Origin: Blautia sp. An249
GTDB taxonomy: Bacteria; Bacillota; Clostridia; Lachnospirales; Lachnospiraceae
Reading direction: 5' to 3'
Length of the DNA stretch: 64,000 nucleotides
Assembly (NCBI RefSeq): GCF_002159835.1
Contig: NZ_NFJL01000004.1
Span: 1 to 64,000, forward strand
Shown here: positions 1-64,000 of the stretch, piece by piece
Layout of the letters: every line of letters begins with the position of its first letter
Position numbering within the stretch: the first letter of the stretch is position 1
Program-made: the position numbers and the translations under genes
Notes under the pieces: model-generated
The model's input: the letters and a program-made list of their open reading frames with translations, nothing else
Databases searched by the model: none
Told to the model about the DNA's origin: nothing

Positions 1-196
1 GGGCTGCAAATTTTTTGCTGTTCTTCATTTCTCTTCCTCCAACTTTTATTCAAAATTCTTGCATATTTATTTACTTAATTTTAACATCTATTTTTCAAAA
101 AGCAAGTAAATCCTGGGATTTTATAATTATTTACAGGATTTCCTTATTATTCATCTCTTTTTTGTTTTCTCTACACAAAGGTCAGAGTCCCGCCAC
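1..196. other. T-rich intergenic stretch, no gene seen
   Basis: AT-rich sequence upstream of the hydF promoter. An open frame of 64 codons exists here, but it starts at TTG with no ribosome site, has a skewed hydrophobic composition and runs into the -35 box of the next promoter, so it is not called. It may be the 3' flank of a gene lying before the window. Confidence 0.5.
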
Positions 197-225
197 TTGC
201 ATATTATGAAAAATTTTTCTATAAT
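197..225 (+). promoter_or_regulatory. Predicted SigA-type promoter of hydF-dapF
   Basis: TTGCAT at 197-202, a 17-bp spacer and TATAAT at 220-225. Transcription would begin near 232, just before the AAAGGAGGGG ribosome site of hydF. Assigned by consensus match only. Confidence 0.6.
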
Positions 226-253
226 AGGAGAAACATAAAAAGGAGGGGTACGT

Positions 254-1462
254 ATGAGTATGAATCAGACACCGGCCTCTGAACGGACGCATATCAGCTT
301 TTTCGGAAAAAGAAATGCCGGAAAATCCAGTATTATAAATGCTGTCACTTCTCAGAGTCTCTCGATTGTCTCTGACCAGAAGGGAACCACCACCGATCCC
401 GTTTATAAAACCATGGAGCTGCTTCCCCTGGGTCCCGTAATGCTGATTGACACTCCCGGCATTGACGATGAGGGAGAACTGGGTGAACTCCGTGTAAAAA
501 GGAGCTATCAGGTACTGAATAAAACGGATATTGCCGTTTTAATTGTAGATGCGGCAGCCGGAAAATCTCCGGAGGACGAAGCTCTCATCCGGCGTTTCTG
601 CCAAAAAGGAATTTCCTATCTGGTGGTTTACAACAAAAGCGATTTGCTTTCTGAGGTTCCACAGGCCAAAGAGCGGGAAATCTGGGTAAGTGCCCACACC
701 GGTCTGAACATCCACCAGCTAAAGGAGAAAATCGCCTCATTAAAGCCGGAGGACTCCCATAACTGTCCTCTGGTACAGGATTTATTAGATCCTCTGGATC
801 TGGTTGTACTTGTGGTTCCCATTGATAAAGCGGCTCCCAAGGGACGGCTGATTCTCCCTCAGCAGCAGACCATCCGGGATATTCTGGAAGCCGGAGCCTG
901 TCCGGTAGTTACACGGGATACTGAATTAAAGGATCTGTTTTCCAGACTTTCTGTGAAGCCGCGTATGGTTATCACCGATAGTCAGGTGTTCTCCCAGGTA
1001 GACAAAGACACGCCCGAAGACGTACCTTTGACCTCCTTTTCCATTCTTATGGCAAGGTATAAAGGAGATTTGGAGTCTTCCATTATCGGAGCGGCAGCTC
1101 TGGATTATCTCCAGGATGGGGATTCGGTTCTGATTGCAGAAGGCTGCACCCATCACAGACAATGCGATGACATCGGAACCGTCAAAATCCCCCGCTGGAT
1201 CCGGAACTATACCGGGAAAGACCTGAATTTTTCCTTTGTATCCGGGACTGAGTTTCCGGAAGATCTTTCCCCCTACCGCCTGGTAATCCACTGCGGAGGA
1301 TGCATGCTGAATCCAAGAGAGATGAAATACCGGATTCAGTGTTCCCTGGATCAGAATGTACCCATTACCAACTACGGTATTGTAATCGCCTATGTTTCCG
1401 GTATTTTAAAGAGAAGCCTGGAACCGTTTCCCGGGATTGCAGAACTTCTCAGCGGCCGGTAA
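254..1462 (+). CDS. hydF: [FeFe]-hydrogenase H-cluster maturation GTPase HydF
   Basis: HydF is the scaffold on which HydE and HydG products assemble the 2Fe subcluster before transfer to [FeFe]-hydrogenase in the cytoplasm. The 402-residue protein has an N-terminal GTPase domain with G1 GKRNAGKSS (18-26), G3 DTPG (66-69) and G4 NKSD (127-130). A C-terminal domain carries the cluster ligands: Cys298-x-His300, then 46 residues, then Cys347-x2-Cys350, the CxH(x46-53)CxxC signature of HydF. The ATG at 254 has AGGAGGGG five bases upstream and is preferred over the in-frame ATG at 260. No hydE, hydG or hydrogenase gene lies nearby, so maturation genes are dispersed in this genome. Instead it is co-transcribed with dapF, 27 bp downstream. 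It implies a hydrogen-metabolising anaerobe. Confidence 0.95.
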   Translation: MSMNQTPASERTHISFFGKRNAGKSSIINAVTSQSLSIVSDQKGTTTDPVYKTMELLPLGPVMLIDTPGIDDEGELGELRVKRSYQVLNKTDIAVLIVDAAAGKSPEDEALIRRFCQKGISYLVVYNKSDLLSEVPQAKEREIWVSAHTGLNIHQLKEKIASLKPEDSHNCPLVQDLLDPLDLVVLVVPIDKAAPKGRLILPQQQTIRDILEAGACPVVTRDTELKDLFSRLSVKPRMVITDSQVFSQVDKDTPEDVPLTSFSILMARYKGDLESSIIGAAALDYLQDGDSVLIAEGCTHHRQCDDIGTVKIPRWIRNYTGKDLNFSFVSGTEFPEDLSPYRLVIHCGGCMLNPREMKYRIQCSLDQNVPITNYGIVIAYVSGILKRSLEPFPGIAELLSGR

Positions 1463-1489
1463 GAATCAATCAGAAAGGAACTTCTCAAT

Positions 1490-2341
1490 ATGAAATTTAC
1501 GAAAATGCATGGAATCGGAAATGACTACGTATATGTAAACTGTTTTCAGGAAACGGTGGAGAATCCCGCTGAAACAGCCAGGTTTGTCAGCGACCGCCAT
1601 TTCGGAATCGGATCCGACGGTCTGATTCTCATCAAGCCCTCTTCTGTGGCAGACTGCGAAATGGAGATGTACAATCTGGACGGATCCCAGGGTTCTATGT
1701 GCGGAAACGGAATCCGCTGTGTGGCCAAATATGCCTATGATTACGGCATTGTAAATAAGACTCATATCACCGTGGATACGAAAAGCGGAATCAAAGAACT
1801 GGATCTGACGGTCTCTGACGGTAAGGTTTCCCAGGTACGGGTAAATATGGGAACTCCCATTCTGGCTGCCAAAGAGATCCCCATTGTCTCTTCCAATGAA
1901 CAGGTAATCCATCAGCCGATTTCCGTAGATGGAACGGACTACTATATTACGGGCGTCTCCATGGGAAATCCCCACGCAGTGACTTATGTGGAGGATGTGG
2001 AGTCTCTGGATCTGGAAAAACTGGGACCTAAATTTGAATTTCATCCTGCCTTCCCCGACCGGATTAACACAGAGTTTGTAAAGATTCTGGATTCCCATAC
2101 ATTACAGATGCGTGTCTGGGAACGCGGTTCCGGGGAAACACTTGCCTGTGGTACAGGCGCCTGCGCCGTTGCCGTTGCCTCTGTATTAAATGGCTATGCA
2201 GATCCTTCCCGGCCTGTGACTGTGAAACTGGTGGGAGGCGATCTGGAGATTTTCTGGGATCAGGAGCAAAACACAGTCTTCATGACCGGACCGGCTGCTA
2301 CCGTATTTGACGGGGAAATCCGGCTTCCCGATTTTTCTTAA
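1490..2341 (+). CDS. dapF: Diaminopimelate epimerase
   Basis: Converts LL- to meso-diaminopimelate, the last step before the DAP branch that feeds lysine and peptidoglycan. The 283-residue length is normal. Both catalytic cysteines are present: Cys71 in the CGNGIRC motif and Cys220 in the CGTGAC motif, the pyridoxal-independent two-base arrangement. AGAAAGGA precedes the ATG. The gene follows hydF by 27 bp and shares its promoter. A strong terminator follows. The link with hydF has no obvious metabolic logic. Confidence 0.95.
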   Translation: MKFTKMHGIGNDYVYVNCFQETVENPAETARFVSDRHFGIGSDGLILIKPSSVADCEMEMYNLDGSQGSMCGNGIRCVAKYAYDYGIVNKTHITVDTKSGIKELDLTVSDGKVSQVRVNMGTPILAAKEIPIVSSNEQVIHQPISVDGTDYYITGVSMGNPHAVTYVEDVESLDLEKLGPKFEFHPAFPDRINTEFVKILDSHTLQMRVWERGSGETLACGTGACAVAVASVLNGYADPSRPVTVKLVGGDLEIFWDQEQNTVFMTGPAATVFDGEIRLPDFS

Positions 2342-2354
2342 ATTTTAACTGCCG

Positions 2355-2409
2355 AAAATGTCACAGGATTGAGCCTTTCGTTACATGCCCGCTTTCCTGT
2401 GACATTTTT
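2355..2409. terminator. Bidirectional terminator between dapF and the LysR gene
   Basis: Stem AAATGTCACAGGA (from 2356) pairs with TCCTGTGACATTT (to 2408) around a loop of about 26 bases, with A-rich and T-rich flanks on either side. It can end both convergent transcripts. Confidence 0.75.
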
Positions 2410-2412
2410 CCT

Positions 2413-3333
2413 TCAGTCATTGACCAGCCGCCCGGCTAAAATTCCTTCCAGGGTCTTCTCTTTTCCGTAGTTTCTCACCAGTTTCTCCATCTCTCTCATG
2501 GCAGAGGTCCGGTACTTGTCTTTATGATACACAAAGCAAAAATGCCGGTTCCATTCTTTTTCTTCCTGGAGAAAGACCGAAATTTCTCCTTTTCTTACTT
2601 CCTCTTCCACAAGCCGCACAGAAATAACTGTCATACATCCGTTCATTTTCACGGCGCTGATTAAGGCCGTAGGAGAGTTCTCTTCAAATACGGTTTTTAC
2701 TTTTATCTGGTGGCGTTTTAAATAATTTTCAAACAGCGCCCGGCTTCCGCTTCCCTGTTCCCGGATGGCAAATTTCTGGTTTTCCAGCTCTCTGGCATGA
2801 ATGGTCTTCCGTGAAGCAAAGGGATGATCCTTTCCCACCGCCAGTACCATATAGTCTTCAATCATGGGTATACTGATTAAGTCCTTCTCATCCACCTGTC
2901 CTTCAATAATTCCCGCGTCCAGCTCCATATTTTTAATTTTTCTTTCCACTTCCACTGTATTTCCTCCAAAGGAATACAGATCCACCCGGGGATGCAGAGA
3001 CTGGAACTGTCCGGCCAGATAAGGAAGCACTCCCACACAGACAGAAGCTGTAGCCCCAATCCTTAACTTCTCTCTGACATTAGACAGCATAGCCTCTTCC
3101 ATCTTATCGAACTGGGTGACTACCTGTTTGGCATATTCATAGAAAAACTCTCCTTCTTTGGTGATATAAAGCTTTTTGGAAAGACGTTCAAACAGCAGTA
3201 CCTGATAATGCTCTTCCAGCTCCCGGATGGCCTGACTTACAGACGGCTGCGTAATAAAAAGACTGCGGGCGGCAAGACTCATTTTTCCTCTTTCCGCCAC
3301 CTCTATAAAAATTCTTAAATGACGTATGGTCAT
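2413..3333 (-). CDS. LysR-family transcriptional regulator
   Basis: 306 residues: an N-terminal winged helix (about 1-60, with the typical TQPSVSQAIRELE recognition helix) followed by a LysR substrate-binding domain. The start at 3333 is chosen because GGAGG lies five bases upstream. A longer reading begins at an ATG at 3345 whose codons overlap that ribosome site. The gene is transcribed away from the flavoprotein and siroheme reductase genes, and the shared 134-bp interval holds an inverted repeat overlapping their promoter. It is therefore the likely regulator of that pair, probably responding to a sulfur or nitrogen oxyanion metabolite (inference). The inducer cannot be read from sequence. 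Confidence 0.88.
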   Translation of the reverse strand: MTIRHLRIFIEVAERGKMSLAARSLFITQPSVSQAIRELEEHYQVLLFERLSKKLYITKEGEFFYEYAKQVVTQFDKMEEAMLSNVREKLRIGATASVCVGVLPYLAGQFQSLHPRVDLYSFGGNTVEVERKIKNMELDAGIIEGQVDEKDLISIPMIEDYMVLAVGKDHPFASRKTIHARELENQKFAIREQGSGSRALFENYLKRHQIKVKTVFEENSPTALISAVKMNGCMTVISVRLVEEEVRKGEISVFLQEEKEWNRHFCFVYHKDKYRTSAMREMEKLVRNYGKEKTLEGILAGRLVND

Positions 3334-3345
3334 AGGCGCCTCCAT

Positions 3346-3440
3346 TATAGGTATTTATTATGTTTCATATAATATTATAATAATTTACCTATAACAATAC
3401 AAGTGCTATAATAAAAGAAAAACTTCCCAGAATCTGGGAA
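3346..3440 (+). promoter_or_regulatory. LysR operator, flavoprotein promoter and 5' hairpin
   Basis: TATAGGTA (3346-3353) and TACCTATA (3386-3393) form a perfect 8-bp inverted repeat with 32 bp between the arms. The second arm overlaps the -35 box TTTACC (3384-3389). A 17-bp spacer leads to the extended -10 TGC-TATAAT (TATAAT at 3407-3412). An activator bound across the two arms would touch RNA polymerase at -35, as LysR proteins do. Just after the predicted start, TTCCCAGAATCTGGGAA (3424-3440) is a perfect small palindrome, either a 5' mRNA hairpin or a further operator. Confidence 0.55.
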
Positions 3441-3467
3441 CAAAACCAAAAGAAAAGAGGAATCATC

Positions 3468-5099
3468 ATGAAGGTATTGATCATCGGAGGAGTGGCCGCG
3501 GGAACGAAAGTTGCCGCAAAATTAAAAAGGGAAAATCCCTCTGCCCAAGTACAGATCCTGACCAAAAGCCAGGATATTTCCTACGCAGGCTGCGGTCTTC
3601 CCTACTATGTGGGAGGGCTGATCAAAGAACGGGAAGAGCTGATTGTCAATTCTCCTGCTAAATTTTCCAAATTAACCGGAGCTTCTGTGGAAACCGGCAT
3701 CGAGGTTACAAAAGTGGATCGGTCGTCTAAGACTGTTTCTGCCACAAACCTTTCCACTCAGGAAACTCTCACCTATTCTTATGATAAACTGATTATTGCC
3801 ACAGGAGCTTCCCCGGTTGTACCTCCTGTAGAGGGAATCCATCTGGAAAATGTTTTCACCATGAGGACTCCTGAAGACGCCGTTTCCCTCAGAGCCGCCA
3901 TTGAAGCCGGACAGATAAAACGGGCGGTTGTGGCCGGCGGCGGTTTCATCGGTCTGGAAGTAGCCGAAAATCTTCACAGCCAGGGAATCCGTACCACCGT
4001 CATTGATATGGCTCCTCAGATTATGCCTCCTTTCGACCCGGAGATGGCTGAATATGCAGAAAATCATCTGGCCGACCTGGGAATCATGGCCTTTACCAAC
4101 ACCCGTTTAGAAGCGGTTCTGGGTGAAACCAAAGTAGAAAAAGTCAAAACCAGCCGGAAAGCCATGAAGGCCGACGCACTGATTCTGGCCCTTGGAATCC
4201 GTCCCAATACCGGTTTTCTTGCTGACTCTGGCATTGAATTAAACGACAACGGAACTGTAAAAGTCAACGATTCTTTCCAGACCAATGATCCCGATATTTA
4301 TGCTCTGGGCGACTGTGCCATGGTTACAAACCGCATTACTCAGAAACCGGCCTGGTCCCCCATGGGATCTTCTGCCAATATCGAAGGCCGTCTGCTGGCT
4401 CAGAATTTAAACGGTCATTCCGGTCAGTATCCCGGCGTTCTTGGAACAGGCGTATGCAAACTTCCCGGCCTGAACTGCGGAAGAACCGGTCTGGGAGAAG
4501 CTGCGGCAAAAGAGGCCGGATTCGATCCGGTCAGCGTAATCACTGTGGTAGATGACAAAGCCCACTACTATCCCGGCGCTTCCTCTTTTCTTGTTAAAAT
4601 GATTGCTGACAGAAACAGCCGGAAATTATTGGGCCTACAGTGTATGGGATCCGGAGAGGTAGATAAGATGATTGATATTGCCGTTATGGGAATCAGCCTG
4701 GGCGCTGCCCTAACTGATATGGAATATCTGGATTTTGCCTATGCTCCCCCATTTTCCACAGCCATCCATCCATTCGCCCATACCCTGAACGTACTTCTTA
4801 ATAAAATCAGCGGCGAATTTGAAACTTTCACACCGGTGGAATATCAGGCCGGTGCGGCTGAAGGTTATACTCTGATTGACTGCTCACCTGCGCCCTCTCT
4901 GGAAGGAGCAGAATACCTGGACTACACCTCATTAACCGGCGAATTTCCGGGACACTCCAAAGAGGAACCCCTCTTCCTTGTATGCGCCAAAGGAAAACGG
5001 GCTTATCTTACCCAGAACCGTCTGAAGTCCCTGGGTTATACCAATACCAGAGTTCTGGAAGGCGGCACCACATTTAACGGAACTGAGATAGAGGCTTAA
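3468..5099 (+). CDS. CoA-disulfide reductase-like flavoprotein with C-terminal rhodanese domain
   Basis: 543-residue pyridine-nucleotide disulfide oxidoreductase of the single-cysteine CoADR/NADH-oxidase group. An FAD Rossmann motif (IIGGVAAG, 5-12) is followed by redox Cys42 in GCGLPYY and a second dinucleotide motif GGGFIGLEVAE near 150. The C-terminal 90 residues form a shortened rhodanese-like domain with active-site Cys506 in CAKGKRAY. Family members reduce CoA disulfide, CoA persulfides or polysulfide using NAD(P)H. The rhodanese part suggests sulfane-sulfur handling. It is followed after 47 bp by a siroheme-type reductase and lies divergent from a LysR gene. Substrate is inferred, not shown. 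Confidence 0.85.
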   Translation: MKVLIIGGVAAGTKVAAKLKRENPSAQVQILTKSQDISYAGCGLPYYVGGLIKEREELIVNSPAKFSKLTGASVETGIEVTKVDRSSKTVSATNLSTQETLTYSYDKLIIATGASPVVPPVEGIHLENVFTMRTPEDAVSLRAAIEAGQIKRAVVAGGGFIGLEVAENLHSQGIRTTVIDMAPQIMPPFDPEMAEYAENHLADLGIMAFTNTRLEAVLGETKVEKVKTSRKAMKADALILALGIRPNTGFLADSGIELNDNGTVKVNDSFQTNDPDIYALGDCAMVTNRITQKPAWSPMGSSANIEGRLLAQNLNGHSGQYPGVLGTGVCKLPGLNCGRTGLGEAAAKEAGFDPVSVITVVDDKAHYYPGASSFLVKMIADRNSRKLLGLQCMGSGEVDKMIDIAVMGISLGAALTDMEYLDFAYAPPFSTAIHPFAHTLNVLLNKISGEFETFTPVEYQAGAAEGYTLIDCSPAPSLEGAEYLDYTSLTGEFPGHSKEEPLFLVCAKGKRAYLTQNRLKSLGYTNTRVLEGGTTFNGTEIEA

Positions 5100-5146
5100 T
5101 GCCTCCATCTCCCACATAAATTACATATTTTAGGAGGATTATATCT

Positions 5147-6100
5147 ATGGCAACACTTACAGTCAGCAAAGAAGAAGAAAAAAGAGTAAAAGCCCTGGGC
5201 TTTCTCAGCAATAAGGGAACGGATAACTTCTCCGCCCGCTTAATCACGGTAAACGGAAAAATTACCGCTGCACAGCAGAAATGCATTGCCGAAGCGGCAG
5301 AGAAATTCGGAAACGGCAATATCACATTTACTACCCGTCTCACCGTAGAAGTACAGGGAATTCCCTTTGACAAAATTGAAGAATTCCGGGCTTTTGTAGC
5401 AAAGGAAGGACTCATGACCGGAGGTACCGGATCCATTGTTCGTCCGGTCGTTTCCTGTAAAGGAACCACCTGCCAGTACGGTCTCATTGATACCTTTGCC
5501 TTATCCGAAAAAATCCACGAACGCTTCTTCCTGGGATACCATGAAGTAAAGCTGCCTCACAAATTTAAAATTGCAGTAGGCGGATGTCCGAACAACTGCG
5601 TAAAGCCAAACCTGAATGACATTGGCATCATTGGCCAGAGAATCCCCAATTTTGATGAAGACGAATGCAACGGCTGTAAAAAATGTTCTGTGGAAAAAGC
5701 CTGTCCAATGAAGGCAGCTAAAGTCGTAGACGGACTGCTGGAAATTAACAAAGATGTCTGCAATAACTGTGGACGTTGTATCGGAACCTGCCACTTTGAC
5801 GCCCTGGAAAGCGGCACCACCGGCTACAAAATCTATATCGGCGGACGCTGGGGAAAGAGCATTGCCATTGGAAAAGAACTGGATAAAATATTTACCAGTG
5901 AAGAAGAGGCTCTGGATGTAATCGAAAAAGCCATTTTATTATACCGGGAACAGGGAAAAACCGGGGAACGTTTCTCTCAGACCATTGAACGCCTGGGCTT
6001 TGAAAACGTACAGAAGCAATTACTCTCCAACGATCTGCTGGAACGCAGACAGGAAATCATCGATGCAAGTCTCCATGTAACCGGGGGCGCAACCTGCTAA
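5147..6100 (+). CDS. Sulfite/nitrite reductase-like siroheme and 2[4Fe-4S] ferredoxin protein
   Basis: 317 residues. Residues 1-70 resemble the ferredoxin-like half of nitrite/sulfite reductases. Cys104-x4-Cys109 and Cys147-x3-Cys151 lie where the siroheme-linked [4Fe-4S] cluster is bound. The first pair is spaced CX4C, while well-known family members use CX5C. A bacterial ferredoxin module follows, with Cys174, 177, 180, 186 and Cys205, 208, 211, 215. The layout is like the AsrC subunit of anaerobic sulfite reductase, but no AsrA or AsrB gene is present. The neighbouring flavoprotein could supply electrons (inference). AGGAGG precedes the ATG. Siroheme binding is predicted only; a sulfite, nitrite or other substrate is possible. 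Confidence 0.85.
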   Translation: MATLTVSKEEEKRVKALGFLSNKGTDNFSARLITVNGKITAAQQKCIAEAAEKFGNGNITFTTRLTVEVQGIPFDKIEEFRAFVAKEGLMTGGTGSIVRPVVSCKGTTCQYGLIDTFALSEKIHERFFLGYHEVKLPHKFKIAVGGCPNNCVKPNLNDIGIIGQRIPNFDEDECNGCKKCSVEKACPMKAAKVVDGLLEINKDVCNNCGRCIGTCHFDALESGTTGYKIYIGGRWGKSIAIGKELDKIFTSEEEALDVIEKAILLYREQGKTGERFSQTIERLGFENVQKQLLSNDLLERRQEIIDASLHVTGGATC

Positions 6101-6122
6101 TCTCTACTTATCCCATAAAAGG

Positions 6123-6159
6123 AACCGGATCACAGTCAAAAAGTCTGCGATCCGGTTTT
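6123..6159. terminator. Bidirectional terminator
   Basis: AACCGGATC (6123-6131) pairs with GATCCGGTT (6149-6157), followed by T-rich sequence on the plus strand. It separates the rightward siroheme reductase gene from the leftward lspA-like gene. Confidence 0.65.
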
Positions 6160-6163
6160 CTAC

Positions 6164-6622
6164 TTATTTCTTTCTTTTCATTTGTCCAACTGCATAAAGG
6201 ATGGCCCCAACCAGAATACAGACATCCGAGAGGTTAAAGACAATTTTTCTGAATTTCTCCGGTCCGGCGTTGACGCTTAAATAATCTGTTACATATCCTT
6301 TGGTCTCCCGCTCCCAGTAATTGCACAGTCCTCCTCCAAGCACCAGAGCCAGCCCCCACTGGGGCACCCTGCTTCCTTTCTTAAAGAAGTTCCGGAAAAA
6401 TTCCCATAAAACGCCTCCCAGAATCAGAAGGGACAGTTTCCGGCTTGCCTCTTTATGACCTTTCATAATGCCGAAAATCCCATCCGGATTATGGAGATTT
6501 CGAATAAACACTTTTTCCTTTAGAATCCGTGTTTCACTTCCCTGCAGCTTATGATTGTTAATAAAATTTTTCACGGCTGTATCCAATCCGAAAACCGCCG
6601 CAAGAACTGCTGCCTGTACCAT
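6164..6622 (-). CDS. Divergent LspA (signal peptidase II)-like membrane protein
   Basis: 152 residues with about four hydrophobic segments. LspA signatures are present in altered form: HNPDGIFG (44-51) for NxGxxFG, GGGLCNYWER (96-105) for GGxxGNxxDR, VTD with Asp113, and FNLSD with Asp133. The last two are the catalytic aspartate dyad and both are kept. The start at 6622 is chosen because a longer frame adds a 36-residue Lys-rich extension lying inside the acidic tail codons of the upstream gene. LspA cleaves lipoprotein signal peptides in the membrane. The altered NxxER and NPDG motifs suggest this may be a second, specialised copy rather than the housekeeping enzyme. It is the last gene of the clpX-like operon. 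Confidence 0.75.
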   Translation of the reverse strand: MVQAAVLAAVFGLDTAVKNFINNHKLQGSETRILKEKVFIRNLHNPDGIFGIMKGHKEASRKLSLLILGGVLWEFFRNFFKKGSRVPQWGLALVLGGGLCNYWERETKGYVTDYLSVNAGPEKFRKIVFNLSDVCILVGAILYAVGQMKRKK

Positions 6623-6626
6623 ATGT

Positions 6627-7145
6627 TTACTCCTCTTCTTTCTGCTCTTTTTGGTTTTCCCCGTCTTTTTCTTCAGATTCTTCTTCCGTGATTTCTTCTG
6701 TTTCTTCCTCTGTTTCTTCTTCCCATTCATAGTCAGCGACCTCTGCTGCTTCGTCCTCTGCTTTTCCTTTGTTTTCCTGTGGAGCGCAGGGCGTTCCGCA
6801 TTTCGGGCAATAGGCCGCTTCTTTATCTACGGATGCTCCGCAACAGGGACAGATTCTCTCTCCCCGCATTTTCGCGATTTCTTCCTGGTATTCAAAGACC
6901 GTTTTTTTATGACAGCTGATTTCCTCACAAAGGGCTGCCACTTCATCATCCAGAGCCTCTCCCTGGAGATACCTCTGAAAAATCAGGGTGCCAATATCCA
7001 TTTTTCTCTTATTTACCATCCTCTGTTCTGTAGAAATCTTATTCCTCAGCTTCTGAACTTCAAAGAAAGAATCTGCACGTTCACCGATCTCCTTCGCTGT
7101 CCGTGTCAGAGTTTCTCCTAATTCATCAAAAAAATCACTGCCCAT
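6627..7145 (-). CDS. Coiled-coil zinc-ribbon protein with acidic tail
   Basis: 172 residues, function unknown. Residues 1-90 are helical and coiled-coil-like. A zinc ribbon follows (CPCC near 97-100 and CPKCG near 114), then a tail of about 45 residues that is mostly Glu. Similar zinc-ribbon proteins are common in Clostridia as small adaptors or membrane-stress proteins, but no specific family is claimed. The ATG lies 15 bp after the clpX-like stop, and the gene ends 4 bp before the lspA-like start, so the three genes form one tight unit. Because the upstream gene encodes an unfoldase, an adaptor role is conceivable (inference). Confidence 0.75.
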   Translation of the reverse strand: MGSDFFDELGETLTRTAKEIGERADSFFEVQKLRNKISTEQRMVNKRKMDIGTLIFQRYLQGEALDDEVAALCEEISCHKKTVFEYQEEIAKMRGERICPCCGASVDKEAAYCPKCGTPCAPQENKGKAEDEAAEVADYEWEEETEEETEEITEEESEEKDGENQKEQKEEE

Positions 7146-7160
7146 AAAACTGCTCCTTTC

Positions 7161-8582
7161 TTAATAATTTCCGGCTTCAATCTGAGGAACTTCCTGTCCG
7201 CGCAGTAAAATCCGCGGTCCTCCTGTCCCTTCAATGTATTCCCTTGTTATAATTACCTGACCGATACTGTCGTCTTTGGGAATTTCATACATAATATCCA
7301 GCATGAATTCCTCCAGAATTGCGCGCAGCGCCCTGGCTCCCGTCTTTTTCTCCATTGCCTTTTCCGCAATGGCTTCTAAAGCCCCCTGGTCAAACTCCAG
7401 TTTTACTTCGTCCAGAGCCAGCAGTTTCTGGTACTGCTTCAGGATGGCGTTTTTCGGCTCTTTCAGAATCTTCACCAGCATGTCTTTCGACAGTCCGTTA
7501 AGGGTATAGATAATGGGAAGCCGCCCGATAAATTCCGGTATCATGCCGAAATTCCGAATGTCATCCACAGTCACCTTCTCCAACAGATGTTCGTCTTCGT
7601 CGTATTTATCCTTTAAATCTGCCTGGAACCCAATGGACGCCTGTTTATTCAGACGCTCTTTAATAATATTTTCCAGATCCGGAAATGCCCCGCCGCAGAT
7701 AAAAAGAATATTTCTGGTATTTATTGTGGTCAGAGGTACCATCGCATTTTTGCTGTTGGCTCCCACCGGAACTTCCACTTCTGCCCCTTCCAGCAGTTTC
7801 AGAAGCCCCTGCTGCACCGCCTCTCCGCTGACATCTCTCTGATTGGTGTTTTTTTTCTTGGCTATTTTGTCAATTTCATCAATAAAGACAATCCCCCGTT
7901 CTGCTTTCTCCACATCATTATCGGCGGCCGCCAGTAACTTGGAAAGTACGCTTTCAATATCGTCCCCGATATACCCTGCCTCCGTCAGAGACGTGGCGTC
8001 TGCAATAGCCAGGGGTACATTTAACAGTCTGGCCAGTGTTTTCACCAGATACGTCTTGCCGCTTCCGGTAGGTCCAATCATCAGCATATTGGACTTCTCA
8101 ATCTCAATCTCATCCATGGTATCTGTAGCCACCCGTTTATAGTGATTATAGACTGCTACGGACATTACCTTTTTCGCATGTTCCTGTCCTATCACATATT
8201 CATCCAGACTTGCCTTGATTTTATGAGGCGCCGGAATATCCTTTAACTGAAACTCCGGCTTTTCTTCCTCTTTCCTGGCTTTTTTCTTTACTTTCTGGTT
8301 CTGGGGAATCTGTCCCTGAAGACTGCTTAAATCAATCATGCTGATATTGGGCATGTTGTTCATTAAGTCCATATAATTTATATTCCCATTATTCATGGTA
8401 TCAAAACTTTTCTGCATACAGTCAGTACAAATATGTATATTATTGGGAAGTTCTATCATCTTTCCCGCTATACTTTCCGGACGGCGGCAGAGAAAACATA
8501 CTTCCTCATAATCTTCGTTTTTCTGTTCATTTTCCTGGGAAACGTTTTCCAATTGCTCTTCATTTTCATGTTTCTCTGACAT
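7161..8582 (-). CDS. ClpX-family AAA+ unfoldase, atypical paralogue
   Basis: 473 residues, about 40-50 longer than housekeeping ClpX. The N-terminal zinc domain has Cys29, 32, 52 and 55, then a long low-complexity linker (about 60-115). The AAA+ core has Walker A GPTGSGKT (170-177), pore loop GYIG (203-206) and Walker B IVFIDEID (231-238). IGF (317-319) matches the loop that docks ClpX on ClpP. The RKH pore-entrance loop, normally within a GGRKHP context after the sensor region, is replaced by GANSKNAM (274-281). No clpP or tig gene is adjacent, unlike the usual locus. ATP-driven unfolding and delivery to ClpP are expected from the family. The missing RKH loop suggests different substrate recognition. 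AGGAGG precedes the ATG. Confidence 0.88.
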   Translation of the reverse strand: MSEKHENEEQLENVSQENEQKNEDYEEVCFLCRRPESIAGKMIELPNNIHICTDCMQKSFDTMNNGNINYMDLMNNMPNISMIDLSSLQGQIPQNQKVKKKARKEEEKPEFQLKDIPAPHKIKASLDEYVIGQEHAKKVMSVAVYNHYKRVATDTMDEIEIEKSNMLMIGPTGSGKTYLVKTLARLLNVPLAIADATSLTEAGYIGDDIESVLSKLLAAADNDVEKAERGIVFIDEIDKIAKKKNTNQRDVSGEAVQQGLLKLLEGAEVEVPVGANSKNAMVPLTTINTRNILFICGGAFPDLENIIKERLNKQASIGFQADLKDKYDEDEHLLEKVTVDDIRNFGMIPEFIGRLPIIYTLNGLSKDMLVKILKEPKNAILKQYQKLLALDEVKLEFDQGALEAIAEKAMEKKTGARALRAILEEFMLDIMYEIPKDDSIGQVIITREYIEGTGGPRILLRGQEVPQIEAGNY

Positions 8583-8618
8583 AATCCCTGATCCTCCTGC
8601 TAATTTCTACTACCGCTA

Positions 8619-8626
8619 ATTATAGC
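8619..8626 (-). promoter_or_regulatory. Extended -10 of the clpX-like operon
   Basis: On the minus strand TGC-TATAAT (TATAAT at 8624-8619) lies about 40 bp before the ATG. No good -35 is seen 17 bp upstream, but the TGn extension can compensate. Confidence 0.4.
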
Positions 8627-8702
8627 ATGAACTTTCCAGATATAAAATAAACTTTTTCTAAAATAGCCTGTTTACAGCGCAGCAGACAGTTTCTCCCATT
8701 AC

Positions 8703-8737
8703 AAAAGAGAATGCCTTTCAACCATGGCATTCTCTTT
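8703..8737 (-). terminator. Terminator of htrA
   Basis: AAAGAGAATGCC pairs with GGCATTCTCTTT around a short loop, directly downstream of the htrA stop on the minus strand, and ends in a TTTT run. Confidence 0.75.
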
Positions 8738-8751
8738 CGCTATTATGACCT

Positions 8752-10473
8752 TTATTCAAACAGAGCGGATTTCTCTGCCTGCTGCTGCAGGGAACTGTCC
8801 TCCTCCTGATCGGATTTGGAATCCAGAGTCACTTCAAATGTCTGCTCTTTATATTCTCCGTTATCGGTTCTCTGTGCCGTTACTTCCACAGTCTCGCCTG
8901 ATTTATAGTAGCTGAGTTTATCCACCAGATCTTCTTTGCCGCTTACAGACTGACCGTCAAAAGTAGTAATAATATCTCCCTTGCGGATTCCCGCTTTGTC
9001 TGCGGCTCCGCCTTCCGTTACGCTGATAACAAAAGCTCCCTCGGGCATACTGTACATCTGTGTGGCCTCTTCTGTTAAATCTGCTACTACAACACCCATG
9101 TAAGCTGCATTGTTTCCATCTACTTTATCTCTTGTTTCCCGGCTCATCAGATCTTCCAGGATAGGAAGAGCTCTCGAAATCGGAATTGCATATCCCATTC
9201 CCTCTATCGTACTGTCTGCCAGTTTGGCTGAATTGATTCCGATAACTTCCCCTTTCATATTTAATAAGGCTCCACCGCTGTTTCCGGGGTTAATGGCCGC
9301 GTCTGTCTGAATAAACGTTCCGCTGATGTTCTCATCATCCACGCTAATCTGACGGTCTAAGGCGCTCACATAGCCGGAAGTTACGGACTGACCGTATCCC
9401 AGAGCATTCCCGATAGCCACTACCTGTTCTCCAACCTTAAGACTGCCGGAATCTCCCAGGGATGCAATTTTAATCTGGCTGTAAATATCATCAGGAATAT
9501 CACTTTTCTGTACTGCAACCACTGCCAGATCGTTCTTCTCATCTGTGCCTTTTACTTTTGCAGACACAGCGTTTTCCGTATCAACACTTCCCTCAGAATC
9601 CACAGAAGCAGCCGTGCTCTCTGCGCTCTCTGTATCTGTTCCCCCGGCATCTGCATTTTCATTTAAGAAGCACACACTCAGGGTATTCGCACCTTCTATT
9701 ACGTGATTATTAGTTGCAATTAAAAGTTCATCGTCATTTTCGCCCACGATAATACCGGAACCTGCGTTTGTCCCCTCATATTCCTGACCTCCGAATCCGA
9801 AGAAATCCGGTATCTGCTGAACGCTTACGGAAGTAATGGCTACAACAGAAGGCAGGGCATTGTCCGCTACCTGAGCTACCGAATAGCCGCCGGAAGAAAC
9901 GGTGCTGGCGTTTGCTTCCTGGGAATCGGAAGAGCCTTCGGAATCGTTTTCGTAAGTTTCTGTGCTTTCGATCCGGACTTCGCTTTTCCTGTTATCACCC
10001 ATGAGTCTTTCGCTTACCAGATTCACTCCCTGGAAAACCACACCTGCAACCAGACCGAATACCAGGGCGAGAGCCACGGTAATCCCGAATTTACTGCCGA
10101 TGCCTGATTTCTTTTTCTTCTTGGGCGCCGGTTTGGACGGACTCATCTGACTGCCGGGCCAGTTCTGATGTACCTGATAATGGGAATATTTGTTTCCCGC
10201 TGACGAACTCTGTCCGTTCTGCTGCTGTCCGGTATACTGAGAGTTTCCCGACGTCTGGGAATAACGCTGGCTCTGATTTCCATAACTGTATGGCTTCTGT
10301 TGGCCGGCTCCCTGTGTCTCCGATGAAGGGGTCTGGCCGGCTGTTTCCTTTTTCTCTGATGCGGGGCGCATCACAAATCCGTTGCTTCCGGTATTGGAGA
10401 AGGTTTCCCCGGAAGTACCTCCTGTCTTCCCCGAACTGCTCTCCTGGCTGTTTCTGTTAAATTCGTCACTCAT
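8752..10473 (-). CDS. htrA: HtrA/DegP-family membrane serine protease
   Basis: 573 residues. A Gln/Ser/Gly-rich cytoplasmic segment (1-115) and a Lys-rich patch precede one membrane span (about 130-150), so the protease domain faces outside. The trypsin-like triad is His257 (TNNHV), Asp315 (KNDLAVV) and Ser399 (GNSGG). One PDZ domain follows (about 450-550), and the tail is acidic and Gln-rich. An insert of about 35 residues rich in Asp, Glu, Ser and Thr lies between His257 and Asp315 (271-305), longer than in common HtrA proteins. The family degrades or refolds damaged exported proteins. GAAGGAGG precedes the ATG. The gene appears monocistronic, with a terminator downstream. Confidence 0.92.
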   Translation of the reverse strand: MSDEFNRNSQESSSGKTGGTSGETFSNTGSNGFVMRPASEKKETAGQTPSSETQGAGQQKPYSYGNQSQRYSQTSGNSQYTGQQQNGQSSSAGNKYSHYQVHQNWPGSQMSPSKPAPKKKKKSGIGSKFGITVALALVFGLVAGVVFQGVNLVSERLMGDNRKSEVRIESTETYENDSEGSSDSQEANASTVSSGGYSVAQVADNALPSVVAITSVSVQQIPDFFGFGGQEYEGTNAGSGIIVGENDDELLIATNNHVIEGANTLSVCFLNENADAGGTDTESAESTAASVDSEGSVDTENAVSAKVKGTDEKNDLAVVAVQKSDIPDDIYSQIKIASLGDSGSLKVGEQVVAIGNALGYGQSVTSGYVSALDRQISVDDENISGTFIQTDAAINPGNSGGALLNMKGEVIGINSAKLADSTIEGMGYAIPISRALPILEDLMSRETRDKVDGNNAAYMGVVVADLTEEATQMYSMPEGAFVISVTEGGAADKAGIRKGDIITTFDGQSVSGKEDLVDKLSYYKSGETVEVTAQRTDNGEYKEQTFEVTLDSKSDQEEDSSLQQQAEKSALFE

Positions 10474-10600
10474 AACTTTTCCTCCTTCAGACCATCTATC
10501 TCAAATCATTTCATTCTCTTTACGATGACTTTAGTCTATCAGCCAATTGTGTTTAAAATGTGATGATTTTTTTAAAAATAAGTGAAACCAGGACACAATT

Positions 10601-11521
10601 TTACTTCTTCCAGTATTCCTTATTCATGGTGCTCCAGAGCAAAAATTTTCCCGGCAGGTTTTCATAATGTCTGCCGCAAAAATAGCCCAGGTATTTAAAG
10701 ACACTCTGCAGAAAAACTCCCGGCACCAGATAAGGTTTTCCTTTTCGGATTAAGTACTTAACCGTAGAAAGTACCAGACGCATTCCCTCTCCCTCTGAAC
10801 GGATTCCCTCAAAAATTTCCGGATGTTCCTTCTGAGATACGCCTAAATCAAAGTTCCGGCGGTACTGCTGCATACAGTTATAGTTGTGAGAATGAATCAC
10901 TCTGGCCTCCGATACGTAAGCCACCTGATATCCCTTCTGAATTAAAGTTCCCGCAAAAATCATGTCTTCATTAAAAATCGCTCTGTCAATAAATCCGCCC
11001 AGCTCCTGATAGGCCTTCTTCTCATAAGCGGCACAGACATTGGAGCAGAAGTAGGTCTTGATTCCCAGACGGGGAAGATCTTCCTTCCCTTTGCAGAAGC
11101 TTTTTGCCGGATAATTAAAAGAACGGGTATATCGCTCTGCAAGGCGGCAGTCTTCCCTGGGAAGCTGTCTTGCATATGCGGCTTTTACCCCCGGCTGTTC
11201 AAAGGCCTTTATCAGATGTTCCACCAGACGGGTATCCGCAGGCATTGCATCCTGAGTCATAAAAATCATATAGTCTGCTTCTGATTTTTCGGCCGCCATT
11301 TTTCTGGTTCCCCCATGGTCAAACTCCTTTTTTGAAATATGGGTCACAAGAATGCGGGAATCTATTTCCTGCCACCTGGGATTCCAACCCTTTTCATCTG
11401 TATTTATAATATAAATCCGTTCAATGGGATATGTCTGTTTCTTCAGCCGTTTCAGAAGCTCTTCCATCTCAGCTCCCGGATGATAGGCCGGAATCAGAAT
11501 ATCTGCAGTCGCTGCTTTCAT
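10601..11521 (-). CDS. GT2 glycosyltransferase, rhamnosyltransferase-like
   Basis: 306 residues. The fold is GT-A: ADILIPAYHPG opens the domain, then FDHGGTRKMAAEKS and FMTQDAMP, motifs typical of rhamnosyltransferase-like GT2 enzymes with a DxD-type metal site at QDA. A hydrophobic C-terminal stretch (about 265-290) could associate with the membrane. The start at 11521 follows AAAGGA. A reading from 11557 has no ribosome site. It stands apart from the upstream LCP gene, behind a terminator and an inverted repeat, so it may have its own promoter. It probably adds a rhamnose or related sugar to the wall polysaccharide made by neighbouring genes (inference). Confidence 0.82.
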   Translation of the reverse strand: MKAATADILIPAYHPGAEMEELLKRLKKQTYPIERIYIINTDEKGWNPRWQEIDSRILVTHISKKEFDHGGTRKMAAEKSEADYMIFMTQDAMPADTRLVEHLIKAFEQPGVKAAYARQLPREDCRLAERYTRSFNYPAKSFCKGKEDLPRLGIKTYFCSNVCAAYEKKAYQELGGFIDRAIFNEDMIFAGTLIQKGYQVAYVSEARVIHSHNYNCMQQYRRNFDLGVSQKEHPEIFEGIRSEGEGMRLVLSTVKYLIRKGKPYLVPGVFLQSVFKYLGYFCGRHYENLPGKFLLWSTMNKEYWKK

Positions 11522-11572
11522 TTCCTTTTTCCTTTCGTCTTTTCTGGTCGCATCCACAGCGGAGCGATTTTT

Positions 11573-11608
11573 ATGTAACAGAAAATCCTACGGAATTTCC
11601 TGTTACAT
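11573..11608. repeat. Inverted repeat upstream of the GT2 gene
   Basis: ATGTAACAGAAAATCC (11573-11588) and GGATTTTC-like partner GGAATTTCCTGTTACAT (11592-11608) can pair at 14 of 16 positions with a loop of a few bases. No T-run follows on either strand, so it is not a normal terminator. It could be an operator or an mRNA hairpin for the GT2 gene. Confidence 0.5.
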
Positions 11609-11610
11609 GG

Positions 11611-11640
11611 AAAAGGCAGACCTGCTGATGCAGGCCTGCC
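11611..11640 (-). terminator. Terminator after the LCP gene
   Basis: On the minus strand GGCAGGCCTGC pairs with GCAGGTCTGCC around a 4-base loop (one mismatch), followed by TTTT. It lies directly after the LCP stop codon. Confidence 0.75.
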
Positions 11641-11648
11641 TGTGATCT

Positions 11649-12806
11649 TTATTGTGTTCCCGTTGTTTCCGTCTGTTGGGTCTGTTCCTGCTGTTGGGCT
11701 ACTTTGTCCGCATACCCCGGTATCTGCCAGACAGACTCAATTCCCAATCCGGTAATAGAAGTAATCTGGCTGCTCTTATCCTGTACTTCCACAGAAGGCG
11801 TATAACTGCTGTCATCAAATAAGAACTCATGAAGCTGCTGTACATTGCTTTCCAGTGTTACCGGGACAACCACATCACCTTTCTGGGACACCTGCATTTC
11901 ATAATGATCAAAGGGGAAACCTGCCGTTTCTCCGATTTCATAAGAAAGCATATTGGGAATCATACTTACAATTTCCTGTTTGTCCAGAGAGGTCTGAATC
12001 ATGGGGAAAACCTGATCCATGATACTGAACAAGGTGGAAAGACTTGATTTCTTCGCTTTCGCTACCATCATCTGAATGATCTCACGCTGACGTTCCGAAC
12101 GTTTGAAATCCAGACCGGCCGTATAACGGATACGGCAATAGGAGGTGGCCTGTACGCCGTTAAGATGATAAGTACCCAGATCAGCGTCCTCATCCTCCGG
12201 TTTCTCCGCAGGAAGTTCTATGGGTGTGTAATCTTTCCCCGTTACTTCCGAGGTTTCAATACAATAGTCGTTCATAAATACGATTTCTGCATATGATAAG
12301 GGGACATCCAGTCCTCCCAGCAGGTCAATCGTGGTAGCCAGTGCGTTAAAGTCCACAGTGGCATACTCTGTAAGCTGCAAATCCAGGTTGGTATTCAGCA
12401 TGGACAGCGCCTGCTCCGGTCCGCCGTAAGCATAGGCGGCATTGGCTTTCTGGTAGGAGCCCTCTCCCACATCCAACAGAGTGTCCCTGTATACGGAGGT
12501 CAGTTTCACCTGTTTGGTGTCGTTATTAATGCTGGCCACAATAATGGTGTCGCTGTTCTCTGCCGAATAATCAGAACCTTCTCCCCGGGAGTCAATTGCA
12601 AAGAGTGCAATATTCAAATATCCGGACAGAGAAGAATCCACGTTGTTCATTTGTACTTTGTTTAAATCCAGTTCCTGGGTCTGGATTTTATTCAGCTTGG
12701 AATTAATCTGCCCATATGCAACCAGACAACCGATAAACAGAATCAGTATAATGATTTCTACTGCAAACAGGACTTTTCTTCCTTTTCCGTGTTTTTTCTT
12801 AGCCAT
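11649..12806 (-). CDS. LytR-CpsA-Psr (LCP) family wall-polymer ligase
   Basis: 385 residues with a basic N-terminus and one membrane span (about 11-31). The LCP catalytic domain lies outside the cell. It has the arginine and aspartate motif VYRDTLLDV (family PRDT) and CRIRYTAG...FKRSERQRE near 225-245. These bind the pyrophosphate of lipid-linked glycans. A Gln/Thr-rich tail ends the protein. LCP enzymes move polysaccharide from undecaprenyl carrier to peptidoglycan or protein. It is 16 bp from the initiating sugar-phosphate transferase gene and in the same direction, consistent with attaching the polymer made by this region. Confidence 0.9.
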   Translation of the reverse strand: MAKKKHGKGRKVLFAVEIIILILFIGCLVAYGQINSKLNKIQTQELDLNKVQMNNVDSSLSGYLNIALFAIDSRGEGSDYSAENSDTIIVASINNDTKQVKLTSVYRDTLLDVGEGSYQKANAAYAYGGPEQALSMLNTNLDLQLTEYATVDFNALATTIDLLGGLDVPLSYAEIVFMNDYCIETSEVTGKDYTPIELPAEKPEDEDADLGTYHLNGVQATSYCRIRYTAGLDFKRSERQREIIQMMVAKAKKSSLSTLFSIMDQVFPMIQTSLDKQEIVSMIPNMLSYEIGETAGFPFDHYEMQVSQKGDVVVPVTLESNVQQLHEFLFDDSSYTPSVEVQDKSSQITSITGLGIESVWQIPGYADKVAQQQEQTQQTETTGTQ

Positions 12807-12822
12807 TATGTTTTCCCCTTAT

Positions 12823-14226
12823 CTAATAAGCATTTTTGTTTACAAATCCTTTGAATACGGTCAAAAAAAGTATTTTAATGTCCAATCCAATGGACCAGTT
12901 CTCGATATAATATAAGTCGCATTCGATACGCTTACGGATAGAGGTATCGCCGCGATACCCGTTTATCTGCGCCCATCCGGTCAGACCGGGACGAACCTGA
13001 TGTTTCACCATATATCTGGGAATTTCCTCTCGGAATTTCTCCACGAAAAATGGTCTTTCCGGTCTCGGTCCCACAAGGCTCATATCTCCTTTTAAAATAT
13101 TGAAAAGCTGCGGAAGCTCATCAATACTTGTCCGCCTCATAATCTTTCCAATTTTCGTCACCCTGGGATCGTTTTTCACCGTCCAGGCTTTCTTTTCTTC
13201 GCTTTCTTTTTGGATCTCCATAGAGCGGAACTTATACATCCGGAAGGTTTTATTATGAAGTCCTACCCGTTCCTGCTTATAAATCAGCGGTCCTTTGGAA
13301 GTGGCCTTCACCAGAATGGATGCTGTCAGCATCACAGGAGAAAACAGAATGATCGCGCAGATGGAACCAACAATATCCATCAGACGTTTCAGAGCCGCCT
13401 GGAAATTATTGGAAAGGGGCACATACCGGATGTTAATTACCGGTAATCCCAGTATATCTTCTGTGTAAGGTTTCGTAGGAATAATGTTATTATAATCAGG
13501 AATAAATTTTGTATGCACTCCTGATTTCTCACAAAGGGCAACAATCTCTTCCAGACGATAGTATTCGCTTAATCCCAGCGTAATCGCTATCTCATCCAGA
13601 CGGTTCGCAGGAAGAATAATCATCAGATTTGCAATTCTTCCGATAACTTTAATTCCTTTATATTCTGTCCCGGATGGAATGTTATCATCCAGTATTCCCC
13701 GAATCACATATCCCCACTGCGGATTTGCCAGTACCCTGTCAATAAATTCTTCCGCCGCTCGGCTGTATCCCACCAGCAGGATCTGTTTCTGATTCAGTCC
13801 CCTCTTGCGCATATCTCTGAGGACATAGCGGATTATAAGCCGCACAATCCAGTCTGCACTGATATTAATAAACACAAAAATATAAATAAGGCCTCGGGAA
13901 AAGTTATTTTCCTTCAGCATATACAGCGCAAACATAATCAAAAGCACGCCAAGAGTATTGGACTTGATAATATTGGCAAGTTCCAGTCTTCGTCCCTGTA
14001 TTCTTTTAGGGGCGTATAAATTAAAGGCCTGATACAGAATCAAAAAGCCGGGTACAATAAACACAAGCGCCAGCATATACTGCCGAAAGGATAAGGTAAG
14101 AACCGTAGATTCCCATATGGGCGCCACAAAACGAAGAAACCAGGCGCTTAAATAGGATATGATAATTACCGCTCCATCAATCAGTACACACAGGCGATTG
14201 AAATTCTTCTGATTATCCTTAATCAA
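12823..14226 (-). CDS. Undecaprenyl-phosphate sugar-1-phosphate transferase (polyprenyl initiating enzyme)
   Basis: 467 residues of the WcaJ/CpsE type. Four or five membrane spans (about 15-125) are followed by a Rossmann-like segment (about 140-260), one more span (about 285-305) and the bacterial sugar transferase domain. That domain shows YKQERVGL, FRMYKFRSM, LPQLFNILKGDMSLVGPRPE and RPGLTGWAQI. The family moves a hexose-1-phosphate from UDP-sugar to undecaprenyl phosphate to start glycan assembly. The only plausible start is TTG at 14226, with GGGGTGAT upstream that pairs well with 16S rRNA. Which sugar is used cannot be told. It starts the polymer served by adjacent glycosyltransferases. 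Confidence 0.9.
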   Translation of the reverse strand: MIKDNQKNFNRLCVLIDGAVIIISYLSAWFLRFVAPIWESTVLTLSFRQYMLALVFIVPGFLILYQAFNLYAPKRIQGRRLELANIIKSNTLGVLLIMFALYMLKENNFSRGLIYIFVFINISADWIVRLIIRYVLRDMRKRGLNQKQILLVGYSRAAEEFIDRVLANPQWGYVIRGILDDNIPSGTEYKGIKVIGRIANLMIILPANRLDEIAITLGLSEYYRLEEIVALCEKSGVHTKFIPDYNNIIPTKPYTEDILGLPVINIRYVPLSNNFQAALKRLMDIVGSICAIILFSPVMLTASILVKATSKGPLIYKQERVGLHNKTFRMYKFRSMEIQKESEEKKAWTVKNDPRVTKIGKIMRRTSIDELPQLFNILKGDMSLVGPRPERPFFVEKFREEIPRYMVKHQVRPGLTGWAQINGYRGDTSIRKRIECDLYYIENWSIGLDIKILFLTVFKGFVNKNAY

Positions 14227-14262
14227 CGGTTTATCACCCCTACTGATTTTATCATTACTACT

Positions 14263-14291
14263 ATATAATAGTTGCTTTCAAAAGGCAACAA
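14263..14291 (-). promoter_or_regulatory. Possible promoter of the initiating transferase gene
   Basis: On the minus strand TTGTTG (14291-14286), a 17-bp spacer and TTATAT (14268-14263). It lies in the 103-bp gap after the upstream glycosyltransferase gene. Confidence 0.4.
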
Positions 14292-14329
14292 GTTATTCTT
14301 TTTTAACAGAAAAAAATCCGGTATATTTT

Positions 14330-15292
14330 CTAATTATTCATCAGTTTTCTCAGGATATTATACCATAATTCCAACTGTATCTTACAGTAAACAGATATTC
14401 TCCCGCTTTTTCGGGGGACTTTTCTGTCTCTTTTACACAGGCACAGCCCGTTTTTTATCCCGGCCAGATACTCTTTTCCGAATCCCTTGACCGTAAAAAA
14501 CATAATCTTGGTCCCGAACCCCAGAACCAGAAGAGGCAGATTCAGAACAATCTGTCCTGCCGGCATATTCTTGTAAAGCATATAGACATTATTTCTGGAG
14601 GAATAACGGGTCTTAAACTGATTATACCGGGAACCGGTGGTTCCGCTTCCGATATGGTAAACAACTGCCCGGGGCACGAACCAGTTCTGATAGCCGAAAA
14701 TCCTGGCCCGATAACCAATGTCCAGATCTTCCAGATAGGCAAAGTGCTCTTCATCAAAATATCCAATCCTGTCAAATAATTCTTTCCGGTAAATGGAGGC
14801 CCCTCCGCAGCAGGCAAAGATTTTCTCCTCTTTCTGATAGTGATTTTCCAGTCTTCCTTTCCCTCTGGCGAAAGCCCATCCCAGGGCGCAGTAATAATTT
14901 CCCGCATCGTCAATCAGAGAGCGGTCATAGAAGCTGACCATCTTAGCCTGGCAGGCAAAGGCTTTCTTATGGCGTTTAATGGCCGCCAGCATTTCAGAAA
15001 CAAAGTTTTCTTTCACTTCCATATCATTATTCAGCAGGAGCACATACGGTGTTTCCGCAGCTTTGATTCCCTCGTTTACTGCTTTGCAGAATCCTGTGTT
15101 TTCTGAAAACTGTATAATTTTAATCTGGGGATACTGAGCCAGCGCCCACTGACTGCTTCCGTCAGTGGATCCGTTGTCCACTAAGATCACCTCAAACTGT
15201 TTCATCTTTTGCCTGTCCAGACTTTTCAGACATCCCTCCAGATATTTCCTTCCATTAAAATTCGGAATTACAATTGATACTTCTTCCCTCAT
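14330..15292 (-). CDS. GT2 glycosyltransferase, rhamnosyltransferase-like
   Basis: 320 residues. GT-A start VSIVIPNFNG, nucleotide-sugar motif VDNGSTDGS (about 36-44), DxD-equivalent LLLNND near 85-90, acceptor-side motif FAYLEDLDIGYR near 185, and a C-terminal amphipathic segment. This pattern is common in rhamnosyltransferases of rhamnan-type polysaccharides. The gene starts 9 bp after the preceding double glycosyltransferase, so the two are co-translated. Donor and linkage are not determinable. Confidence 0.85.
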   Translation of the reverse strand: MREEVSIVIPNFNGRKYLEGCLKSLDRQKMKQFEVILVDNGSTDGSSQWALAQYPQIKIIQFSENTGFCKAVNEGIKAAETPYVLLLNNDMEVKENFVSEMLAAIKRHKKAFACQAKMVSFYDRSLIDDAGNYYCALGWAFARGKGRLENHYQKEEKIFACCGGASIYRKELFDRIGYFDEEHFAYLEDLDIGYRARIFGYQNWFVPRAVVYHIGSGTTGSRYNQFKTRYSSRNNVYMLYKNMPAGQIVLNLPLLVLGFGTKIMFFTVKGFGKEYLAGIKNGLCLCKRDRKVPRKSGRISVYCKIQLELWYNILRKLMNN

Positions 15293-15301
15293 GGTTTTCC
15301 T

Positions 15302-17149
15302 CTACTTTCTATGGGGACGAAGGGAATAGTTCCATTTCGTCAATGACAAATTTTTATTATAACAGGGATCCCCGTTTTTCAGGATCTCTATCCAATGACA
15401 CCGCATATATTCGATTTCTTTCTGAAAACGTCTGACCTTTTCCTTACTGTCTTCCGCTCCTCTGGTTTTCGACTCCATATGGTACATTTCCACAGCAGGG
15501 TTATAAACAATCAAATATCCGTTCTTTCTGATTTTCAGACATAAATCCACATCATTAAAGGCCACAGCCAGCTCCTCAGTAAATCCCCCTGCTTTTTCAA
15601 AGGCTTCTTTCTTCACCATGATACAGGCCGCCGTCACAGCGCTGAGATCCTGCTGAATAGACGCTTTATGAAGATACCCTGTACGGTTTCGCGGCATATT
15701 GATAAATAAATGACCGGCTATGCCTCCAAGTCCCACAACGCAGCCGGCATGCTGAATGGTATTATCGGGATAATAAAGTTTTGCTCCTACTGCCCCCACT
15801 TCTTCTCTCTGGCAGTTCCCAAGCATCTCTTCCATCCAGTTGGAAGCAATCACGGTAATATCATTATTCAGAAACAGATAGTATTGTCCTTTTGCCTCTT
15901 TTACAGCAAAATTATTAATTGCCGCATAATTAAATCCCTGTTTCCAGTACAGAATCCTCGCCTTTTTCTGTTCTTTCAGTTCTTCATAATACTGGAAAAT
16001 CTCTGACGTTTGGCTGTTGTTTTCTACGATGAGAATTTCATAGTTTTTATAGGTAGACTTCTCCCATATGGATTCCAGGCAGGCTTTCAGACTTTCCTTT
16101 TCATCCTTGTTGGGTATGATAATGGAAATCAGAGGTTCCCCCTTCACCGGATACTGCACCCGGTAAAATCCCAGATCCTTAGTATGACTGACCAGTCCTC
16201 TGACTCCCTGTCTCTGCAGATGCGCCTCTATCGCCCGTTTTCCCGCTTCAAACGCATACATCTTACTGGCCGGATTGTCTGCTGTAGACGCTTTATGGGT
16301 TCTCCAGTGATATAAAATCCGGGGAACATGAAGTACCTCCCGGGAGTTCTCCACGCAGCGGAAGACAAAATCGTAGTCCTGTGCACCGTCAAATTCCTTC
16401 CGGAATCCTCCCGCCTTTTCCACAACGCTTCTGCGGACTGTGAAAAAATGACAGATATAATTATTGGAACGCAGCAAATCCAGATTAAAATCCGGTTTAA
16501 AATGGGGCTGAAAGTGCTCCTGTAAATCTGTAGTCACCTTATCTTCATCTGTATAGATCGCATCCGCCTGTGGATGCTCTTTCAGCGCTTTCACAATTTC
16601 ATACAGGGCATCGCTGGCTAACAGGTCATCGTGATCCAAAAGCCCGATAAATTCTCCTTTCGCCATGGCAAAAGCCGCGTTGGTATTTTGGGCGATTCCC
16701 AGGTTTTCCCTGAGATTCTGATAGCGTATCCGGCTGTCTTTGGCCGCGTATTCCCTGAGTATTTCCTGCATTTCCTGATCCTCCGGACTTCCGTTGGCAA
16801 TGCAGAGCTCCCAGTTGGGATACGTCTGCTGTATCATGGAATCCATCATCTGGCGCAGGAAAAGTCCGGGCGTACGGTAAGCGGGAACTACCACACTTAC
16901 TAAAGTATCCCATCTGGCAGCCCGTTCCCTCTGTCTGGCTAATTCTTCCCCGGACGGAAGCGACTCTTCATACCAGGGCCCGTAAGGAATTTCTTCCTGT
17001 TCAAAGCGTTCGTGAAGGCGTACCCAGAACTCTTTCGGTCCATAGTGCTTTAAATAACGAAACCCTTTCTGAATGGTATAAGGCGATAATTTCTTAAACA
17101 TCTTCCCCCACTGAATTTTCGCGGAAGATGCGTCTGTCTTTTTCCTCAT
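15302..17149 (-). CDS. Tandem GT2 glycosyltransferase (two catalytic domains)
   Basis: About 615 residues with two GT-A domains in one chain. The first starts at VSVVVPAYRTPG (about 85) and has LLDHDDLL. The second starts at ISIIIPNKDE (about 340) and has VENNS and LFLNNDI. A motif near the end, AFNDVDLCLKIRKNGY, matches the acceptor side of GT2 enzymes. The layout and many motifs are shared with the 814-residue protein at 20867-23311, which has an additional N-terminal region; the two are paralogues. Double GT2 enzymes often make alternating linkages in repeating polymers. ATG at 17149 follows GGGGAA by 10 bases. A GTG at 17170 in the same frame lacks a ribosome site but is not excluded. Confidence 0.85.
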   Translation of the reverse strand: MRKKTDASSAKIQWGKMFKKLSPYTIQKGFRYLKHYGPKEFWVRLHERFEQEEIPYGPWYEESLPSGEELARQRERAARWDTLVSVVVPAYRTPGLFLRQMMDSMIQQTYPNWELCIANGSPEDQEMQEILREYAAKDSRIRYQNLRENLGIAQNTNAAFAMAKGEFIGLLDHDDLLASDALYEIVKALKEHPQADAIYTDEDKVTTDLQEHFQPHFKPDFNLDLLRSNNYICHFFTVRRSVVEKAGGFRKEFDGAQDYDFVFRCVENSREVLHVPRILYHWRTHKASTADNPASKMYAFEAGKRAIEAHLQRQGVRGLVSHTKDLGFYRVQYPVKGEPLISIIIPNKDEKESLKACLESIWEKSTYKNYEILIVENNSQTSEIFQYYEELKEQKKARILYWKQGFNYAAINNFAVKEAKGQYYLFLNNDITVIASNWMEEMLGNCQREEVGAVGAKLYYPDNTIQHAGCVVGLGGIAGHLFINMPRNRTGYLHKASIQQDLSAVTAACIMVKKEAFEKAGGFTEELAVAFNDVDLCLKIRKNGYLIVYNPAVEMYHMESKTRGAEDSKEKVRRFQKEIEYMRCHWIEILKNGDPCYNKNLSLTKWNYSLRPHRK

Positions 17150-17223
17150 CTGTTTTCGTTCCCCATTCACCGATTTTCAGCAGTGTCCATGTACTGAAAC
17201 CCTGCTATTTTACAATATTTTTT

Positions 17224-17275
17224 ATTTTATCATTAACTTATATATTTTGCAAGGAAGGAGATCCTATGATATAAT
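17224..17275. promoter_or_regulatory. Divergent promoter pair sharing one palindromic -35 box
   Basis: TTGCAA at 17247-17252 is its own reverse complement. Rightward it is followed by 17 bp and extended -10 TGA-TATAAT (TATAAT 17270-17275). Leftward it is followed by 17 bp and TGA-TAAAAT (17229-17224). One hexamer can thus serve the carboxypeptidase-like gene and the leftward glycosyltransferase operon, but not both at once. Confidence 0.55.
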
Positions 17276-17320
17276 ATTGCAAAATCTTTTTAAGAACACA
17301 TGTTATTGGAGGACCTGGAA

Positions 17321-18517
17321 ATGAATAGGAAAATCTTTTTAAGCAGTCTTATGGGAATCTGTCTTCTTCTCTGCCTCTTTGTCCCTGTTTCGGCAGAAAC
17401 CACAGATCCTTCTTCTGCTGCCGGATGGCCCGCTGCTCCAGAGAACGCAGCCGGGGCCGGCATCCTGATGGAGAGTTCCACAGGAACCGTTGTATATGCC
17501 AAAAATGCAGACGGCCAGATCGATCCTTCCGGAGCCGTTAAAATTATGACCACTCTGGTCGCTCTGGAAAACGGACAACTGGAGGATCAAATCACCATCA
17601 ACGAACTGGGCGTCAATCAGGTGGCTTCTGCCAATATCAATATCGGCAGCCAGAACGGAGAAGTGTTTACCCTGGAGCAGTGTCTGTATGCCGTCATGCT
17701 TGCCTCTGCCAATGACTCTGCGGTTCAGGCGGCAGCCCATATCGGCGGCGGAACCGTGGAACCTTTCGTGGAGATGATGAATGCAAAGGCTCAGGAGCTG
17801 GGCTGTACCGATACGGTATTTACCAATCCCACCGGAATTTCGGATGGGAGTCAGCATACCACACCTCACGATATGGCTCTGATATTAAGAGCCGCCTTCC
17901 AGAACGAAACCTTCCGTACTATGGCTTCTGCAACAGCTTATACCATCCCGGCAACTAACGTTGCTGCTGAAAGACAGCTTACCAATAATTATCCCCTGCT
18001 TCCTGTCTCCGGTTCTGCCCCTTATGAGGGCAGCCTGGGAGGAAAATACAGCGCCGGGGCCATTCTGGCCGGAGCCGCTGAAAAAGACGGAACCACCTTA
18101 ATCTGTGTCTTGTCTGCCGACGCTTCAGACTCCGCAGATGCGGCCGCCTTATTCAATTACGGCTTTGAGAACTTCCAGCCTCTGTCTGTATCAGACAGCC
18201 TTTCCACTGTTTCCGGCGGAACCGTTTTCGTACCTGCAGGCGTTACTGCAGATGCGCTTACCGCTCAGGAAACGCCTCTGGATGACGGAACGGTTTCCTG
18301 CCAGTATCTGTACGAAAACGTACCGGTGGGAACTGCTGTTCTGGATGAAATGAACGATTCCCCCGGTTTCTCCGCCTCGGATCATGAGCAGGCACTGGAA
18401 GAAGCCAGACAGTACAGCAGCGATAAGTCTCCCCTTCCTTATGCAGGAATTGCCGCTGCAGGCGTTCTCTTATTCGGACTTCTTATTTTCCTGATTCGGA
18501 AAGTTGCAAAGTCCTGA
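17321..18517 (+). CDS. D-Ala-D-Ala carboxypeptidase homologue with lost catalytic motifs
   Basis: 398 residues: signal peptide (1-25), peptidase S11-like domain (about 40-290), a short second domain and a C-terminal membrane anchor (about 372-392), the same plan as DacF. Active enzymes need SxxK, SxN and KTG. Here the first motif reads PSGAVK, which places Gly71 where the nucleophilic Ser should be when aligned on Lys74 with PASTTK of the intact paralogue at 47677. The second, Ser129-Ala-Asn131, is kept. The third reads KYS (242-244) in place of KTG. The reading frame is intact with a good promoter and ribosome site (GGAGG before ATG 17321), so this is a probable pseudoenzyme rather than a decayed gene. 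A wall-binding or regulatory role is plausible. Confidence 0.85.
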   Translation: MNRKIFLSSLMGICLLLCLFVPVSAETTDPSSAAGWPAAPENAAGAGILMESSTGTVVYAKNADGQIDPSGAVKIMTTLVALENGQLEDQITINELGVNQVASANINIGSQNGEVFTLEQCLYAVMLASANDSAVQAAAHIGGGTVEPFVEMMNAKAQELGCTDTVFTNPTGISDGSQHTTPHDMALILRAAFQNETFRTMASATAYTIPATNVAAERQLTNNYPLLPVSGSAPYEGSLGGKYSAGAILAGAAEKDGTTLICVLSADASDSADAAALFNYGFENFQPLSVSDSLSTVSGGTVFVPAGVTADALTAQETPLDDGTVSCQYLYENVPVGTAVLDEMNDSPGFSASDHEQALEEARQYSSDKSPLPYAGIAAAGVLLFGLLIFLIRKVAKS

Positions 18518-18536
18518 GCGGGGTAATAAAGCATAT

Positions 18537-18579
18537 AAAAAAGCGATCCAGAAAACGCAGTTTTCTGAATCGCTTTTTT
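18537..18579. terminator. Bidirectional terminator closing the polysaccharide operon
   Basis: AAAAAAGCGAT-CAGAAAA pairs with TTTTCTG-ATCGCTTTTTT around a 4-base loop with one mismatch. It reaches the stop codon of the leftward 18578 gene and follows the rightward carboxypeptidase-like gene, serving both. Confidence 0.8.
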
Positions 18580-19999
18580 ATATGTAATTGGGCAGAAATA
18601 CGAAAGCATAAGTCCCTATGGCTGAGACAAGGAGAAATCCCATGCTGATTCCATAGAAAACTCTGCGTCCTGTCTCGTTTCTCACCAGTTTTTCCAATAG
18701 AGCCTCATAGCCCCGGGTTACAAAATACATCAGGGGCAGAAGCGCAGGCATAAGATAACGTCCCTGGGCCTGCAAATCACTGGAATAAGCATAGGAAATC
18801 AGCAGAATCACAGGAATAACCAGGTTTAAAAACAATCCTGTGTGGAAAAATCCCACCTTGTTCCATACCGTTTTTACCGCTTTATGCTCTTCCTGTACAG
18901 AAATCTCTCTTCCTTTCTCTCTCTTATTTACCTTCCATTGATAGCGCTCTCTCCAGCGAAATTCCCGAAGAGCCAGCGCCATTGAGAAAAATCCGATGAC
19001 AAAGTAGAAAAAGTATATCTTGCTTAACCAGTAAGGCATAAAAATCTTCATATAACCAAAGGTTCCTATAAAACTTACCAGAACCGTAATCACCCAGTTG
19101 TGTCCCCACCCCGGTTCCACATAAAGAAACATATCCTTAAGGCTCCAGCCCAGTTTCTGCGGCGTAGCCTTCACAGAAGGTTTTAGGTCTTCTCTGGCAT
19201 ACAGTTCTCCATAGAGAGCCGATGTCTTCCTTCCAAGGAAGTCGCCGTCATAAATGATCCCGTTGCGGATAAACCACCATCCGGCCAGCACAGCCACAAT
19301 CGCAGCTATCACAGAGCCTCTGGAAAGCCAGAATTTAAAGCGCTTTCCTATGGCCTCTCTGGAACACAGAAAAATGGTTGCTGTAAAAAAGAGAAAACTG
19401 GTCAGAATCCATCCGTAGGCATTATAGTACGACAGAAAGCAGACCGACATCCCCGCAGCCAGTAAAATGCAGTTCTTCCAGCTCCATCCTTCCTTCAGAT
19501 AACAAACCCAGCTATAGAAGATCCAGGCAGTGGAAAAAATGGCAATGGCATCTGTATTGGTATAAGACCCCAGAAACAGAAAGCCCGGAAGTAACGTAAC
19601 CAGAGCCGCAAACAACCATCTGCCTTTCTCAGAAAGCATTCTCTTTCCTATCTGCAGGGTAAAGGCCGCCGTTCCCGCCGTAAATAAAACATTGGGGATT
19701 CTGGCCGCTATCACAAGCGCCTCCTTTGTATCTGCAAACAGGGATGTAATCTTCATACACACTGCCGAAAACATATACGATAAAACCGGGGAAAATGCGT
19801 AAGAAATTCCCCAGTTTACATTACGCAGCTGCGGATCACCGCCATGAGGAATCCGTCCGTACCGATACATATACTCCGCCACCTCGTACCGCATTTTTTC
19901 ATCCGGTGAAGAATTAAAGGGCTGAACCACTGCCCAGAGCAGGGCAAACAAACCGATTCCCAAAATAAATAAAAGTTCCTGTTGCTTTACCTTTTTCAT
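18578..19999 (-). CDS. Polytopic membrane protein, DUF2142/GT-C glycosyltransferase-like
   Basis: 473 residues with about ten or more hydrophobic spans. Near the N-terminus, after the first span, is NSSPDEKMRYEVAEY (about 28-42), resembling the first-loop acidic motif of DUF2142 and other GT-C proteins, in which an Asp-Glu pair contacts polyprenyl-linked sugar. A cytoplasmic basic loop lies near 345-375. It is the last gene of the rfb-ABC operon. It may add side-group sugars on the outside from a polyprenyl-phosphate donor (inference). Family assignment is by motif only. Confidence 0.7.
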   Translation of the reverse strand: MKKVKQQELLFILGIGLFALLWAVVQPFNSSPDEKMRYEVAEYMYRYGRIPHGGDPQLRNVNWGISYAFSPVLSYMFSAVCMKITSLFADTKEALVIAARIPNVLFTAGTAAFTLQIGKRMLSEKGRWLFAALVTLLPGFLFLGSYTNTDAIAIFSTAWIFYSWVCYLKEGWSWKNCILLAAGMSVCFLSYYNAYGWILTSFLFFTATIFLCSREAIGKRFKFWLSRGSVIAAIVAVLAGWWFIRNGIIYDGDFLGRKTSALYGELYAREDLKPSVKATPQKLGWSLKDMFLYVEPGWGHNWVITVLVSFIGTFGYMKIFMPYWLSKIYFFYFVIGFFSMALALREFRWRERYQWKVNKREKGREISVQEEHKAVKTVWNKVGFFHTGLFLNLVIPVILLISYAYSSDLQAQGRYLMPALLPLMYFVTRGYEALLEKLVRNETGRRVFYGISMGFLLVSAIGTYAFVFLPNYI

Positions 20000-20008
20000 T
20001 TCTTATCC

Positions 20009-20854
20009 TTATTCCTGAATCTCTTTTAAGTATCTCTGCAGGGCGTCCTGCCAGGCGGGCAGACGTTCAAATCCCATCTGGCTGAGTTTTTCTTTATTCA
20101 TCCTGCTGTTGTGAGGACGTTTCGCCTTAGCTGCAAATTTCTCGCTGGATACGGGAACTACCTTCACATCCACACCGGCCTGCCGGAAAATCTCCTTCGC
20201 AAACTCATACCAGGTGCAAAGTCCCTCGTTAGTAGCATGGTAGCGGCCGTATTTATCCGTCTCCAACATGTCCACCAGCAGTCTTGCCAGGTCATAGGTA
20301 TAAGTAGGAGAACCTGTCTGATCGTTTACTACCGTAAGGGTGTCATGAGTTTTAGCCAGATTCAGCATGGTCTTAATGAAGTTCTTGCCGTTTAAACCAA
20401 ACACCCAGGCAATCCGCACAATGTAATACTTGTCCAGATATTTTTCTACTGCCAGCTCTCCTTCGTATTTGGTCTGTCCGTATACATTCAGGGGGTGGCG
20501 TTCATCGTCCGGTTCCCAGGGTCTTGTCCCTTCCCCGTCAAATACATAATCAGTACTTAAATAAATCATAGGCAAATCCAGCTCTTTGCACATTCGGGCA
20601 ATGTTTTCCGTTCCCTGTGCATTGACTTTTCTGCAGATCTCTTCCTGATCTTCCGCCGCATCCACGGCTGTCCAGGCGGCGCAGTGTACTACTTTATCTG
20701 CGTTTGCCTTTCGCATGACTTTTTCCACCGCTTCTGCGTCCGTAATATCCATCTCTTCCACATCCACGCCGATTCCTTCATAACCGCGCTTTGCAAGTTC
20801 ATTCATCACATCATGGCCTAACTGGCCCTTTACTCCGGTTACTAACACACGCAT
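20009..20854 (-). CDS. rfbD: dTDP-4-dehydrorhamnose reductase
   Basis: 281 residues, extended SDR. N-terminal LVTGVKGQLG, STDYVFDG near 100 and the Tyr-x3-Lys pair in YGQTKYEGE near 130. It makes dTDP-L-rhamnose with NAD(P)H in the cytosol. The other three genes of the pathway are upstream in the same operon, separated from it by the exporter and glycosyltransferase genes. ATAGGAGG precedes the ATG. Confidence 0.94.
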   Translation of the reverse strand: MRVLVTGVKGQLGHDVMNELAKRGYEGIGVDVEEMDITDAEAVEKVMRKANADKVVHCAAWTAVDAAEDQEEICRKVNAQGTENIARMCKELDLPMIYLSTDYVFDGEGTRPWEPDDERHPLNVYGQTKYEGELAVEKYLDKYYIVRIAWVFGLNGKNFIKTMLNLAKTHDTLTVVNDQTGSPTYTYDLARLLVDMLETDKYGRYHATNEGLCTWYEFAKEIFRQAGVDVKVVPVSSEKFAAKAKRPHNSRMNKEKLSQMGFERLPAWQDALQRYLKEIQE

Positions 20855-20866
20855 GTTTTCTACCTC

Positions 20867-23311
20867 CTATAACTTCTTTAATGAAAAATCCTGACTTTCC
20901 AGTGTCAGATTGGGGTTATAATAGGGGTCCGGATCTTTGAAGATTCTCGGCCAGTGTTTCTCCAGAGTTGCAATTTCCTTATTAAATCTTGCGATTTTCT
21001 CCGGAGTATCCTCCAGCCCTCTGGATTTGGATTCGTAGTGGTACAGCTCTGCATAGGGATTATAAACAACCAGATACCCTGCCGCTGTAATCTTCATGCA
21101 TAAATCCACATCATTAAAGGCAACTGCCAGATCTTCACTGAATCCGCCCACTTCATGAAAGACTTCTCTTTTTACCATCATGCAGGCGGCTGTTACCGCA
21201 CTGTAATCCTGGGCACAGATAATTCTGTGACAATAACCGGTAAATCCTCTGGGCTGCTGAACGAAACAATGTCCTGCAATTCCGCCGAATCCCAGAACCA
21301 CACCCGCATGCTGAATGGTATCGTCATCGTAGTACAGACGGGCTCCCACGGCTCCCACATCCCGGCGCATACAGTAACCCAGCAGTTCCTCCAGACAGTC
21401 TTCATTAATAAATTCTGTATCGTTGTTCAGCAGGAGGAGATATTCTCCCTTTGCATAGGTCTCTCCGAAGTTATTGATAGCTGAATAGTTGAATGGGCCG
21501 TCCCAGTAAACTACATGCACTTTTTCATTTTCTGCTTCCAGCTCTTTATAATAAGCAAATGTCTCCTCTTCCTCGCTGTTGTTTTCGATAATAATATACT
21601 CATAGTTTTTATAGGTGGACTTACTCTCCAGAGAGTCAATGCACCGCTTCAAATCTTCAATGTGATCCTTATTGGGAATCAAAATGGAAATCAGCGGATC
21701 GTACTCCCTCAGAAAACGGGTTCTGTACAGTCCCAGGAATTCGCCTTTGCTCACTTCTGCTTTCACGCCGATTCTGTCATAATGAGCCTGCACCGCTTTC
21801 TGTCCTGCCTCGAAAGCATAAATCTTGCTTTCCGGATTTTCTGCCGTGGAGTCCTCATGACATCTCCAGTGGTAGAGGATCTTAGGAATGTGATAAATTT
21901 CCCTGGTAGCCTCAATGCAGCGGAAAATAAAATCATAATCCTGAGCGCCGTCAAATTCCTGACGCAGCATTCCCACTTTCCCGATAATTTCTTTATTTAC
22001 CACAAACAAATGGCAGATATAGTTTACCGTACAGAGAAGATCGATGTTGAAATCCGGTTTAAAATGAGGCTGGAAGAATTTATTTCCGTCCATGGTCATC
22101 TTATCTTCGTCTGAATAGAACACCTGGATTTTCGGGTTTTTATTATACGCCTTTACACATTCATAAAGGGCGTTGGGCGTCAGCACATCGTCATGATCTG
22201 CAAAGGCAATAAAGTCTCCTGTGGCAGCTTTTATGGCTGCATTGGTATTGGCGGAGATATGCTGAGGCTCCCTGTGAGAAATCACCTTGATTCTCTTATC
22301 CTTTGCTCCATAATCTGCCAGCAGATCTGCAATGGGGGAATCCGCTCCGCTTCCGTCGGACAGACACAGCTCCCAGTTGGTATACGTCTGATCCTGAACC
22401 GATGCAATCAGTTGTTCCAGATACTCTTTCTTTGTTTTATAGAGGGGAACTACAATGCTGATCCGGGGCTTTTTCAAAAAGGTAGTGCTTCTTTGTTTCT
22501 TTAACTCTTCCTGGGTGGGAAGATGTTTCTTCAGCCATTTTCCATATTCCTCCGGCTTATTCCTTATTTCTTTCAGCTTATTATAGCTTCTGGAAATCAG
22601 TCCCCGGACGCCGTATCTGTGCCAGTAATCCACACCTTTACGCTGATACTTGGCCCACTGGTTTTTCAGGATAACAGAACGTCTTAAATCGATGGGATGA
22701 ATAGCCTTTCCCTGGGGCGTCCAGAATACCAGATAGAGCATTTTCCCCTGGATATTTTTCACTTCTGTATAGAAGCCGCATTTTTCTTCCACCTGGCACT
22801 CTTTATATACCTGAACCACATCCACCCGGCTGTTTCTCTGGATTTCGCAGTCTATGGGCTGTTTCTTTTCGTCAAAAACTTTAATGGAGACATGACTGGC
22901 CGATGCAGCCCATCCCCGCAGACGGCAGGTTTTGTTTTTTAAGTCAATGGCTTCTTCATCCACATAATACTGGGGTCTGTCTTTTCTTTTCAGCAGTTCT
23001 TTTACTTTAATGCAAAACCACAGGACCTTCTCTTCCTGGTCTGAAACGTAAACTTTCAGCTCTTTATATTCTTCCAGGTTCGATGGAAACCGCACGGAAA
23101 CCGTAACTTTTCTTCCATTTAAAAGCTCATCCTCCCGGAATCTCTCCAGCGCGCTCTCAGCAACCCAGTCTTCTGTATCTGCCTCAATTCTGACTTCATC
23201 CAGATATGCGGTAACTTCGCTTCCTTCCGGTATGGTTCCCTGCAAAAGATACACATCCGGTTCCAGGAGATGAAACCTCTCCCTGCGTATTTCGCAAACC
23301 TGCTGTTCCAT
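20867..23311 (-). CDS. Large tandem GT2 glycosyltransferase with N-terminal beta-rich domain
   Basis: 814 residues. Residues 1-230 are beta-rich with no catalytic motif and resemble a carbohydrate-binding or scaffold region. Two GT-A domains follow: ISIVVPLYKT (about 285) with FADHDDVL, and ISILIPNKDH (about 550) with IENNSEEE and LLLNNDTEF. AFNDVDLCMKITAAGY lies near the end. The enzyme is paralogous to the protein at 15302-17149. It is likely the main chain polymerase of the exported rhamnose-containing glycan, each domain forming a different linkage (inference). GATAGGAGG precedes the ATG. It sits between rfbD and the kinase-like gene. Confidence 0.88.
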   Translation of the reverse strand: MEQQVCEIRRERFHLLEPDVYLLQGTIPEGSEVTAYLDEVRIEADTEDWVAESALERFREDELLNGRKVTVSVRFPSNLEEYKELKVYVSDQEEKVLWFCIKVKELLKRKDRPQYYVDEEAIDLKNKTCRLRGWAASASHVSIKVFDEKKQPIDCEIQRNSRVDVVQVYKECQVEEKCGFYTEVKNIQGKMLYLVFWTPQGKAIHPIDLRRSVILKNQWAKYQRKGVDYWHRYGVRGLISRSYNKLKEIRNKPEEYGKWLKKHLPTQEELKKQRSTTFLKKPRISIVVPLYKTKKEYLEQLIASVQDQTYTNWELCLSDGSGADSPIADLLADYGAKDKRIKVISHREPQHISANTNAAIKAATGDFIAFADHDDVLTPNALYECVKAYNKNPKIQVFYSDEDKMTMDGNKFFQPHFKPDFNIDLLCTVNYICHLFVVNKEIIGKVGMLRQEFDGAQDYDFIFRCIEATREIYHIPKILYHWRCHEDSTAENPESKIYAFEAGQKAVQAHYDRIGVKAEVSKGEFLGLYRTRFLREYDPLISILIPNKDHIEDLKRCIDSLESKSTYKNYEYIIIENNSEEEETFAYYKELEAENEKVHVVYWDGPFNYSAINNFGETYAKGEYLLLLNNDTEFINEDCLEELLGYCMRRDVGAVGARLYYDDDTIQHAGVVLGFGGIAGHCFVQQPRGFTGYCHRIICAQDYSAVTAACMMVKREVFHEVGGFSEDLAVAFNDVDLCMKITAAGYLVVYNPYAELYHYESKSRGLEDTPEKIARFNKEIATLEKHWPRIFKDPDPYYNPNLTLESQDFSLKKL

Positions 23312-23321
23312 ACAAATCCTC

Positions 23322-24563
23322 CTATCTTTTTTCCACTTTCTTACGATAACTCTGATATAACTTCCATACTTTTGTATTCTGCATGTCTTCGATCAGCCGT
23401 TTCTGACGCCGGTTCTGTTCTTCCAGTTTCCTGGTATCACGCACCAGTTCACGAATACATTCCCCGTTAAAGGGATGAATTTCCATTTCCACCCTTAACT
23501 GTGTGCAGCCTTTGGGAACCTGTATTCCGTCAATATTCGGATCGTCTTTTCCGATGTAAATCCAGCCGCCAAGGGTTGTTCCTTCCGGAACCTGAAAGTC
23601 CGGCTGTTTTTTCTTTCCTTTAAACATCAGTGTTCTGATTTTTACCGCACATGCCTTATCGCCCGGATCCAGTCGGATTTTCCGTACGTTTTCCGGAAGA
23701 ACCACAGTTACCGCAACTTTATTTTCCTTAATAGGGTAGTTCAGGGTATTTTCTTCGCAGTAAGTTTCCCCGAATGAATAATACACCTGCAGCCGTTCTT
23801 CCTTAAGAAAGTCCATTCTTCCCACTCCGGGAGTGATGGACCGGAACATTTCCCGCATAGGCACATGCTTTCCCGTAATGTATGCCTGGAAGGCTTTTTC
23901 CATCTTTTTGTACGTATTCTGAAGCTCCGGGGTGATCTGAAACTCCTCATACAGATTATAACTTTTTAACACACTGCGGATATTACGGCAGTCAATGTAA
24001 TAATGAATCATCCGGTAAATTACATAACCTGCCGGAACCGGAAAATCAAAGGTCCATTCATAATCAATAATGGTGGCCGGTTCGGTCAGAACAATGTTTC
24101 CACAGACTGTATCAATATTGGTAACCAGTGCGCACTTTAATCCTTCCGGCAGCCTGGCATCGCCGAACACTTCCTGAAAACGGGGAGTTTTTACAAAAGG
24201 AACCTTTTCATATAATTCCTGTATGATCCGCAGATATTTCCGGAACAGCTCCGCCGCCTTATCCACTTCTGCATTTTCCAGGCAGGAATCCAGAACCGTC
24301 TCCAGACTGGGGGCCTCCACATATTCCAGGCAGACGGCTTCTTTCTGCTTCTGACATTTATTGTAGACAACAGCACTCTGGCCTTTTTCACTGGAAAACA
24401 GCTCGTACCATTTATATAAATTGCTTACGTGCTCTCTGGCCTGCGGATTTGCAGGCAGTTTCCGCACATACCGGGTTTTATCCTGCTCTTCTAAAATTTC
24501 TGTGCGAATACAGAATTTCCGGCTTCGTTCATTGGAATATTTTGCATATATCACCTTTGCCAT
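23322..24563 (-). CDS. Kinase-fold protein with beta domain and C-terminal coiled coil
   Basis: 413 residues, not matched to a named family. Residues 1-250 show the plan of a protein-kinase or aminoglycoside-phosphotransferase fold. LEYVEAPSLETVL (79-91) looks like the hinge. Asp151-x4-Asn156 matches the catalytic loop, and Asp167 in IIDYEW matches the metal-binding DFG/DxE site. Residues 270-365 are beta-rich. Residues about 370-413 form a charged coiled coil. It begins 2 bp after the methyltransferase gene, so the two are translationally coupled. The order methyltransferase, kinase, coiled coil is that of WbdD, the O-antigen chain-capping enzyme of E. coli O9a. A phosphate-cap role is an inference; lipid or sugar kinase are alternatives. 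Confidence 0.7.
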   Translation of the reverse strand: MAKVIYAKYSNERSRKFCIRTEILEEQDKTRYVRKLPANPQAREHVSNLYKWYELFSSEKGQSAVVYNKCQKQKEAVCLEYVEAPSLETVLDSCLENAEVDKAAELFRKYLRIIQELYEKVPFVKTPRFQEVFGDARLPEGLKCALVTNIDTVCGNIVLTEPATIIDYEWTFDFPVPAGYVIYRMIHYYIDCRNIRSVLKSYNLYEEFQITPELQNTYKKMEKAFQAYITGKHVPMREMFRSITPGVGRMDFLKEERLQVYYSFGETYCEENTLNYPIKENKVAVTVVLPENVRKIRLDPGDKACAVKIRTLMFKGKKKQPDFQVPEGTTLGGWIYIGKDDPNIDGIQVPKGCTQLRVEMEIHPFNGECIRELVRDTRKLEEQNRRQKRLIEDMQNTKVWKLYQSYRKKVEKR

Positions 24564-24565
24564 AG

Positions 24566-25489
24566 CTACACTCTCTCCACCAGAACCAGAAACGAATTGG
24601 AAAACTCGGGAAACAGTCCGCTCTCCGTCAGCGTATCGTATACTCTGGGCTCATCGAACAACTGAATTCTCATTCTGTCGAAATTACTGAAATTCTGGCT
24701 CAGATCTCCTTTCTTTGGAAGATAATCATCGGAAAACAGAATCATCGGAAATTTATAATCCGGATAGGGATAATAAAATTCTGTGCGGAAGTTTCCCGCA
24801 CTTTCAATTAAGTCTTTTAATGCTTTCCTGGAAAAAGTCTTCACACCTTCCGTCTGTGGATACCCCTCCAGTCCCTCAAAATATTTTCCCACATGATCTT
24901 CCGTGCATCCTGCCCAGTATTTTAAACCTAACTGATTTTCAATGGCAATCACCAGTTTGCCCCCCGGCGCCAGATGCCTGGAGATGCGGGTCATCATCTC
25001 TGTATAGGGATTTTCCCCTCCTATATACCCTTCCGAGTATTCAAATACTCCGATTAAAGTAATGTAGTCGTAGGTTTCCGGAAGATTTTTTTCAATGTCC
25101 TGGAAATTCCCCACCAGAATTTCGATATTTCCATACTCTTTATTTCGATTGGCATTAATCAGGCTGCGCTTTCTGGAAAGCTCTATGCAGGTAACGTCTT
25201 TTCCTTTCTCAGCCAGAGCGCCTGTAATGGCCCCGCATCCGGAACCGATTTCCAGAATGGAATCTTCTTTTGTGATGGGCAGCCAGTTTACGATGTTCTG
25301 CCGGATATGAGAAAAGTGGTACAGAACCGGCCAGCTTTTTCGTTCTGCAATCACCTGATTCAACTGCTCTTCCGTACAGGTCTGGGCAATTTTTAATAGT
25401 TCTTCCTCCACAGGCCCATCGCTGTATAAATCTTTCCCCGGATAATACGTATAATCCAGAGACACCTTTCCTATCGTTTCCCTCTCCAT
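24566..25489 (-). CDS. SAM-dependent methyltransferase
   Basis: 307 residues, class I Rossmann methyltransferase. Motif I is ILEIGSGCGAITG (78-90) and motif II is CIELS near 101-105. GGKLVIAIENQLGLKYW near 190 matches the motif around strand 5. The C-terminal part is specific to this group. The gene overlaps no neighbour but starts 1 bp after the ABC ATPase stop, whose last codons provide its AGGAAGGGG ribosome site. Position beside a Wzt-type exporter suggests methylation of a polysaccharide end or sugar (inference). Confidence 0.85.
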   Translation of the reverse strand: MERETIGKVSLDYTYYPGKDLYSDGPVEEELLKIAQTCTEEQLNQVIAERKSWPVLYHFSHIRQNIVNWLPITKEDSILEIGSGCGAITGALAEKGKDVTCIELSRKRSLINANRNKEYGNIEILVGNFQDIEKNLPETYDYITLIGVFEYSEGYIGGENPYTEMMTRISRHLAPGGKLVIAIENQLGLKYWAGCTEDHVGKYFEGLEGYPQTEGVKTFSRKALKDLIESAGNFRTEFYYPYPDYKFPMILFSDDYLPKKGDLSQNFSNFDRMRIQLFDEPRVYDTLTESGLFPEFSNSFLVLVERV

Positions 25490-25490
25490 C

Positions 25491-26777
25491 TTATTCCCCT
25501 TCCTGTTCTATGGTGACTTTGGAGTTCATATCATAGAATCCTACCGTATTCTTTGCAGATATTACTGTCACATTGCAGGCGTCATACAGTCTGTGAAATA
25601 CCCGGAACTCTCCTTCTTTATACCCGGTACAGCCGAAGGAAAGGAGGTACTCCCCTCCCTGCAGATCCATTTTCTGCTGAAATGTCACAATACATTCTTT
25701 CCCGGCCTCAGGATGGGGTACGACTGCTTTTTCATACATGGTATTGGTTCCGGTAATTTCCGTTCCCCGGATATTTTTAAAAGTAAAGGCCATAATCGGC
25801 TCCTGAATGTCTTCATTAAAATGAATTTTCATTTTAATTTTAAACCGTTCACCTTTCTCAATGGTATTTGTATACCGGCCCCTTGCGTCCTCCACCACAA
25901 AATCTACAATCTCCGCCTGTTTTTCCCCGTATTCCAGGGTATTGGGATTGGTCTGGAAACTGCTCTGCCAGCTTCCGGTCTGAGTCTGGGACTGGGCCTG
26001 CACCTCTGCCTCTGCCCCTTGGGTTCCCTGTTTCACCGGATCCTGCTTCACCAGAAGCTGTTTGTAGAGGTCTACCATCTCTTTCGGTTCTCCTTCATCC
26101 AGCTTTTGGCCTTTGTTCAGCAGAATTACCCGGTCACAGTATTTGGAAACGCTGCTTAAATCATGGCTTACGAATAAAATTGTTTTTCCCTGTTTCTTAA
26201 ATTCTTCAAATTTATGATAACATTTGGCCTGGAAGAACACATCGCCCACAGACAGGGCCTCGTCTACAATGAGAATTTCCGGTTCAATATTAATGGCAAC
26301 GGCAAAAGCCAGCCGTACAAACATACCGCTGGAATACATCTTTACCGGCTGATGGATAAAGTCCCCAATATCTGCAAAACTTAAAATATCATCCAGACGC
26401 TGTTCGATCTCCTCTTTGGAAAATCCAATCATGGTGCCGTTTAAATATACATTCTCCAGCCCGGAATATTCGGGGTTGAATCCTGCTCCCAACTCCAGAA
26501 GAGCTGAAATTCTTCCATCCACCACCACTTCTCCCGCCGTAGGATTTAACACGCCGGTGATAATTTTCAAAATTGTGGATTTACCGGAACCGTTGGTTCC
26601 GATAATACCTACCGTTTCCCCCTGCTCCACTTCAAAATTAATGTCATGGAGCGCATAATGTTCACGATAACACTTTTTTCTGGTAAGCCCCAGAGATTCC
26701 TTCAGTCGGTCAGAAGGTTTCTCATAGAGCTTATACATTTTATCTAAATTCCGAACCTGAATGACTTTTTTGCCCAC
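25491..26777 (-). CDS. Wzt/TagH-type ABC exporter ATPase with C-terminal sugar-binding-like domain
   Basis: 428 residues. The ATPase domain has Walker A GTNGSGKST (about 58-66), signature YSSGMFVRLAFA (about 148-159), Walker B ILIVDEAL and a switch His in FVSHDLS. A Gln/Thr-rich linker (about 245-275) leads to an immunoglobulin-like domain (about 280-428), the position and size of the Wzt C-terminal domain that reads the modified chain end in O8/O9a export. The start codon is GTG, with AAAGGA 9 bases upstream. It pairs with the permease gene 23 bp upstream. Function: ATP-driven export of lipid-linked polysaccharide. Confidence 0.92.
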   Translation of the reverse strand: MGKKVIQVRNLDKMYKLYEKPSDRLKESLGLTRKKCYREHYALHDINFEVEQGETVGIIGTNGSGKSTILKIITGVLNPTAGEVVVDGRISALLELGAGFNPEYSGLENVYLNGTMIGFSKEEIEQRLDDILSFADIGDFIHQPVKMYSSGMFVRLAFAVAINIEPEILIVDEALSVGDVFFQAKCYHKFEEFKKQGKTILFVSHDLSSVSKYCDRVILLNKGQKLDEGEPKEMVDLYKQLLVKQDPVKQGTQGAEAEVQAQSQTQTGSWQSSFQTNPNTLEYGEKQAEIVDFVVEDARGRYTNTIEKGERFKIKMKIHFNEDIQEPIMAFTFKNIRGTEITGTNTMYEKAVVPHPEAGKECIVTFQQKMDLQGGEYLLSFGCTGYKEGEFRVFHRLYDACNVTVISAKNTVGFYDMNSKVTIEQEGE

Positions 26778-26800
26778 GAAAAAAATCCTTTCTATTAATC

Positions 26801-27616
26801 TTATAATACATCGGCAAAATGGATTTTCAGTCTCTTAAACACCCATCCGCCAAACAGGAAACACACGGCTGTAAAGACCCAGAAATAAAGGGTCCACCAG
26901 GGATGTTCCCAAAACCATTCTTTAAATATAAACGCATCCCGATACCCGGATACCACGTAATAAATCGGGTTCAGCTTCAGTATCTTTCCCAGCAGGGAAT
27001 CCGGTCCCAGAACATTTTCTGATACCCACATAATGGGCGTCAGCCAGATCCCTACCTGAAGGGCAATATTGATGATCTGGGTTAAATCCCGGAAAAACAC
27101 CACCACCGAACAGGTCATATAACACAGTCCCAGTACAAGTACAAACAGACAGCCGGAATAGTACACAAGCTGCAGGTAGTAGAAATCCGGAAAGCGTCCG
27201 TAAAATATATAAAGAAGAATAATAAACGCAACAAAAAACACATGTACAAATGCGGCGGATACGATTTTTACAATGGGAAGAACACTGATTTTAAACACTA
27301 CTTTTTTGACCAGGTAATTGTATTCCAAAAGGGCATTGGTTCCCCCGTTCAGCGCATCCTGAAAAAAGAACCAGGGCACAATTCCTGCCACCAGATACAG
27401 CACAAAGGGAATTCCCAGATCTCCGGTATCCGCCCGAAAGCCCACTGAAAATACAAACCAGTAAACCAGAATTGTGACGATGGGCTGGATAAAAGCCCAT
27501 ACAATTCCCAGATAAGAGCCTGCGTATTTTGTTTTAAAGTCGTTTTTTGCCAGCTTTAATACCAGTCTGCGGTTTTGGTACACCTCCGCAGGCAAAGAAA
27601 ATAGTTTCTTCAACAT
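26801..27616 (-). CDS. Polysaccharide ABC exporter permease (Wzm/TagG type)
   Basis: 271 residues, ABC-2 type membrane protein with about six spans. NDFKTKYAGSYLGIVWAFIQP near the start is the characteristic amphipathic entry region of Wzm/TagG permeases, and NPIYYVVSGYRDAF lies near the C-terminal third. It forms the exporter with the ATPase encoded next. It follows rfbC by 14 bp. Confidence 0.92.
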   Translation of the reverse strand: MLKKLFSLPAEVYQNRRLVLKLAKNDFKTKYAGSYLGIVWAFIQPIVTILVYWFVFSVGFRADTGDLGIPFVLYLVAGIVPWFFFQDALNGGTNALLEYNYLVKKVVFKISVLPIVKIVSAAFVHVFFVAFIILLYIFYGRFPDFYYLQLVYYSGCLFVLVLGLCYMTCSVVVFFRDLTQIINIALQVGIWLTPIMWVSENVLGPDSLLGKILKLNPIYYVVSGYRDAFIFKEWFWEHPWWTLYFWVFTAVCFLFGGWVFKRLKIHFADVL

Positions 27617-27630
27617 GAATTACACCCATC

Positions 27631-28188
27631 CTATCGTTTCGAAAATTCCCGGAAACTTCCCCATTTCTTATCTTTTTCTGAAAGGATCAGTTCCATTCCT
27701 TCCGGAATGGGCCATTTGACAGCAAGATCCGGATCGTTCCATGCAATTCCGCCCTCATCGTTAGGATGGTAAAAATCTGTGCACTTATACGCAAACTCTG
27801 CGTAATCGGACAGCACTAAAAATCCATGGGCAAAATTCTTGGGAATAAAGAACTGTTTCTTATTCTCCGCTGAAAGCACCACGCCATACCACTGCCCGTA
27901 GGTCGCGGAACCGGGACGCAGATCCACGGCCACGTCAAAAACTTCCCCGCTGACCACACGCACCAGTTTGTCCTGTGGATACTGAATCTGGAAATGAAGG
28001 CCCCTGAGAACTCCCTTTTTAGAACTGGACTGGTTGTCCTGGACGAACTCCATATCAATACCTGCCGCTTTATAATCATTATAATTATAGGTTTCCATAA
28101 AATATCCGCGTTCATCGCCGAATACGGCAGGTTCAATTACTTTAAGTCCTTCAATTTCTCCACACTGTGTTACTGTAATTTTACCCAT
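27631..28188 (-). CDS. rfbC: dTDP-4-dehydrorhamnose 3,5-epimerase
   Basis: 185 residues, cupin fold. VLRGLHFQ carries the catalytic His, with KLVRVVSGEVFDVAVDLR behind it and FIPKNFAHGFLVLSD further on. It epimerises the product of RfbB at C3 and C5, the third step to dTDP-L-rhamnose. GAGAGGAAG precedes the ATG. Confidence 0.95.
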   Translation of the reverse strand: MGKITVTQCGEIEGLKVIEPAVFGDERGYFMETYNYNDYKAAGIDMEFVQDNQSSSKKGVLRGLHFQIQYPQDKLVRVVSGEVFDVAVDLRPGSATYGQWYGVVLSAENKKQFFIPKNFAHGFLVLSDYAEFAYKCTDFYHPNDEGGIAWNDPDLAVKWPIPEGMELILSEKDKKWGSFREFSKR

Positions 28189-28215
28189 TTTTTTCTTCCT
28201 CTCTTTATTTGTATT

Positions 28216-29085
28216 CTACAATCCCTCAGATACCTCTATCAGATACTGGCCGTAGGCCGTCTTTAAAAGAGGCTGGGCAAGCTCTACCAGCTGTTCTCTG
28301 GTAATGAAGCCTCGTTTATAAGCAATCTCTTCAATACAGGAGACGTAAAGTCCCTGCCGTTTCTGAATGGCGGCCACATAGTCTGCCGCATCCAGCAGAG
28401 AATCATGATTTCCCGTATCCAGCCAGGCAAATCCCCGTCCCAGAGTCTCCACATGCAGAGTGCCCCTTCTTAAATATTCGTTATTGACGCTGGTAATCTC
28501 AATCTCGCCTCTGGCGGAAGGTTTCACATGTTTTGCAATTTCAACCACATCGTTGTCATAGAAATAGAGTCCCGGAACGGCATAATTGGATTTGGGATGT
28601 TCCGGCTTCTCTTCTATAGATAGTGCTTTACCGTTTTCATCAAATTCCACCACACCGTACTCTCTGGGATCCCGCACATAGTATCCGAAGATGGTAGCCC
28701 CGCTTTCTCTGGAAGCTGCCTGAAGCAAAACCCGGGAGAAACTCTGTCCATAGAAAATATTATCTCCCAGTACAAGGGCCACATTGTCATTGCCGATAAA
28801 TTCTTCTCCTACCAGAAAGGCATCCGCCAGCCCCCTTGGAGTCTCCTGTACCGCATAGGACATGGACAGGCCAAGCTGCTCTCCTGTTCCGAACAGTTCC
28901 TGGAAAACAGGCAGGTCTCTTCTGGTGGAAATGATTAAAATTTCCCGGATTCCCGACAGCATCAGCGTAGAAAGAGGATAATAAATCATCGGTTTGTCGT
29001 ACACCGGCATAATCTGTTTGCTGATGGCTTTGGTCAGGGGATATAATCTGGTTCCGGAACCTCCGGCTAAAATAATTCCTTTCAT
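28216..29085 (-). CDS. rfbA: Glucose-1-phosphate thymidylyltransferase
   Basis: 289 residues. [11 protein letters not shown] (8-18) binds d[14 protein letters not shown] follows, and LGDNIF near 107-112 gives the metal aspartate. It makes dTDP-glucose, the entry to the rhamnose pathway, and is usually inhibited by dTDP-rhamnose. It lies 14 bp after rfbB, with GAGGAG before the ATG. Confidence 0.96.
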
Positions 29086-29099
29086 ACTCGTTTTCTCCT

Positions 29100-30182
29100 C
29101 TATTTATCCTGGTACATTTCCTGGTAGTATTTCTGATAATCTCCGCTGGTTACATGTTCCATCCAGTCCTCATGTTCAAAGAACCACTGGATGGTCAGGC
29201 GGATTCCGTCTTCAAACATGGTCTCCGGATACCAGCCCACTTCTTCTTTAATCTTATCCGGCGCAATGGCGTAACGGCGATCATGGCCTTTTCTGTCTTC
29301 CACATAAGTGATCAGTTTCTCGCTTACCAGTTCTTTTCTGGGATCTCCCTCGGGAAGCATCTCCTGCAGCGTATCCAGAATGATATGAATGATCTGGATG
29401 TTCTGTTTCTCGTTATGGCCTCCGATATTATAGGTTTCAAACAGACGTCCTTTCTCCTGTACCATGTCGATTCCCTTGGCATGATCCATTACATACAGCC
29501 AGTCCCTGACATTCTTTCCGTCTCCGTATACAGGAAGCTTCTTTCCGTGAAGAGCATTGTTGATAATCAGCGGTATCAGTTTCTCCGGGAACTGATAGGG
29601 ACCGTAATTGTTGCTGCAGTTGGTAATATTGGCCGGAAATTTATAGGTATCCATATAGGCCTTTACCAGCATATCGGAAGAAGCCTTACTTGCAGAGTAG
29701 GGGCTGTGAGGCGCATACGGGGTAGTCTCATAGAAATATCCCCCGTCTTCTTCCAGAGAACCATAGACTTCATCGGTGGAAACATGAAGAAACTTCTTGT
29801 CCTCTTTGTAAGTTCCATCGGGAAGTTCCCAGGCTGCCTTGGCAGCATTAAGCATAACCAGAGTGCCCAGTACGTTGGTTTCCACAAACACAGTAGGATT
29901 CTTAATACTTCTGTCCACATGGCTTTCTGCTGCAAAATGCACCACCCGGTCAATGTCATTTTCCGCGAATATCTGGTTAATCTTTTCGCTGTCGCAAATA
30001 TCGGCCTTTACGAAGGTATAATTTTCCCTTCCTTCCACGTCTTTTAAATTCTCTAAATTCCCTGCATAGGTCAGTTTGTCCACATTGATAATCCGAATCT
30101 CTTCTCCGTATTTCTCAAACATATAATGGATATAATTAGAGCCGATAAAACCTGCTCCTCCGGTCACAAGATAGGTTCTCAT
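29100..30182 (-). CDS. rfbB: dTDP-glucose 4,6-dehydratase
   Basis: 360 residues, extended SDR with NAD motif [12 protein letters not shown] (6-17), catalytic STDEVYG near 140 and Tyr-x3-Lys in YSASKASSD near 175. Product is dTDP-4-keto-6-deoxyglucose. The ATG at 30182 is preferred because AAAGGAG precedes it and the promoter lies just upstream. A longer frame to 30251 would start inside the -35 box. First gene of the long leftward operon. Its product is also the substrate of the aminotransferase at 32005. Confidence 0.95.
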
Positions 30183-30222
30183 GTTTTTTCTCCTTTTCTC
30201 AAAAATGGTCATATTTAATGAT

Positions 30223-30251
30223 AGTATAGCATTTTTATATAGGCGATTCAA
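30223..30251 (-). promoter_or_regulatory. Promoter of the rfb/ABC polysaccharide operon
   Basis: On the minus strand TTGAAT (30251-30246), 17 bp, then extended -10 TGC-TATACT (30228-30223). Predicted start near 30216 leaves a 34-base leader before rfbB. It probably drives all ten genes down to the terminator at 18537. Confidence 0.65.
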
Positions 30252-30255
30252 GGCA

Positions 30256-30291
30256 AAGCGGACGAAAAGGTCTTTCCCCTTTCGTCCGCTC
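30256..30291 (-). terminator. Terminator of the GH25 gene
   Basis: AGCGGACGAAA pairs with TTTCGTCCGCT around a short loop, with TTT after it on the minus strand. It lies 23 bp past the GH25 stop and just before the rfb promoter, insulating the two units. Confidence 0.8.
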
Positions 30292-30313
30292 TTCTGACTC
30301 GTCCCTGTCTGGT

Positions 30314-31852
30314 TTATATTTTATTGGTACATCTTCCTGATGCGGAAAACTTATACGTATATCCTGCCGTATTGGTAAGAGTAGTATTCTTCAGCATAAT
30401 TCCTGTTCCCAGGGTAAAATAATACCAGTTTCCTGCCTTGGTCTGCAGCCATCCCTTCTGAATGAAATAACCGTTGTTTTTCCCCAGGGCGAAATAGGTA
30501 TTCTTTCCCACATCAAAGGTTCCGTAGGTGTCTACCATTACGCCGTCAGCCTTCACGTATCTGGTTCCCAGAGAGGAGGTGATAAACTTATTTTTCACCA
30601 TCTTTCCATCGGAAGGATTGAAATAATAGAAGTTCCCTTTCGTTCCCTTCCATCCCCGCACTGCGTTTCCCGTGGTTCCAAAGTAGTATTTATCCCCGTT
30701 TACCGTTCCCAGCAGATTGGTTACCCTCTCGCCGTAACGATTCACATAATAGATCACCGATTTATCGGAATTGGCCAGTAAGGTGGAAGTCACCATCAGT
30801 CCTGTATTTTTGGTAAAGTAATAGTACTTTCCGTTATCTTTGACCCATTTGCCCTTTACCTTGACCCCGTTCTGGTAATAGTATTTGTATCCGTTTTCTG
30901 TAACAAACCCGTTCTTTTTGGAAGGATCCACAGTCGGTTCGTAGGTAGAAACAGGCGCAGTCCTCGGAACAATGATCTTTGTATAATCCGTAAAGCCGAA
31001 ATCGATGTCCACATTATTATAAGGATCAATGCCGTCAATCAATCCCATAGTAGGATTCATCGTTCCTCCGCCGTCTCCGTCTGTGGCCTGCCAGATGGTG
31101 TAATAGTTTCCTGAAGGCGCCATGATTTTATCCCCATAGCTGGCAATCCATACATCGATCCCGCTGATAATACTGGGAACCAGATAATTCTTATACCAGT
31201 TCGTGTTGCAGTAAATCATGGGATAGTATCCGGCTTTTTCAATTTCATCACAAAAAGTCTTTGCCAGCTCAGATAAAAGCGTAGGGGAAAGAGAAGTAAG
31301 GGATCCGTCTTCCATATCCACAACTACCGGATAGGAAACTTTATATCCCCGCATTTTCTCAATGACCCACTGGGCGTCTGCCAGGGCCTGCTCTGTGGTC
31401 TTGGCTGTGCTGTAATAATAAACGCCCACCGGAAGACCGGCTGCATTGGCTCCCTTCATATTGTTTACATACTGAGAATCATAGGTGGTGCCGCCATATC
31501 CGCCTGCCCGGATGAAGGCAAAGTCCACATTGTCGCCGGCCACAGCGTCCCAGTCAATCTCTCCCTGCCAGAAAGAGACGTCAATTCCCCTTGTTATGGC
31601 TCCGGGAATCACCTGTCCGCTGCCATTGTAGCATTTTCCGTCTATTTTTGCCCAACGGTTGGGAGACAGGGCTCTTGTATCCATCGAGTTTTCTGCTGTC
31701 AGTTCTTCTTCTGCCACGGCGTCCCGACTCTGCTGTGCCCGTTCTGCCTCTGTCTGACCGCCCATGGCATACACAGATGCAGACAGCGCCACTGCGCTTC
31801 CCACAGCCAAAATGCCCATCAGACACCGTTTCCAAATCCTCTCATTTTTCAT
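30314..31852 (-). CDS. Secreted GH25 lysozyme with choline-binding-like wall repeats
   Basis: 512 residues: signal peptide (about 1-30), short acidic spacer, GH25 domain (about 85-295) and wall-binding repeats (about 315-512). GH25 catalytic features are visible: GIDVSFWQGEIDW with Asp91, and VVDMEDG with Asp179 and Glu181. The repeats have the pattern G-WYYF with spacing near 20, as in proteins that bind teichoic acid choline or other wall glycans. The enzyme cleaves the MurNAc-GlcNAc bond and may trim wall. Predicted promoter TTGATT-17-TTTAAT lies at 31943-31915, and a weaker GGGAG ribosome site precedes the ATG. Confidence 0.9.
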   Translation of the reverse strand: MKNERIWKRCLMGILAVGSAVALSASVYAMGGQTEAERAQQSRDAVAEEELTAENSMDTRALSPNRWAKIDGKCYNGSGQVIPGAITRGIDVSFWQGEIDWDAVAGDNVDFAFIRAGGYGGTTYDSQYVNNMKGANAAGLPVGVYYYSTAKTTEQALADAQWVIEKMRGYKVSYPVVVDMEDGSLTSLSPTLLSELAKTFCDEIEKAGYYPMIYCNTNWYKNYLVPSIISGIDVWIASYGDKIMAPSGNYYTIWQATDGDGGGTMNPTMGLIDGIDPYNNVDIDFGFTDYTKIIVPRTAPVSTYEPTVDPSKKNGFVTENGYKYYYQNGVKVKGKWVKDNGKYYYFTKNTGLMVTSTLLANSDKSVIYYVNRYGERVTNLLGTVNGDKYYFGTTGNAVRGWKGTKGNFYYFNPSDGKMVKNKFITSSLGTRYVKADGVMVDTYGTFDVGKNTYFALGKNNGYFIQKGWLQTKAGNWYYFTLGTGIMLKNTTLTNTAGYTYKFSASGRCTNKI

Positions 31853-31914
31853 AATTTCAACTCCCGTTTTCCAGATATTACATTTTTTTTAATTTTTCAT
31901 TAATTTTCACCTCC

Positions 31915-31943
31915 ATTAAAACACGGTCTATCAAAAAAATCAA
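31915..31943 (-). promoter_or_regulatory. Possible promoter of the GH25 gene
   Basis: On the minus strand TTGATT (31943-31938), 17 bp, TTTAAT (31920-31915). It would start transcription near 31908 and give a leader of about 55 bases. Confidence 0.35.
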
Positions 31944-31969
31944 CCTCTTTCTGATCTTTTGAAACAATC

Positions 31970-31998
31970 TTTACATTTCCAAAAGACTATACTATAAT
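31970..31998 (+). promoter_or_regulatory. Promoter ending 6 bp before a start codon (leaderless gene)
   Basis: TTTACA (31970-31975), 17 bp, TATAAT (31993-31998). The expected +1 is about 32005, which is the A of the aminotransferase ATG. No purine-rich ribosome site lies upstream of that ATG. Confidence 0.6.
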
Positions 31999-32004
31999 TG
32001 CCAT

Positions 32005-33144
32005 ATGATTGATTTTAACGTACCTCCCTATGTGGGAACAGAAGAAAAATATATAAAAGAAGCGATTCAGAACCAGAAGATATGCGGTGACGGGGCGTTT
32101 ACACACAGATGCAGCGAATGGATCAATTCTCATTTTCATGTGAATTATTCCCTTCTTACCACATCCTGCACACATGCGCTGGAAATGTCGGCTCTGCTGG
32201 CCCAGGTGAAAGAAGGCGATGAAGTAATTATGCCTTCCTATACCTTTGTATCCACAGCAGACGCTTTTGTTCAGCGGGGTGCAAATATTGTGTTTGTAGA
32301 CATCCGTCCGGAAACCATGAATCTGGATGAACGCCTGATTGAAGACGCAGTCACTGCCAGAACCAGGGCCATTGTTCCGGTTCACTATGCCGGCGTCTCC
32401 TGTGAAATGGATACCATTACAGACATTGCCAAAGCAAGAAATCTTCTGGTTATTGAAGATGCCGCCCAGGGCTTTGACGCTTATTATAAAGGCCGTTCCC
32501 TGGGAACCATCGGTGATTTCGGCTGTCTTAGTTTTCACGAAACGAAAAACCTCACCATGGGGGAAGGCGGTGCCTTTTTATTCCAGGACGAGAGATGGAG
32601 AGAACAGGCAGAGATTATCCGGGAAAAGGGAACCAACCGAAGCAAATTCTTCCGTGGACAGATTGATAAATATACCTGGGTGGATTACGGTTCTTCCTAC
32701 CTTCCCAGCGATCTGAATGCCGCCTATCTCTGGGCCCAGTTAGAACAGGCGGACAAGATTCAGAACAACCGGATGGAGAGCTGGAATTTCTACCATGAGG
32801 CCCTGCGCCCCCTGGCGGAAAAAGGATATATCGTTCAGCCGTACATTCCTCCTTATGCAGAACACAACGCCCATATGTATTACCTGAAAGCGGAAAATGA
32901 AACGGTTCGCAACCGGCTTCTCACCTATTTCAAGGAGCACGGAGTTCTGGCCGTTTTCCACTACATCCCTCTTCACAACGCCCCGGCAGGTCAGCGGTTC
33001 GGACGTTTCCACGGGGAAGACGTCTATACTACCAGGGAGAGCTCCCGTCTTTTGCGCCTGCCTCTTTACTACGGACTGAAACGGGAAGATCAGGAATACG
33101 TCATTCAGACCCTCTATTCTTTTTATCAGGAGAGCTGGAGCTGA
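32005..33144 (+). CDS. dTDP-4-amino-4,6-dideoxyhexose transaminase (WecE/RffA-like)
   Basis: 379-residue PLP enzyme of the DegT/DnrJ/EryC1 family. MIDFNVPPYVGTEEKYI is the normal N-terminus of WecE-like proteins, so the start is secure. TSCTHALE (53-60) binds PLP phosphate, EDAAQ (151-155) has the Asp that contacts the ring nitrogen, and SFHETKNL (176-183) has Lys181, the Schiff-base lysine. It would convert dTDP-4-keto-6-deoxyglucose, made by RfbB in this window, to a dTDP-4-amino sugar with glutamate. No dedicated downstream N-acyltransferase is adjacent. The message appears leaderless. A terminator follows. Confidence 0.88.
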   Translation: MIDFNVPPYVGTEEKYIKEAIQNQKICGDGAFTHRCSEWINSHFHVNYSLLTTSCTHALEMSALLAQVKEGDEVIMPSYTFVSTADAFVQRGANIVFVDIRPETMNLDERLIEDAVTARTRAIVPVHYAGVSCEMDTITDIAKARNLLVIEDAAQGFDAYYKGRSLGTIGDFGCLSFHETKNLTMGEGGAFLFQDERWREQAEIIREKGTNRSKFFRGQIDKYTWVDYGSSYLPSDLNAAYLWAQLEQADKIQNNRMESWNFYHEALRPLAEKGYIVQPYIPPYAEHNAHMYYLKAENETVRNRLLTYFKEHGVLAVFHYIPLHNAPAGQRFGRFHGEDVYTTRESSRLLRLPLYYGLKREDQEYVIQTLYSFYQESWS

Positions 33145-33154
33145 TACCATACAT

Positions 33155-33208
33155 AAAAGCCGTTTACCAGAGACCAAAATTTTTCCGGCTCTGGCAAACG
33201 GCCTTTTT
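33155..33208. terminator. Bidirectional terminator
   Basis: AAAAGCCGTTT-CCAGAG (33155-33172) pairs with CTCTGG-AAACGGC-TTTTT (33189-33208), one mismatch, loop of 16 bases. It lies between the convergent aminotransferase and DMT genes. Confidence 0.8.
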
Positions 33209-33210
33209 AT

Positions 33211-33549
33211 TCAGAGGGTATACAGAAGTACTCCTCCGATAATAATCAGATTTCCTATCACCTTTCTTCTGGTAAATTTCTCACCCAGCAAAAAGAAAGA
33301 AAGCAGCATCACAAACACATAACTGAAGGTATCAATTACTGCCCCGTATTTCATATCCACCCGGGTATAGGCATAGGTATTCAATAACAGGACGCCGAAG
33401 AATATCCCGTAAGATAAAATCACTCTCCAGTTTAAATATTCATAAATCCAGCTTTTATGGGAACGGTTTGCACTCTGTTTCAGAAGAACCTGGGAAATCG
33501 CTGTGAAAAACGTCCCCGCAAACATTAACAGCATATACATTCTATTCAT
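33211..33549 (-). CDS. Small DMT/EamA-type membrane protein, subunit 2
   Basis: 112 residues with four predicted spans, half the length of a normal EamA transporter and the size of SMR/ArnE-ArnF proteins. FTRRKVIGNLIIIGGVLLYTL is the typical final span of drug/metabolite transporters. It overlaps the upstream partner by 8 bp, suggesting a heterodimer made in equal amounts. ArnE/ArnF-like pairs move undecaprenyl-phosphate aminosugars across the membrane. The nearby aminosugar transaminase makes that role attractive but it is inference; export of small molecules is an alternative. Confidence 0.78.
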   Translation of the reverse strand: MNRMYMLLMFAGTFFTAISQVLLKQSANRSHKSWIYEYLNWRVILSYGIFFGVLLLNTYAYTRVDMKYGAVIDTFSYVFVMLLSFFLLGEKFTRRKVIGNLIIIGGVLLYTL

Positions 33550-33892
33550 TTCTCGTCACCACCAATACTCCAATCAGCACCACTAACAGTCCCAAAATGT
33601 TTCGAATGGACAAATTCTCCCTGAAAATCAGAGCCGCCCACACCTGAGACCAGATTAGATAGACACTCTTATTGGCATAGGCTACATTCAAATCAAATCT
33701 CTTGATTACCTTCTGCCAGGCCAATGCATAAATAAAGCAATTGAGAATCATCAGTCCGGCAAACAGATAGACGCCCGCTCCTCTGAGTCCGTGTTCATTA
33801 TACTGTATGGAAGCTGCTTTTGAAAAAACTCCTGTAAACGAAAACAGCAGAATATTCAAATGCAGCAAAAGATAGTTCTTCCATTTTTCCAT
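33542..33892 (-). CDS. Small DMT/EamA-type membrane protein, subunit 1
   Basis: 116 residues and four predicted spans, homologous in plan to its neighbour. NILLFSFTGVFSKAAS forms the first span and NILGLLVVLIGVLVVTRNE the last. The ATG at 33892 follows AAAGGA. A TTG at 33916 in frame is not needed. The gene begins just past the L,D-transpeptidase terminator and no clear promoter is visible, so it may depend on read-through. Function as for its partner. Confidence 0.78.
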   Translation of the reverse strand: MEKWKNYLLLHLNILLFSFTGVFSKAASIQYNEHGLRGAGVYLFAGLMILNCFIYALAWQKVIKRFDLNVAYANKSVYLIWSQVWAALIFRENLSIRNILGLLVVLIGVLVVTRNE

Positions 33893-33921
33893 TTTCTTTT
33901 TCCTTTCTTCCGCCAAACAAA

Positions 33922-33974
33922 AGGCGTGTTCTAAAACCTCCTGCCATTTATAGGAACTGTTTTAGAACACGCCT
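33922..33974 (-). terminator. Terminator after the L,D-transpeptidase gene
   Basis: Perfect 16-bp stem, AGGCGTGTTCTAAAAC with GTTTTAGAACACGCCT, loop of 21 bases, followed by TTTGTTT on the minus strand. Confidence 0.85.
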
Positions 33975-33986
33975 GCTTTTTACTTA

Positions 33987-36410
33987 TTAAACTGCCGGAT
34001 CCGTAGGATCATACTTCTGACTGTTTGGTATGGTAATCTTTTTCGGTTTTCCCAGTGGTCCCTTTAAAGCATCATTGGCAACTACTGCCTTATCTACGAT
34101 GCTGATTGCAGCGCCGTTACAGTTGTTATAAATCCATAATGCATCTGCCACATTGGTACGGATACATCCGTGGGATGCCGGATTGCCCAGCTTATTAAAT
34201 TCATTAGCCGGCAGTGCATAACTGCTTGGTGCTGTGCAGGCTACCGAATGAATGAAGATTCCACCCTGGCCGGCGCCCGATACATGGCTTGCATACTGTC
34301 CATAGGACGGTCCCATCAGAAGCTGCCACCGGCCTGCCCGGTAGATGTGATAATTCCCCAGCGGTGTCGGCGTAGATGCGGCTCCTACAGAGGTTCTCAC
34401 TGATTTTACCGGCGTCTTCCAGTCGGAAGTATAAATAGTAATAACTCCGTTCTTTCTGTCTACCTGTAAAGCGTATGGTCCTTTGATTACATTGCTTACA
34501 TCATTTCTGCGGTATCCGTTGGCGTCAAAGTAATACTTTAATCCATTGATGGTCTTCCACTTAGACTTCACAAAGGAACCGGAGGCGCTGTCGAAATATT
34601 TTACCTGGTTGTTGGCGTTGCTGGTTACAATCCAGCCGGTACAGAATTTTCCTTTGGAATCCAGCCATCCTTTCACACCGTTTCTGGTTACCACTTTATT
34701 GGAAACGGCAGCGCAGGTATTGGGATCAAAATAATGCCATGCTCCGTCAATGGCTGTCCAGCCTTTGGCCAGGATCGCCGTCTTAGGATTTGCATAGTAG
34801 TAATGTCCCGCACTTCCAATCCAGCCGGTCAGCCTTGCGCCTTCCACCTTCTTGGTGCTGGATTTCTTAAAGAAGTATTTGTTTCCGTTATATTCTGTCA
34901 CTCCGCTTGCCAGAACACCGCTTGGCAGGAAGTAATAATGGGAAATGGAACCTACATTCCAAAGGTTTTTATAATGATTTCCGTTGGCGTTAAAGTAATA
35001 CCAGGCCTTCTTTCCATTATAGGTTACAATGGCAAACTGGTTCTTCACTTCTACAACCGCACTGCCTGCGCCGAATTTATAGAATCTGTTTCCGGCAGGT
35101 TTTACCATATGCCATCCGCTTGTATATTCTGCGCGGTGGCCGTATTCATTGATATAATATCTTTTTCCCTTATATGTATAAAGTTTATTCTGTACAACAC
35201 GGTAATTGCTGTCTACAAAATACCAGTATTTCTTTTTACTTACCGTGCTTTTGGCAGAAATTGCCTCTTTCATGGTATTTTTAAACAAATATCCTGTTTC
35301 AGACAATACATAATAGTATTTTCCGCCGTCTAACTGAGGAATTCTCTGTTTGTCATATTTCTTTACCCAGTAACCATAGGGTCCGAAATACCACCAACGG
35401 GGAGCTACGGTTCCTTCTGCACCCGGAACCTGTCTCCATTCTCCCTGTACCATCTTTCCGGGAGCTCCGTATACCGGATCGCTTTCTTTCTCCATATAAT
35501 ATCTCTGGTTGTTATGTCCCGGAATTATCTGTACGCCGGTTCTCGGCACACCATTTGCATTGGGGAAAATAAAGTATTTGTCTTTGACTTTAATCCAGTC
35601 CTGTTTTCCATCGGTATACCGGTTCCAGTATTCGGTAACACTCATAAAGCTTCCGTCTCCGGCACAGAAAAATCTCCAGGCGCTTCCTGTATAATACCAG
35701 AAGTTCTTCTGCAGTCTTCCCAGATTGGATGTCTTCATGGCACCGCCTACATAGTCCACGCTGTCATTTGGCATAAAATAGTAAGAGGTATCTTTTGTAT
35801 TGGAAAATCCTCTGGTGCCGGCCGGCACTTCTACTTCACCTGTCTGAAGAACTCCGTTCTCATCAAAATAGTAGCCTGCTGCTCCCTGGGCATAGGCCAC
35901 AGTAACCAGTCCGTCTTCCTGTACATAATATTCCGGCTGTCCGTCCTGAGGCTGAACTCTTCTCAGTTTGTAAAGTCCGCTTGCTGCATCCTGTTCCCAT
36001 ACCGCATCCTTCTCCTGTACCACGATGCTGTCTGCGGCTTTTGCTGCATAAACGGCTGCCTGGGGCTCCAAAGTGGAAATGGGCTCCTCTTCGGCCACTA
36101 ATTCATTTGACGGGTCTTCCTGTATCTCCTGTGTCTCCTGTGTCTCCTCTGTTTCCTGAACAGCTTCTTCCTCATCTTCCTGTTCTTCTTCGTCGGTATC
36201 TACTGTCTCGTCATCCTCTGTCTCATCTGAAGAAGTATCTGCCGGTTCCTGTTCCTGTTCTGATTGAGAACCTTCATCTGTACTATCGGTCTGTACACTG
36301 TCTTCCTCCTGCACTGTCTGGCCGTCTGTGATCACAGCGGCTCCTACTTCCAGCACTGTGCAGGCACAGATACATACACTCAGCATAAATGCCAGTACTC
36401 TTTTCTTCAC
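33987..36410 (-). CDS. Secreted L,D-transpeptidase with wall-binding repeats
   Basis: 807 residues from a GTG at 36410, which has AAGGAGG 7 bases upstream. An ATG at 36449 lies inside the preceding gene and is rejected. Signal peptide (about 1-25), a low-complexity Glu/Asp/Gln/Thr region (about 30-110), then many aromatic G-x-WYYF-like repeats of the cell-wall-binding type (about 160-640). The C-terminal YkuD domain (about 650-780) has IFIHSVA and SHGCIR with catalytic Cys749. YkuD enzymes form 3-3 cross-links or attach proteins to peptidoglycan and are little affected by most penicillins. The long repeat region likely anchors it to a wall polymer. Confidence 0.9.
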   Translation of the reverse strand: MKKRVLAFMLSVCICACTVLEVGAAVITDGQTVQEEDSVQTDSTDEGSQSEQEQEPADTSSDETEDDETVDTDEEEQEDEEEAVQETEETQETQEIQEDPSNELVAEEEPISTLEPQAAVYAAKAADSIVVQEKDAVWEQDAASGLYKLRRVQPQDGQPEYYVQEDGLVTVAYAQGAAGYYFDENGVLQTGEVEVPAGTRGFSNTKDTSYYFMPNDSVDYVGGAMKTSNLGRLQKNFWYYTGSAWRFFCAGDGSFMSVTEYWNRYTDGKQDWIKVKDKYFIFPNANGVPRTGVQIIPGHNNQRYYMEKESDPVYGAPGKMVQGEWRQVPGAEGTVAPRWWYFGPYGYWVKKYDKQRIPQLDGGKYYYVLSETGYLFKNTMKEAISAKSTVSKKKYWYFVDSNYRVVQNKLYTYKGKRYYINEYGHRAEYTSGWHMVKPAGNRFYKFGAGSAVVEVKNQFAIVTYNGKKAWYYFNANGNHYKNLWNVGSISHYYFLPSGVLASGVTEYNGNKYFFKKSSTKKVEGARLTGWIGSAGHYYYANPKTAILAKGWTAIDGAWHYFDPNTCAAVSNKVVTRNGVKGWLDSKGKFCTGWIVTSNANNQVKYFDSASGSFVKSKWKTINGLKYYFDANGYRRNDVSNVIKGPYALQVDRKNGVITIYTSDWKTPVKSVRTSVGAASTPTPLGNYHIYRAGRWQLLMGPSYGQYASHVSGAGQGGIFIHSVACTAPSSYALPANEFNKLGNPASHGCIRTNVADALWIYNNCNGAAISIVDKAVVANDALKGPLGKPKKITIPNSQKYDPTDPAV

Positions 36411-36426
36411 TTTTCTTCCTCCTTCA

Positions 36427-36690
36427 TTATTCTCCCAATCCATCTTCAATCGCTTTTACTAACGCTTCCATTGCTGTTTCTTCATCAACCCCTTCACATA
36501 CCAGCTCAATCTCATCTCCGCACTTCACACAGGCGCCGAGAACACTTAAAACGCTTTTGGCATTGGCAGTACCCCCTTCAAATGTGAATGTAACCAGAGA
36601 TTTATATTTCATAGCTTCTTTACACAAAATCCCGGCCGGCCTGAGATGAAGGCCTGTGGGATTCTTGATAACTACTTTTCTGCTAATCAT
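36427..36690 (-). CDS. HPr-family phosphocarrier beside cdaA-cdaR
   Basis: 87 residues. His15 in TGLHLRPAG is the site phosphorylated by EI, and Ser46 in AKSVLSV is where HPr kinase acts in Firmicutes, so it could both carry phosphate and signal. It follows cdaR by 14 bp, in the place often taken by glmM in other Firmicutes. It is a separate copy from the HPr at 57228. It may be the general HPr or a regulatory form. AAAGGA precedes the ATG. Confidence 0.9.
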   Translation of the reverse strand: MISRKVVIKNPTGLHLRPAGILCKEAMKYKSLVTFTFEGGTANAKSVLSVLGACVKCGDEIELVCEGVDEETAMEALVKAIEDGLGE

Positions 36691-36704
36691 AGTATCCTTT
36701 CCCC

Positions 36705-37988
36705 CTATTCTTCGGCATCTGCTTCTCCGGAAATCTTGATCTCTGTTTTTACCTCTGTAAGCAGCTTATAGCCGGACGGAAGTTTGATTTCCACCGGAAC
36801 TTCATAACTTCCCTCTTCCTTATCTGAAAGATTAATGGATGCTTCAATGTCGTCTGTGCTGAGTGCAGAAAGGCTTGCGCCGTTTTCCTCCACACGCACG
36901 TCTATCTTATCCGTTTCAAATACTGCATCCAGTCCCTTTGAGAGTTTTTCTATCTTGATGTCCCTGGTGGGAATTGTAAACTCCTGACTGTTCTCAGGCA
37001 TAATATCCGCGTGTACAATCACCGTCTCTGCCGTACCTGTGGTGAGTTTTAAGTCTTCCGGCAGCAGATCCACCAGATTTACTTTTGTCTCAAAGTCTTC
37101 TCTCTTCTCACTCACATTTACATAGTCTGCCGGTATCCAGATAACATTCCCCTGCTGGTTCAGACTGTTTAAAGCCTCATCGCTTCCTGCCACGCTGACT
37201 TCACTTGGGGTCATCGTCACGCCGTCCACTTTATAGCCGGCCGCCGGTGTTCCTGTATAATCTGCTTTGATACTTATATTGCTCCGTACCTTCCACAGGT
37301 TTACTGTCACATTCACAGAAGGGTTGGCAATATCATATTTCAGATACCGCATCTGGCTCTCGGACAGATTTTCCTGATTCTTATCAATAATCTGAAGATT
37401 GGCCGTCGCATTAATATCAGAGGTCGCTCCGTCCACTTTAACAGTGGCTGTTACTGTATCAATTTTCTGTATCAGGGAACTGGGGCCTGTGATCCTCACT
37501 TTCTCAGGGTTTGCCTGTACTGTACCGATTTCGTACCCCTTTCCCGGCTGTCCGTCCTGAGTCACATTAATAATATACTCCTGCGTCATCATTTCTTCAA
37601 TAATAATTTCCATATTTCCGGGAGAAGCCGATAAGTTTCCGCTGCTTATCTGATCACAGGAAACGCTGATGGGTACCATAACCGGATCTGTATTCATATC
37701 CACAATCTGCTTCAGATCTGCCGTAGCTGTAATATCTTCGGCAGTGAGATTTTCTACTGTTTTTCTCTGTCCGGTAACAGATACCAGGGTAGTATCCTGC
37801 TCCTCCTGAATCAGACACATTTTCCCGCCGCTCTCAATATAGGCTTCGTTCTGGACTACTACAGGAACCCGGAAATGACGGGTAATAATGGGATTATCAA
37901 TATTAACCACCAGCAGCCAGATAATAACTGCAATGACAACTGAAAACACTTTTAATGAAAGGTTCGCGGTCAAATCACTCTTCTTCAT
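36705..37988 (-). CDS. cdaR: CdaR-like YbbR-domain regulator of diadenylate cyclase
   Basis: 427 residues. One N-terminal membrane span (about 11-29, VFSVVIAVIIWLLVVN) leads to about four extracytoplasmic YbbR repeats, each ending with a VxI-type strand. The start overlaps the end of cdaA by 14 bp, so the two proteins are made together. CdaR binds CdaA at the membrane and adjusts c-di-AMP output in response to wall state. Confidence 0.92.
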   Translation of the reverse strand: MKKSDLTANLSLKVFSVVIAVIIWLLVVNIDNPIITRHFRVPVVVQNEAYIESGGKMCLIQEEQDTTLVSVTGQRKTVENLTAEDITATADLKQIVDMNTDPVMVPISVSCDQISSGNLSASPGNMEIIIEEMMTQEYIINVTQDGQPGKGYEIGTVQANPEKVRITGPSSLIQKIDTVTATVKVDGATSDINATANLQIIDKNQENLSESQMRYLKYDIANPSVNVTVNLWKVRSNISIKADYTGTPAAGYKVDGVTMTPSEVSVAGSDEALNSLNQQGNVIWIPADYVNVSEKREDFETKVNLVDLLPEDLKLTTGTAETVIVHADIMPENSQEFTIPTRDIKIEKLSKGLDAVFETDKIDVRVEENGASLSALSTDDIEASINLSDKEEGSYEVPVEIKLPSGYKLLTEVKTEIKISGEADAEE

Positions 37989-38859
37989 GTTTCACTCTCC
38001 CCTTCCAAAGCTGTTTCAATTTGCTGCTGTCTACGGTTTTCTTTTTATTCTGGATCTTCCTTAAAAATCCGCGGAGCTGTTCTGCCGTAATATCTCTTGT
38101 AAGAATCCCCTCCACTGCTACGGATACCTGGCCGGTTTCTTCTGACACAATGATGGTCAGAGAATCACTGACTTCACTGATGCCCACTCCTGCCCGGTGT
38201 CTGGTTCCAAGCTGTTTGCTTAAAGCCATATTGTCCGACAGAGGAAGATAACAGGTAGCCGCCACAATGCGGTTTCCGCGTATAATCACCGCCCCGTCGT
38301 GAAGGGGGGTGTTATGTTCAAAAATATTAATTAATAACTGACTGGTAATCACAGAATCAATATTGATTCCGGTTCTCTCGTATTCATTTAAAACCACATT
38401 CTGCTCGATTACGATTAAGGCGCCGGTCTTTACCTCGCCCATATCAAAACATGCCCTTACAATTTCATTAATGGTTTTATCGGTAAACCTTTCCTCCCCT
38501 TCTGTTTTACCGCTGTCGAAAGGAATCAGACTTGCCATAATATTTTTCTGCCCTAATTGTTCCAGCGCTTTTCTCAGCTCCGGCTGGAAAATAACTAATA
38601 CAGCAGTAATGGCAATGGTCGCCAGATTCTTCCCGATCCACAAAATCGTATTCATCCTGAATATATATGCCAGCAGAATAAACAGAAGCACAATCGCTAT
38701 GCCTTTTAACAATGCATACGCCCGTGTACTCTTAATCCAGAACATAAACTGATAGATAAAAAACGAAATCAGAAGTATCTCGATAATGTCTGTAAAGCCA
38801 ATTCTGGGAAGGGAGATTTTCGGCAGATAGTCGTTCAGTATCTGGTTTAAGACATCCAT
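37975..38859 (-). CDS. cdaA: Diadenylate cyclase CdaA
   Basis: 294 residues with three N-terminal membrane spans (about 20-95) and a DAC domain. DGA (188-190) and RHR (220-222 in GTRHRAG) are the signature motifs that bind ATP and metal. It condenses two ATP to c-di-AMP, which controls potassium and osmolyte import and wall homeostasis. AAAGGAG precedes the ATG. It heads a cdaA-cdaR-HPr set. Confidence 0.95.
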   Translation of the reverse strand: MDVLNQILNDYLPKISLPRIGFTDIIEILLISFFIYQFMFWIKSTRAYALLKGIAIVLLFILLAYIFRMNTILWIGKNLATIAITAVLVIFQPELRKALEQLGQKNIMASLIPFDSGKTEGEERFTDKTINEIVRACFDMGEVKTGALIVIEQNVVLNEYERTGINIDSVITSQLLINIFEHNTPLHDGAVIIRGNRIVAATCYLPLSDNMALSKQLGTRHRAGVGISEVSDSLTIIVSEETGQVSVAVEGILTRDITAEQLRGFLRKIQNKKKTVDSSKLKQLWKGRVKHEEE

Positions 38860-38903
38860 GTATGCGCTCCTTTCTGCTTTACTTTCTCAGCTCTTTTTTG
38901 AAT

Positions 38904-40001
38904 CTATAAATCCTTCAGAGACTCTTCCAGTTTTTTCTCAAAGTCTATTTCATGAACCACCGGTCCCTCTGCCGGAGACGGATTGTCCTCTTCTTTCTCC
39001 TGAGGAATAATTCTGTCGTCCGCATACATAGGCGCCACATAATCTGCCGGCTGCCTGGGCGCCGGTTCTTCTGTTATGGGTTCTGCGTTAATCTTCTTAA
39101 TATTTCTCTCACTGGTTGCAACGGTCAGCTTGGGAACTGCCTTCACATAGTAGTAGTACTCGTCGTCTTCATATTCCAGCCGTTCTGTTCTGGTATAATC
39201 CCCGCCGTATACAAAGAACTCCAGCACAATTCCCACTGCAATTGCCGCCACGGACGAAATAATAACACCCAGAAGAGAAGTATCCGTATTCAGGAACAGA
39301 CTGCCGGCCAGCATCAGAAAGATATACAGTACGCCTCCGGCCACTATGGCAATTCTCCATGCATAGTCAATGGCTCTGGTACGAATCAGATTCACCAGTA
39401 AGGTAACAGCCACAAATGCCACCACTGTAATCCACATTTCCTGGTTTTTCATCAGTCCGTCTGCAAGCATTTTAATCTTCTCTGTCATTTCCGTATCTGC
39501 ATTCTGAAGCACTTTCGCCTGCTCGCTGACATACTCTACAAAGAAGTAAAAAACTGCTCCGCAGCCTGCCGGAATACATGCCAGAGGGCTGGAAAGAAGA
39601 CCGCCGCCCATGGGAATCACCGTAGGAATTCCGGCTGCGAAACCAAGAGGTGTAAATGCCAGTATCAGATTATTTTTCGCGGAAAACCGCAGAAACAGAA
39701 TCATCAGAAACAGGATTAATACCAGGGCAAAGCCTGCCACTTCAATTCCCACTCCGTAACAATGCCCTGCAATCAGAAGAAATCCCAGATAAACAATGGC
39801 ATTGGAAGGAAGGATTGAACATATCAGCGCAAGCACCAGGATCACAAAGGGGCTGTTTAATTTTTCCATAAAGCCCAGGGTTGTGTTAATCCATAAGAAA
39901 TAGATAAGCGCCAAAGCAAATTTCAGACACGGCAGCAGATATACCTCATACTGACCGTAAAAGTTTTTTATTTTCTGTTTTAGTTCCAGTAATCCTGTCA
40001 T
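38904..40001 (-). CDS. Polytopic membrane protein of unknown function
   Basis: 365 residues. About eight hydrophobic segments fill residues 20-260, with Gly/Pro-rich turns (GIPTVIPMGGGLLSSPLACIPAG) between the middle ones. The last 100 residues are soluble, charged and Pro-rich. No family is recognised. It overlaps the upstream small membrane protein by ATGA (4 bp), and cdaA follows after 44 bp, so it may work with the c-di-AMP unit or simply share its operon. AGGAGGGGA precedes the ATG. Confidence 0.8.
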   Translation of the reverse strand: MTGLLELKQKIKNFYGQYEVYLLPCLKFALALIYFLWINTTLGFMEKLNSPFVILVLALICSILPSNAIVYLGFLLIAGHCYGVGIEVAGFALVLILFLMILFLRFSAKNNLILAFTPLGFAAGIPTVIPMGGGLLSSPLACIPAGCGAVFYFFVEYVSEQAKVLQNADTEMTEKIKMLADGLMKNQEMWITVVAFVAVTLLVNLIRTRAIDYAWRIAIVAGGVLYIFLMLAGSLFLNTDTSLLGVIISSVAAIAVGIVLEFFVYGGDYTRTERLEYEDDEYYYYVKAVPKLTVATSERNIKKINAEPITEEPAPRQPADYVAPMYADDRIIPQEKEEDNPSPAEGPVVHEIDFEKKLEESLKDL

Positions 40002-40417
40002 TTCTGTCCCCTCCTGCCCAGCTTCTTCTCTTCCTTGTTATACATTTTATTTAGTCGGGTAAGCTGTACATAATAATCTTTTACACTTTTTTTCGCCTTA
40101 TGGTATCTCCATGCATACTGAATATACGTAAGAATGCTGTAAAGAACTAAAACGGCAATATACCCGAGCAATATCCGGACTCCCAGAGATACCAGATTCA
40201 TCTTATGTATATTCTCCATTAAATATTCAGCGAAATATCCAAGCCCTGCCAGCAGTATAAGACCGTATCCCAGAGTCACTAAAAAGAAATTTTTAATGAG
40301 AGCCAGTCCGATGTAGTCTGTTCTGTAATATTTGCTCACCGGCAGATACTGTTTGCCTTCTCCGTTTTCATACATGGCAAGCTTCGTCATCAGTTTTACT
40401 TTCTCTGTGTTTAACAT
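39998..40417 (-). CDS. Small membrane protein of unknown function
   Basis: 139 residues with two hydrophobic spans (about 40-65 and 80-100) between a basic N-terminus and a Lys/Arg-rich C-terminus. The start at 40417 has AAGGAG at good distance, while GTG codons at 40444 and 40441 do not. It is coupled by a 4-bp overlap to the 365-residue membrane protein. Role unknown. Confidence 0.78.
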   Translation of the reverse strand: MLNTEKVKLMTKLAMYENGEGKQYLPVSKYYRTDYIGLALIKNFFLVTLGYGLILLAGLGYFAEYLMENIHKMNLVSLGVRILLGYIAVLVLYSILTYIQYAWRYHKAKKSVKDYYVQLTRLNKMYNKEEKKLGRRGQK

Positions 40418-40503
40418 AAATAACTCCTTATCTTCTTTCACCACAAATACTCATACAGATTGATTGTAACATAGATCTCTAACCATGAAAAGGATTTTTT
40501 GGC

Positions 40504-41205
40504 TTAGACAAAGCCTGTGCAAATGGTCAGAAAATAAACCTTTTTTACTCCATGTTTCTTTAATTCTCCGGCCACTGCGTCTATGGTGGCCCCTGTGGTA
40601 TATACATCGTCCACAATTAAAGCCCTCTCTATCTTCCAGACGCCCGGTTTTCCCCGGAAAGCCTCCTGAAGATTCCGCCTTCTCTCCGCTGCATTTAACT
40701 TTTTCTGGCTTTTGGTCTTCTTCACTTTCTGAATCCAGTCTGTGCAGACAGGAATCCCGAATTGCCTGCCGATTCCCAGAGCAAGCTGCTCGGACTGGTT
40801 AAACCCTCTCTTTCGTTTCTTTCGTTTCTCCATAGGGACCGGAAAGACCGCCTGCGGCCTCCATAATTTCATGGAGGATTCTCCGTACAGAGCCAGCGCC
40901 CGGATATAGAATTCCCCGTAAATTCTTCTTCCTCCGTATTTGTAGCGGATAATGGAATCTTTCATCTTTTGGTCATAGAGAAAAATCCCTCTCCCTTCTT
41001 CAAACCAGTGGGGCCGTACCCGACAGTCCCGGCACAGTTCCTCCTGTCCGTCCTCCAGAGGTTTGCCGCATTTTTTGCACCGGGGTTCCCCTATGGGCCG
41101 AAGTTTTGCCCGGCATTTTACGCAGATCATCTGCTCCTGTCCCTGCAGTATCTGATGGCAGAGAGGACAGCAGGGCGGGTAGAATAAATCCCATCCGTTT
41201 CTCAT
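40504..41205 (-). CDS. comFC: ComFC-family phosphoribosyltransferase-like competence protein
   Basis: 233 residues. An N-terminal zinc finger region has CPLCHQ (about 13-18), CVKC and CKKCG...CRDC. The PRPP-binding motif ALIVDDVYTTGATID (about 195-209) ends a type I phosphoribosyltransferase fold. ComFC homologues support uptake and use of transforming DNA. Their enzymatic substrate is unsettled. It lies 37 bp after recD2. Together they suggest DNA-processing functions, but no other com gene is visible. Confidence 0.9.
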   Translation of the reverse strand: MRNGWDLFYPPCCPLCHQILQGQEQMICVKCRAKLRPIGEPRCKKCGKPLEDGQEELCRDCRVRPHWFEEGRGIFLYDQKMKDSIIRYKYGGRRIYGEFYIRALALYGESSMKLWRPQAVFPVPMEKRKKRKRGFNQSEQLALGIGRQFGIPVCTDWIQKVKKTKSQKKLNAAERRRNLQEAFRGKPGVWKIERALIVDDVYTTGATIDAVAGELKKHGVKKVYFLTICTGFV

Positions 41206-41242
41206 CTTCTTTCATCCTTTCCACCCCGAATCAGACTCTCTT

Positions 41243-43462
41243 TTATGCCAGTTCCTGAATATAAGTATCCAGAGAACTGTATCTCTTCTGCTGCTGCCTG
41301 TTGCGTATCATTTCCAGGAATGTCTCCTCACTTCCAACCACGGTCACGCATTTTCTGGCTCTGGTCACTGCCGTATACAGCAGGTTCCGGTTCATCAGCA
41401 TCCGCGGACCTCCCAGAAGAGGAAGAAGAACCGCCGGATACTCGCTGCCCTGAGATTTATGTATGGTAATGGCATAGGCCAGCTCCAGCTCCTCCAGTTG
41501 TTTAAAGGAATATTCCGCGGTTCTTCCGTCTTCAAATTCCACCGTAACCAGCTCGGCAAAGTCATTGATCTCCTTTATCAGTCCCATGTCCCCGTTGAAA
41601 ACACCCACGCCTTTCTCTATGGGAATTCCGTATTTTCCCCGGACTTCCCACTCTAACTGGTAATTATTCTTCACCTGCATTACCTTATCTCCCTGCCGGA
41701 AAATCCGTTCTCCGCTTTCCTTCTCTTTCTTTTTCTTATCAGGAGGATTTAAATATCTCTGCAGAATCTGGTTCAGTCTCTCCACTCCCAGAAGTCCCTT
41801 TCGCATAGGAGTCAGAACCTGAATTTCCGACGGTTTCGCGTCTACGTAGGGGGGCAGTTTCTCCTGAATCAATGCAATCAGCACCCGGATGATTACGTCT
41901 GCATCATATCGTTTCAAAAAGAAGAAGTCCCGGCTTTTATTATGTATGGGTACCGCCTCTCCCCGGTTAATCCGGTGGGCATTTACCACAATGTCGCTCT
42001 GGGACGCCTGGCGGAAAATCTTATTGAGCTCCACCACCGGAAAAATCCCGGAACGGATCACATCCCGCAGCACGTTTCCGGGTCCCACACTAGGAAGCTG
42101 GTTCACGTCTCCCACCAGAATCAGGCGGGTTCCGGCGCAGATGGCATTTAACAGGGCGTGCATCAGATGAATATCCACCATGGACATCTCATCAATAATA
42201 ATCACATCCGCCTCCAGAGGATGATCCTCATTTCTCTCAAAATATCCCATCTGTTCGGAATTCTCTCCTCCCTGACTCAGTTCCAGAAGCCGGTGAATGG
42301 TCTGGGCTTCATAGCCGGTAGCTTCCGTCATTCGCTTGGCCGCCCGTCCCGTAGGAGCTGCCAGCCGGATTTCCATCCCTTCCGATTCAAAGAAACGGAT
42401 AATGGTATTAATGGTTGTGGTCTTTCCGGTTCCCGGTCCACCCGTCAGAATAAACAATCCGTATTCCGCTGCCTTTAATACCGCCTCTTTCTGCCGTTCA
42501 TCCAGCTCAATCCGGTTATTTTTCTCAATAGCTTCCAGTCTCCGTATGGCCATGGCCTCGTCGGTCTGACAGCGGACGTTTAGCTCGTTTAGCATTCGGG
42601 CCGTATTCAATTCCAGATAATAGTACTGACTGGCATAGACAATCACCTGTTCTTCTCTTTCTTTCAGTATAATTTTCCGATCCATAGCCAAATCCATCAG
42701 ATGCTTCTCCATAAAGGAAGCCTCCACCCCCAAAAGCCGGGATGCTCTTAGCAGAAGCTCTTCTTTTGGAAGATAGGTATGGCCCTCTCCCACTGCCTGT
42801 ACGAAAACATAGAGAATTCCGCTTCGTATCCGGTAATCGGAATCTGTATGGATGCCGATTTTCGAGGCGATTTCATCTGCAATTTTAAAGCCCACTCCCG
42901 TTATGTCTTCTGCCAGACGATAGGGGTTTTCCTCCAGCACGTGATAAAGTCCGTTCCCGTATTTCTGGTAGATTTTCACTCCCAGATTCAGAGAGATTCC
43001 ATACTGCTGCAGGAAGATCATGGCCTTTTGCAGGTCTTCCTTCTCTGCCACCTGCTGGGAAATCTCTCTGGCCATACGCATACTGATCCCCTTAATTTCT
43101 GCCAGCCGCTCCGGTTCTTCCCGTACAATCCTCAGAGTATCTTCTTTGAATTTTTTTACAATCCTGGCTGCCAGAGCCGGCCCGATTCCTTTAATTGCTC
43201 CGCTTCCCAGATACCGCTCCATAGCCAGGGCGTCCTCCGGAGCTTTTTCTTTATAAGATTCGATCTGGAACTGCTGTCCGTACATGGGATGCTCTGTATA
43301 ATGTCCCCGGGCTTCTATCCATTCTCCCTGGGAAATATATTCAAAGGTCCCCACACAGGTCAGTTCTTCTATCTCTTCACTTTTTAAAACCAAAACGGTG
43401 TAACCATTGTCCTGATTCCGAAAAATGATATGATCAATGTATCCCGTTACTGTATCGCTCAT
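41243..43462 (-). CDS. recD2: RecD2-type ATP-dependent DNA helicase
   Basis: 739 residues. N-terminal OB-like and helix-hairpin-helix region (about 1-300), Walker A GGPGTGKTTT near 345, Walker B IIIDEMSMVD near 430, VLVGDVNQLPSVGPG near 460 and the C-terminal motif AITIHKSQGSEYPAV near 665. RecD2 (YrrC) is a 5'-3' helicase of superfamily 1B, active without RecBC, and takes part in repair and fork restart. The ribosome site is weak (GGGATAAGG just before the ATG). First gene of the leftward recD2-comFC unit. Confidence 0.93.
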   Translation of the reverse strand: MSDTVTGYIDHIIFRNQDNGYTVLVLKSEEIEELTCVGTFEYISQGEWIEARGHYTEHPMYGQQFQIESYKEKAPEDALAMERYLGSGAIKGIGPALAARIVKKFKEDTLRIVREEPERLAEIKGISMRMAREISQQVAEKEDLQKAMIFLQQYGISLNLGVKIYQKYGNGLYHVLEENPYRLAEDITGVGFKIADEIASKIGIHTDSDYRIRSGILYVFVQAVGEGHTYLPKEELLLRASRLLGVEASFMEKHLMDLAMDRKIILKEREEQVIVYASQYYYLELNTARMLNELNVRCQTDEAMAIRRLEAIEKNNRIELDERQKEAVLKAAEYGLFILTGGPGTGKTTTINTIIRFFESEGMEIRLAAPTGRAAKRMTEATGYEAQTIHRLLELSQGGENSEQMGYFERNEDHPLEADVIIIDEMSMVDIHLMHALLNAICAGTRLILVGDVNQLPSVGPGNVLRDVIRSGIFPVVELNKIFRQASQSDIVVNAHRINRGEAVPIHNKSRDFFFLKRYDADVIIRVLIALIQEKLPPYVDAKPSEIQVLTPMRKGLLGVERLNQILQRYLNPPDKKKKEKESGERIFRQGDKVMQVKNNYQLEWEVRGKYGIPIEKGVGVFNGDMGLIKEINDFAELVTVEFEDGRTAEYSFKQLEELELAYAITIHKSQGSEYPAVLLPLLGGPRMLMNRNLLYTAVTRARKCVTVVGSEETFLEMIRNRQQQKRYSSLDTYIQELA

Positions 43463-43501
43463 CCTTATCCCAATGCCTCTTTCCTGTGGAATCTTTTATA
43501 G

Positions 43502-43545
43502 AAAAAAGGCTGTCCGGCCGGAAATCCCTTCCGTCCGTCAGCCAT
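43502..43545 (-). terminator. Terminator of mreB
   Basis: GGCTGACGGACGGAA pairs with TTCCGGCCGGACAGCC (imperfect), followed by TTTTTT on the minus strand, 9 bp beyond the mreB stop. Confidence 0.75.
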
Positions 43546-43553
43546 ATTCTGGT

Positions 43554-44540
43554 TTATTTCATCTCTGAAATCACCTGGGCATACATGCCCGTACCTTCCG
43601 CCACTACCATCATGGGATTCTCGGCAGTCAGTGTGTGAATTCCTGTTTTTTCTTCGATCAGTGTCTCCATTCCCTGCAGCAGGGAACCGCCTCCGGTGAG
43701 AATGATTCCCCGGTCTACAATATCCGCAGCCAGTTCCGGCGGTGTTTTCTCCAGTACTCCGTGAACCGTATCCACAATCTGACCGACTTCTTCTTTTAGT
43801 CCTTCTCTGATTTCCTCTGATGTCAGAGTGGCAATCCTGGGAAGTCCTGTGATTACATTTCGTCCCTTCACTTCCATGGTTGCCGTCTTCGCCTGTTCGC
43901 AGGCCGTTCCGATTTTAATTTTAATATCTTCTGCTGTCTGTTCACCGATAAACAGATTGTGATTCTTCCTCACATACCGCATAATCGCCTGATCGAAATT
44001 ATCTCCTGCCACTTTCAGTGAGCTGGATACCACAATCCCGGCCAGTGAAATCACGGCCACGTCGGTGGTTCCGCCGCCGATGTCTACGATCAGGTTGCCA
44101 TAGGGCTTGGTAATGTCAATGCCGGCGCCGATAGCCGCCGCAATGGGCTCTTCAATAAGAAACACTTCCCTTGCCCCGGCCTGGTAAGTGGCTTCTTCCA
44201 CCGCCTTCTTCTCCACTTCTGTCACGCCGCTTGGGATGCAGATGCTGATTCTCGGCTTACGGAAAGCTCTTCTTCCCATGGCTTTCGATATAAAATATTT
44301 CAGCATTTTCTCAGTTACTGTATAATCCGTAATAACTCCCTGGCGGATCGGGCGGATCGCTTCTATGTTCCCGGGGGTTCTTCCTATCATCTGCCTGGCT
44401 TCTTCGCCGATTGCTTTAATTTTTTCGGTATCTTTATCATAAGCAACCACAGAGGGTTCTTTTAATACGATGCCTTTTCCTGTAGAATACACCAGGCAGC
44501 TGCAGGTGCCCAGGTCAATTCCAATATCACTTGCCGGCAT
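43554..44540 (-). CDS. mreB: MreB/Mbl-family actin-like rod-shape protein
   Basis: 328 residues, near the normal 335-345. Phosphate-1 motif DIGIDLGTCSCLVY (5-18), connect and phosphate-2 motif IVDIGGGTTDVAVIS near 155 and adenosine motif GIILTGGGSLLQG near 285. Filaments of MreB direct lateral wall synthesis. No mreC or mreD is adjacent, which fits an Mbl-type or extra copy. AAAGGGGAC precedes the ATG. A TATAAT lies about 55 bp upstream on the minus strand (TTCCAT-16-TATAAT, weak). Confidence 0.9.
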   Translation of the reverse strand: MPASDIGIDLGTCSCLVYSTGKGIVLKEPSVVAYDKDTEKIKAIGEEARQMIGRTPGNIEAIRPIRQGVITDYTVTEKMLKYFISKAMGRRAFRKPRISICIPSGVTEVEKKAVEEATYQAGAREVFLIEEPIAAAIGAGIDITKPYGNLIVDIGGGTTDVAVISLAGIVVSSSLKVAGDNFDQAIMRYVRKNHNLFIGEQTAEDIKIKIGTACEQAKTATMEVKGRNVITGLPRIATLTSEEIREGLKEEVGQIVDTVHGVLEKTPPELAADIVDRGIILTGGGSLLQGMETLIEEKTGIHTLTAENPMMVVAEGTGMYAQVISEMK

Positions 44541-44638
44541 ACTTGTCCCCTTTCTTTCTCAGATTCACTCACATTTTCCAATATAGATAATTATATACAA
44601 AACTTCTGAAAATGGAACCCCCAACCGAAAATTTCAGC

Positions 44639-47485
44639 TTACTCTGTCTGCAGATACCTGGCCACATATTTTCCTGTATAGGAAACCGGGTTTTGGGCCA
44701 CTTCCTCCGGGGTTCCCACAGCAATCACCTGACCGCCTCCGTCGCCGCCTTCCGGACCGATGTCAATAATATAATCCGCCGTCTTAATGACATCCAGATT
44801 ATGTTCGATGACCACAACGGTATTCCCGCCCTCAGACAGACGTTTCAGGATTTCGATTAGCTTATGCACATCTGCAAAGTGCAGACCGGTCGTTGGTTCA
44901 TCCAGAATATAGATGGTCTTTCCTGTACTGCGTTTGCTCAGTTCCGTAGCCAGCTTAATCCTCTGGGCCTCGCCTCCGGATAGGGTAGTCGAAGGCTGTC
45001 CCAGACGGATGTAGGAGAGACCCACATCATATAAGGTCTGAATTTTCCGTTTTATAGAAGGTATGGCATCAAAGAAATCCAGCGCCTCCTCTACGGTCAT
45101 ATCCAGCACGTCATAAATGCTCTTCCCTTTATACTTCACTTCCAGAGTCTCTCTGTTATAGCGTTTTCCCCGGCAGACTTCACAGGGTACGTATACATCC
45201 GGCAGAAAATGCATCTCTATTTTAATAATACCGTCTCCGCTGCATGCCTCGCACCGGCCGCCCTTTACGTTGAAACTGAAGCGGCCTTTCTTATAGCCTT
45301 TAGCCTTGGCGTCGGCCGTAGAGGCAAAGAGATCCCGGATCTGATCAAAGACTCCCGTATAGGTGGCCGGATTGGATCGGGGTGTTCTCCCGATTGGAGA
45401 CTGGTCGATGTTAATTACCTTATCAAGCTGCTCCATTCCCAGAATCTTCTTATGTTTTCCCGGAATGGTTCTGGCCCGGTTCAGCTCTTTGGCCAGCCGC
45501 TTATACAGAACTTCATTGACCAGGGAGCTCTTTCCGGAACCGGAAACTCCGGTTACGCAGGTCATTACCCCAAGGGGAATGGAAACGTCCACATTTTTCA
45601 GATTGTTTTCCGCTGCCTGTACAACCTTTAAAAATCCGGTGGGCTGTTTCCGTTCTTCCGGTACGGGTATTTTCCTTCTACCACTTAAGTATGCGCCGGT
45701 TACGGAATTCTTATTCTTCATAAGTTCTTCCGCCGTTCCGATGGCTACAAGTTCTCCTCCGTGTTCTCCTGCTCCCGGCCCAATATCTACGATGCAGTCT
45801 GCCGCCCGCATGGTATCTTCATCATGTTCCACCACAATCAGGGAATTTCCCAAGTCTCTTAAATGCATCAGTGTTTTCAGAAGTTTGTCATTGTCTCTCT
45901 GATGAAGACCAATACTGGGCTCGTCTAAAATATAGGCCACTCCTACCAGACCGGATCCAATCTGAGTCGCCAGACGGATTCGCTGGGCTTCTCCTCCCGA
46001 AAGGGTCCCGGTTGCTCTGGACAGGGTCAGATAATTCAGCCCCACATCGGAGAGAAATCCTACCCTGGCCCGGATTTCCTTTAGAACCTGCTCCCCGATC
46101 AGTTCCTGCTGTCTGGTCAGTTCCAGGTTCTCCAGCCATTCTTTCAGCTTATCCACAGACAGGGAGGTTACTTCATAAATGTTACTGTCTCCCACAGTTA
46201 CAGCCAGGGCTTCTTTTTTCAGACGCTGTCCGTGGCAGACATGACAGGGAGTAATCCGCATAAAAGTTTCGTATTCCTGTTTGGTAGTGTCCGATCCGGT
46301 CTCCCGGTAACGGCGTTCCACGTTCTTAATCAGCCCTTCAAAGGCCACGTCATAGATGCCTTCTCCCCGCTGCCCCCGGTAATAAACTTTCACCGATTTT
46401 CCATTGGTTCCGTAGAGAAGAATGTCCCGTATTTTTTTCGGATATTCTTCAAAGGGCGTATCCAGGCTGAAGTGATATTCTTCTGCCAGAGCGTCCAGAA
46501 TGGCTCTGGTATAGCTTCCCTTATCTGTACAGGACTGCCATCCCAGAACGGTGATTGCCCCCTGACTGATGCTTAAACTCTCATCGGGAATCATCAGAGA
46601 CGGATCAAACTCCATCTTATATCCCAGTCCGGCACATTCCGGGCAGGCCCCAAACGGATTATTAAAGGAAAAACTTCTGGGTTCAATTTCATCCACACTG
46701 ATCCCGCAGTCCGGACAGGAAAAACTCTGGCTGAAATTCATGGCGGTTCCGTCCATTTTATCCACCATTAAAAGGCCGTCCGACAGCTCCAGCACGTTTT
46801 CAATGGAATCCGTCAGTCGTTTCTCAATCCCCGGTTTTACCACAAGACGGTCTACCACAATTTCGATATTATGTTTGATGTTTTTATCCAGTTTGATTTC
46901 TTCTGACAGCTCATACATGTTTCCGTCCACAAGGACTCTCACATAGCCGCTTTTCTTGGCCCGTTCAAATAATTTGGCATGGGTTCCCTTCCTTCCCCGG
47001 ACCACCGGAGCCAGAAGCTGAATTCTGGTCCGCTCAGGCAGGGTCATAATCTGATCCACCATCTGATCCACCGTCTGCCTGCTGATTTCCCTTTTGCATA
47101 CCGGGCAGTGGGGAATTCCGATTCTGGCATACAGCAGACGGAAGTAATCATATATTTCGGTCACAGTTCCCACGGTCGAACGGGGATTTCGGTTGGTGGA
47201 TTTCTGATCAATGGAAATGGCGGGGGAGAGTCCTTCAATGCTTTCCACATCCGGTTTTTCCATCTGTCCCAGAAACTGACGGGCGTAGGAGGAGAGTGAC
47301 TCCATGTATCTCCTCTGCCCTTCTGCATATATGGTATCAAATGCCAGGGAACTCTTCCCTGAACCGCTCAGTCCGGTCAATACTACCAGTTCATTCCTGG
47401 GAATATCCACATCCAGATGTTTCAGATTGTTTTCATTGGCCCCTCTGATTTTAATAAACTGCTTTTGTACTTTCTGTGCCGGCAT
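44639..47485 (-). CDS. uvrA: Excinuclease ABC subunit A
   Basis: 948 residues, full length. Two ABC ATPase modules have Walker [10 protein letters not shown] (about 37-45) and GVSGSGKSS (about 640-650), two LSGGE-type signatures ([13 protein letters not shown] and [13 protein letters not shown]) and zinc motifs with CPDC/CPEC and CEAC/CEVC. UvrA finds DNA lesions and loads UvrB in nucleotide excision repair. uvrB is not adjacent. A SigA-like promoter and a possible LexA box lie upstream. Confidence 0.97.
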
Positions 47486-47563
47486 AGTATACCTCTTTTC
47501 TATCTTTCTATCTAGTATTCCCTTTCTTTCTCAGACAAATACACATCCGCATCTGTCAGTTCG

Positions 47564-47602
47564 AGTATACTATACTTATCTGCCTTTTGCAAACATTTGT
47601 TC
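47564..47602 (-). promoter_or_regulatory. uvrA promoter overlapped by a LexA-like box
   Basis: On the minus strand TTGCAA (47592-47587), 17 bp, TATACT (47569-47564). AAAC-ATTT-GTTC (47591-47602) matches the GAAC-N4-GTTC core of Firmicute SOS boxes at 7 of 8 positions and touches the -35 box, where a bound repressor would block transcription. Confidence 0.45.
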
Positions 47603-47614
47603 TGTTTTTACCAG

Positions 47615-47643
47615 TTGCGTATTGCCAAAAAACATACTATAAT
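47615..47643 (+). promoter_or_regulatory. Promoter of dacF
   Basis: TTGCGT (47615-47620), 17 bp, TATAAT (47638-47643). Predicted start near 47650 gives a short leader with AAAGGAG before the ATG at 47677. Confidence 0.65.
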
Positions 47644-47676
47644 GAAGCAAACCTGAAAAATAAAGGAGAAAATTCT

Positions 47677-48912
47677 ATGAAAAACAAATGGACAGCCCTG
47701 GCAGTATCTCTCATTCTCTCTGTTTCCACTGCTGTCTCAGCAGGAGCAGCGAGCCAGACTGCCACCCCCATCCCTCAGACAGAAACTGCGGCAGAAACCG
47801 CCGCTTCCAATAACGGCGATACCCAGGCGCTGCTGAATGAAGCCGAAAGTCTGGGACTTCTTCCTGAGGCTGCCGCACAGCCTTCTATCTCAGAAGAGAC
47901 TGCCTGTCTGATGGAAGCGGGAACCGGAACAATTATTTATGATAAAGAAATGGATAAACAGATTATTCCTGCCAGCACTACTAAGATTATGACAGCCCTG
48001 CTGGTAATGGAGAACTGTTCCCTGGACGAACAGGTCACTTTTACAGAAACCGGTATCCGGGATGTAAACTACGGAAGCACCAATGCGGGAATGCAGCTTG
48101 GGGAAGTGATTACCATCGAGCAGTGCCTCTATCTGATTATGCTTCAGTCCGCCAATGAGGTCTCCGCACAGGTAGCTGAATACATAGCCGGATCCGAAGC
48201 GGCTTTCGTGGAGCAGATGAATCAGCGGGCAGAAGAACTGGGCTGTACCGGAACCCATTTCAATAACCCCAACGGCCTGCCTGACAACAATCATTACACC
48301 ACCGCCCACGATATGGCTTTAATCTCTCAGGAGGCTATCAAACACGACTTATTCCGGGAGATTATCCACACCCAGGAATACACCCTCCCGGCCACCAACG
48401 TAAATCCTGCTCCCAGGACTTTTAAGAACCACCACGCCATTTTGTTTCCGGGAACTGAATATTATTACGAATACGCCATCGGAGGCAAAACCGGTTACAC
48501 CGACGCCTCTCAGAGTACGCTGGTTACCTTTGCCGAAAAAGACGGCCTTTTGTTCATCGCCACAGTCTTTAAAGGGGACGGAGCCAAGATTGTGCTGGAT
48601 ACCAAAAAATTATTTGAATACGGCTATGAAAATTACGAAAAACTCACCCTGGAGGGAGACAGCTATATGCTGGTACCCAAGGGAAGCGCTCAGGTTATCA
48701 GTGATCTGAAAGAGCAGAAACTGCAGGAAGAACAAAAGCTTCAGGAACAGAAGGAGCAGGAACAGGCAAACACCGAAGCAGTGGCAGCGGCCCGGCAGGC
48801 CTCCCGTTCCACTTATATGAAAATCATTGCCGTCCTGGGAGTTTTAATCCTTCTGGGTCTTCTGGTGATGATAATAAAACTGATTTCCCGCAGAAAGAAA
48901 CGCCGGAAATAA
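47677..48912 (+). CDS. dacF: D-alanyl-D-alanine carboxypeptidase (DacF type)
   Basis: 411 residues: signal peptide (1-24), Ala/Thr-rich spacer, peptidase S11 domain (about 65-320), coiled Gln/Glu-rich region (about 345-370) and C-terminal membrane anchor (about 380-400). The active-site motifs are complete: Ser100-x2-Lys103 (PASTTK), Ser158-Ala-Asn160 and Lys271-Thr-Gly273. It removes the terminal D-Ala from peptidoglycan stem peptides and limits cross-linking. ATG 47677 is preferred over an upstream in-frame codon at 47587 because the latter precedes the promoter -10 box. It is the intact counterpart of the degenerate protein at 17321-18517. Confidence 0.94.
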   Translation: MKNKWTALAVSLILSVSTAVSAGAASQTATPIPQTETAAETAASNNGDTQALLNEAESLGLLPEAAAQPSISEETACLMEAGTGTIIYDKEMDKQIIPASTTKIMTALLVMENCSLDEQVTFTETGIRDVNYGSTNAGMQLGEVITIEQCLYLIMLQSANEVSAQVAEYIAGSEAAFVEQMNQRAEELGCTGTHFNNPNGLPDNNHYTTAHDMALISQEAIKHDLFREIIHTQEYTLPATNVNPAPRTFKNHHAILFPGTEYYYEYAIGGKTGYTDASQSTLVTFAEKDGLLFIATVFKGDGAKIVLDTKKLFEYGYENYEKLTLEGDSYMLVPKGSAQVISDLKEQKLQEEQKLQEQKEQEQANTEAVAAARQASRSTYMKIIAVLGVLILLGLLVMIIKLISRRKKRRK

Positions 48913-48918
48913 GGGATA

Positions 48919-48957
48919 TAAAAAGGAAGTGCAGACAGTCCGCACTTCCTCTTTTTT
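48919..48957. terminator. Bidirectional terminator of dacF and the PTS operon
   Basis: GGAAGTGC (48925-48932) pairs with GCACTTCC (48942-48949), with A-rich 5' and T-rich 3' flanks. It overlaps the stop codon of the leftward IIA gene. Confidence 0.8.
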
Positions 48958-49438
48958 ATTCCTCTGTTTTTTTCAGGTTGCTGCACAGAATCCGGTAAAC
49001 CGCTTCTCCGTCTTTCGCCTGAATGATTTTCTCTATCATTTCTTCCTTTTGTACCACTAAATTAATTAATTCTTTTAATACATCCAACTGCGCATGCTGC
49101 TCCTTTATGGCCAGCATGAGAACCAGGTGTACCGCCACCTTCTCTCCGTCCGGGTTTCCCATTACCCGGAAGTCCACCGGATTTTTTAAGACTGCCACAC
49201 AGATGCAGGTTTCATTCACATAGCACGCATCGGTGTGTGGAATCGCTGCCTTATATCCTTCCAGAGGCAGCCCGGTGGAAAATTTCTGCTCCCGCAGAAT
49301 CACATTCTCTTTAAAGTCTTCTTTTACAATTCCAAGCTCAAATAATCTGTCCGACAGAATTTCCAGCACTTCCTGATCCGTTGCGCCTTCAACCCCCACA
49401 TAGCAGGTTTCTTTTCTGATAGAATCTATCAATGCCAT
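48956..49438 (-). CDS. PTS EIIA of the fructose/galactitol family (SgcA-like)
   Basis: 160 residues. The phosphorylated His68 lies in AAIPHTD, the usual PTS-EIIA-2 motif. It accepts phosphate from HPr and gives it to EIIB. Only one EIIA is present for two EIIB/EIIC pairs in the locus, so it may serve both. It is the last gene of the eleven-gene leftward operon. In E. coli the corresponding gene is sgcA. Confidence 0.9.
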   Translation of the reverse strand: MALIDSIRKETCYVGVEGATDQEVLEILSDRLFELGIVKEDFKENVILREQKFSTGLPLEGYKAAIPHTDACYVNETCICVAVLKNPVDFRVMGNPDGEKVAVHLVLMLAIKEQHAQLDVLKELINLVVQKEEMIEKIIQAKDGEAVYRILCSNLKKTEE

Positions 49439-49453
49439 AACCCAGCCCCCGTT

Positions 49454-50077
49454 CTATTTAAATTTATGAATTACAGACAGCGGATCTTCCGACTGGAAAA
49501 CCGTCCGTCCCATCACAACTCCAGAAGCGCCTGCTTCTTTCACCGCATAAAATTCTTTTTCCCCGATGCCGCCGTCCGCCAGAATCTGGTATCGTCCCCC
49601 GGAGCACTCCGCCAGTGTCTTTATTTTATCCAGCATCTCTGCCTGGAAGAGATCCCCTTCCCCGTCGGGCTCAGAAGTCATAACCAGAACGTAGTCAATC
49701 CGATTTTTATAGGGAAGGATCTCTCTGGCAGAGGTGCGCGGATTTAAAGCAATGCCTGCCTTCATCCCCAATTGATGAATACGGTGAATCAGATACAGGG
49801 GATACCCTGTGGATTCCCAGTGAAAGGCCGCCGCACAGAATCCTGCTTCGGCAAGAAAGTCCAGATAATCTGCCGGGTTTGTCACCATCAGATGGGCGTC
49901 CATCCGGCCTTCCCACAGCTTCGCTGCTGCCCGGATGGTTTTCATGCCAAATGTGATATTTGGCACAAAGTTGCCATCCTCAATATCAAAATGCAGACAG
50001 GGACAGCCTTTTAACGCCCGGATGGCTTCTCCCAGATGCATCTGATCCGCAGATGCCAGGGAAGGAAGAATCTGCAT
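49454..50077 (-). CDS. Ribulose-phosphate 3-epimerase-like barrel (SgcE-like)
   Basis: 207 residues. HFDIEDGNFVPNITFG (about 30-45) keeps the metal His and Asp but has Glu where Rpe has Met. AHLMVTNPADYL has the second metal His and LADGGIG the phosphate and catalytic Asp region. The VMTVNPGFGGQ loop of true Rpe is replaced by VMTSEPDGEGDLF. It probably epimerises or isomerises a sugar phosphate other than ribulose-5-phosphate, produced from the PTS substrate (inference). AAAGGGTGAGA precedes the ATG. Confidence 0.85.
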   Translation of the reverse strand: MQILPSLASADQMHLGEAIRALKGCPCLHFDIEDGNFVPNITFGMKTIRAAAKLWEGRMDAHLMVTNPADYLDFLAEAGFCAAAFHWESTGYPLYLIHRIHQLGMKAGIALNPRTSAREILPYKNRIDYVLVMTSEPDGEGDLFQAEMLDKIKTLAECSGGRYQILADGGIGEKEFYAVKEAGASGVVMGRTVFQSEDPLSVIHKFK

Positions 50078-50094
50078 ATTCTCTCACCCTTTCT

Positions 50095-50913
50095 TTATAA
50101 GGAAGCTCTGAACTTCTTTACAACATCCATAAATTCTCTGACGCGCTTTTCGTCTGCTTCATTTTCAAATTTTCCGTCCTTCTTAAAGGTGGTTCCTACC
50201 ACAGCTCCGTCTGCAATACTTAACTGTTCTTCCACATTGTTAATTCTAACACCTGTATTGGCGAATACAAGAGTTTCCGGCACTTCCTTTTTCACCTCTG
50301 CCAGAACCTGAGAGTCTGTGGCTGATCCGGCTGTCAGTCCGGATACGCAGAGGGCGTCTGGCTTACAGTTAAATACCGTACTTTTTGCAATCTGTTTAAT
50401 ATCGTCTCTCTGAATATATTTTGCCGCTTCCGGCACAATGTTGAACAGCAATTTCACATCTTCTGCACCGATAGCATGCTGATGGCGCACCACTTCTCCG
50501 CAGTTTGTATTCCACAGGCCGAAATCACTGGCATATACTCCTGTGAAAATCTCCCGCACAAATTTCGCTCCCGTTGCAGCCGCCAGATCCAGAGACTTTG
50601 CCGGATCCCATAAAACATTCACCCCAAAGGGAATTTTCAAATCTGCTTTTAATTCCCCGATAATCCTCGCCATTGCCGCTACAGTTTCCGTCTTTACATC
50701 CGTCAGATAGGGGAGGCTGAATTCATTGGAAAACATTATAGCGTCTACGCCGCCTTCCTGCAGAGCAAGCATTTCTTTTTTCGCCCGGCAGATCACAGCA
50801 TCCATGCCCCCGGCTTTGTCAAATCCCGGATCTCCCGGAAGGGCCATGAAATGACACATGGCAATAATCGGTTTCTCTGTTCCTAAAATTTCCTTTGTCC
50901 ACTTTACGCTCAT
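50095..50913 (-). CDS. BtpA/SgcQ-family TIM-barrel protein
   Basis: 272 residues with the BtpA family pattern: KPIIAMCHFMALPGDP near 14-29, GVDAIMFSNEF near 55-65, PFGVNVLWDP near 95 and LFANTGVRINNVEEQL near 210. SgcQ of the E. coli sgc cluster belongs here. BtpA itself is tied to photosystem I assembly in cyanobacteria, but in PTS loci the function is unknown and a phospho-sugar aldolase or phosphatase-like role is only a guess. AAAGGAG precedes the ATG. Confidence 0.85.
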   Translation of the reverse strand: MSVKWTKEILGTEKPIIAMCHFMALPGDPGFDKAGGMDAVICRAKKEMLALQEGGVDAIMFSNEFSLPYLTDVKTETVAAMARIIGELKADLKIPFGVNVLWDPAKSLDLAAATGAKFVREIFTGVYASDFGLWNTNCGEVVRHQHAIGAEDVKLLFNIVPEAAKYIQRDDIKQIAKSTVFNCKPDALCVSGLTAGSATDSQVLAEVKKEVPETLVFANTGVRINNVEEQLSIADGAVVGTTFKKDGKFENEADEKRVREFMDVVKKFRASL

Positions 50914-50952
50914 ATTCTTTCTCCTTTATCCTTTTCTATTTTTTCTTTTTAT

Positions 50953-52044
50953 TTATCCTCTGCAGATGTCAATGTCTTTTCCGAATCTGCAGGCAGACGC
51001 CAGCATCAGCTTGGCACAGTCTTCCACATCCCGGCGGCTTGCCACCTCCGCAAGGGAATGGGTATACCGAAGAGGGATGGACAGATGGGCCATGGGAATT
51101 CCTTCCGTGCCCGCATGCTGTGTAAACGCATCGTCTGTAATCACTCCGATTACCACTTCTTTCTGGCACTTCAGCCCTTCTTCTTTCGCTGTTTTCTCTA
51201 AAAACGCATTTAGTTTCGGGTTCGGAAGGAGGCCTCCCAGAGTCCCTCTTCCATGAAAGTTCATATACATAATGGCCACGCCTTCTCCCACAGCCATTTC
51301 GTAGCGTCCCTTTAACTCCGGTGTATCACAGGCCGGTGAAATATCCACACAGATTGCCGCATCCGGCTGCAGCCTGCAAAAGGTAGGAGTTGCCGAACGG
51401 ATATTAAATTCTTCCTGCACCGTAAAAATCAGATGTATTGTAGCTTTATGCTCTGTTTTTCCCAGTTCTTCCGCCATATACAGCAGGGTATAGATTCCCA
51501 TCCGGTCATCCAGGGCTTTGGAAGCCACATAGTCCCCCAGCAGGGTAAAGTTGGGAATGTAGGTAACAATACTTCCGATGTCTACTCCCTTTTCCAGCAC
51601 CTCTGCTTTGGATTTGCATCCTAAGTCCACATACAATTCCCCGATGGGAGTCACTGCAAACTTTTTATCCGCAGGCGTGAGATGGTGGGAAGTATTTCCT
51701 ATTACAGCTCTGTATGCCTTCGTCTCATCCAGCGTATGTACATCCACCATGGAAGCCGGCAGGACTTTCTCCGGCACGCCGCCGACTCTCTCCAGACGCA
51801 AGAACCCGTTCTCTTCTACTTTCTTCACAATCAGTCCCACTTCGTCCATATGGGCAAAATAGGCAATGGAAACCCCGCCTTCTTCTGTTCCCGGATAGGT
51901 TGCAGTAATATTTCCCAACTTATCCACATGAACATCCTCGCACAGCCCTTCCAGACGTTTTAAAAGATAGGCTATCATTTTATCTTCATGTCCGCTTAAA
52001 GCAGGAATTTCCGTCAATTCCCTCATGTCTTTTTCAAAATTCAT
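50953..52044 (-). CDS. M42-family metallopeptidase-like protein (SgcX-like)
   Basis: 363 residues with all M42 metal ligands in place: HMDEVG (about 65-70), ALDDRMG (about 178-184), TVQEE (about 210-214), CVDIS (about 234-238) and RYTHSLAEV (about 330-338). The usual GLRGA after the glutamates is replaced by FNIRSATPT, as expected for the group that contains E. coli SgcX. M42 enzymes are cytosolic aminopeptidases forming large shells; in a PTS sugar locus it may instead act on an amide or glycosyl bond. Inference only. Confidence 0.86.
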   Translation of the reverse strand: MNFEKDMRELTEIPALSGHEDKMIAYLLKRLEGLCEDVHVDKLGNITATYPGTEEGGVSIAYFAHMDEVGLIVKKVEENGFLRLERVGGVPEKVLPASMVDVHTLDETKAYRAVIGNTSHHLTPADKKFAVTPIGELYVDLGCKSKAEVLEKGVDIGSIVTYIPNFTLLGDYVASKALDDRMGIYTLLYMAEELGKTEHKATIHLIFTVQEEFNIRSATPTFCRLQPDAAICVDISPACDTPELKGRYEMAVGEGVAIMYMNFHGRGTLGGLLPNPKLNAFLEKTAKEEGLKCQKEVVIGVITDDAFTQHAGTEGIPMAHLSIPLRYTHSLAEVASRRDVEDCAKLMLASACRFGKDIDICRG

Positions 52045-52068
52045 ATCGTTTCCTTTCTTTCCTGATTC

Positions 52069-52806
52069 TTATCCAATATGCATTCTTCCGCCGTCCGCGA
52101 TCAGAACTTCTCCGCACAGGTAAGAAGCCATATCGCTTGCCAGAAATAATGCAACAGAGGCTATATCTTCCGGTTCTCCCATTCTCCCAAGAGGCATCAC
52201 GCTCTTATAATGTTCTCTGGCAGCTTCCTCTGAACCGAATCGTGTGGCAAGCATTTTACTCATCACTACGGCCGGAGCAATCCCGTTTACCCGGATTCCC
52301 AGCCTGGCATATTCCCGGGCCAGAAACCGTGTCAGCGCATAGGATCCTGCTTTTGTGGTCACGTACTGAGGAATTCCGGTTCCGCCGCTGAATACGGACG
52401 CGGACGTGAGAATGACAATGTTTCCTTTTGTTTTCTCCAGATACGGCCTGGCCGCCTCAGAACAATAGTAGGTTCCCAGAGCATTGACCTGATAGCTGGT
52501 ATTCCAGTCTGCCACCACTCCCGCATTATTCACTAAAATATCCACGCGTCCGTAAGTACCTGCAATTTCCTCAAAAACCTGCTTTACCTTCTCTTCTTTG
52601 GATATATCGCATTGCCGGTAACCGGCGCGTTTTCCTGTTTTTTCCGTTTTATCCAGGAGTTCCTGCACCTGTTCTTCCTGGCATACGTCCAGAATCACCG
52701 TCTGCGCCCCTGCCTGTGTGAGCTTTTCTGCGATTGCCGCTCCGATTCCCTGTGCCGCCCCTGTTACTACCGCAACTTTGCCTCCCATATCTATCTCATA
52801 GCTCAT
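52069..52806 (-). CDS. SDR-family oxidoreductase
   Basis: 245 residues. NAD(P)-binding TGAAQGIGAAIAE (about 16-28), NNAGVV (about 91-96), catalytic Ser in LTSASVFSGG (about 132-141) and Tyr-x3-Lys in YVTTKAG (about 147-153). Classical SDR fold. The ATG overlaps the stop of the upstream alcohol dehydrogenase by 4 bp, so the two dehydrogenases are made together, perhaps for successive steps on a polyol. Substrate unknown. Confidence 0.9.
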   Translation of the reverse strand: MSYEIDMGGKVAVVTGAAQGIGAAIAEKLTQAGAQTVILDVCQEEQVQELLDKTEKTGKRAGYRQCDISKEEKVKQVFEEIAGTYGRVDILVNNAGVVADWNTSYQVNALGTYYCSEAARPYLEKTKGNIVILTSASVFSGGTGIPQYVTTKAGSYALTRFLAREYARLGIRVNGIAPAVVMSKMLATRFGSEEAAREHYKSVMPLGRMGEPEDIASVALFLASDMASYLCGEVLIADGGRMHIG

Positions 52807-53855
52807 TTCGACCCTTCTTCCGTCTTATCTATTTTTATAATGCACTTCAGACACTGTCCTCTGCCGATTGTCTGCGCGATGGCCTTATCCAGTTCCCCCA
52901 GGGAAAACCGGTGGGTAATATAAGATTTCGCATCTATCATGCCACTGGCAATAAGACGCAGCGCCTCCCTGGTATTGTTCTGATTAGCCGAATAGGTTAA
53001 AAGGACTTCCATCTCTTTAAAAAACGCTTCACTGACATAGAACTTCAGGTATTCTTCCGGAGCCGGGGTAGCAAATAAAAGCAGCTTTCCCCCTTTTCCC
53101 GTCAACTTGAATCCCGTCTCCATAGCCCGTACATCTTTTGCCATAACGCACACTTTGTCGAACTGATTCCAGCCAAATTCCTCTTGTAACTTCTCCAGTT
53201 CTTTCTCCGGATCTTCTTCTGCTGCGCGGGCAGACAAAACACCTTTCTTCTTTGCCATTTCCTGTCTCCAGGGAATAATCTCGTAAGCCACGATGTCGCT
53301 TACCCCATAAGCTTTTAATGCCTCAATCAGCATCAATCCTATGGTTCCGGTTCCCACAACTGCAATCCTGTCTGAAGGTTTCACGTCCATTCTCTCAATT
53401 CCGTGAAGGGCGCAGGCAAGAGGTTCAATCAGAGAAGCCTCCTCGAAACTCACGTGATCCGGAAGTTTCAGAGTATCTTTTTTCACATGTTCTGCCCCCG
53501 CCTTAAAATATTCTGCAAAACCGCCCGGCTGATAATGGGTCTTTTTAAACTGTCTGCAGAGGGTATAATGCCCTTTTCTGCACTCTTCGCAGCGCATACA
53601 GGGAATATGATGATGTACAAATACCCGATCGCCCACCTGGAAATCTGTCACCCCCTCTCCTGCTTCTGCCACAGTTCCCACCGCTTCATGCCCCAGAATA
53701 ACAGGAGCTTTAGGCTTGTTGTACCATTCCATGGTATCTGCCACGCATACGCCGCAGGTGTCTGTCTTTACCAGGATTTCTCCCGGCCCTGCAGAGGGCT
53801 TTTCTACTTCTTCTACTCTCACATCTGTGTTGGTATAATATACTGCCGCTTTCAT
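52803..53855 (-). CDS. Zinc-dependent medium-chain alcohol/polyol dehydrogenase
   Basis: 350 residues. Catalytic zinc site with Cys in DTCGVC (about 33-38) and GHEAVG (about 54-59); structural zinc cluster CMRCEECRKGHYTLC (about 86-100, four Cys); NAD motif VVGTGTIGLMLIEAL near 166-180. The protein is like sorbitol, threonine and galactitol-1-phosphate dehydrogenases. In a galactitol-type PTS locus a polyol-phosphate dehydrogenase role is likely (inference). AATAGGAG precedes the ATG. Confidence 0.9.
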   Translation of the reverse strand: MKAAVYYTNTDVRVEEVEKPSAGPGEILVKTDTCGVCVADTMEWYNKPKAPVILGHEAVGTVAEAGEGVTDFQVGDRVFVHHHIPCMRCEECRKGHYTLCRQFKKTHYQPGGFAEYFKAGAEHVKKDTLKLPDHVSFEEASLIEPLACALHGIERMDVKPSDRIAVVGTGTIGLMLIEALKAYGVSDIVAYEIIPWRQEMAKKKGVLSARAAEEDPEKELEKLQEEFGWNQFDKVCVMAKDVRAMETGFKLTGKGGKLLLFATPAPEEYLKFYVSEAFFKEMEVLLTYSANQNNTREALRLIASGMIDAKSYITHRFSLGELDKAIAQTIGRGQCLKCIIKIDKTEEGSK

Positions 53856-53887
53856 AAATCTCTCCTATTCCAGACTGCTTTTGGTTC

Positions 53888-55156
53888 CTACGCAAATAAT
53901 CCCGCAATCTTTGATAAAATCCAGGTCAGCCAGTTGCCGGCGGACAATGCCGTTATATCTACCGCTCCTTCCGGAAGGGTATACCCTGCGGATACTGCCA
54001 TCTCCGTCATAGAGGATCCGAAACTGGTACAAATCAGCATAACCACGCTCATAATCACGACGCCGCAAATCAGAGAACGGAATAAATTCCCTTTACTCAG
54101 ACAGGGTACCAATGCTACGAAGTAGGCCAGGGAAGCTAAATCCCCAAAGGGAAGTACTCTGTTTCCGGGCAGAATCACAGCCAGAATCAGGGTAACCGGT
54201 ATCAGAATCAGGCCTGCCGCCACAGTTACCGGATGTCCGATTAAAATCGCGGAATCCAGTCCCACATAGAATTCTCTGTCCCCAAAGTGTTTTTTCATAA
54301 ATTTTTTCGCCGCATCCGATACAACGGACAGGGATTCCATAAACAGGGCGATGAATTTGGGTATAATCATCATAACGGCCCCAATGGAAATGGCAGAGCT
54401 TAAAAGCAGAGGAATATCGCTCCAGTATCCGGACAGCAGTCCTAAAATCAGTCCCAGCACCGTTCCAAGTACCAGCGGACTTCCGAAAATCCCCCATTTT
54501 TCCTGAATATGTTTCTCATCCCAGTTGATGTCCTTTATCACCGGAATCCGATCCAGCACCCAGTTTACTCCTGCAATAATAGGAATACTGGTAACCGCCC
54601 ATCCATGAGGAATGGAAACGCCCGGCACCTGGTAGAAGTCCTGTACCCGTTTGGCCGTCCTGTCCGCCATCACCAGACAGAAAGCCGCATGAATGGCGCC
54701 TGCTATCAGGCCTAAAATAAGATTCCCGGATATAATGTAGACAACTGATGCAGTAAAGGCATGATTCCAGAAATTCCATATATCCACATTCAGTGTCTTA
54801 GTCAGTTTTGTGGCAAGCATGATGATATTCACCCCCAGAGACACCAGAATGATCAGTGCACCGCAGGTAGTACTATAGGCAATGGCCGATCCCACAGCCC
54901 AGCCCACGTCCAGAATGTCATTTTTCAGTCCCCATTCTTCCACCATGATCTCAATCATGGGATTTACTGTGGTCATCATCAGGTTAATTACCAGATTCAG
55001 TCCGATGTAGGCTGCGCCAAATGTCAGACCTGCCATCAGCGACTTTTTCAGTTTCGCCCCGAAAATCATACAGATAATGAAAATGAAAATCGGAATTAAT
55101 ACAGAAGCGCCTAAACTGGTAAGTGCATTTGAAATTTTTGTAATTGTTTCAACCAT
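53888..55156 (-). CDS. PTS EIIC of the galactitol/SgcC family
   Basis: 422 residues with about ten hydrophobic spans. GLTFGAAYIGLNLVINLM near 48-65 and GLDSAILIGHPVTVAAGLILIPVTLI near 298-323 are matched closely in the second EIIC at 60429. It is the membrane channel that moves and helps phosphorylate the sugar. Operon with EIIB 40 bp upstream. The family name does not fix the substrate as galactitol. Confidence 0.9.
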   Translation of the reverse strand: MVETITKISNALTSLGASVLIPIFIFIICMIFGAKLKKSLMAGLTFGAAYIGLNLVINLMMTTVNPMIEIMVEEWGLKNDILDVGWAVGSAIAYSTTCGALIILVSLGVNIIMLATKLTKTLNVDIWNFWNHAFTASVVYIISGNLILGLIAGAIHAAFCLVMADRTAKRVQDFYQVPGVSIPHGWAVTSIPIIAGVNWVLDRIPVIKDINWDEKHIQEKWGIFGSPLVLGTVLGLILGLLSGYWSDIPLLLSSAISIGAVMMIIPKFIALFMESLSVVSDAAKKFMKKHFGDREFYVGLDSAILIGHPVTVAAGLILIPVTLILAVILPGNRVLPFGDLASLAYFVALVPCLSKGNLFRSLICGVVIMSVVMLICTSFGSSMTEMAVSAGYTLPEGAVDITALSAGNWLTWILSKIAGLFA

Positions 55157-55196
55157 AGTTTTCCTCCTTGCTAATAGCCCCGTTGTCCTTTGTTCT

Positions 55197-55499
55197 TTAA
55201 TTCTTCTCCGAAATTTCTTTTATTTTCTCTGCCAGTTTCTCCAGCAGTTCCTCATCCCCCACCCCGGTTAAAAGAGGAACTCCGTTAAAGACCGGAAGTC
55301 CTGACTCAAAAGAAACCTGAGCGGTACTTAAGATCACGTCGCAGCCTGTCAGCCGGTTGGCCAGATCCTGCACGCTGCATGTCATAATCGAAATCGGTAT
55401 TTTCCTTTCATCCATATATTCCTGTACAATAGATGCCGCATGGGTGGATGTGGCAATCCCTGAGCCACAGGCAACCATTAATTTTACTGTTCTTCCCAT
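55197..55499 (-). CDS. PTS EIIB of the galactitol family
   Basis: 100 residues. Phospho-acceptor Cys11 in MVACGSGIATST, the expected P-loop-like motif. The C-terminus contains LLTGVGDEELLEKL, typical of Gat IIB. It passes phosphate from EIIA to the sugar bound to EIIC. AGGAGG precedes the ATG. Confidence 0.9.
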   Translation of the reverse strand: MGRTVKLMVACGSGIATSTHAASIVQEYMDERKIPISIMTCSVQDLANRLTGCDVILSTAQVSFESGLPVFNGVPLLTGVGDEELLEKLAEKIKEISEKN

Positions 55500-55522
55500 T
55501 TTGTTTCCTCCTCTTTTTTATC

Positions 55523-57226
55523 TCATTGCTTTTCCCAGAATATTTCTGCCAGTTGTTCTGCTTTTTCTGCTGATTCTGCCTTTATGGCTTCCAGAGCGAT
55601 TTCTCTGCACTCCCTGGCAGAAAGTCTTCCTATCCACTCCTTAACTTCTCCTATTCCTCCCGGTGATACGCTGAACTCGTCCAGCCCCAGCCCCAGCAAT
55701 ATGGGGATCATTTTTTTATCCCCGGCGGCTTCCCCGCACATTCCGCAGGGTTTTCCGTTTTTATGGGCTCCTTCTATGGCCAGTTGTATCAGTTTTAATA
55801 CGGCCGGATGGAAATAGGTATAAAGATCCGCAATCTCTTCATTTCCCCTGTCTGCGGCAAGCGTGTACTGAGTCAAATCGTTTGTCCCAATGGAGAAAAA
55901 GTCTGCCTCCTTTGCAAAAGTCTCCGCCATCACAGCCGCAGAGGGAATTTCAATCATCATTCCCATGGGGATCTTCTCTTTTACTTCCTTTCCTTCTTTT
56001 TCTAATTCTCTTCTGCACTCTTCTGCCATACCTTTCGCCCACCGCAGTTCCTCTACCGAAGAAATCATGGGAAACATAATCTGAAGCTCTCCATATACGG
56101 AAGCTCTCAAAAGGGCCCGAAGCTGCGTTTTAAACACCTCTTTTTCCTTCCGGCACAGTCGGATTGCCCGGTTTCCCAGGAAAGGATTCTGCTCCTTTTT
56201 CATGGGCAGGGCAGGGACTTCTTTGTCTCCGCCTATGTCCAGGGTTCTTACAATCACCGGCTTTTCTTTCATGCTTCTTAAAACAGAGGCATAAGCCTGA
56301 TACTGCTGCTCTTCTGTGGGAAGAAATTCCCCGGTCAGATACAGAAACTCCGAACGGAACAGTCCGATTCCTCCGGCTCCGTACTGGAGCGCTTTTTGAG
56401 CATCCTGCACATTTCCGATATTTCCGAAAAGCTGCACCCTCTTTCCTTCTTTGGTAACACAGGGAAGATTTGCCCTTTCAGCTCTGCGTTTCCGTTCCTG
56501 TTTCTCTTTTTCTATTTCTTTTCTAAATCTCTCTGTTACCTTTTTCTCCGGTTCCGGAAAGACTTCTCCGCTGTTTCCGTCCAGAGCGATTCTCATTCCG
56601 TTTTTTACATTTTCCAGAATCCCTTTCACCCCCACAGCCGCGGGAAGTTCCATGGTTCTTGCCAGAATAGCTGTGTGAGAAGTTTTCCCTCCCCCTTCCA
56701 TAACAAGGCCCACAATGTGACGAAAGTCCAGCCCTGCCGTAACGGACGGCGGAATGTCTTCCCCTATCAGAACCGTTGGCTCCTGCAGGGAGCCTGTGTC
56801 CGGAAGGGAAATTCCCTGCATCTGTCTCTGAAGCTGCATCTTAATGTCCTGTATATCGGAAGCTCTCTGTTTCATATATTCACTGTCCATAGCGGCAAAT
56901 AGTTCCATATACTGATTCATCACCTTTTCCACTGCATCTACTGCACTGGCGCCCAAGGAAATCTCTCCTCTGATGGGGACAATCATTTCTTCATCCTGTA
57001 AAATGGAACAATGCGCTTCAAAAATTGCAGCTTCTTCCCGGCCTATCCCCCTTTTTGTTTTCCTGGCCAGGTTCTGGTTCTTTTCCAATACCTCCAGGCG
57101 CGCTTTTTCAAAATCTGCTTCTTCTGTCTCTTTTCCTTTAAAGGGCCGGTTCAGTTTCACCGGTATTTCAGAATACACCAATGCTTTTCCAAGACAGACG
57201 CCCCTGGATACTCCGATTCCTTTCAT
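55523..57226 (-). CDS. ptsI: Phosphoenolpyruvate-protein phosphotransferase (EI)
   Basis: 567 residues. Phospho-His184 in GGGKTSHTAILAR, PEP-binding and dimerisation part with FRSEFLY, IGTNDLTQYTLAADR and catalytic Cys in CGMCGEAAGD near 500. It starts the PTS phosphorelay from PEP. ATG 57226 lies one base past the HPr stop, with GGGTGA upstream; a GTG at 57235 overlapping HPr is an alternative. Inclusion of EI in a substrate operon is uncommon and suggests either a private relay or that this is the genome's main EI. Confidence 0.94.
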   Translation of the reverse strand: MKGIGVSRGVCLGKALVYSEIPVKLNRPFKGKETEEADFEKARLEVLEKNQNLARKTKRGIGREEAAIFEAHCSILQDEEMIVPIRGEISLGASAVDAVEKVMNQYMELFAAMDSEYMKQRASDIQDIKMQLQRQMQGISLPDTGSLQEPTVLIGEDIPPSVTAGLDFRHIVGLVMEGGGKTSHTAILARTMELPAAVGVKGILENVKNGMRIALDGNSGEVFPEPEKKVTERFRKEIEKEKQERKRRAERANLPCVTKEGKRVQLFGNIGNVQDAQKALQYGAGGIGLFRSEFLYLTGEFLPTEEQQYQAYASVLRSMKEKPVIVRTLDIGGDKEVPALPMKKEQNPFLGNRAIRLCRKEKEVFKTQLRALLRASVYGELQIMFPMISSVEELRWAKGMAEECRRELEKEGKEVKEKIPMGMMIEIPSAAVMAETFAKEADFFSIGTNDLTQYTLAADRGNEEIADLYTYFHPAVLKLIQLAIEGAHKNGKPCGMCGEAAGDKKMIPILLGLGLDEFSVSPGGIGEVKEWIGRLSARECREIALEAIKAESAEKAEQLAEIFWEKQ

Positions 57227-57227
57227 A

Positions 57228-57494
57228 TTATTCACCCAATCCCGCTTCTATGGCTTTAACAAGTTCCCTGCATGCCTCCTTTTCATCCTCGCCGTCACAA
57301 ACCAGCTCTACCTCCATTCCACAGTCAATGCCTGCCGCCAGAACGCTCAAAATGGATTTCGCATTTACGATTCTGGTTTCATCGCAGATTAGTTCTACTT
57401 TTGACTGAAATTTACTTGCCAGTTTGGTCAGTGTATCTGCCGGTCTGGCATGCAGCCCTGATTTTGATACAACTTTTACTTTTGTTTTTGTCAT
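57228..57494 (-). CDS. ptsH: HPr phosphocarrier protein of the PTS operon
   Basis: 88 residues. His15 in SGLHARPAD, and Ser47 in AKSILSV, a regulatory phosphorylation site in Firmicutes. The ATG overlaps the last codon of the PRD regulator by 4 bp and EI follows at once. It carries phosphate from EI to EIIA and possibly to the PRD regulator. It differs in many residues from the HPr at 36427. Confidence 0.93.
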   Translation of the reverse strand: MTKTKVKVVSKSGLHARPADTLTKLASKFQSKVELICDETRIVNAKSILSVLAAGIDCGMEVELVCDGEDEKEACRELVKAIEAGLGE

Positions 57495-59830
57495 TTTCTC
57501 ACCTCACCGTTTAATATCTTAAGCACTTCCTGTTTTGTGCTTACTTCCAGAAGACGCCTGGCATTTTCTTTCTTCCCCAGTTTTAATACCAGTTGTTTCA
57601 CTTTTTCAACGTCTTCTCCTCTCTGTTCTTTTTCCGGTATCAGAAGCAGCAGAGCGATTCTTATCATCTTTGCCTCTTCCGGGTAGTCTTTGCCTTTCGC
57701 CCAGTCCACCGGGGAAACGGTTCTTAAAAACACTGCCTTCGTTTCCTTCACCCCGGCAGTCACTGCATGTACCAGAGCAGTTCTTTTGCCGATACCTGTA
57801 AAAGCAAGTTTCTCTCTTTGGGCCACTGCTTTTACAATTTCTGTTTCGTCTGTAACTCCATTTTCCGTTAAAATATGCTTCGTCAGAATTCGGATAACTT
57901 CTTCTTTTGTCTTTGCCTCCCGATCCAGAATCACATTTTCTTCTCTTAGAAGCTCTGTGAAATTCTCCTGTTCTCTTCCCCCGCCCAGGTAATTTAGTAC
58001 GGCGCGGGAATCCCGGCAGGCAAAAACTGCATTTATCTGTTTTTCTTCCAGAGACATACGGTAAATTTCTGAAAGAAGCGCCGTTATCATTTCATCTTCC
58101 AGGGTGCAGATGTCAAACCGGATTTGTTTCGTCTTATGATTCACATAAAGATTAAGTCTTCCTTCTCCTTTTTCTTCCCGGACACACACTTTCAGATTCT
58201 CCGTAAGCGCCGCACTGACCAGAACCTTTTCTCCTTCGGCCTGACAGGTATCTGTAAAAACAGATTCTTCCGTCAGCATGGACGTTATCCGGTCATATCC
58301 CTTTTCTCTTTTGCGGGAAGCGATGTCAATCGTATCCCGTATGGCGCTTATGTCCTTATCTGTCAGGAAAGAAGAAACGAGCAAATGGGGAAGCTTTCCC
58401 ACATCTACCGGTACGGTGGATATAATGAAATCTGTCTCCTTTAATTCCATCTGTTTCAGCTTCCTTACAGAAACAACCGCACGGATATTCAGATTGGGAA
58501 ACTGCTGTTTCAGCATTGCTTCCAGTAACTGGGAAGTTCCGTATCCGCTGTGACATACAACTACTGCACTGACCGGATTTGTCTGTTTTACCAATGCCGT
58601 CTGATAATAGGTTGCCAGATTTCCGATTTCATCTAAACTGATAAAACCCAGTCCATATTTTCTTCCCACCAATGCGCATGCAATCTGGCAGATACCCAGT
58701 ATCTGAGGATAACTTTTCTGCATCTCCTCCAGAAGGGGATTGGCGATTTTAATCTGATACTCCAGACGGTTCAGAAGAGGTCTGATGTGAAGCAGAAGTC
58801 CTTCCATTAACATTTCTTCCCGGATGAATTTCACCCCTAATATCTGTTCCATGTACTCTGTCAGACTTTCTGCTACCCGGCTGCTGAAATTTTCTTCTCC
58901 CTGCAGCCCCTGTACTGTTTTCTCCTGAGTAATCAGAGAACAGATATACTGATAAATGTAGTAGGTTTCTTCCTCTCCTATATCCACTCCATACCGTTTC
59001 TGTATTCCTCTGGAAATTCTCACAGCTTTTTCGTAGCCGTCCCTCTTTTTCGCCGTTTCTCGGAACCGTTCTTTTGTCTGTCCGTCTACCCTCTTTCCTT
59101 CTCTTACCCGTTGTATACAGATTAAAATATGGGTCAGCAGATTTTTGTAATAAATATCACTGGCTCCTAAGGTCTCCCCTGTCTGAACTTCTTCCAGCAG
59201 TTCCACCACAAATACAATGTCTTCCGGTTCAAAAATCTCCAGGAGTCCATATACCGTATCTCTGTCCAGGTGGAACCCTTCTGCAAAGCCGATGTCCCGT
59301 CTTTCCCCCGGAAAGTCTGTCTGACATAAGAGCGAGGTAATTGCTTCCCGGATATTCCGCTCTTCACCGGCAATTCTTGTTCCATGCTTGTTTTTTTCCA
59401 GATAAAGGCCATACCGGTCCAGCCATTCTTCGATGTATTTCAAATCATTTACTATACTGGTTTTTCCCACATAATATTGTTCCGAAAGTTTCTGCAGGGA
59501 AATAGACCGCTCTGAATGCATCAGCATATTCTTCAGAATCTCTGCCCTGCGCTCCCCCGGCACAGCCTCTTTCTTTTCCTTATCTCTGCTGAGGAAATCC
59601 CGAAGCTCTGTACTGGAGCGGGTTTCTCTGGTTAAACATACGCCTTTTCCTGTTTTTGTCATAATTTTTCCGTTATAGTTTTCCAGAAAAACCCGAAGAA
59701 CCTTAAGATCTTCTTTTAAGGTTTTCCCTGATACTCCCAGTTTGTCAGCAAAAGACTGTACTGCCGCATAATCTGTTTCCTGTAAGAGCAATTCCAGAAA
59801 TTCCTTTTGTCTTTGATTCAATTTTTCCAT
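57491..59830 (-). CDS. PRD-domain transcriptional activator (BglG/LicR/MtlR type)
   Basis: 779 residues. Two N-terminal winged helices (about 1-60 and 85-150), PRD1 (about 190-300) with His234 in LLTHILICIQR, PRD2 (about 320-420) with His348 in LLLHIRPLL, a EIIB-like domain with Cys426 in VVCHSGYGTSQLL and a C-terminal EIIA-like domain with a His in ALVHA. The second conserved His of each PRD is replaced by Tyr or Gln. Such proteins switch transcription according to their phosphorylation by HPr and EII. The start at 59830 has GAGGAG 7 bases upstream. First gene of the leftward PTS operon, divergent from the second IIB-IIC arm. Confidence 0.9.
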   Translation of the reverse strand: MEKLNQRQKEFLELLLQETDYAAVQSFADKLGVSGKTLKEDLKVLRVFLENYNGKIMTKTGKGVCLTRETRSSTELRDFLSRDKEKKEAVPGERRAEILKNMLMHSERSISLQKLSEQYYVGKTSIVNDLKYIEEWLDRYGLYLEKNKHGTRIAGEERNIREAITSLLCQTDFPGERRDIGFAEGFHLDRDTVYGLLEIFEPEDIVFVVELLEEVQTGETLGASDIYYKNLLTHILICIQRVREGKRVDGQTKERFRETAKKRDGYEKAVRISRGIQKRYGVDIGEEETYYIYQYICSLITQEKTVQGLQGEENFSSRVAESLTEYMEQILGVKFIREEMLMEGLLLHIRPLLNRLEYQIKIANPLLEEMQKSYPQILGICQIACALVGRKYGLGFISLDEIGNLATYYQTALVKQTNPVSAVVVCHSGYGTSQLLEAMLKQQFPNLNIRAVVSVRKLKQMELKETDFIISTVPVDVGKLPHLLVSSFLTDKDISAIRDTIDIASRKREKGYDRITSMLTEESVFTDTCQAEGEKVLVSAALTENLKVCVREEKGEGRLNLYVNHKTKQIRFDICTLEDEMITALLSEIYRMSLEEKQINAVFACRDSRAVLNYLGGGREQENFTELLREENVILDREAKTKEEVIRILTKHILTENGVTDETEIVKAVAQREKLAFTGIGKRTALVHAVTAGVKETKAVFLRTVSPVDWAKGKDYPEEAKMIRIALLLLIPEKEQRGEDVEKVKQLVLKLGKKENARRLLEVSTKQEVLKILNGEVRK

Positions 59831-60139
59831 GCGCATTCTCCTCAAGGCCTTTTGAGTGTATATCTTGTTTACATAAATTAATATAGCATCAACTTTATAT
59901 GGCGAAAATACCAAGTCTTTTCACCATCGATAAGGAAGTATTAGAACACTTCCTCTAATAAATTGCTATTTTTTTCATATTTTTTATGCATTTTAAACTC
60001 ATTATCCATTATCCCTTTAAAATCCTTCTATATTTTATTGGATTTATCCAATTTTTATATTGACTTATTTTACTATAATTGGTAATATGCAAGTATATAA
60101 TTGGTTTTTTACAAATTTATTCAAAAAGGAGGATTACTT
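59831..60139. promoter_or_regulatory. 309-bp divergent control region of the two PTS arms
   Basis: AT-rich, no gene. Rightward promoter TTGACT (60060-60065), 17 bp, TAATAT (60083-60088). TATAATTGGT occurs twice as an exact direct repeat (60074-60083 and 60096-60105), 22 bp apart, bracketing the -10 and +1. ATTGGAT-TT-ATCCAAT (60037-60052) is a perfect palindrome just upstream of -35. AGGAAGT (59933-59939) with ACTTCCT (59947-59953) and TATTAGA/TCTAATA (59939-59960) form overlapping inverted repeats. These are candidates for PRD activator and DeoR sites. No clear leftward -35/-10 pair was found. Confidence 0.55.
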
Positions 60140-60415
60140 ATGAAGAAAATCTTGTTTGTCTGCGGTACTGGCGGAATCACATCAGCAGTTGCAGAAAACC
60201 GGGTACAAGAGGCCTGTTCAAAGGCAGGAATTCCGGTCACTACCTTAAGATGCACTCCCACCAGTATCACTTCCAGCCTGGACGGAATTGATTTAATTGT
60301 CTCCACCACCTATCTAAGCGGAGACTTTCCGGTGGAAGTGGTCAATGCCCTGGCACTGATAACCGGTATCGGTACAGAGGCTGTGTTAGATGAAATTGTC
60401 AGCAAACTAAAGTAA
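60140..60415 (+). CDS. PTS EIIB of the galactitol family, second copy
   Basis: 91 residues. Phospho-acceptor Cys8 in FVCGTGGITSAVAENRV, slightly different from the other EIIB. The ATG at 60140 follows AAAGGAGG. First gene of the rightward arm. No EIIA is encoded in this arm, so phosphate may come from the EIIA at 48956. Confidence 0.9.
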   Translation: MKKILFVCGTGGITSAVAENRVQEACSKAGIPVTTLRCTPTSITSSLDGIDLIVSTTYLSGDFPVEVVNALALITGIGTEAVLDEIVSKLK

Positions 60416-60428
60416 GGGGGAAATTTCT

Positions 60429-61688
60429 ATGTTTATGCAGGTTATTCATTTTATTATGGACGCTGGTTCCTCTGTCTTTATGCCCATTATTATTCTGATT
60501 CTGGGCCTGATCTTCGGTCTGAAGCCGGGGAAAGCCTTCAAAGCAGGAATCACTGTGGGCATCGGATTTATCGGGATTAATCTTGTGATCTCCATGCTGG
60601 CTGACAGTCTGATGGTGGTTATTAACCAGCTTGTAGAACTTTACAATTTCAAACTTACCGCCATTGACGTGGGATGGCCCATTGCCTCCAGTATTGCCTG
60701 GTCCAGCGGGGCTGTGGTTCCGGTAATTTTGGTTTCTGTATTTGTCATGAACATTCTGCTCGTGATTGTGGGATTTACCAAGACCCTGGACGTAGATATA
60801 TGGAACTACTGGCAGCCACTTTTCATCGGCGGTTCTCTGTACTTACTCAGCGGAAATATGCTTCTCTCCGTAGGCGCCGCCTGCCTGGCTATGGCCGTTA
60901 TTTTTAAGATTGCCGATTTCTCACAACCCTATGTAGAGAAATTTTTCGGAATTCCCGGAATCTCTATCCCCCACATCGAATCCACCGGCTGGGCTCTGAT
61001 CGGAATTCCTTTGAATAAAGTAATCGACCGCATTCCCGGAATCCGGAACATCGACTGGACTCCCGAGAAAATACAGAAAAAGCTGGGCGTTCTCGGGGAA
61101 CCCAGCATTCTCGGTCTGATTATCGGCGCCATTCTTGCGTTAGTCGCCAGAGTGGATGCTTCCACGGTTATGAATACGGCTATGACCACTGCCGCCGCTA
61201 TGTTTATCCTTCCCAAAATGATCGGAATCCTGATGGAAGGACTTATGCCTGTATCTTCTGCCGCCTCAGAATTCATGCAGAAGAAGTTCAAAGGCCGCAC
61301 CCTTTATATCGGGCTGGACGCCGCCGTGGTTGTGGGGCACCCCTCCATTATCGCAACCTCCCTTTTATTAATTCCTACCACATTGATTCTGGCAGTTATT
61401 CTTCCCGGAAATATCACCCTGCCCCTTGCCGAATTAAGCGGTCTTACCTTTTTCATCGTGTGGGCCGTTGTTCCTTCAAAGGGAAACGTCTTTCGCGGCT
61501 GGCTGATTGGAACCCTCTTTATGGCTGTTATCCTGCTGATTTCGTCGGACTATGCGCCTGTTATGACCGCTCTCGGAAACAGCGTAGGATTTGAATTTCC
61601 GGAAGGAGCCAGTATGGCCACTTGCCTGTCCATTGGTTCCCAGTGGGTTTCTTATCTTATCTATAAACTTGGCACCTTATTCGTCTAA
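60429..61688 (+). CDS. PTS EIIC of the galactitol family, second copy
   Basis: 419 residues, about ten spans, clearly paralogous to the EIIC at 53888: both share the N-terminal G-L-T/V-G-xx-x-IG-NLVI segment and the GLDAAVVVGHPSIIATSLL region. It starts 13 bp after EIIB with GGGGGAAA upstream. Presence of two IIB/IIC pairs suggests two related substrates or two anomers. Confidence 0.9.
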   Translation: MFMQVIHFIMDAGSSVFMPIIILILGLIFGLKPGKAFKAGITVGIGFIGINLVISMLADSLMVVINQLVELYNFKLTAIDVGWPIASSIAWSSGAVVPVILVSVFVMNILLVIVGFTKTLDVDIWNYWQPLFIGGSLYLLSGNMLLSVGAACLAMAVIFKIADFSQPYVEKFFGIPGISIPHIESTGWALIGIPLNKVIDRIPGIRNIDWTPEKIQKKLGVLGEPSILGLIIGAILALVARVDASTVMNTAMTTAAAMFILPKMIGILMEGLMPVSSAASEFMQKKFKGRTLYIGLDAAVVVGHPSIIATSLLLIPTTLILAVILPGNITLPLAELSGLTFFIVWAVVPSKGNVFRGWLIGTLFMAVILLISSDYAPVMTALGNSVGFEFPEGASMATCLSIGSQWVSYLIYKLGTLFV

Positions 61689-61703
61689 AGAAAGGAATAC
61701 ATC

Positions 61704-62207
61704 ATGGAAAAAGAAAAACTGCTTATAAAACGCGCAGACACAGACTTTGAATACCACAGAAGCGCCCTGCTCTTAAGCGAAAATGAGCCCTGGCTGAGTC
61801 TGGGAAAAACTTTTGATTATACCATGGGGAAAATACGGGACGCCGCAGGGGAACTGTATGTGGTCTACTCCCAAGAAGAATTGGCCGGATGCATCCTTAT
61901 AGAGCTTCGTGGAAATCTGAGAGGATTTATCCGTTCCTTCTGTATCGATCCCAGATTTCAGGGAGGAGGCATCGGAGGAAGAGTGATCGCCTATATTGAA
62001 AAGCTTATCTTTGAAAGCTATCCCAATGTTTTCGTATTTGCCGCCTCCTTTAATGAGGGCGCAATCCGGTTCTATGAGCGTCACGGTTATGAACGGGTGG
62101 GAACCTTTAAAGACTATGTGGTCAGAGGAAGCGATGAGATTCTCTTCCGTAAAACAATCGGGCCGTCCGGCGGATTCCATAAGAAATACGAAAAGGTAGA
62201 GATATAA
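61704..62207 (+). CDS. GNAT-family N-acetyltransferase
   Basis: 167 residues. Acetyl-CoA motif RGFIRSFCIDPRFQGGGIGG with the Q-G-G-G-I-G pattern near 75-94, and the C-terminal strand EGAIRFYERHGYERVG near 121-136. It belongs to the rightward PTS arm, 15 bp after EIIC. It might acetylate an amino sugar or an amine imported by the PTS (inference). Confidence 0.85.
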   Translation: MEKEKLLIKRADTDFEYHRSALLLSENEPWLSLGKTFDYTMGKIRDAAGELYVVYSQEELAGCILIELRGNLRGFIRSFCIDPRFQGGGIGGRVIAYIEKLIFESYPNVFVFAASFNEGAIRFYERHGYERVGTFKDYVVRGSDEILFRKTIGPSGGFHKKYEKVEI

Positions 62208-62240
62208 TTTTTCCTTACGGGGGATTTCCTTTCACTCATC

Positions 62241-62269
62241 TGGAAAGCAGAGAAATTCTATGCTATACT
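62241..62269 (+). promoter_or_regulatory. Possible promoter of the DeoR gene
   Basis: TGGAAA (62241-62246), 17 bp, extended -10 TGC-TATACT (62264-62269). The -35 is poor. The gene may therefore have its own low-level transcription besides read-through from EIIC. Confidence 0.45.
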
Positions 62270-62304
62270 GAACGTGATTTATGAGTTTATAAGGAGCTGT
62301 TGTG

Positions 62305-63090
62305 ATGAAATCCAATAATAAAATGAAGCATCGGCGCGAGAATATGCTGCAGCTTATCTGCGAGGCCCCCGTAACCACTATCAATGAACTGGCCGAATTT
62401 TTTTCCGTATCTACGGAAACTATCCGAAAGGACATTGAATTTCTGGAAGAACAGGATCTGGTTATCCGTATCCACGGCGGTGTTGCGCCAAAGGAACGCA
62501 AAAGTAACGAAACCCCTTTTTCCACCCGTTCCACCCATAATCTGGCCCAGAAACAGCGGATCGCCCAGGCCGCCTATCACATGATAAAACCCGGCGATTC
62601 CATCATTCTGGAAAGCGGAACCACAGTACAGGAGCTGACAAAGCTGCTGGCCGATGACCAGGAGCTTCTCAAATCCCTGGTCATTATCACCATGTCTTTC
62701 CGAATCATGGAAATCCTCCAGGAGAGCAGCTACAGCCATGTTTTTTTCCTGGGAGGACGGGTACGCCGGGATGACTTTATGACCTATGGTCATTATACAA
62801 TTTCCATGCTCCAGCAGTTTCATGTGGATAAGGCTTTTATCGGGGGAGCAGGGATTAACCGGGAACTGGTTCTTACGGATTATTTTGATGAGGAGATTAT
62901 GCTGCGCCGGCAGATTCTGGCTTCCTCTGATAAAACCATTCTCCTGGCAGACAGCTCCAAAATGGATAAAACAACTATCTTTTCCGTCTGCAATCTGAAG
63001 GACATCTATCGGCTGATTACGGATAAAGACTGCCCCGGGGAGATGACAAATCTATTCGATCAGAATAAAATCAGCTACCGGCTGGTATAA
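62305..63090 (+). CDS. DeoR-family transcriptional regulator
   Basis: 261 residues. N-terminal HTH with TTINELAEFFSVSTETIRKDIEFLEEQ, then RIHGG, the standard DeoR signature. The C-terminal sugar-phosphate sensing domain has SIILESGTTVQEL and DKAFIGGAGIN. ATG 62305 follows AAGGAG by 8 bases, though GTG 62302 is possible. Like E. coli SgcR it likely represses the PTS locus and is released by a phospho-sugar intermediate. Confidence 0.9.
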   Translation: MKSNNKMKHRRENMLQLICEAPVTTINELAEFFSVSTETIRKDIEFLEEQDLVIRIHGGVAPKERKSNETPFSTRSTHNLAQKQRIAQAAYHMIKPGDSIILESGTTVQELTKLLADDQELLKSLVIITMSFRIMEILQESSYSHVFFLGGRVRRDDFMTYGHYTISMLQQFHVDKAFIGGAGINRELVLTDYFDEEIMLRRQILASSDKTILLADSSKMDKTTIFSVCNLKDIYRLITDKDCPGEMTNLFDQNKISYRLV

Positions 63091-63138
63091 AAACTGCCGC
63101 AGCTATGAATGAAAAACTCATAGCTGCGGCAGTTTTTT
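63090..63138. terminator. Bidirectional terminator
   Basis: Perfect stem AACTGCCGCAGCTATGA / TCATAGCTGCGGCAGTT around a 9-base loop, with TTTTTT on the plus strand and AAAA on the left. It separates the DeoR gene from the ATP-grasp gene. Confidence 0.85.
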
Positions 63139-63141
63139 CTT

Positions 63142-64000
63142 TTATTTTGGATAAGAAGGTATTTCGTTTCTGTAAATAACTTCCTCGCCCTTTTCATCTG
63201 TAATGGAAATTTCCCGGTAGATTTTCTCTGTCAGTCTGTCCAGGTCTTTCCGGTCTTTTCCCCGGATATAATACCGGGCCACGTAAGGATTTCTTCCATG
63301 CTCTTCTATAATTTCTCCTCCCCGGTAAAACAGCCAGCATTCCTTTACCTGTTCCAGTTCTCCCAGGCGGCGGGCTGTCTTTTGATCTGCAATCTTCTTT
63401 CCCGGCTTTCCATGAAAATATAAAACAGCACAGCAGTTGTGAAAAAACGGCTGATGGCCTTTTACCAGGCGCGCCAGACTTTCTTTGTCATAAGCATAAT
63501 CTAAAAGCAGATCTTCCACCTTTAAACCGCTGCAGTAATCAATCAGCTCATGCTCGTATCCCAGAAACCGGCCCGCCACTTCGCAGACAGAGATTCCCCT
63601 CCGGGGATTCCAGAAAAACTGCATGGAAAGGATTCCCTCTTTCTGCCCGGTATAATCCGCTACTTTCTGCAGGATTTCTCTGGCGTCTTCATAAACCTCT
63701 GTCATAAGACAGGAAGGATACACATTTCTGGTACTGATGGGAATCTCCCTTTGATTTACCGGTGTTTTTTCCCGGTCGGCAAGACTTAACACGTAAACCT
63801 GCCCTTCCAGCACCCAGGTCATCATATTAAATTCATAGCCATCCTGGTACTCTTCCACCAGAATCTCTGGCTTCTGGGAATATCCCTTCACTTTCTGAAA
63901 ATATTCCCGGATTTCCAATGGAGAATTTAAAATGTAGACACCTCTGGAACCGTATCGATCCAGGGGTTTGCTTACCACCGGAAATCTGAGTCCGGAAGTT
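63142..64000 (-). CDS. ATP-grasp domain protein, 5' end beyond the window
   Basis: 286 or more residues; the frame stays open to the right edge, so the N-terminus is missing. FPVVSKPLDRYGSRGV at the edge matches the ATP-grasp entry strand and loop. VEEYQDGYEFNMMTWV follows, with GILSMQFFW and CEVAGRFLGYEHELIDYCSG further on, all typical of carboxylate-amine ligases of the carbamoyl-phosphate synthetase or RimK/D-Ala ligase type. Substrate is not clear. A GTG at 63978 is internal, not the start. Confidence 0.8.
   Translation of the reverse strand, partial: TSGLRFPVVSKPLDRYGSRGVYILNSPLEIREYFQKVKGYSQKPEILVEEYQDGYEFNMMTWVLEGQVYVLSLADREKTPVNQREIPISTRNVYPSCLMTEVYEDAREILQKVADYTGQKEGILSMQFFWNPRRGISVCEVAGRFLGYEHELIDYCSGLKVEDLLLDYAYDKESLARLVKGHQPFFHNCCAVLYFHGKPGKKIADQKTARRLGELEQVKECWLFYRGGEIIEEHGRNPYVARYYIRGKDRKDLDRLTEKIYREISITDEKGEEVIYRNEIPSYPK

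Follow-up and report, generated by a model that had tools for sequence, protein, structure and literature searches.

Organization of the gene cluster

A gene cluster containing 15 open reading frames was confirmed in the window, which is the whole stretch of 64,000 nucleotides analysed from Blautia sp. An249. Eleven genes run leftward (PRD regulator, HPr, enzyme I (EI), IIB, galactitol (GAT)-class IIC, Zn-dependent dehydrogenase (MDR), short-chain dehydrogenase (SDR), M42 protein, BtpA/SgcQ-family protein, Rpe-like epimerase and IIA) and four run rightward (IIB, GAT-class IIC, GNAT acetyltransferase and DeoR regulator). Each assignment is backed by Pfam, with NCBIfam in agreement. The genes are as follows.

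48956..49438, minus strand: PTS IIA (PTS_EIIA_2, GatA-like; PF00359, 105 bits; 30% to E. coli GatA)
49454..50077, minus strand: Rpe-like sugar-phosphate 3-epimerase (SgcE-like; PF00834, 168 bits)
50095..50913, minus strand: SgcQ (BtpA/SgcQ family; TIGR00259, 322 bits against a cut-off of 153)
50953..52044, minus strand: SgcX, M42 metallo-aminopeptidase family (PF05343, 256 bits)
52069..52806, minus strand: SDR (PF13561, 187 bits)
52803..53855, minus strand: Zn-dependent polyol-type dehydrogenase (MDR; PF08240 and PF00107)
53888..55156, minus strand: PTS IIC, GAT class, arm 1 (PF03611, 260 bits; 41% to SgcC)
55197..55499, minus strand: PTS IIB, arm 1 (PF02302; SgcB 33%, GatB 35%; ACGSG cysteine)
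55523..57235, minus strand: locus-borne EI (TIGR01417, 603 bits against a cut-off of 342; outside the ptsI group in the tree)
57228..57494, minus strand: locus-borne HPr (TIGR01003, 83.5 bits against a cut-off of 47.9; His15 and Ser46 equivalents by eye)
57491..59830, minus strand: PRD transcription regulator (start corrected from 59914; EIIB-like domain and fused C-terminal IIA domain by Pfam)
60140..60415, plus strand: PTS IIB, arm 2 (start corrected from 60101; PF02302; SgcB 38%, GatB 33%; VCGTG cysteine)
60429..61688, plus strand: PTS IIC, GAT class, arm 2 (PF03611, 264 bits; 39% to SgcC, 42% to arm 1)
61704..62207, plus strand: GNAT acetyltransferase (PF00583, 52 bits)
62302..63090, plus strand: DeoR-family regulator (PF00455, 151 bits; 28% to SgcR)

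The eleven leftward and four rightward genes reported in the initial annotation are all present, and their coordinates are right except for the start codons of the PRD and second IIB coding sequences, which were moved inward to an ATG preceded in each case by a ribosome-binding site. The reading frames of PRD and HPr overlap by 4 bases, those of HPr and EI by 8 and those of MDR and SDR by 4, which fits the expectation for one operon. No Rfam family was found in positions 47400-63300. Base composition gave no sign of recent import (GC 0.463 in the locus, 0.458 in the left flank).

The locus is more than a chance run, since genome G133, from another genus, carries the same genes in the same order (locus L165), plus one HAD gene. 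Apart from the regulator (33-47%), identities between the two loci are 57-94%; IIB, IIC, SgcQ and SgcX are 82-94% identical, HPr 62% and EI 59%. Locus L043 keeps everything except EI and HPr, and L044 is without EI, HPr, MDR and SDR. In L046, from an Oscillospiraceae MAG, EI and HPr head an sgcQ-rpe-MDR-IIB-IIC operon.

Genes encoding the transporter

The 15 locus proteins were compared with the E. coli K-12 loci by BLAST (E 1e-3), and the comparison supports the sgc-type core claimed at the outset. The further claim that the full sgc set has homologues here needs a small correction: SgcX, SgcB, SgcC, SgcQ, SgcE and SgcR have counterparts, whereas the IIA resembles GatA more than SgcA. The IIA, which carries an IPHTD motif (by eye), matched GatA and FryA and gave no match to SgcA at E 1e-3. 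Both IICs are nearer to SgcC (328 bits for arm 1, 261 bits for arm 2) than to GatC (213 + 89.7 bits and 222 + 56.6 bits, respectively). K-12 gatC is a pseudogene whose match is split in two, and the margin for arm 2 is therefore small. The IIB scores in the SgcB versus GatB comparison were 64.7 vs 63.2 and 58.9 bits. The own genome contains only two EIIC-GAT genes, both of them in the locus.

A galactitol operon was rejected on sequence tests. No match to GatY or GatZ was found among the 15 proteins at E 1e-3, and the IIC, IIB and IIA are all below the NCBIfam galactitol cut-offs (for IIC, TIGR00827 gave 440 and 389 bits against 542). The MDR, 27% to GatD, likewise scores 126 bits against the cut-off of 550 for galactitol-1-phosphate 5-dehydrogenase (NF007642). 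The lack of GatY and GatZ matches supports the initial annotation. The same results bear on a broader alternative, a conventional PTS operon for galactitol or an arabitol-like pentitol that would deliver known ketose phosphates to glycolysis or the pentose-phosphate pathway, with SgcX, SgcQ and GNAT as accessory proteins. The GAT-class IIB/IIC, Zn polyol-type dehydrogenase and Rpe-like epimerase that a pentitol pathway needs are all here, and a pentitol link is also offered as a hypothesis in the E. coli atlas paper (PMC13343008). This alternative nevertheless appears rather unlikely in view of the galactitol scores and of SgcQ and SgcX, which are conserved core genes in the relatives and not extras.

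Genes encoding SgcQ, SgcX and other catabolic enzymes

SgcQ is predicted by fold search to be a phosphate-binding TIM barrel (model pLDDT 88.8), and a sequence search for a solved structure gave none at E 0.01. The fold matches include 3-hexulose-6-phosphate synthase (Z 18.8) and KDPGal aldolase (Z 18.4) among many tied phosphate-binding barrels, and for this reason no single activity is given to SgcQ. The predicted barrel, together with a neighbourhood of galactitol-class PTS or FGGY kinase genes, suggests that SgcQ probably acts on a sugar phosphate.

Among the E. coli M42 proteins tested by BLAST, the locus SgcX is nearer to SgcX (270 bits, 41%) than to FrvX (138 bits, 30%) or YpdE (111 bits, 26%). 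The His, Asp, Glu-Glu, Asp and His columns of the metal site, which we take to be the metal ligands, are conserved (by eye); these columns place the protein in the M42 family, and a peptidase role is predicted. The epimerase is closer to SgcE (36%, 120 bits) than to Rpe (32%, 89 bits) by BLAST, and gave no match to AlsE, of which only a partial sequence was used. The best solved relatives of the MDR are ketose reductase and alcohol and sorbitol dehydrogenases. The acetyltransferase that had been noted in the locus is present as a PF00583 protein and is also kept in L043 and L165.

The neighbourhood of SgcQ was surveyed in the best 80 of 571 relatives, so that all counts describe close SgcQ relatives. 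In 70 of these 80 loci, SgcQ has a galactitol-class PTS or FGGY sugar kinase gene within 8 kb (GAT-class IIC in 13, FGGY kinase in 59, both in 2). SgcQ therefore has two uptake contexts, namely a PTS, or an ABC transporter with an FGGY kinase. Within the same 80, an Rpe-like gene accompanies all 13 PTS-type loci and three others. HAD-type hydrolase genes are present in 7 of the 13 PTS-type loci and in L165, and L043 and L044 have similar open reading frames; this suggests a dephosphorylation step, whose gene the window locus is without. M42 or M29 aminopeptidases lie beside SgcQ in 33 of the 80 loci (M42 in 24, M29 in 10) and NagB-like genes in 8, and both counts were entered for the nitrogen-conjugate proposal described below. 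M42 and M29 almost never occur together in the 80 loci (one weak overlap), but the hypergeometric value of about 0.13 is not significant and their mutual exclusivity is suggestive only.

Genes encoding the phosphate relay

EI and HPr relay phosphate, and normally one set serves all the sugar importers of a bacterium. The active-site His motifs of both locus proteins are kept (by eye). The genome-wide search for other ptsH and ptsI copies proposed in the initial annotation was run and identified three EIs, one PPDK-like protein and six HPr-family matches, three of which have a phosphorylatable His (by eye). The locus proteins as the sole general PTS proteins were ruled out by these counts. The general HPr has a lysine at the site equivalent to Ser46. 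Another HPr gene (36427-36690), linked to ybbR in a nearby cdaA-ybbR operon, has no EI beside it, and its product is 57% identical to the locus HPr.

Two EI trees were constructed, the first omitting 7 rows that repeat other loci and the second omitting these and 11 further near-identical rows of the genus. The loci L211-L230 used here are 20 of the 30 best-ranked EI matches among the matches listed, with at most three candidates scored per genome, and are not a random draw. The EIs of the window and L165 pair with support of 100/100. They belong to a set supported at 99/95 that also contains 16 cda-linked EIs, the L046 EI and four others and excludes 14 ptsI-type and 9 PfkB-operon-type rows. 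In both trees the locus EI does not group with ptsI of the genus. It is a lineage separate from ptsI, on the side of the EIs located behind cdaA-ybbR in other genera of the family. This result suggests that the family has several operon-tied EI/HPr lineages, one of them tied to the c-di-AMP synthase operon.

The whole dedicated phosphorelay claimed earlier is thus real in gene content and in lineage, but L043 has the locus without EI and HPr, so other EI/HPr proteins can evidently supply the transporter. As far as gene content can tell, the relay is private but accessory, not indispensable, and it probably frees the phosphate supply of the locus from dependence on the general HPr.

It is also conceivable, though unlikely, that EI and HPr are mainly a signalling branch to the PRD regulator, and perhaps to the orphan HPr of cdaA-ybbR, and that transport would run on the general EI and HPr. 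The position of the locus EI on the cda-linked side of the tree, the ybbR-linked HPr with no adjoining EI and the apparent transport in L043 without the pair are consistent with such a branch. Against it, HPr and EI belong to the same operon as IIB/IIC and the catabolic genes, reading frames there overlap, and the pair stays with the locus in G133. That EI and HPr are decayed or redundant passengers with no special role is very improbable: they are absent from L043 and L044 and have diverged further between the window and L165 than IIB, IIC, SgcQ and SgcX, but full-length frames and active-site motifs are kept in both genomes and both proteins score above their family cut-offs.

Regulatory genes and candidate control sites

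The EIIB-like domain of the PRD regulator is a weak match, at 24.1 bits for a cut-off of 23.6; the IIA domain fused to the C terminus of this protein is encoded separately in L165. The following candidate control sites were located upstream of the two arms.

59920..59937: degenerate palindrome, proposed operator of the leftward operon (3 mismatches to the L165/L043 palindrome)
60038..60051: proposed operator copy 1, TTGG-N6-CCAA (pattern search)
60060..60088, plus strand: promoter-like hexamers between the proposed operator copies
60101..60114: second copy of the proposed operator, 63 bases downstream from the first

A match as good as the palindrome occurred in 6 of 100 shuffles. In L165 the same 14-mer is present twice, with a spacing of 62 bases; the operator pattern was derived from the very sites it describes, and its weaker matches are no commoner than expected by chance. 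Promoter-like sites numbered 20 over the region against 19.9 by chance, and promoter- and terminator-like sites were not used alone as evidence because they are equally frequent in shuffles. No cre-type site matching an exact consensus was found in the window.

Proposed pathway and significance

The locus is likely to be an enlarged sgc-type catabolic PTS locus encoding a polyol- or ketose-phosphate pathway with its own PEP relay. Directly observed are gene content and order, conserved active-site motifs, conservation of the unit in two further genomes and the separate EI lineage. The phosphate route, import and enzyme steps are those we infer from the encoded proteins. The locus EI would take phosphate from PEP and pass it via the locus HPr and IIA to the two galactitol-class IIB/IIC pairs, for uptake and phosphorylation of a sugar alcohol or sugar, or of two related ones. 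Oxidation or reduction of the sugar phosphate would fall to the Zn-dehydrogenase and SDR, and inversion of C3 of a ketose phosphate to the SgcE-like enzyme; SgcQ, as a phosphate-binding barrel, would catalyze the committed step, perhaps aldol-type. SgcX may cleave an amide or peptide linkage, either in the substrate or in a by-product. The PRD protein would sense flux via the state of IIA/IIB and activate the leftward operon, whereas the DeoR protein would repress the rightward arm from the paired operators. The absence of EI and HPr from L043 and of MDR and SDR from L044 counts against this enlarged-sgc pathway, as do the HAD-type hydrolase genes of the other loci, the many tied fold matches of SgcQ, the normal growth of E. 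coli sgc mutants and the way the operator pattern was derived.

A more specific but rather unlikely proposal is that conjugates of sugars or polyols that contain nitrogen, such as aminoacyl or N-acyl polyols or glycated amino acids, are what the sgc/SgcQ pathways break down. Uptake would yield a phosphorylated conjugate, whose C-N bond would be broken by the M42/M29 aminopeptidase-type enzyme or, in other loci, by a NagB-like deaminase. SgcQ would be an as yet unassigned sugar-phosphate enzyme, and GNAT would acetylate the released amine. The chain would have its own PEP relay here, taken from the EI lineage that travels elsewhere in the family with the cyclic-di-AMP synthase operon. The E. 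coli atlas paper reports induction of sgc on nitrogen-containing carbon sources (PMC13343008), which was counted for this proposal.

That paper, of July 2026, describes strong induction of sgc and mutants without a growth defect on 190 carbon sources, and it still leaves the substrate and functions of sgc open (PMC13343008). A search of mainly open-access literature found no paper giving sgc a substrate and none on an sgc locus with its own EI and HPr. The locus is a fuller version of sgc that includes dehydrogenases, two regulators and a PEP relay of its own; together with the two uptake contexts of SgcQ, it turns the long-open question of the sgc substrate into concrete assays on sugar and polyol phosphates.

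Comparison with known systems

The closest system is sgcXBCQAE with sgcR of E. coli K-12, to which the locus is similar in SgcQ (67%), SgcX (41%), SgcC (41 and 39%), SgcE (36%), SgcB (33 and 38%) and SgcR (28%), whereas its IIA is GatA-like. EI, HPr, the PRD regulator, MDR, SDR, the second IIB/IIC arm and GNAT go beyond E. coli sgc. The E. coli gatYZABCD genes share the GAT-class IIA/IIB/IIC and a Zn-dehydrogenase, whereas the window locus is without the tagatose-bisphosphate aldolase subunits and its dehydrogenase is only distantly related.

The E. coli fryA-ypdE-ypdF-fryC-fryB operon likewise encodes an uncharacterised PTS, an EI/HPr/IIA relay of its own and an M42 aminopeptidase, and the locus EI is 37% to FryA by BLAST. 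It differs in having one fused relay protein and fructose-type IIB/IIC, and SgcQ, epimerase and dehydrogenase are absent from its annotated stretch. There is thus a precedent, in fused form, for an uncharacterised PTS that has its own relay and an M42 protein next to it. Separate EI and HPr genes in one transporter cluster are described for plasmid pNG700 of Haloarcula marismortui (PMC2405797), but that cluster is archaeal, of the fructose class and not sgc. The SgcQ loci with an FGGY kinase and ABC transporter (for example L048, L051 and L288 of genome G160) share SgcQ, often M42 or M29, SDR and DeoR with the window locus, whereas ABC uptake and phosphorylation by the kinase take the place of the PTS.

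Gene content and operon organization

The sgc-like PTS locus at 48956-63090 of Blautia sp. An249 is real: an sgc-type locus, enlarged and equipped with EI and HPr of its own. The genome measures 3.94 Mb and the window lies on its contig C34. All fifteen genes named in the initial annotation were found as reading frames and by Pfam/NCBIfam profiles; two start codons were repositioned on sequence evidence. Reading frames overlap at PRD/HPr (4 bases), HPr/EI (8) and MDR/SDR (4), which points to a single operon for the leftward genes. By eye, EI contains the TSH and MCGE motifs, HPr contains GLHARPA and the serine in NAKS, and the IIB cysteines, the IIA histidine, the M42 metal site and the Rpe His/Asp residues are in place. 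These are the motifs expected for activity.

Two features were identified in the intergenic region between the leftward and rightward genes:
59920-59937, palindrome, closer to the PRD gene
60038 and 60101, two copies of a 14-mer, 63 bases apart, flanking promoter-like hexamers

The palindrome has three mismatches to its form in L165, the locus in G133, a genome of another genus. In L165 one form of the 14-mer recurs exactly, at a spacing of 62 bases; L043, a relative's version of the locus, has a single copy of the 14-mer. The 14-mer pattern, derived from the sites themselves, gave 8 matches in the window with two mismatches allowed, near chance (mean 5.95). Assigned by position only, the paired 14-mer is a candidate DeoR site and the palindrome a candidate PRD site.

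Conservation of the locus

In L165 the locus genes are all present and keep their order. The transport proteins IIB1, IIC1, IIC2, IIB2 and IIA show 94, 89, 84, 75 and 66% identity, and SgcQ, SgcX, MDR, SDR, GNAT and Rpe show 88, 82, 77, 76, 65 and 64%, respectively. HPr (62%), EI (59%; 57% over full length), DeoR (65%) and PRD (33-47%) complete the set. The IIA domain fused to the window regulator is a separate gene in L165, a hint that the fused form could act as a second IIA. An additional HAD gene, for a HAD-IIB phosphatase (L165:6826-7656), lies between EI and IIB in L165 and is absent from the window locus; similar open reading frames occur at L043:12151-12939 and at L044:2914-3834 in another relative's version.

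L043 keeps all locus genes except EI and HPr, which weighs against the relay being indispensable and insulated; L044 is without EI, HPr, MDR and SDR. L046, from an Oscillospiraceae metagenome-assembled genome, has an operon headed by HPr and EI with SIS-like, aldehyde dehydrogenase, SgcQ, Rpe, MDR, IIB and IIC genes. SgcQ has a patchy distribution: it occurs in 4 of the 64 genus genomes, in two of these as a weak or distant match (G154, 27-30%; G176, 46%), and in 19 of 150 family genomes above the Pfam cut-off (27 of 150 at E 0.001). The SgcQ of G160 (69%) lies in an FGGY/ABC context.

EI and HPr proteins

The genome-wide search for further EI and HPr copies proposed in the initial annotation returned three EIs, on C34 (the locus), C13 and C3, and six HPr-family matches, three with His15; a PPDK-like protein is encoded on C6. 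By eye, the His15-bearing HPrs are those of the locus, behind ybbR in the window, and beside the C13 EI. The first two keep the Ser46-equivalent serine, and the C13 HPr (L173:11101-11358), beside the general EI, has Lys there. The C67 protein (L175) is Crh-like, with Glu at the His15 position and a Ser46-type motif; those on C5 (L176) and C45 (L177) are shorter and have no His15-position residue. The third EI (L174:8788-10425, C3) has no adjacent HPr and directly adjoins genes that look, by eye, like those of a spermidine/putrescine-type ABC transporter.

The ybbR-linked HPr belongs to the following operon:
36427-38859, minus strand, cdaA (c-di-AMP synthase)-ybbR-HPr, without EI

HPr follows ybbR in all 30 genus loci fetched, with no EI within about 1.2 kb beyond; of 20 loci taken from other family genera, 16 have both HPr and EI behind ybbR (CdaA and YbbR identified by Pfam in L217). 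A PTS relay is tied to the c-di-AMP operon.

In the 64 genus genomes, no other EI is more than 46% identical to the locus EI. Among the matches listed from 396 family genomes (up to three candidates scored per genome), only the G133 EI passes this value, at 57%. In an unrooted tree of 46 rows, the window and L165 EIs pair (100/100) and group (99/95) with 16 cdaA-ybbR-HPr-linked EIs, L046 and four others; as nearest to the pair, the tree does not separate the cda-linked EIs from L046. The ptsI group (14 rows) and a second group of 9 rows lie on the opposite side. Because the tree sets it apart from the ptsI group, the locus EI is not a recent ptsI copy. According to PMC2405797, ptsH/ptsI paralogs are found mostly in proteobacteria, and Firmicutes ptsHI is mainly inherited vertically.

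The 9-row group has the context PRD-IIA-PfkB-MDR-HPr-EI in L168, where domains were tested, with similar matches in L170 and L171. These loci of genus mates (G192, G188 and G176) represent a further type of operon that carries an HPr and an EI of its own.

SgcQ neighbourhoods and predicted fold

Among the best 80 of 571 SgcQ relatives, an FGGY kinase lies within 8 kb in 59 loci, a GAT-class IIC in 13, both in 2 and neither in 10; L046 is one of these ten, its IIC being further off. An Rpe-like gene accompanies 13/13 PTS-type loci vs 3/67 others, and HAD-type genes occur in 7/13 PTS-type loci. M42 is found in 24/80 loci and M29 in 10/80, and both only in L102, where the M29 match is weak and 7 kb away; with a chance p of 0.13 for so low an overlap, mutual exclusion is only suggestive. 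FGGY representatives are similar to xylulokinase, at 310 bits against a cut-off of 380, and to ribulokinase, at 571 bits against a cut-off of 428. Since PTS import and kinase action both yield sugar phosphate, SgcQ most likely acts on a sugar phosphate.

The AlphaFold model of SgcQ is a barrel (pLDDT 88.8, pTM 0.90). Among solved structures its fold is closest to those of 3-hexulose-6-phosphate synthase (Z 18.8, 3.0 A, 202 residues), KDPGal aldolase, GGGP synthase, TenI and HisF, and Foldseek agrees; the matches are tied and pick out no single activity.

Comparison with E. coli sgc and gat

The locus pathway most likely handles a sugar-alcohol or sugar phosphate; we infer the step order, substrate and SgcQ reaction. 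PMC13343008 (July 2026) gives the E. coli sgc substrate as unknown and reports 16- to 25-fold induction in a nitrogen-containing, slow-growth condition group and sgc mutants without growth defect on 190 carbon sources.

The 15 locus proteins were compared by BLAST with 23 E. coli K-12 proteins. None matched GatY or GatZ, the MDR is only 27% identical to GatD, and scores against NCBIfam galactitol-protein profiles fell under the cut-offs. YjhQ, an acetyltransferase antitoxin, is encoded near sgc in E. coli (L261, K-12 4522000-4542000); the window GNAT matches it weakly (33% over 73 residues), probably by coincidence. IIC1 and IIC2, 42% identical to each other and the only GAT-class IICs in the genome, show 41 and 39% identity to SgcC, respectively. 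IIB does not tell SgcB from GatB, and IIA differs from the E. coli sgc system in matching GatA, not SgcA. The epimerase scores higher against SgcE than against Rpe, the M42 protein is closer to SgcX (41%) than to FrvX (30%) or YpdE (26%), and SgcQ is 67% identical to E. coli SgcQ.
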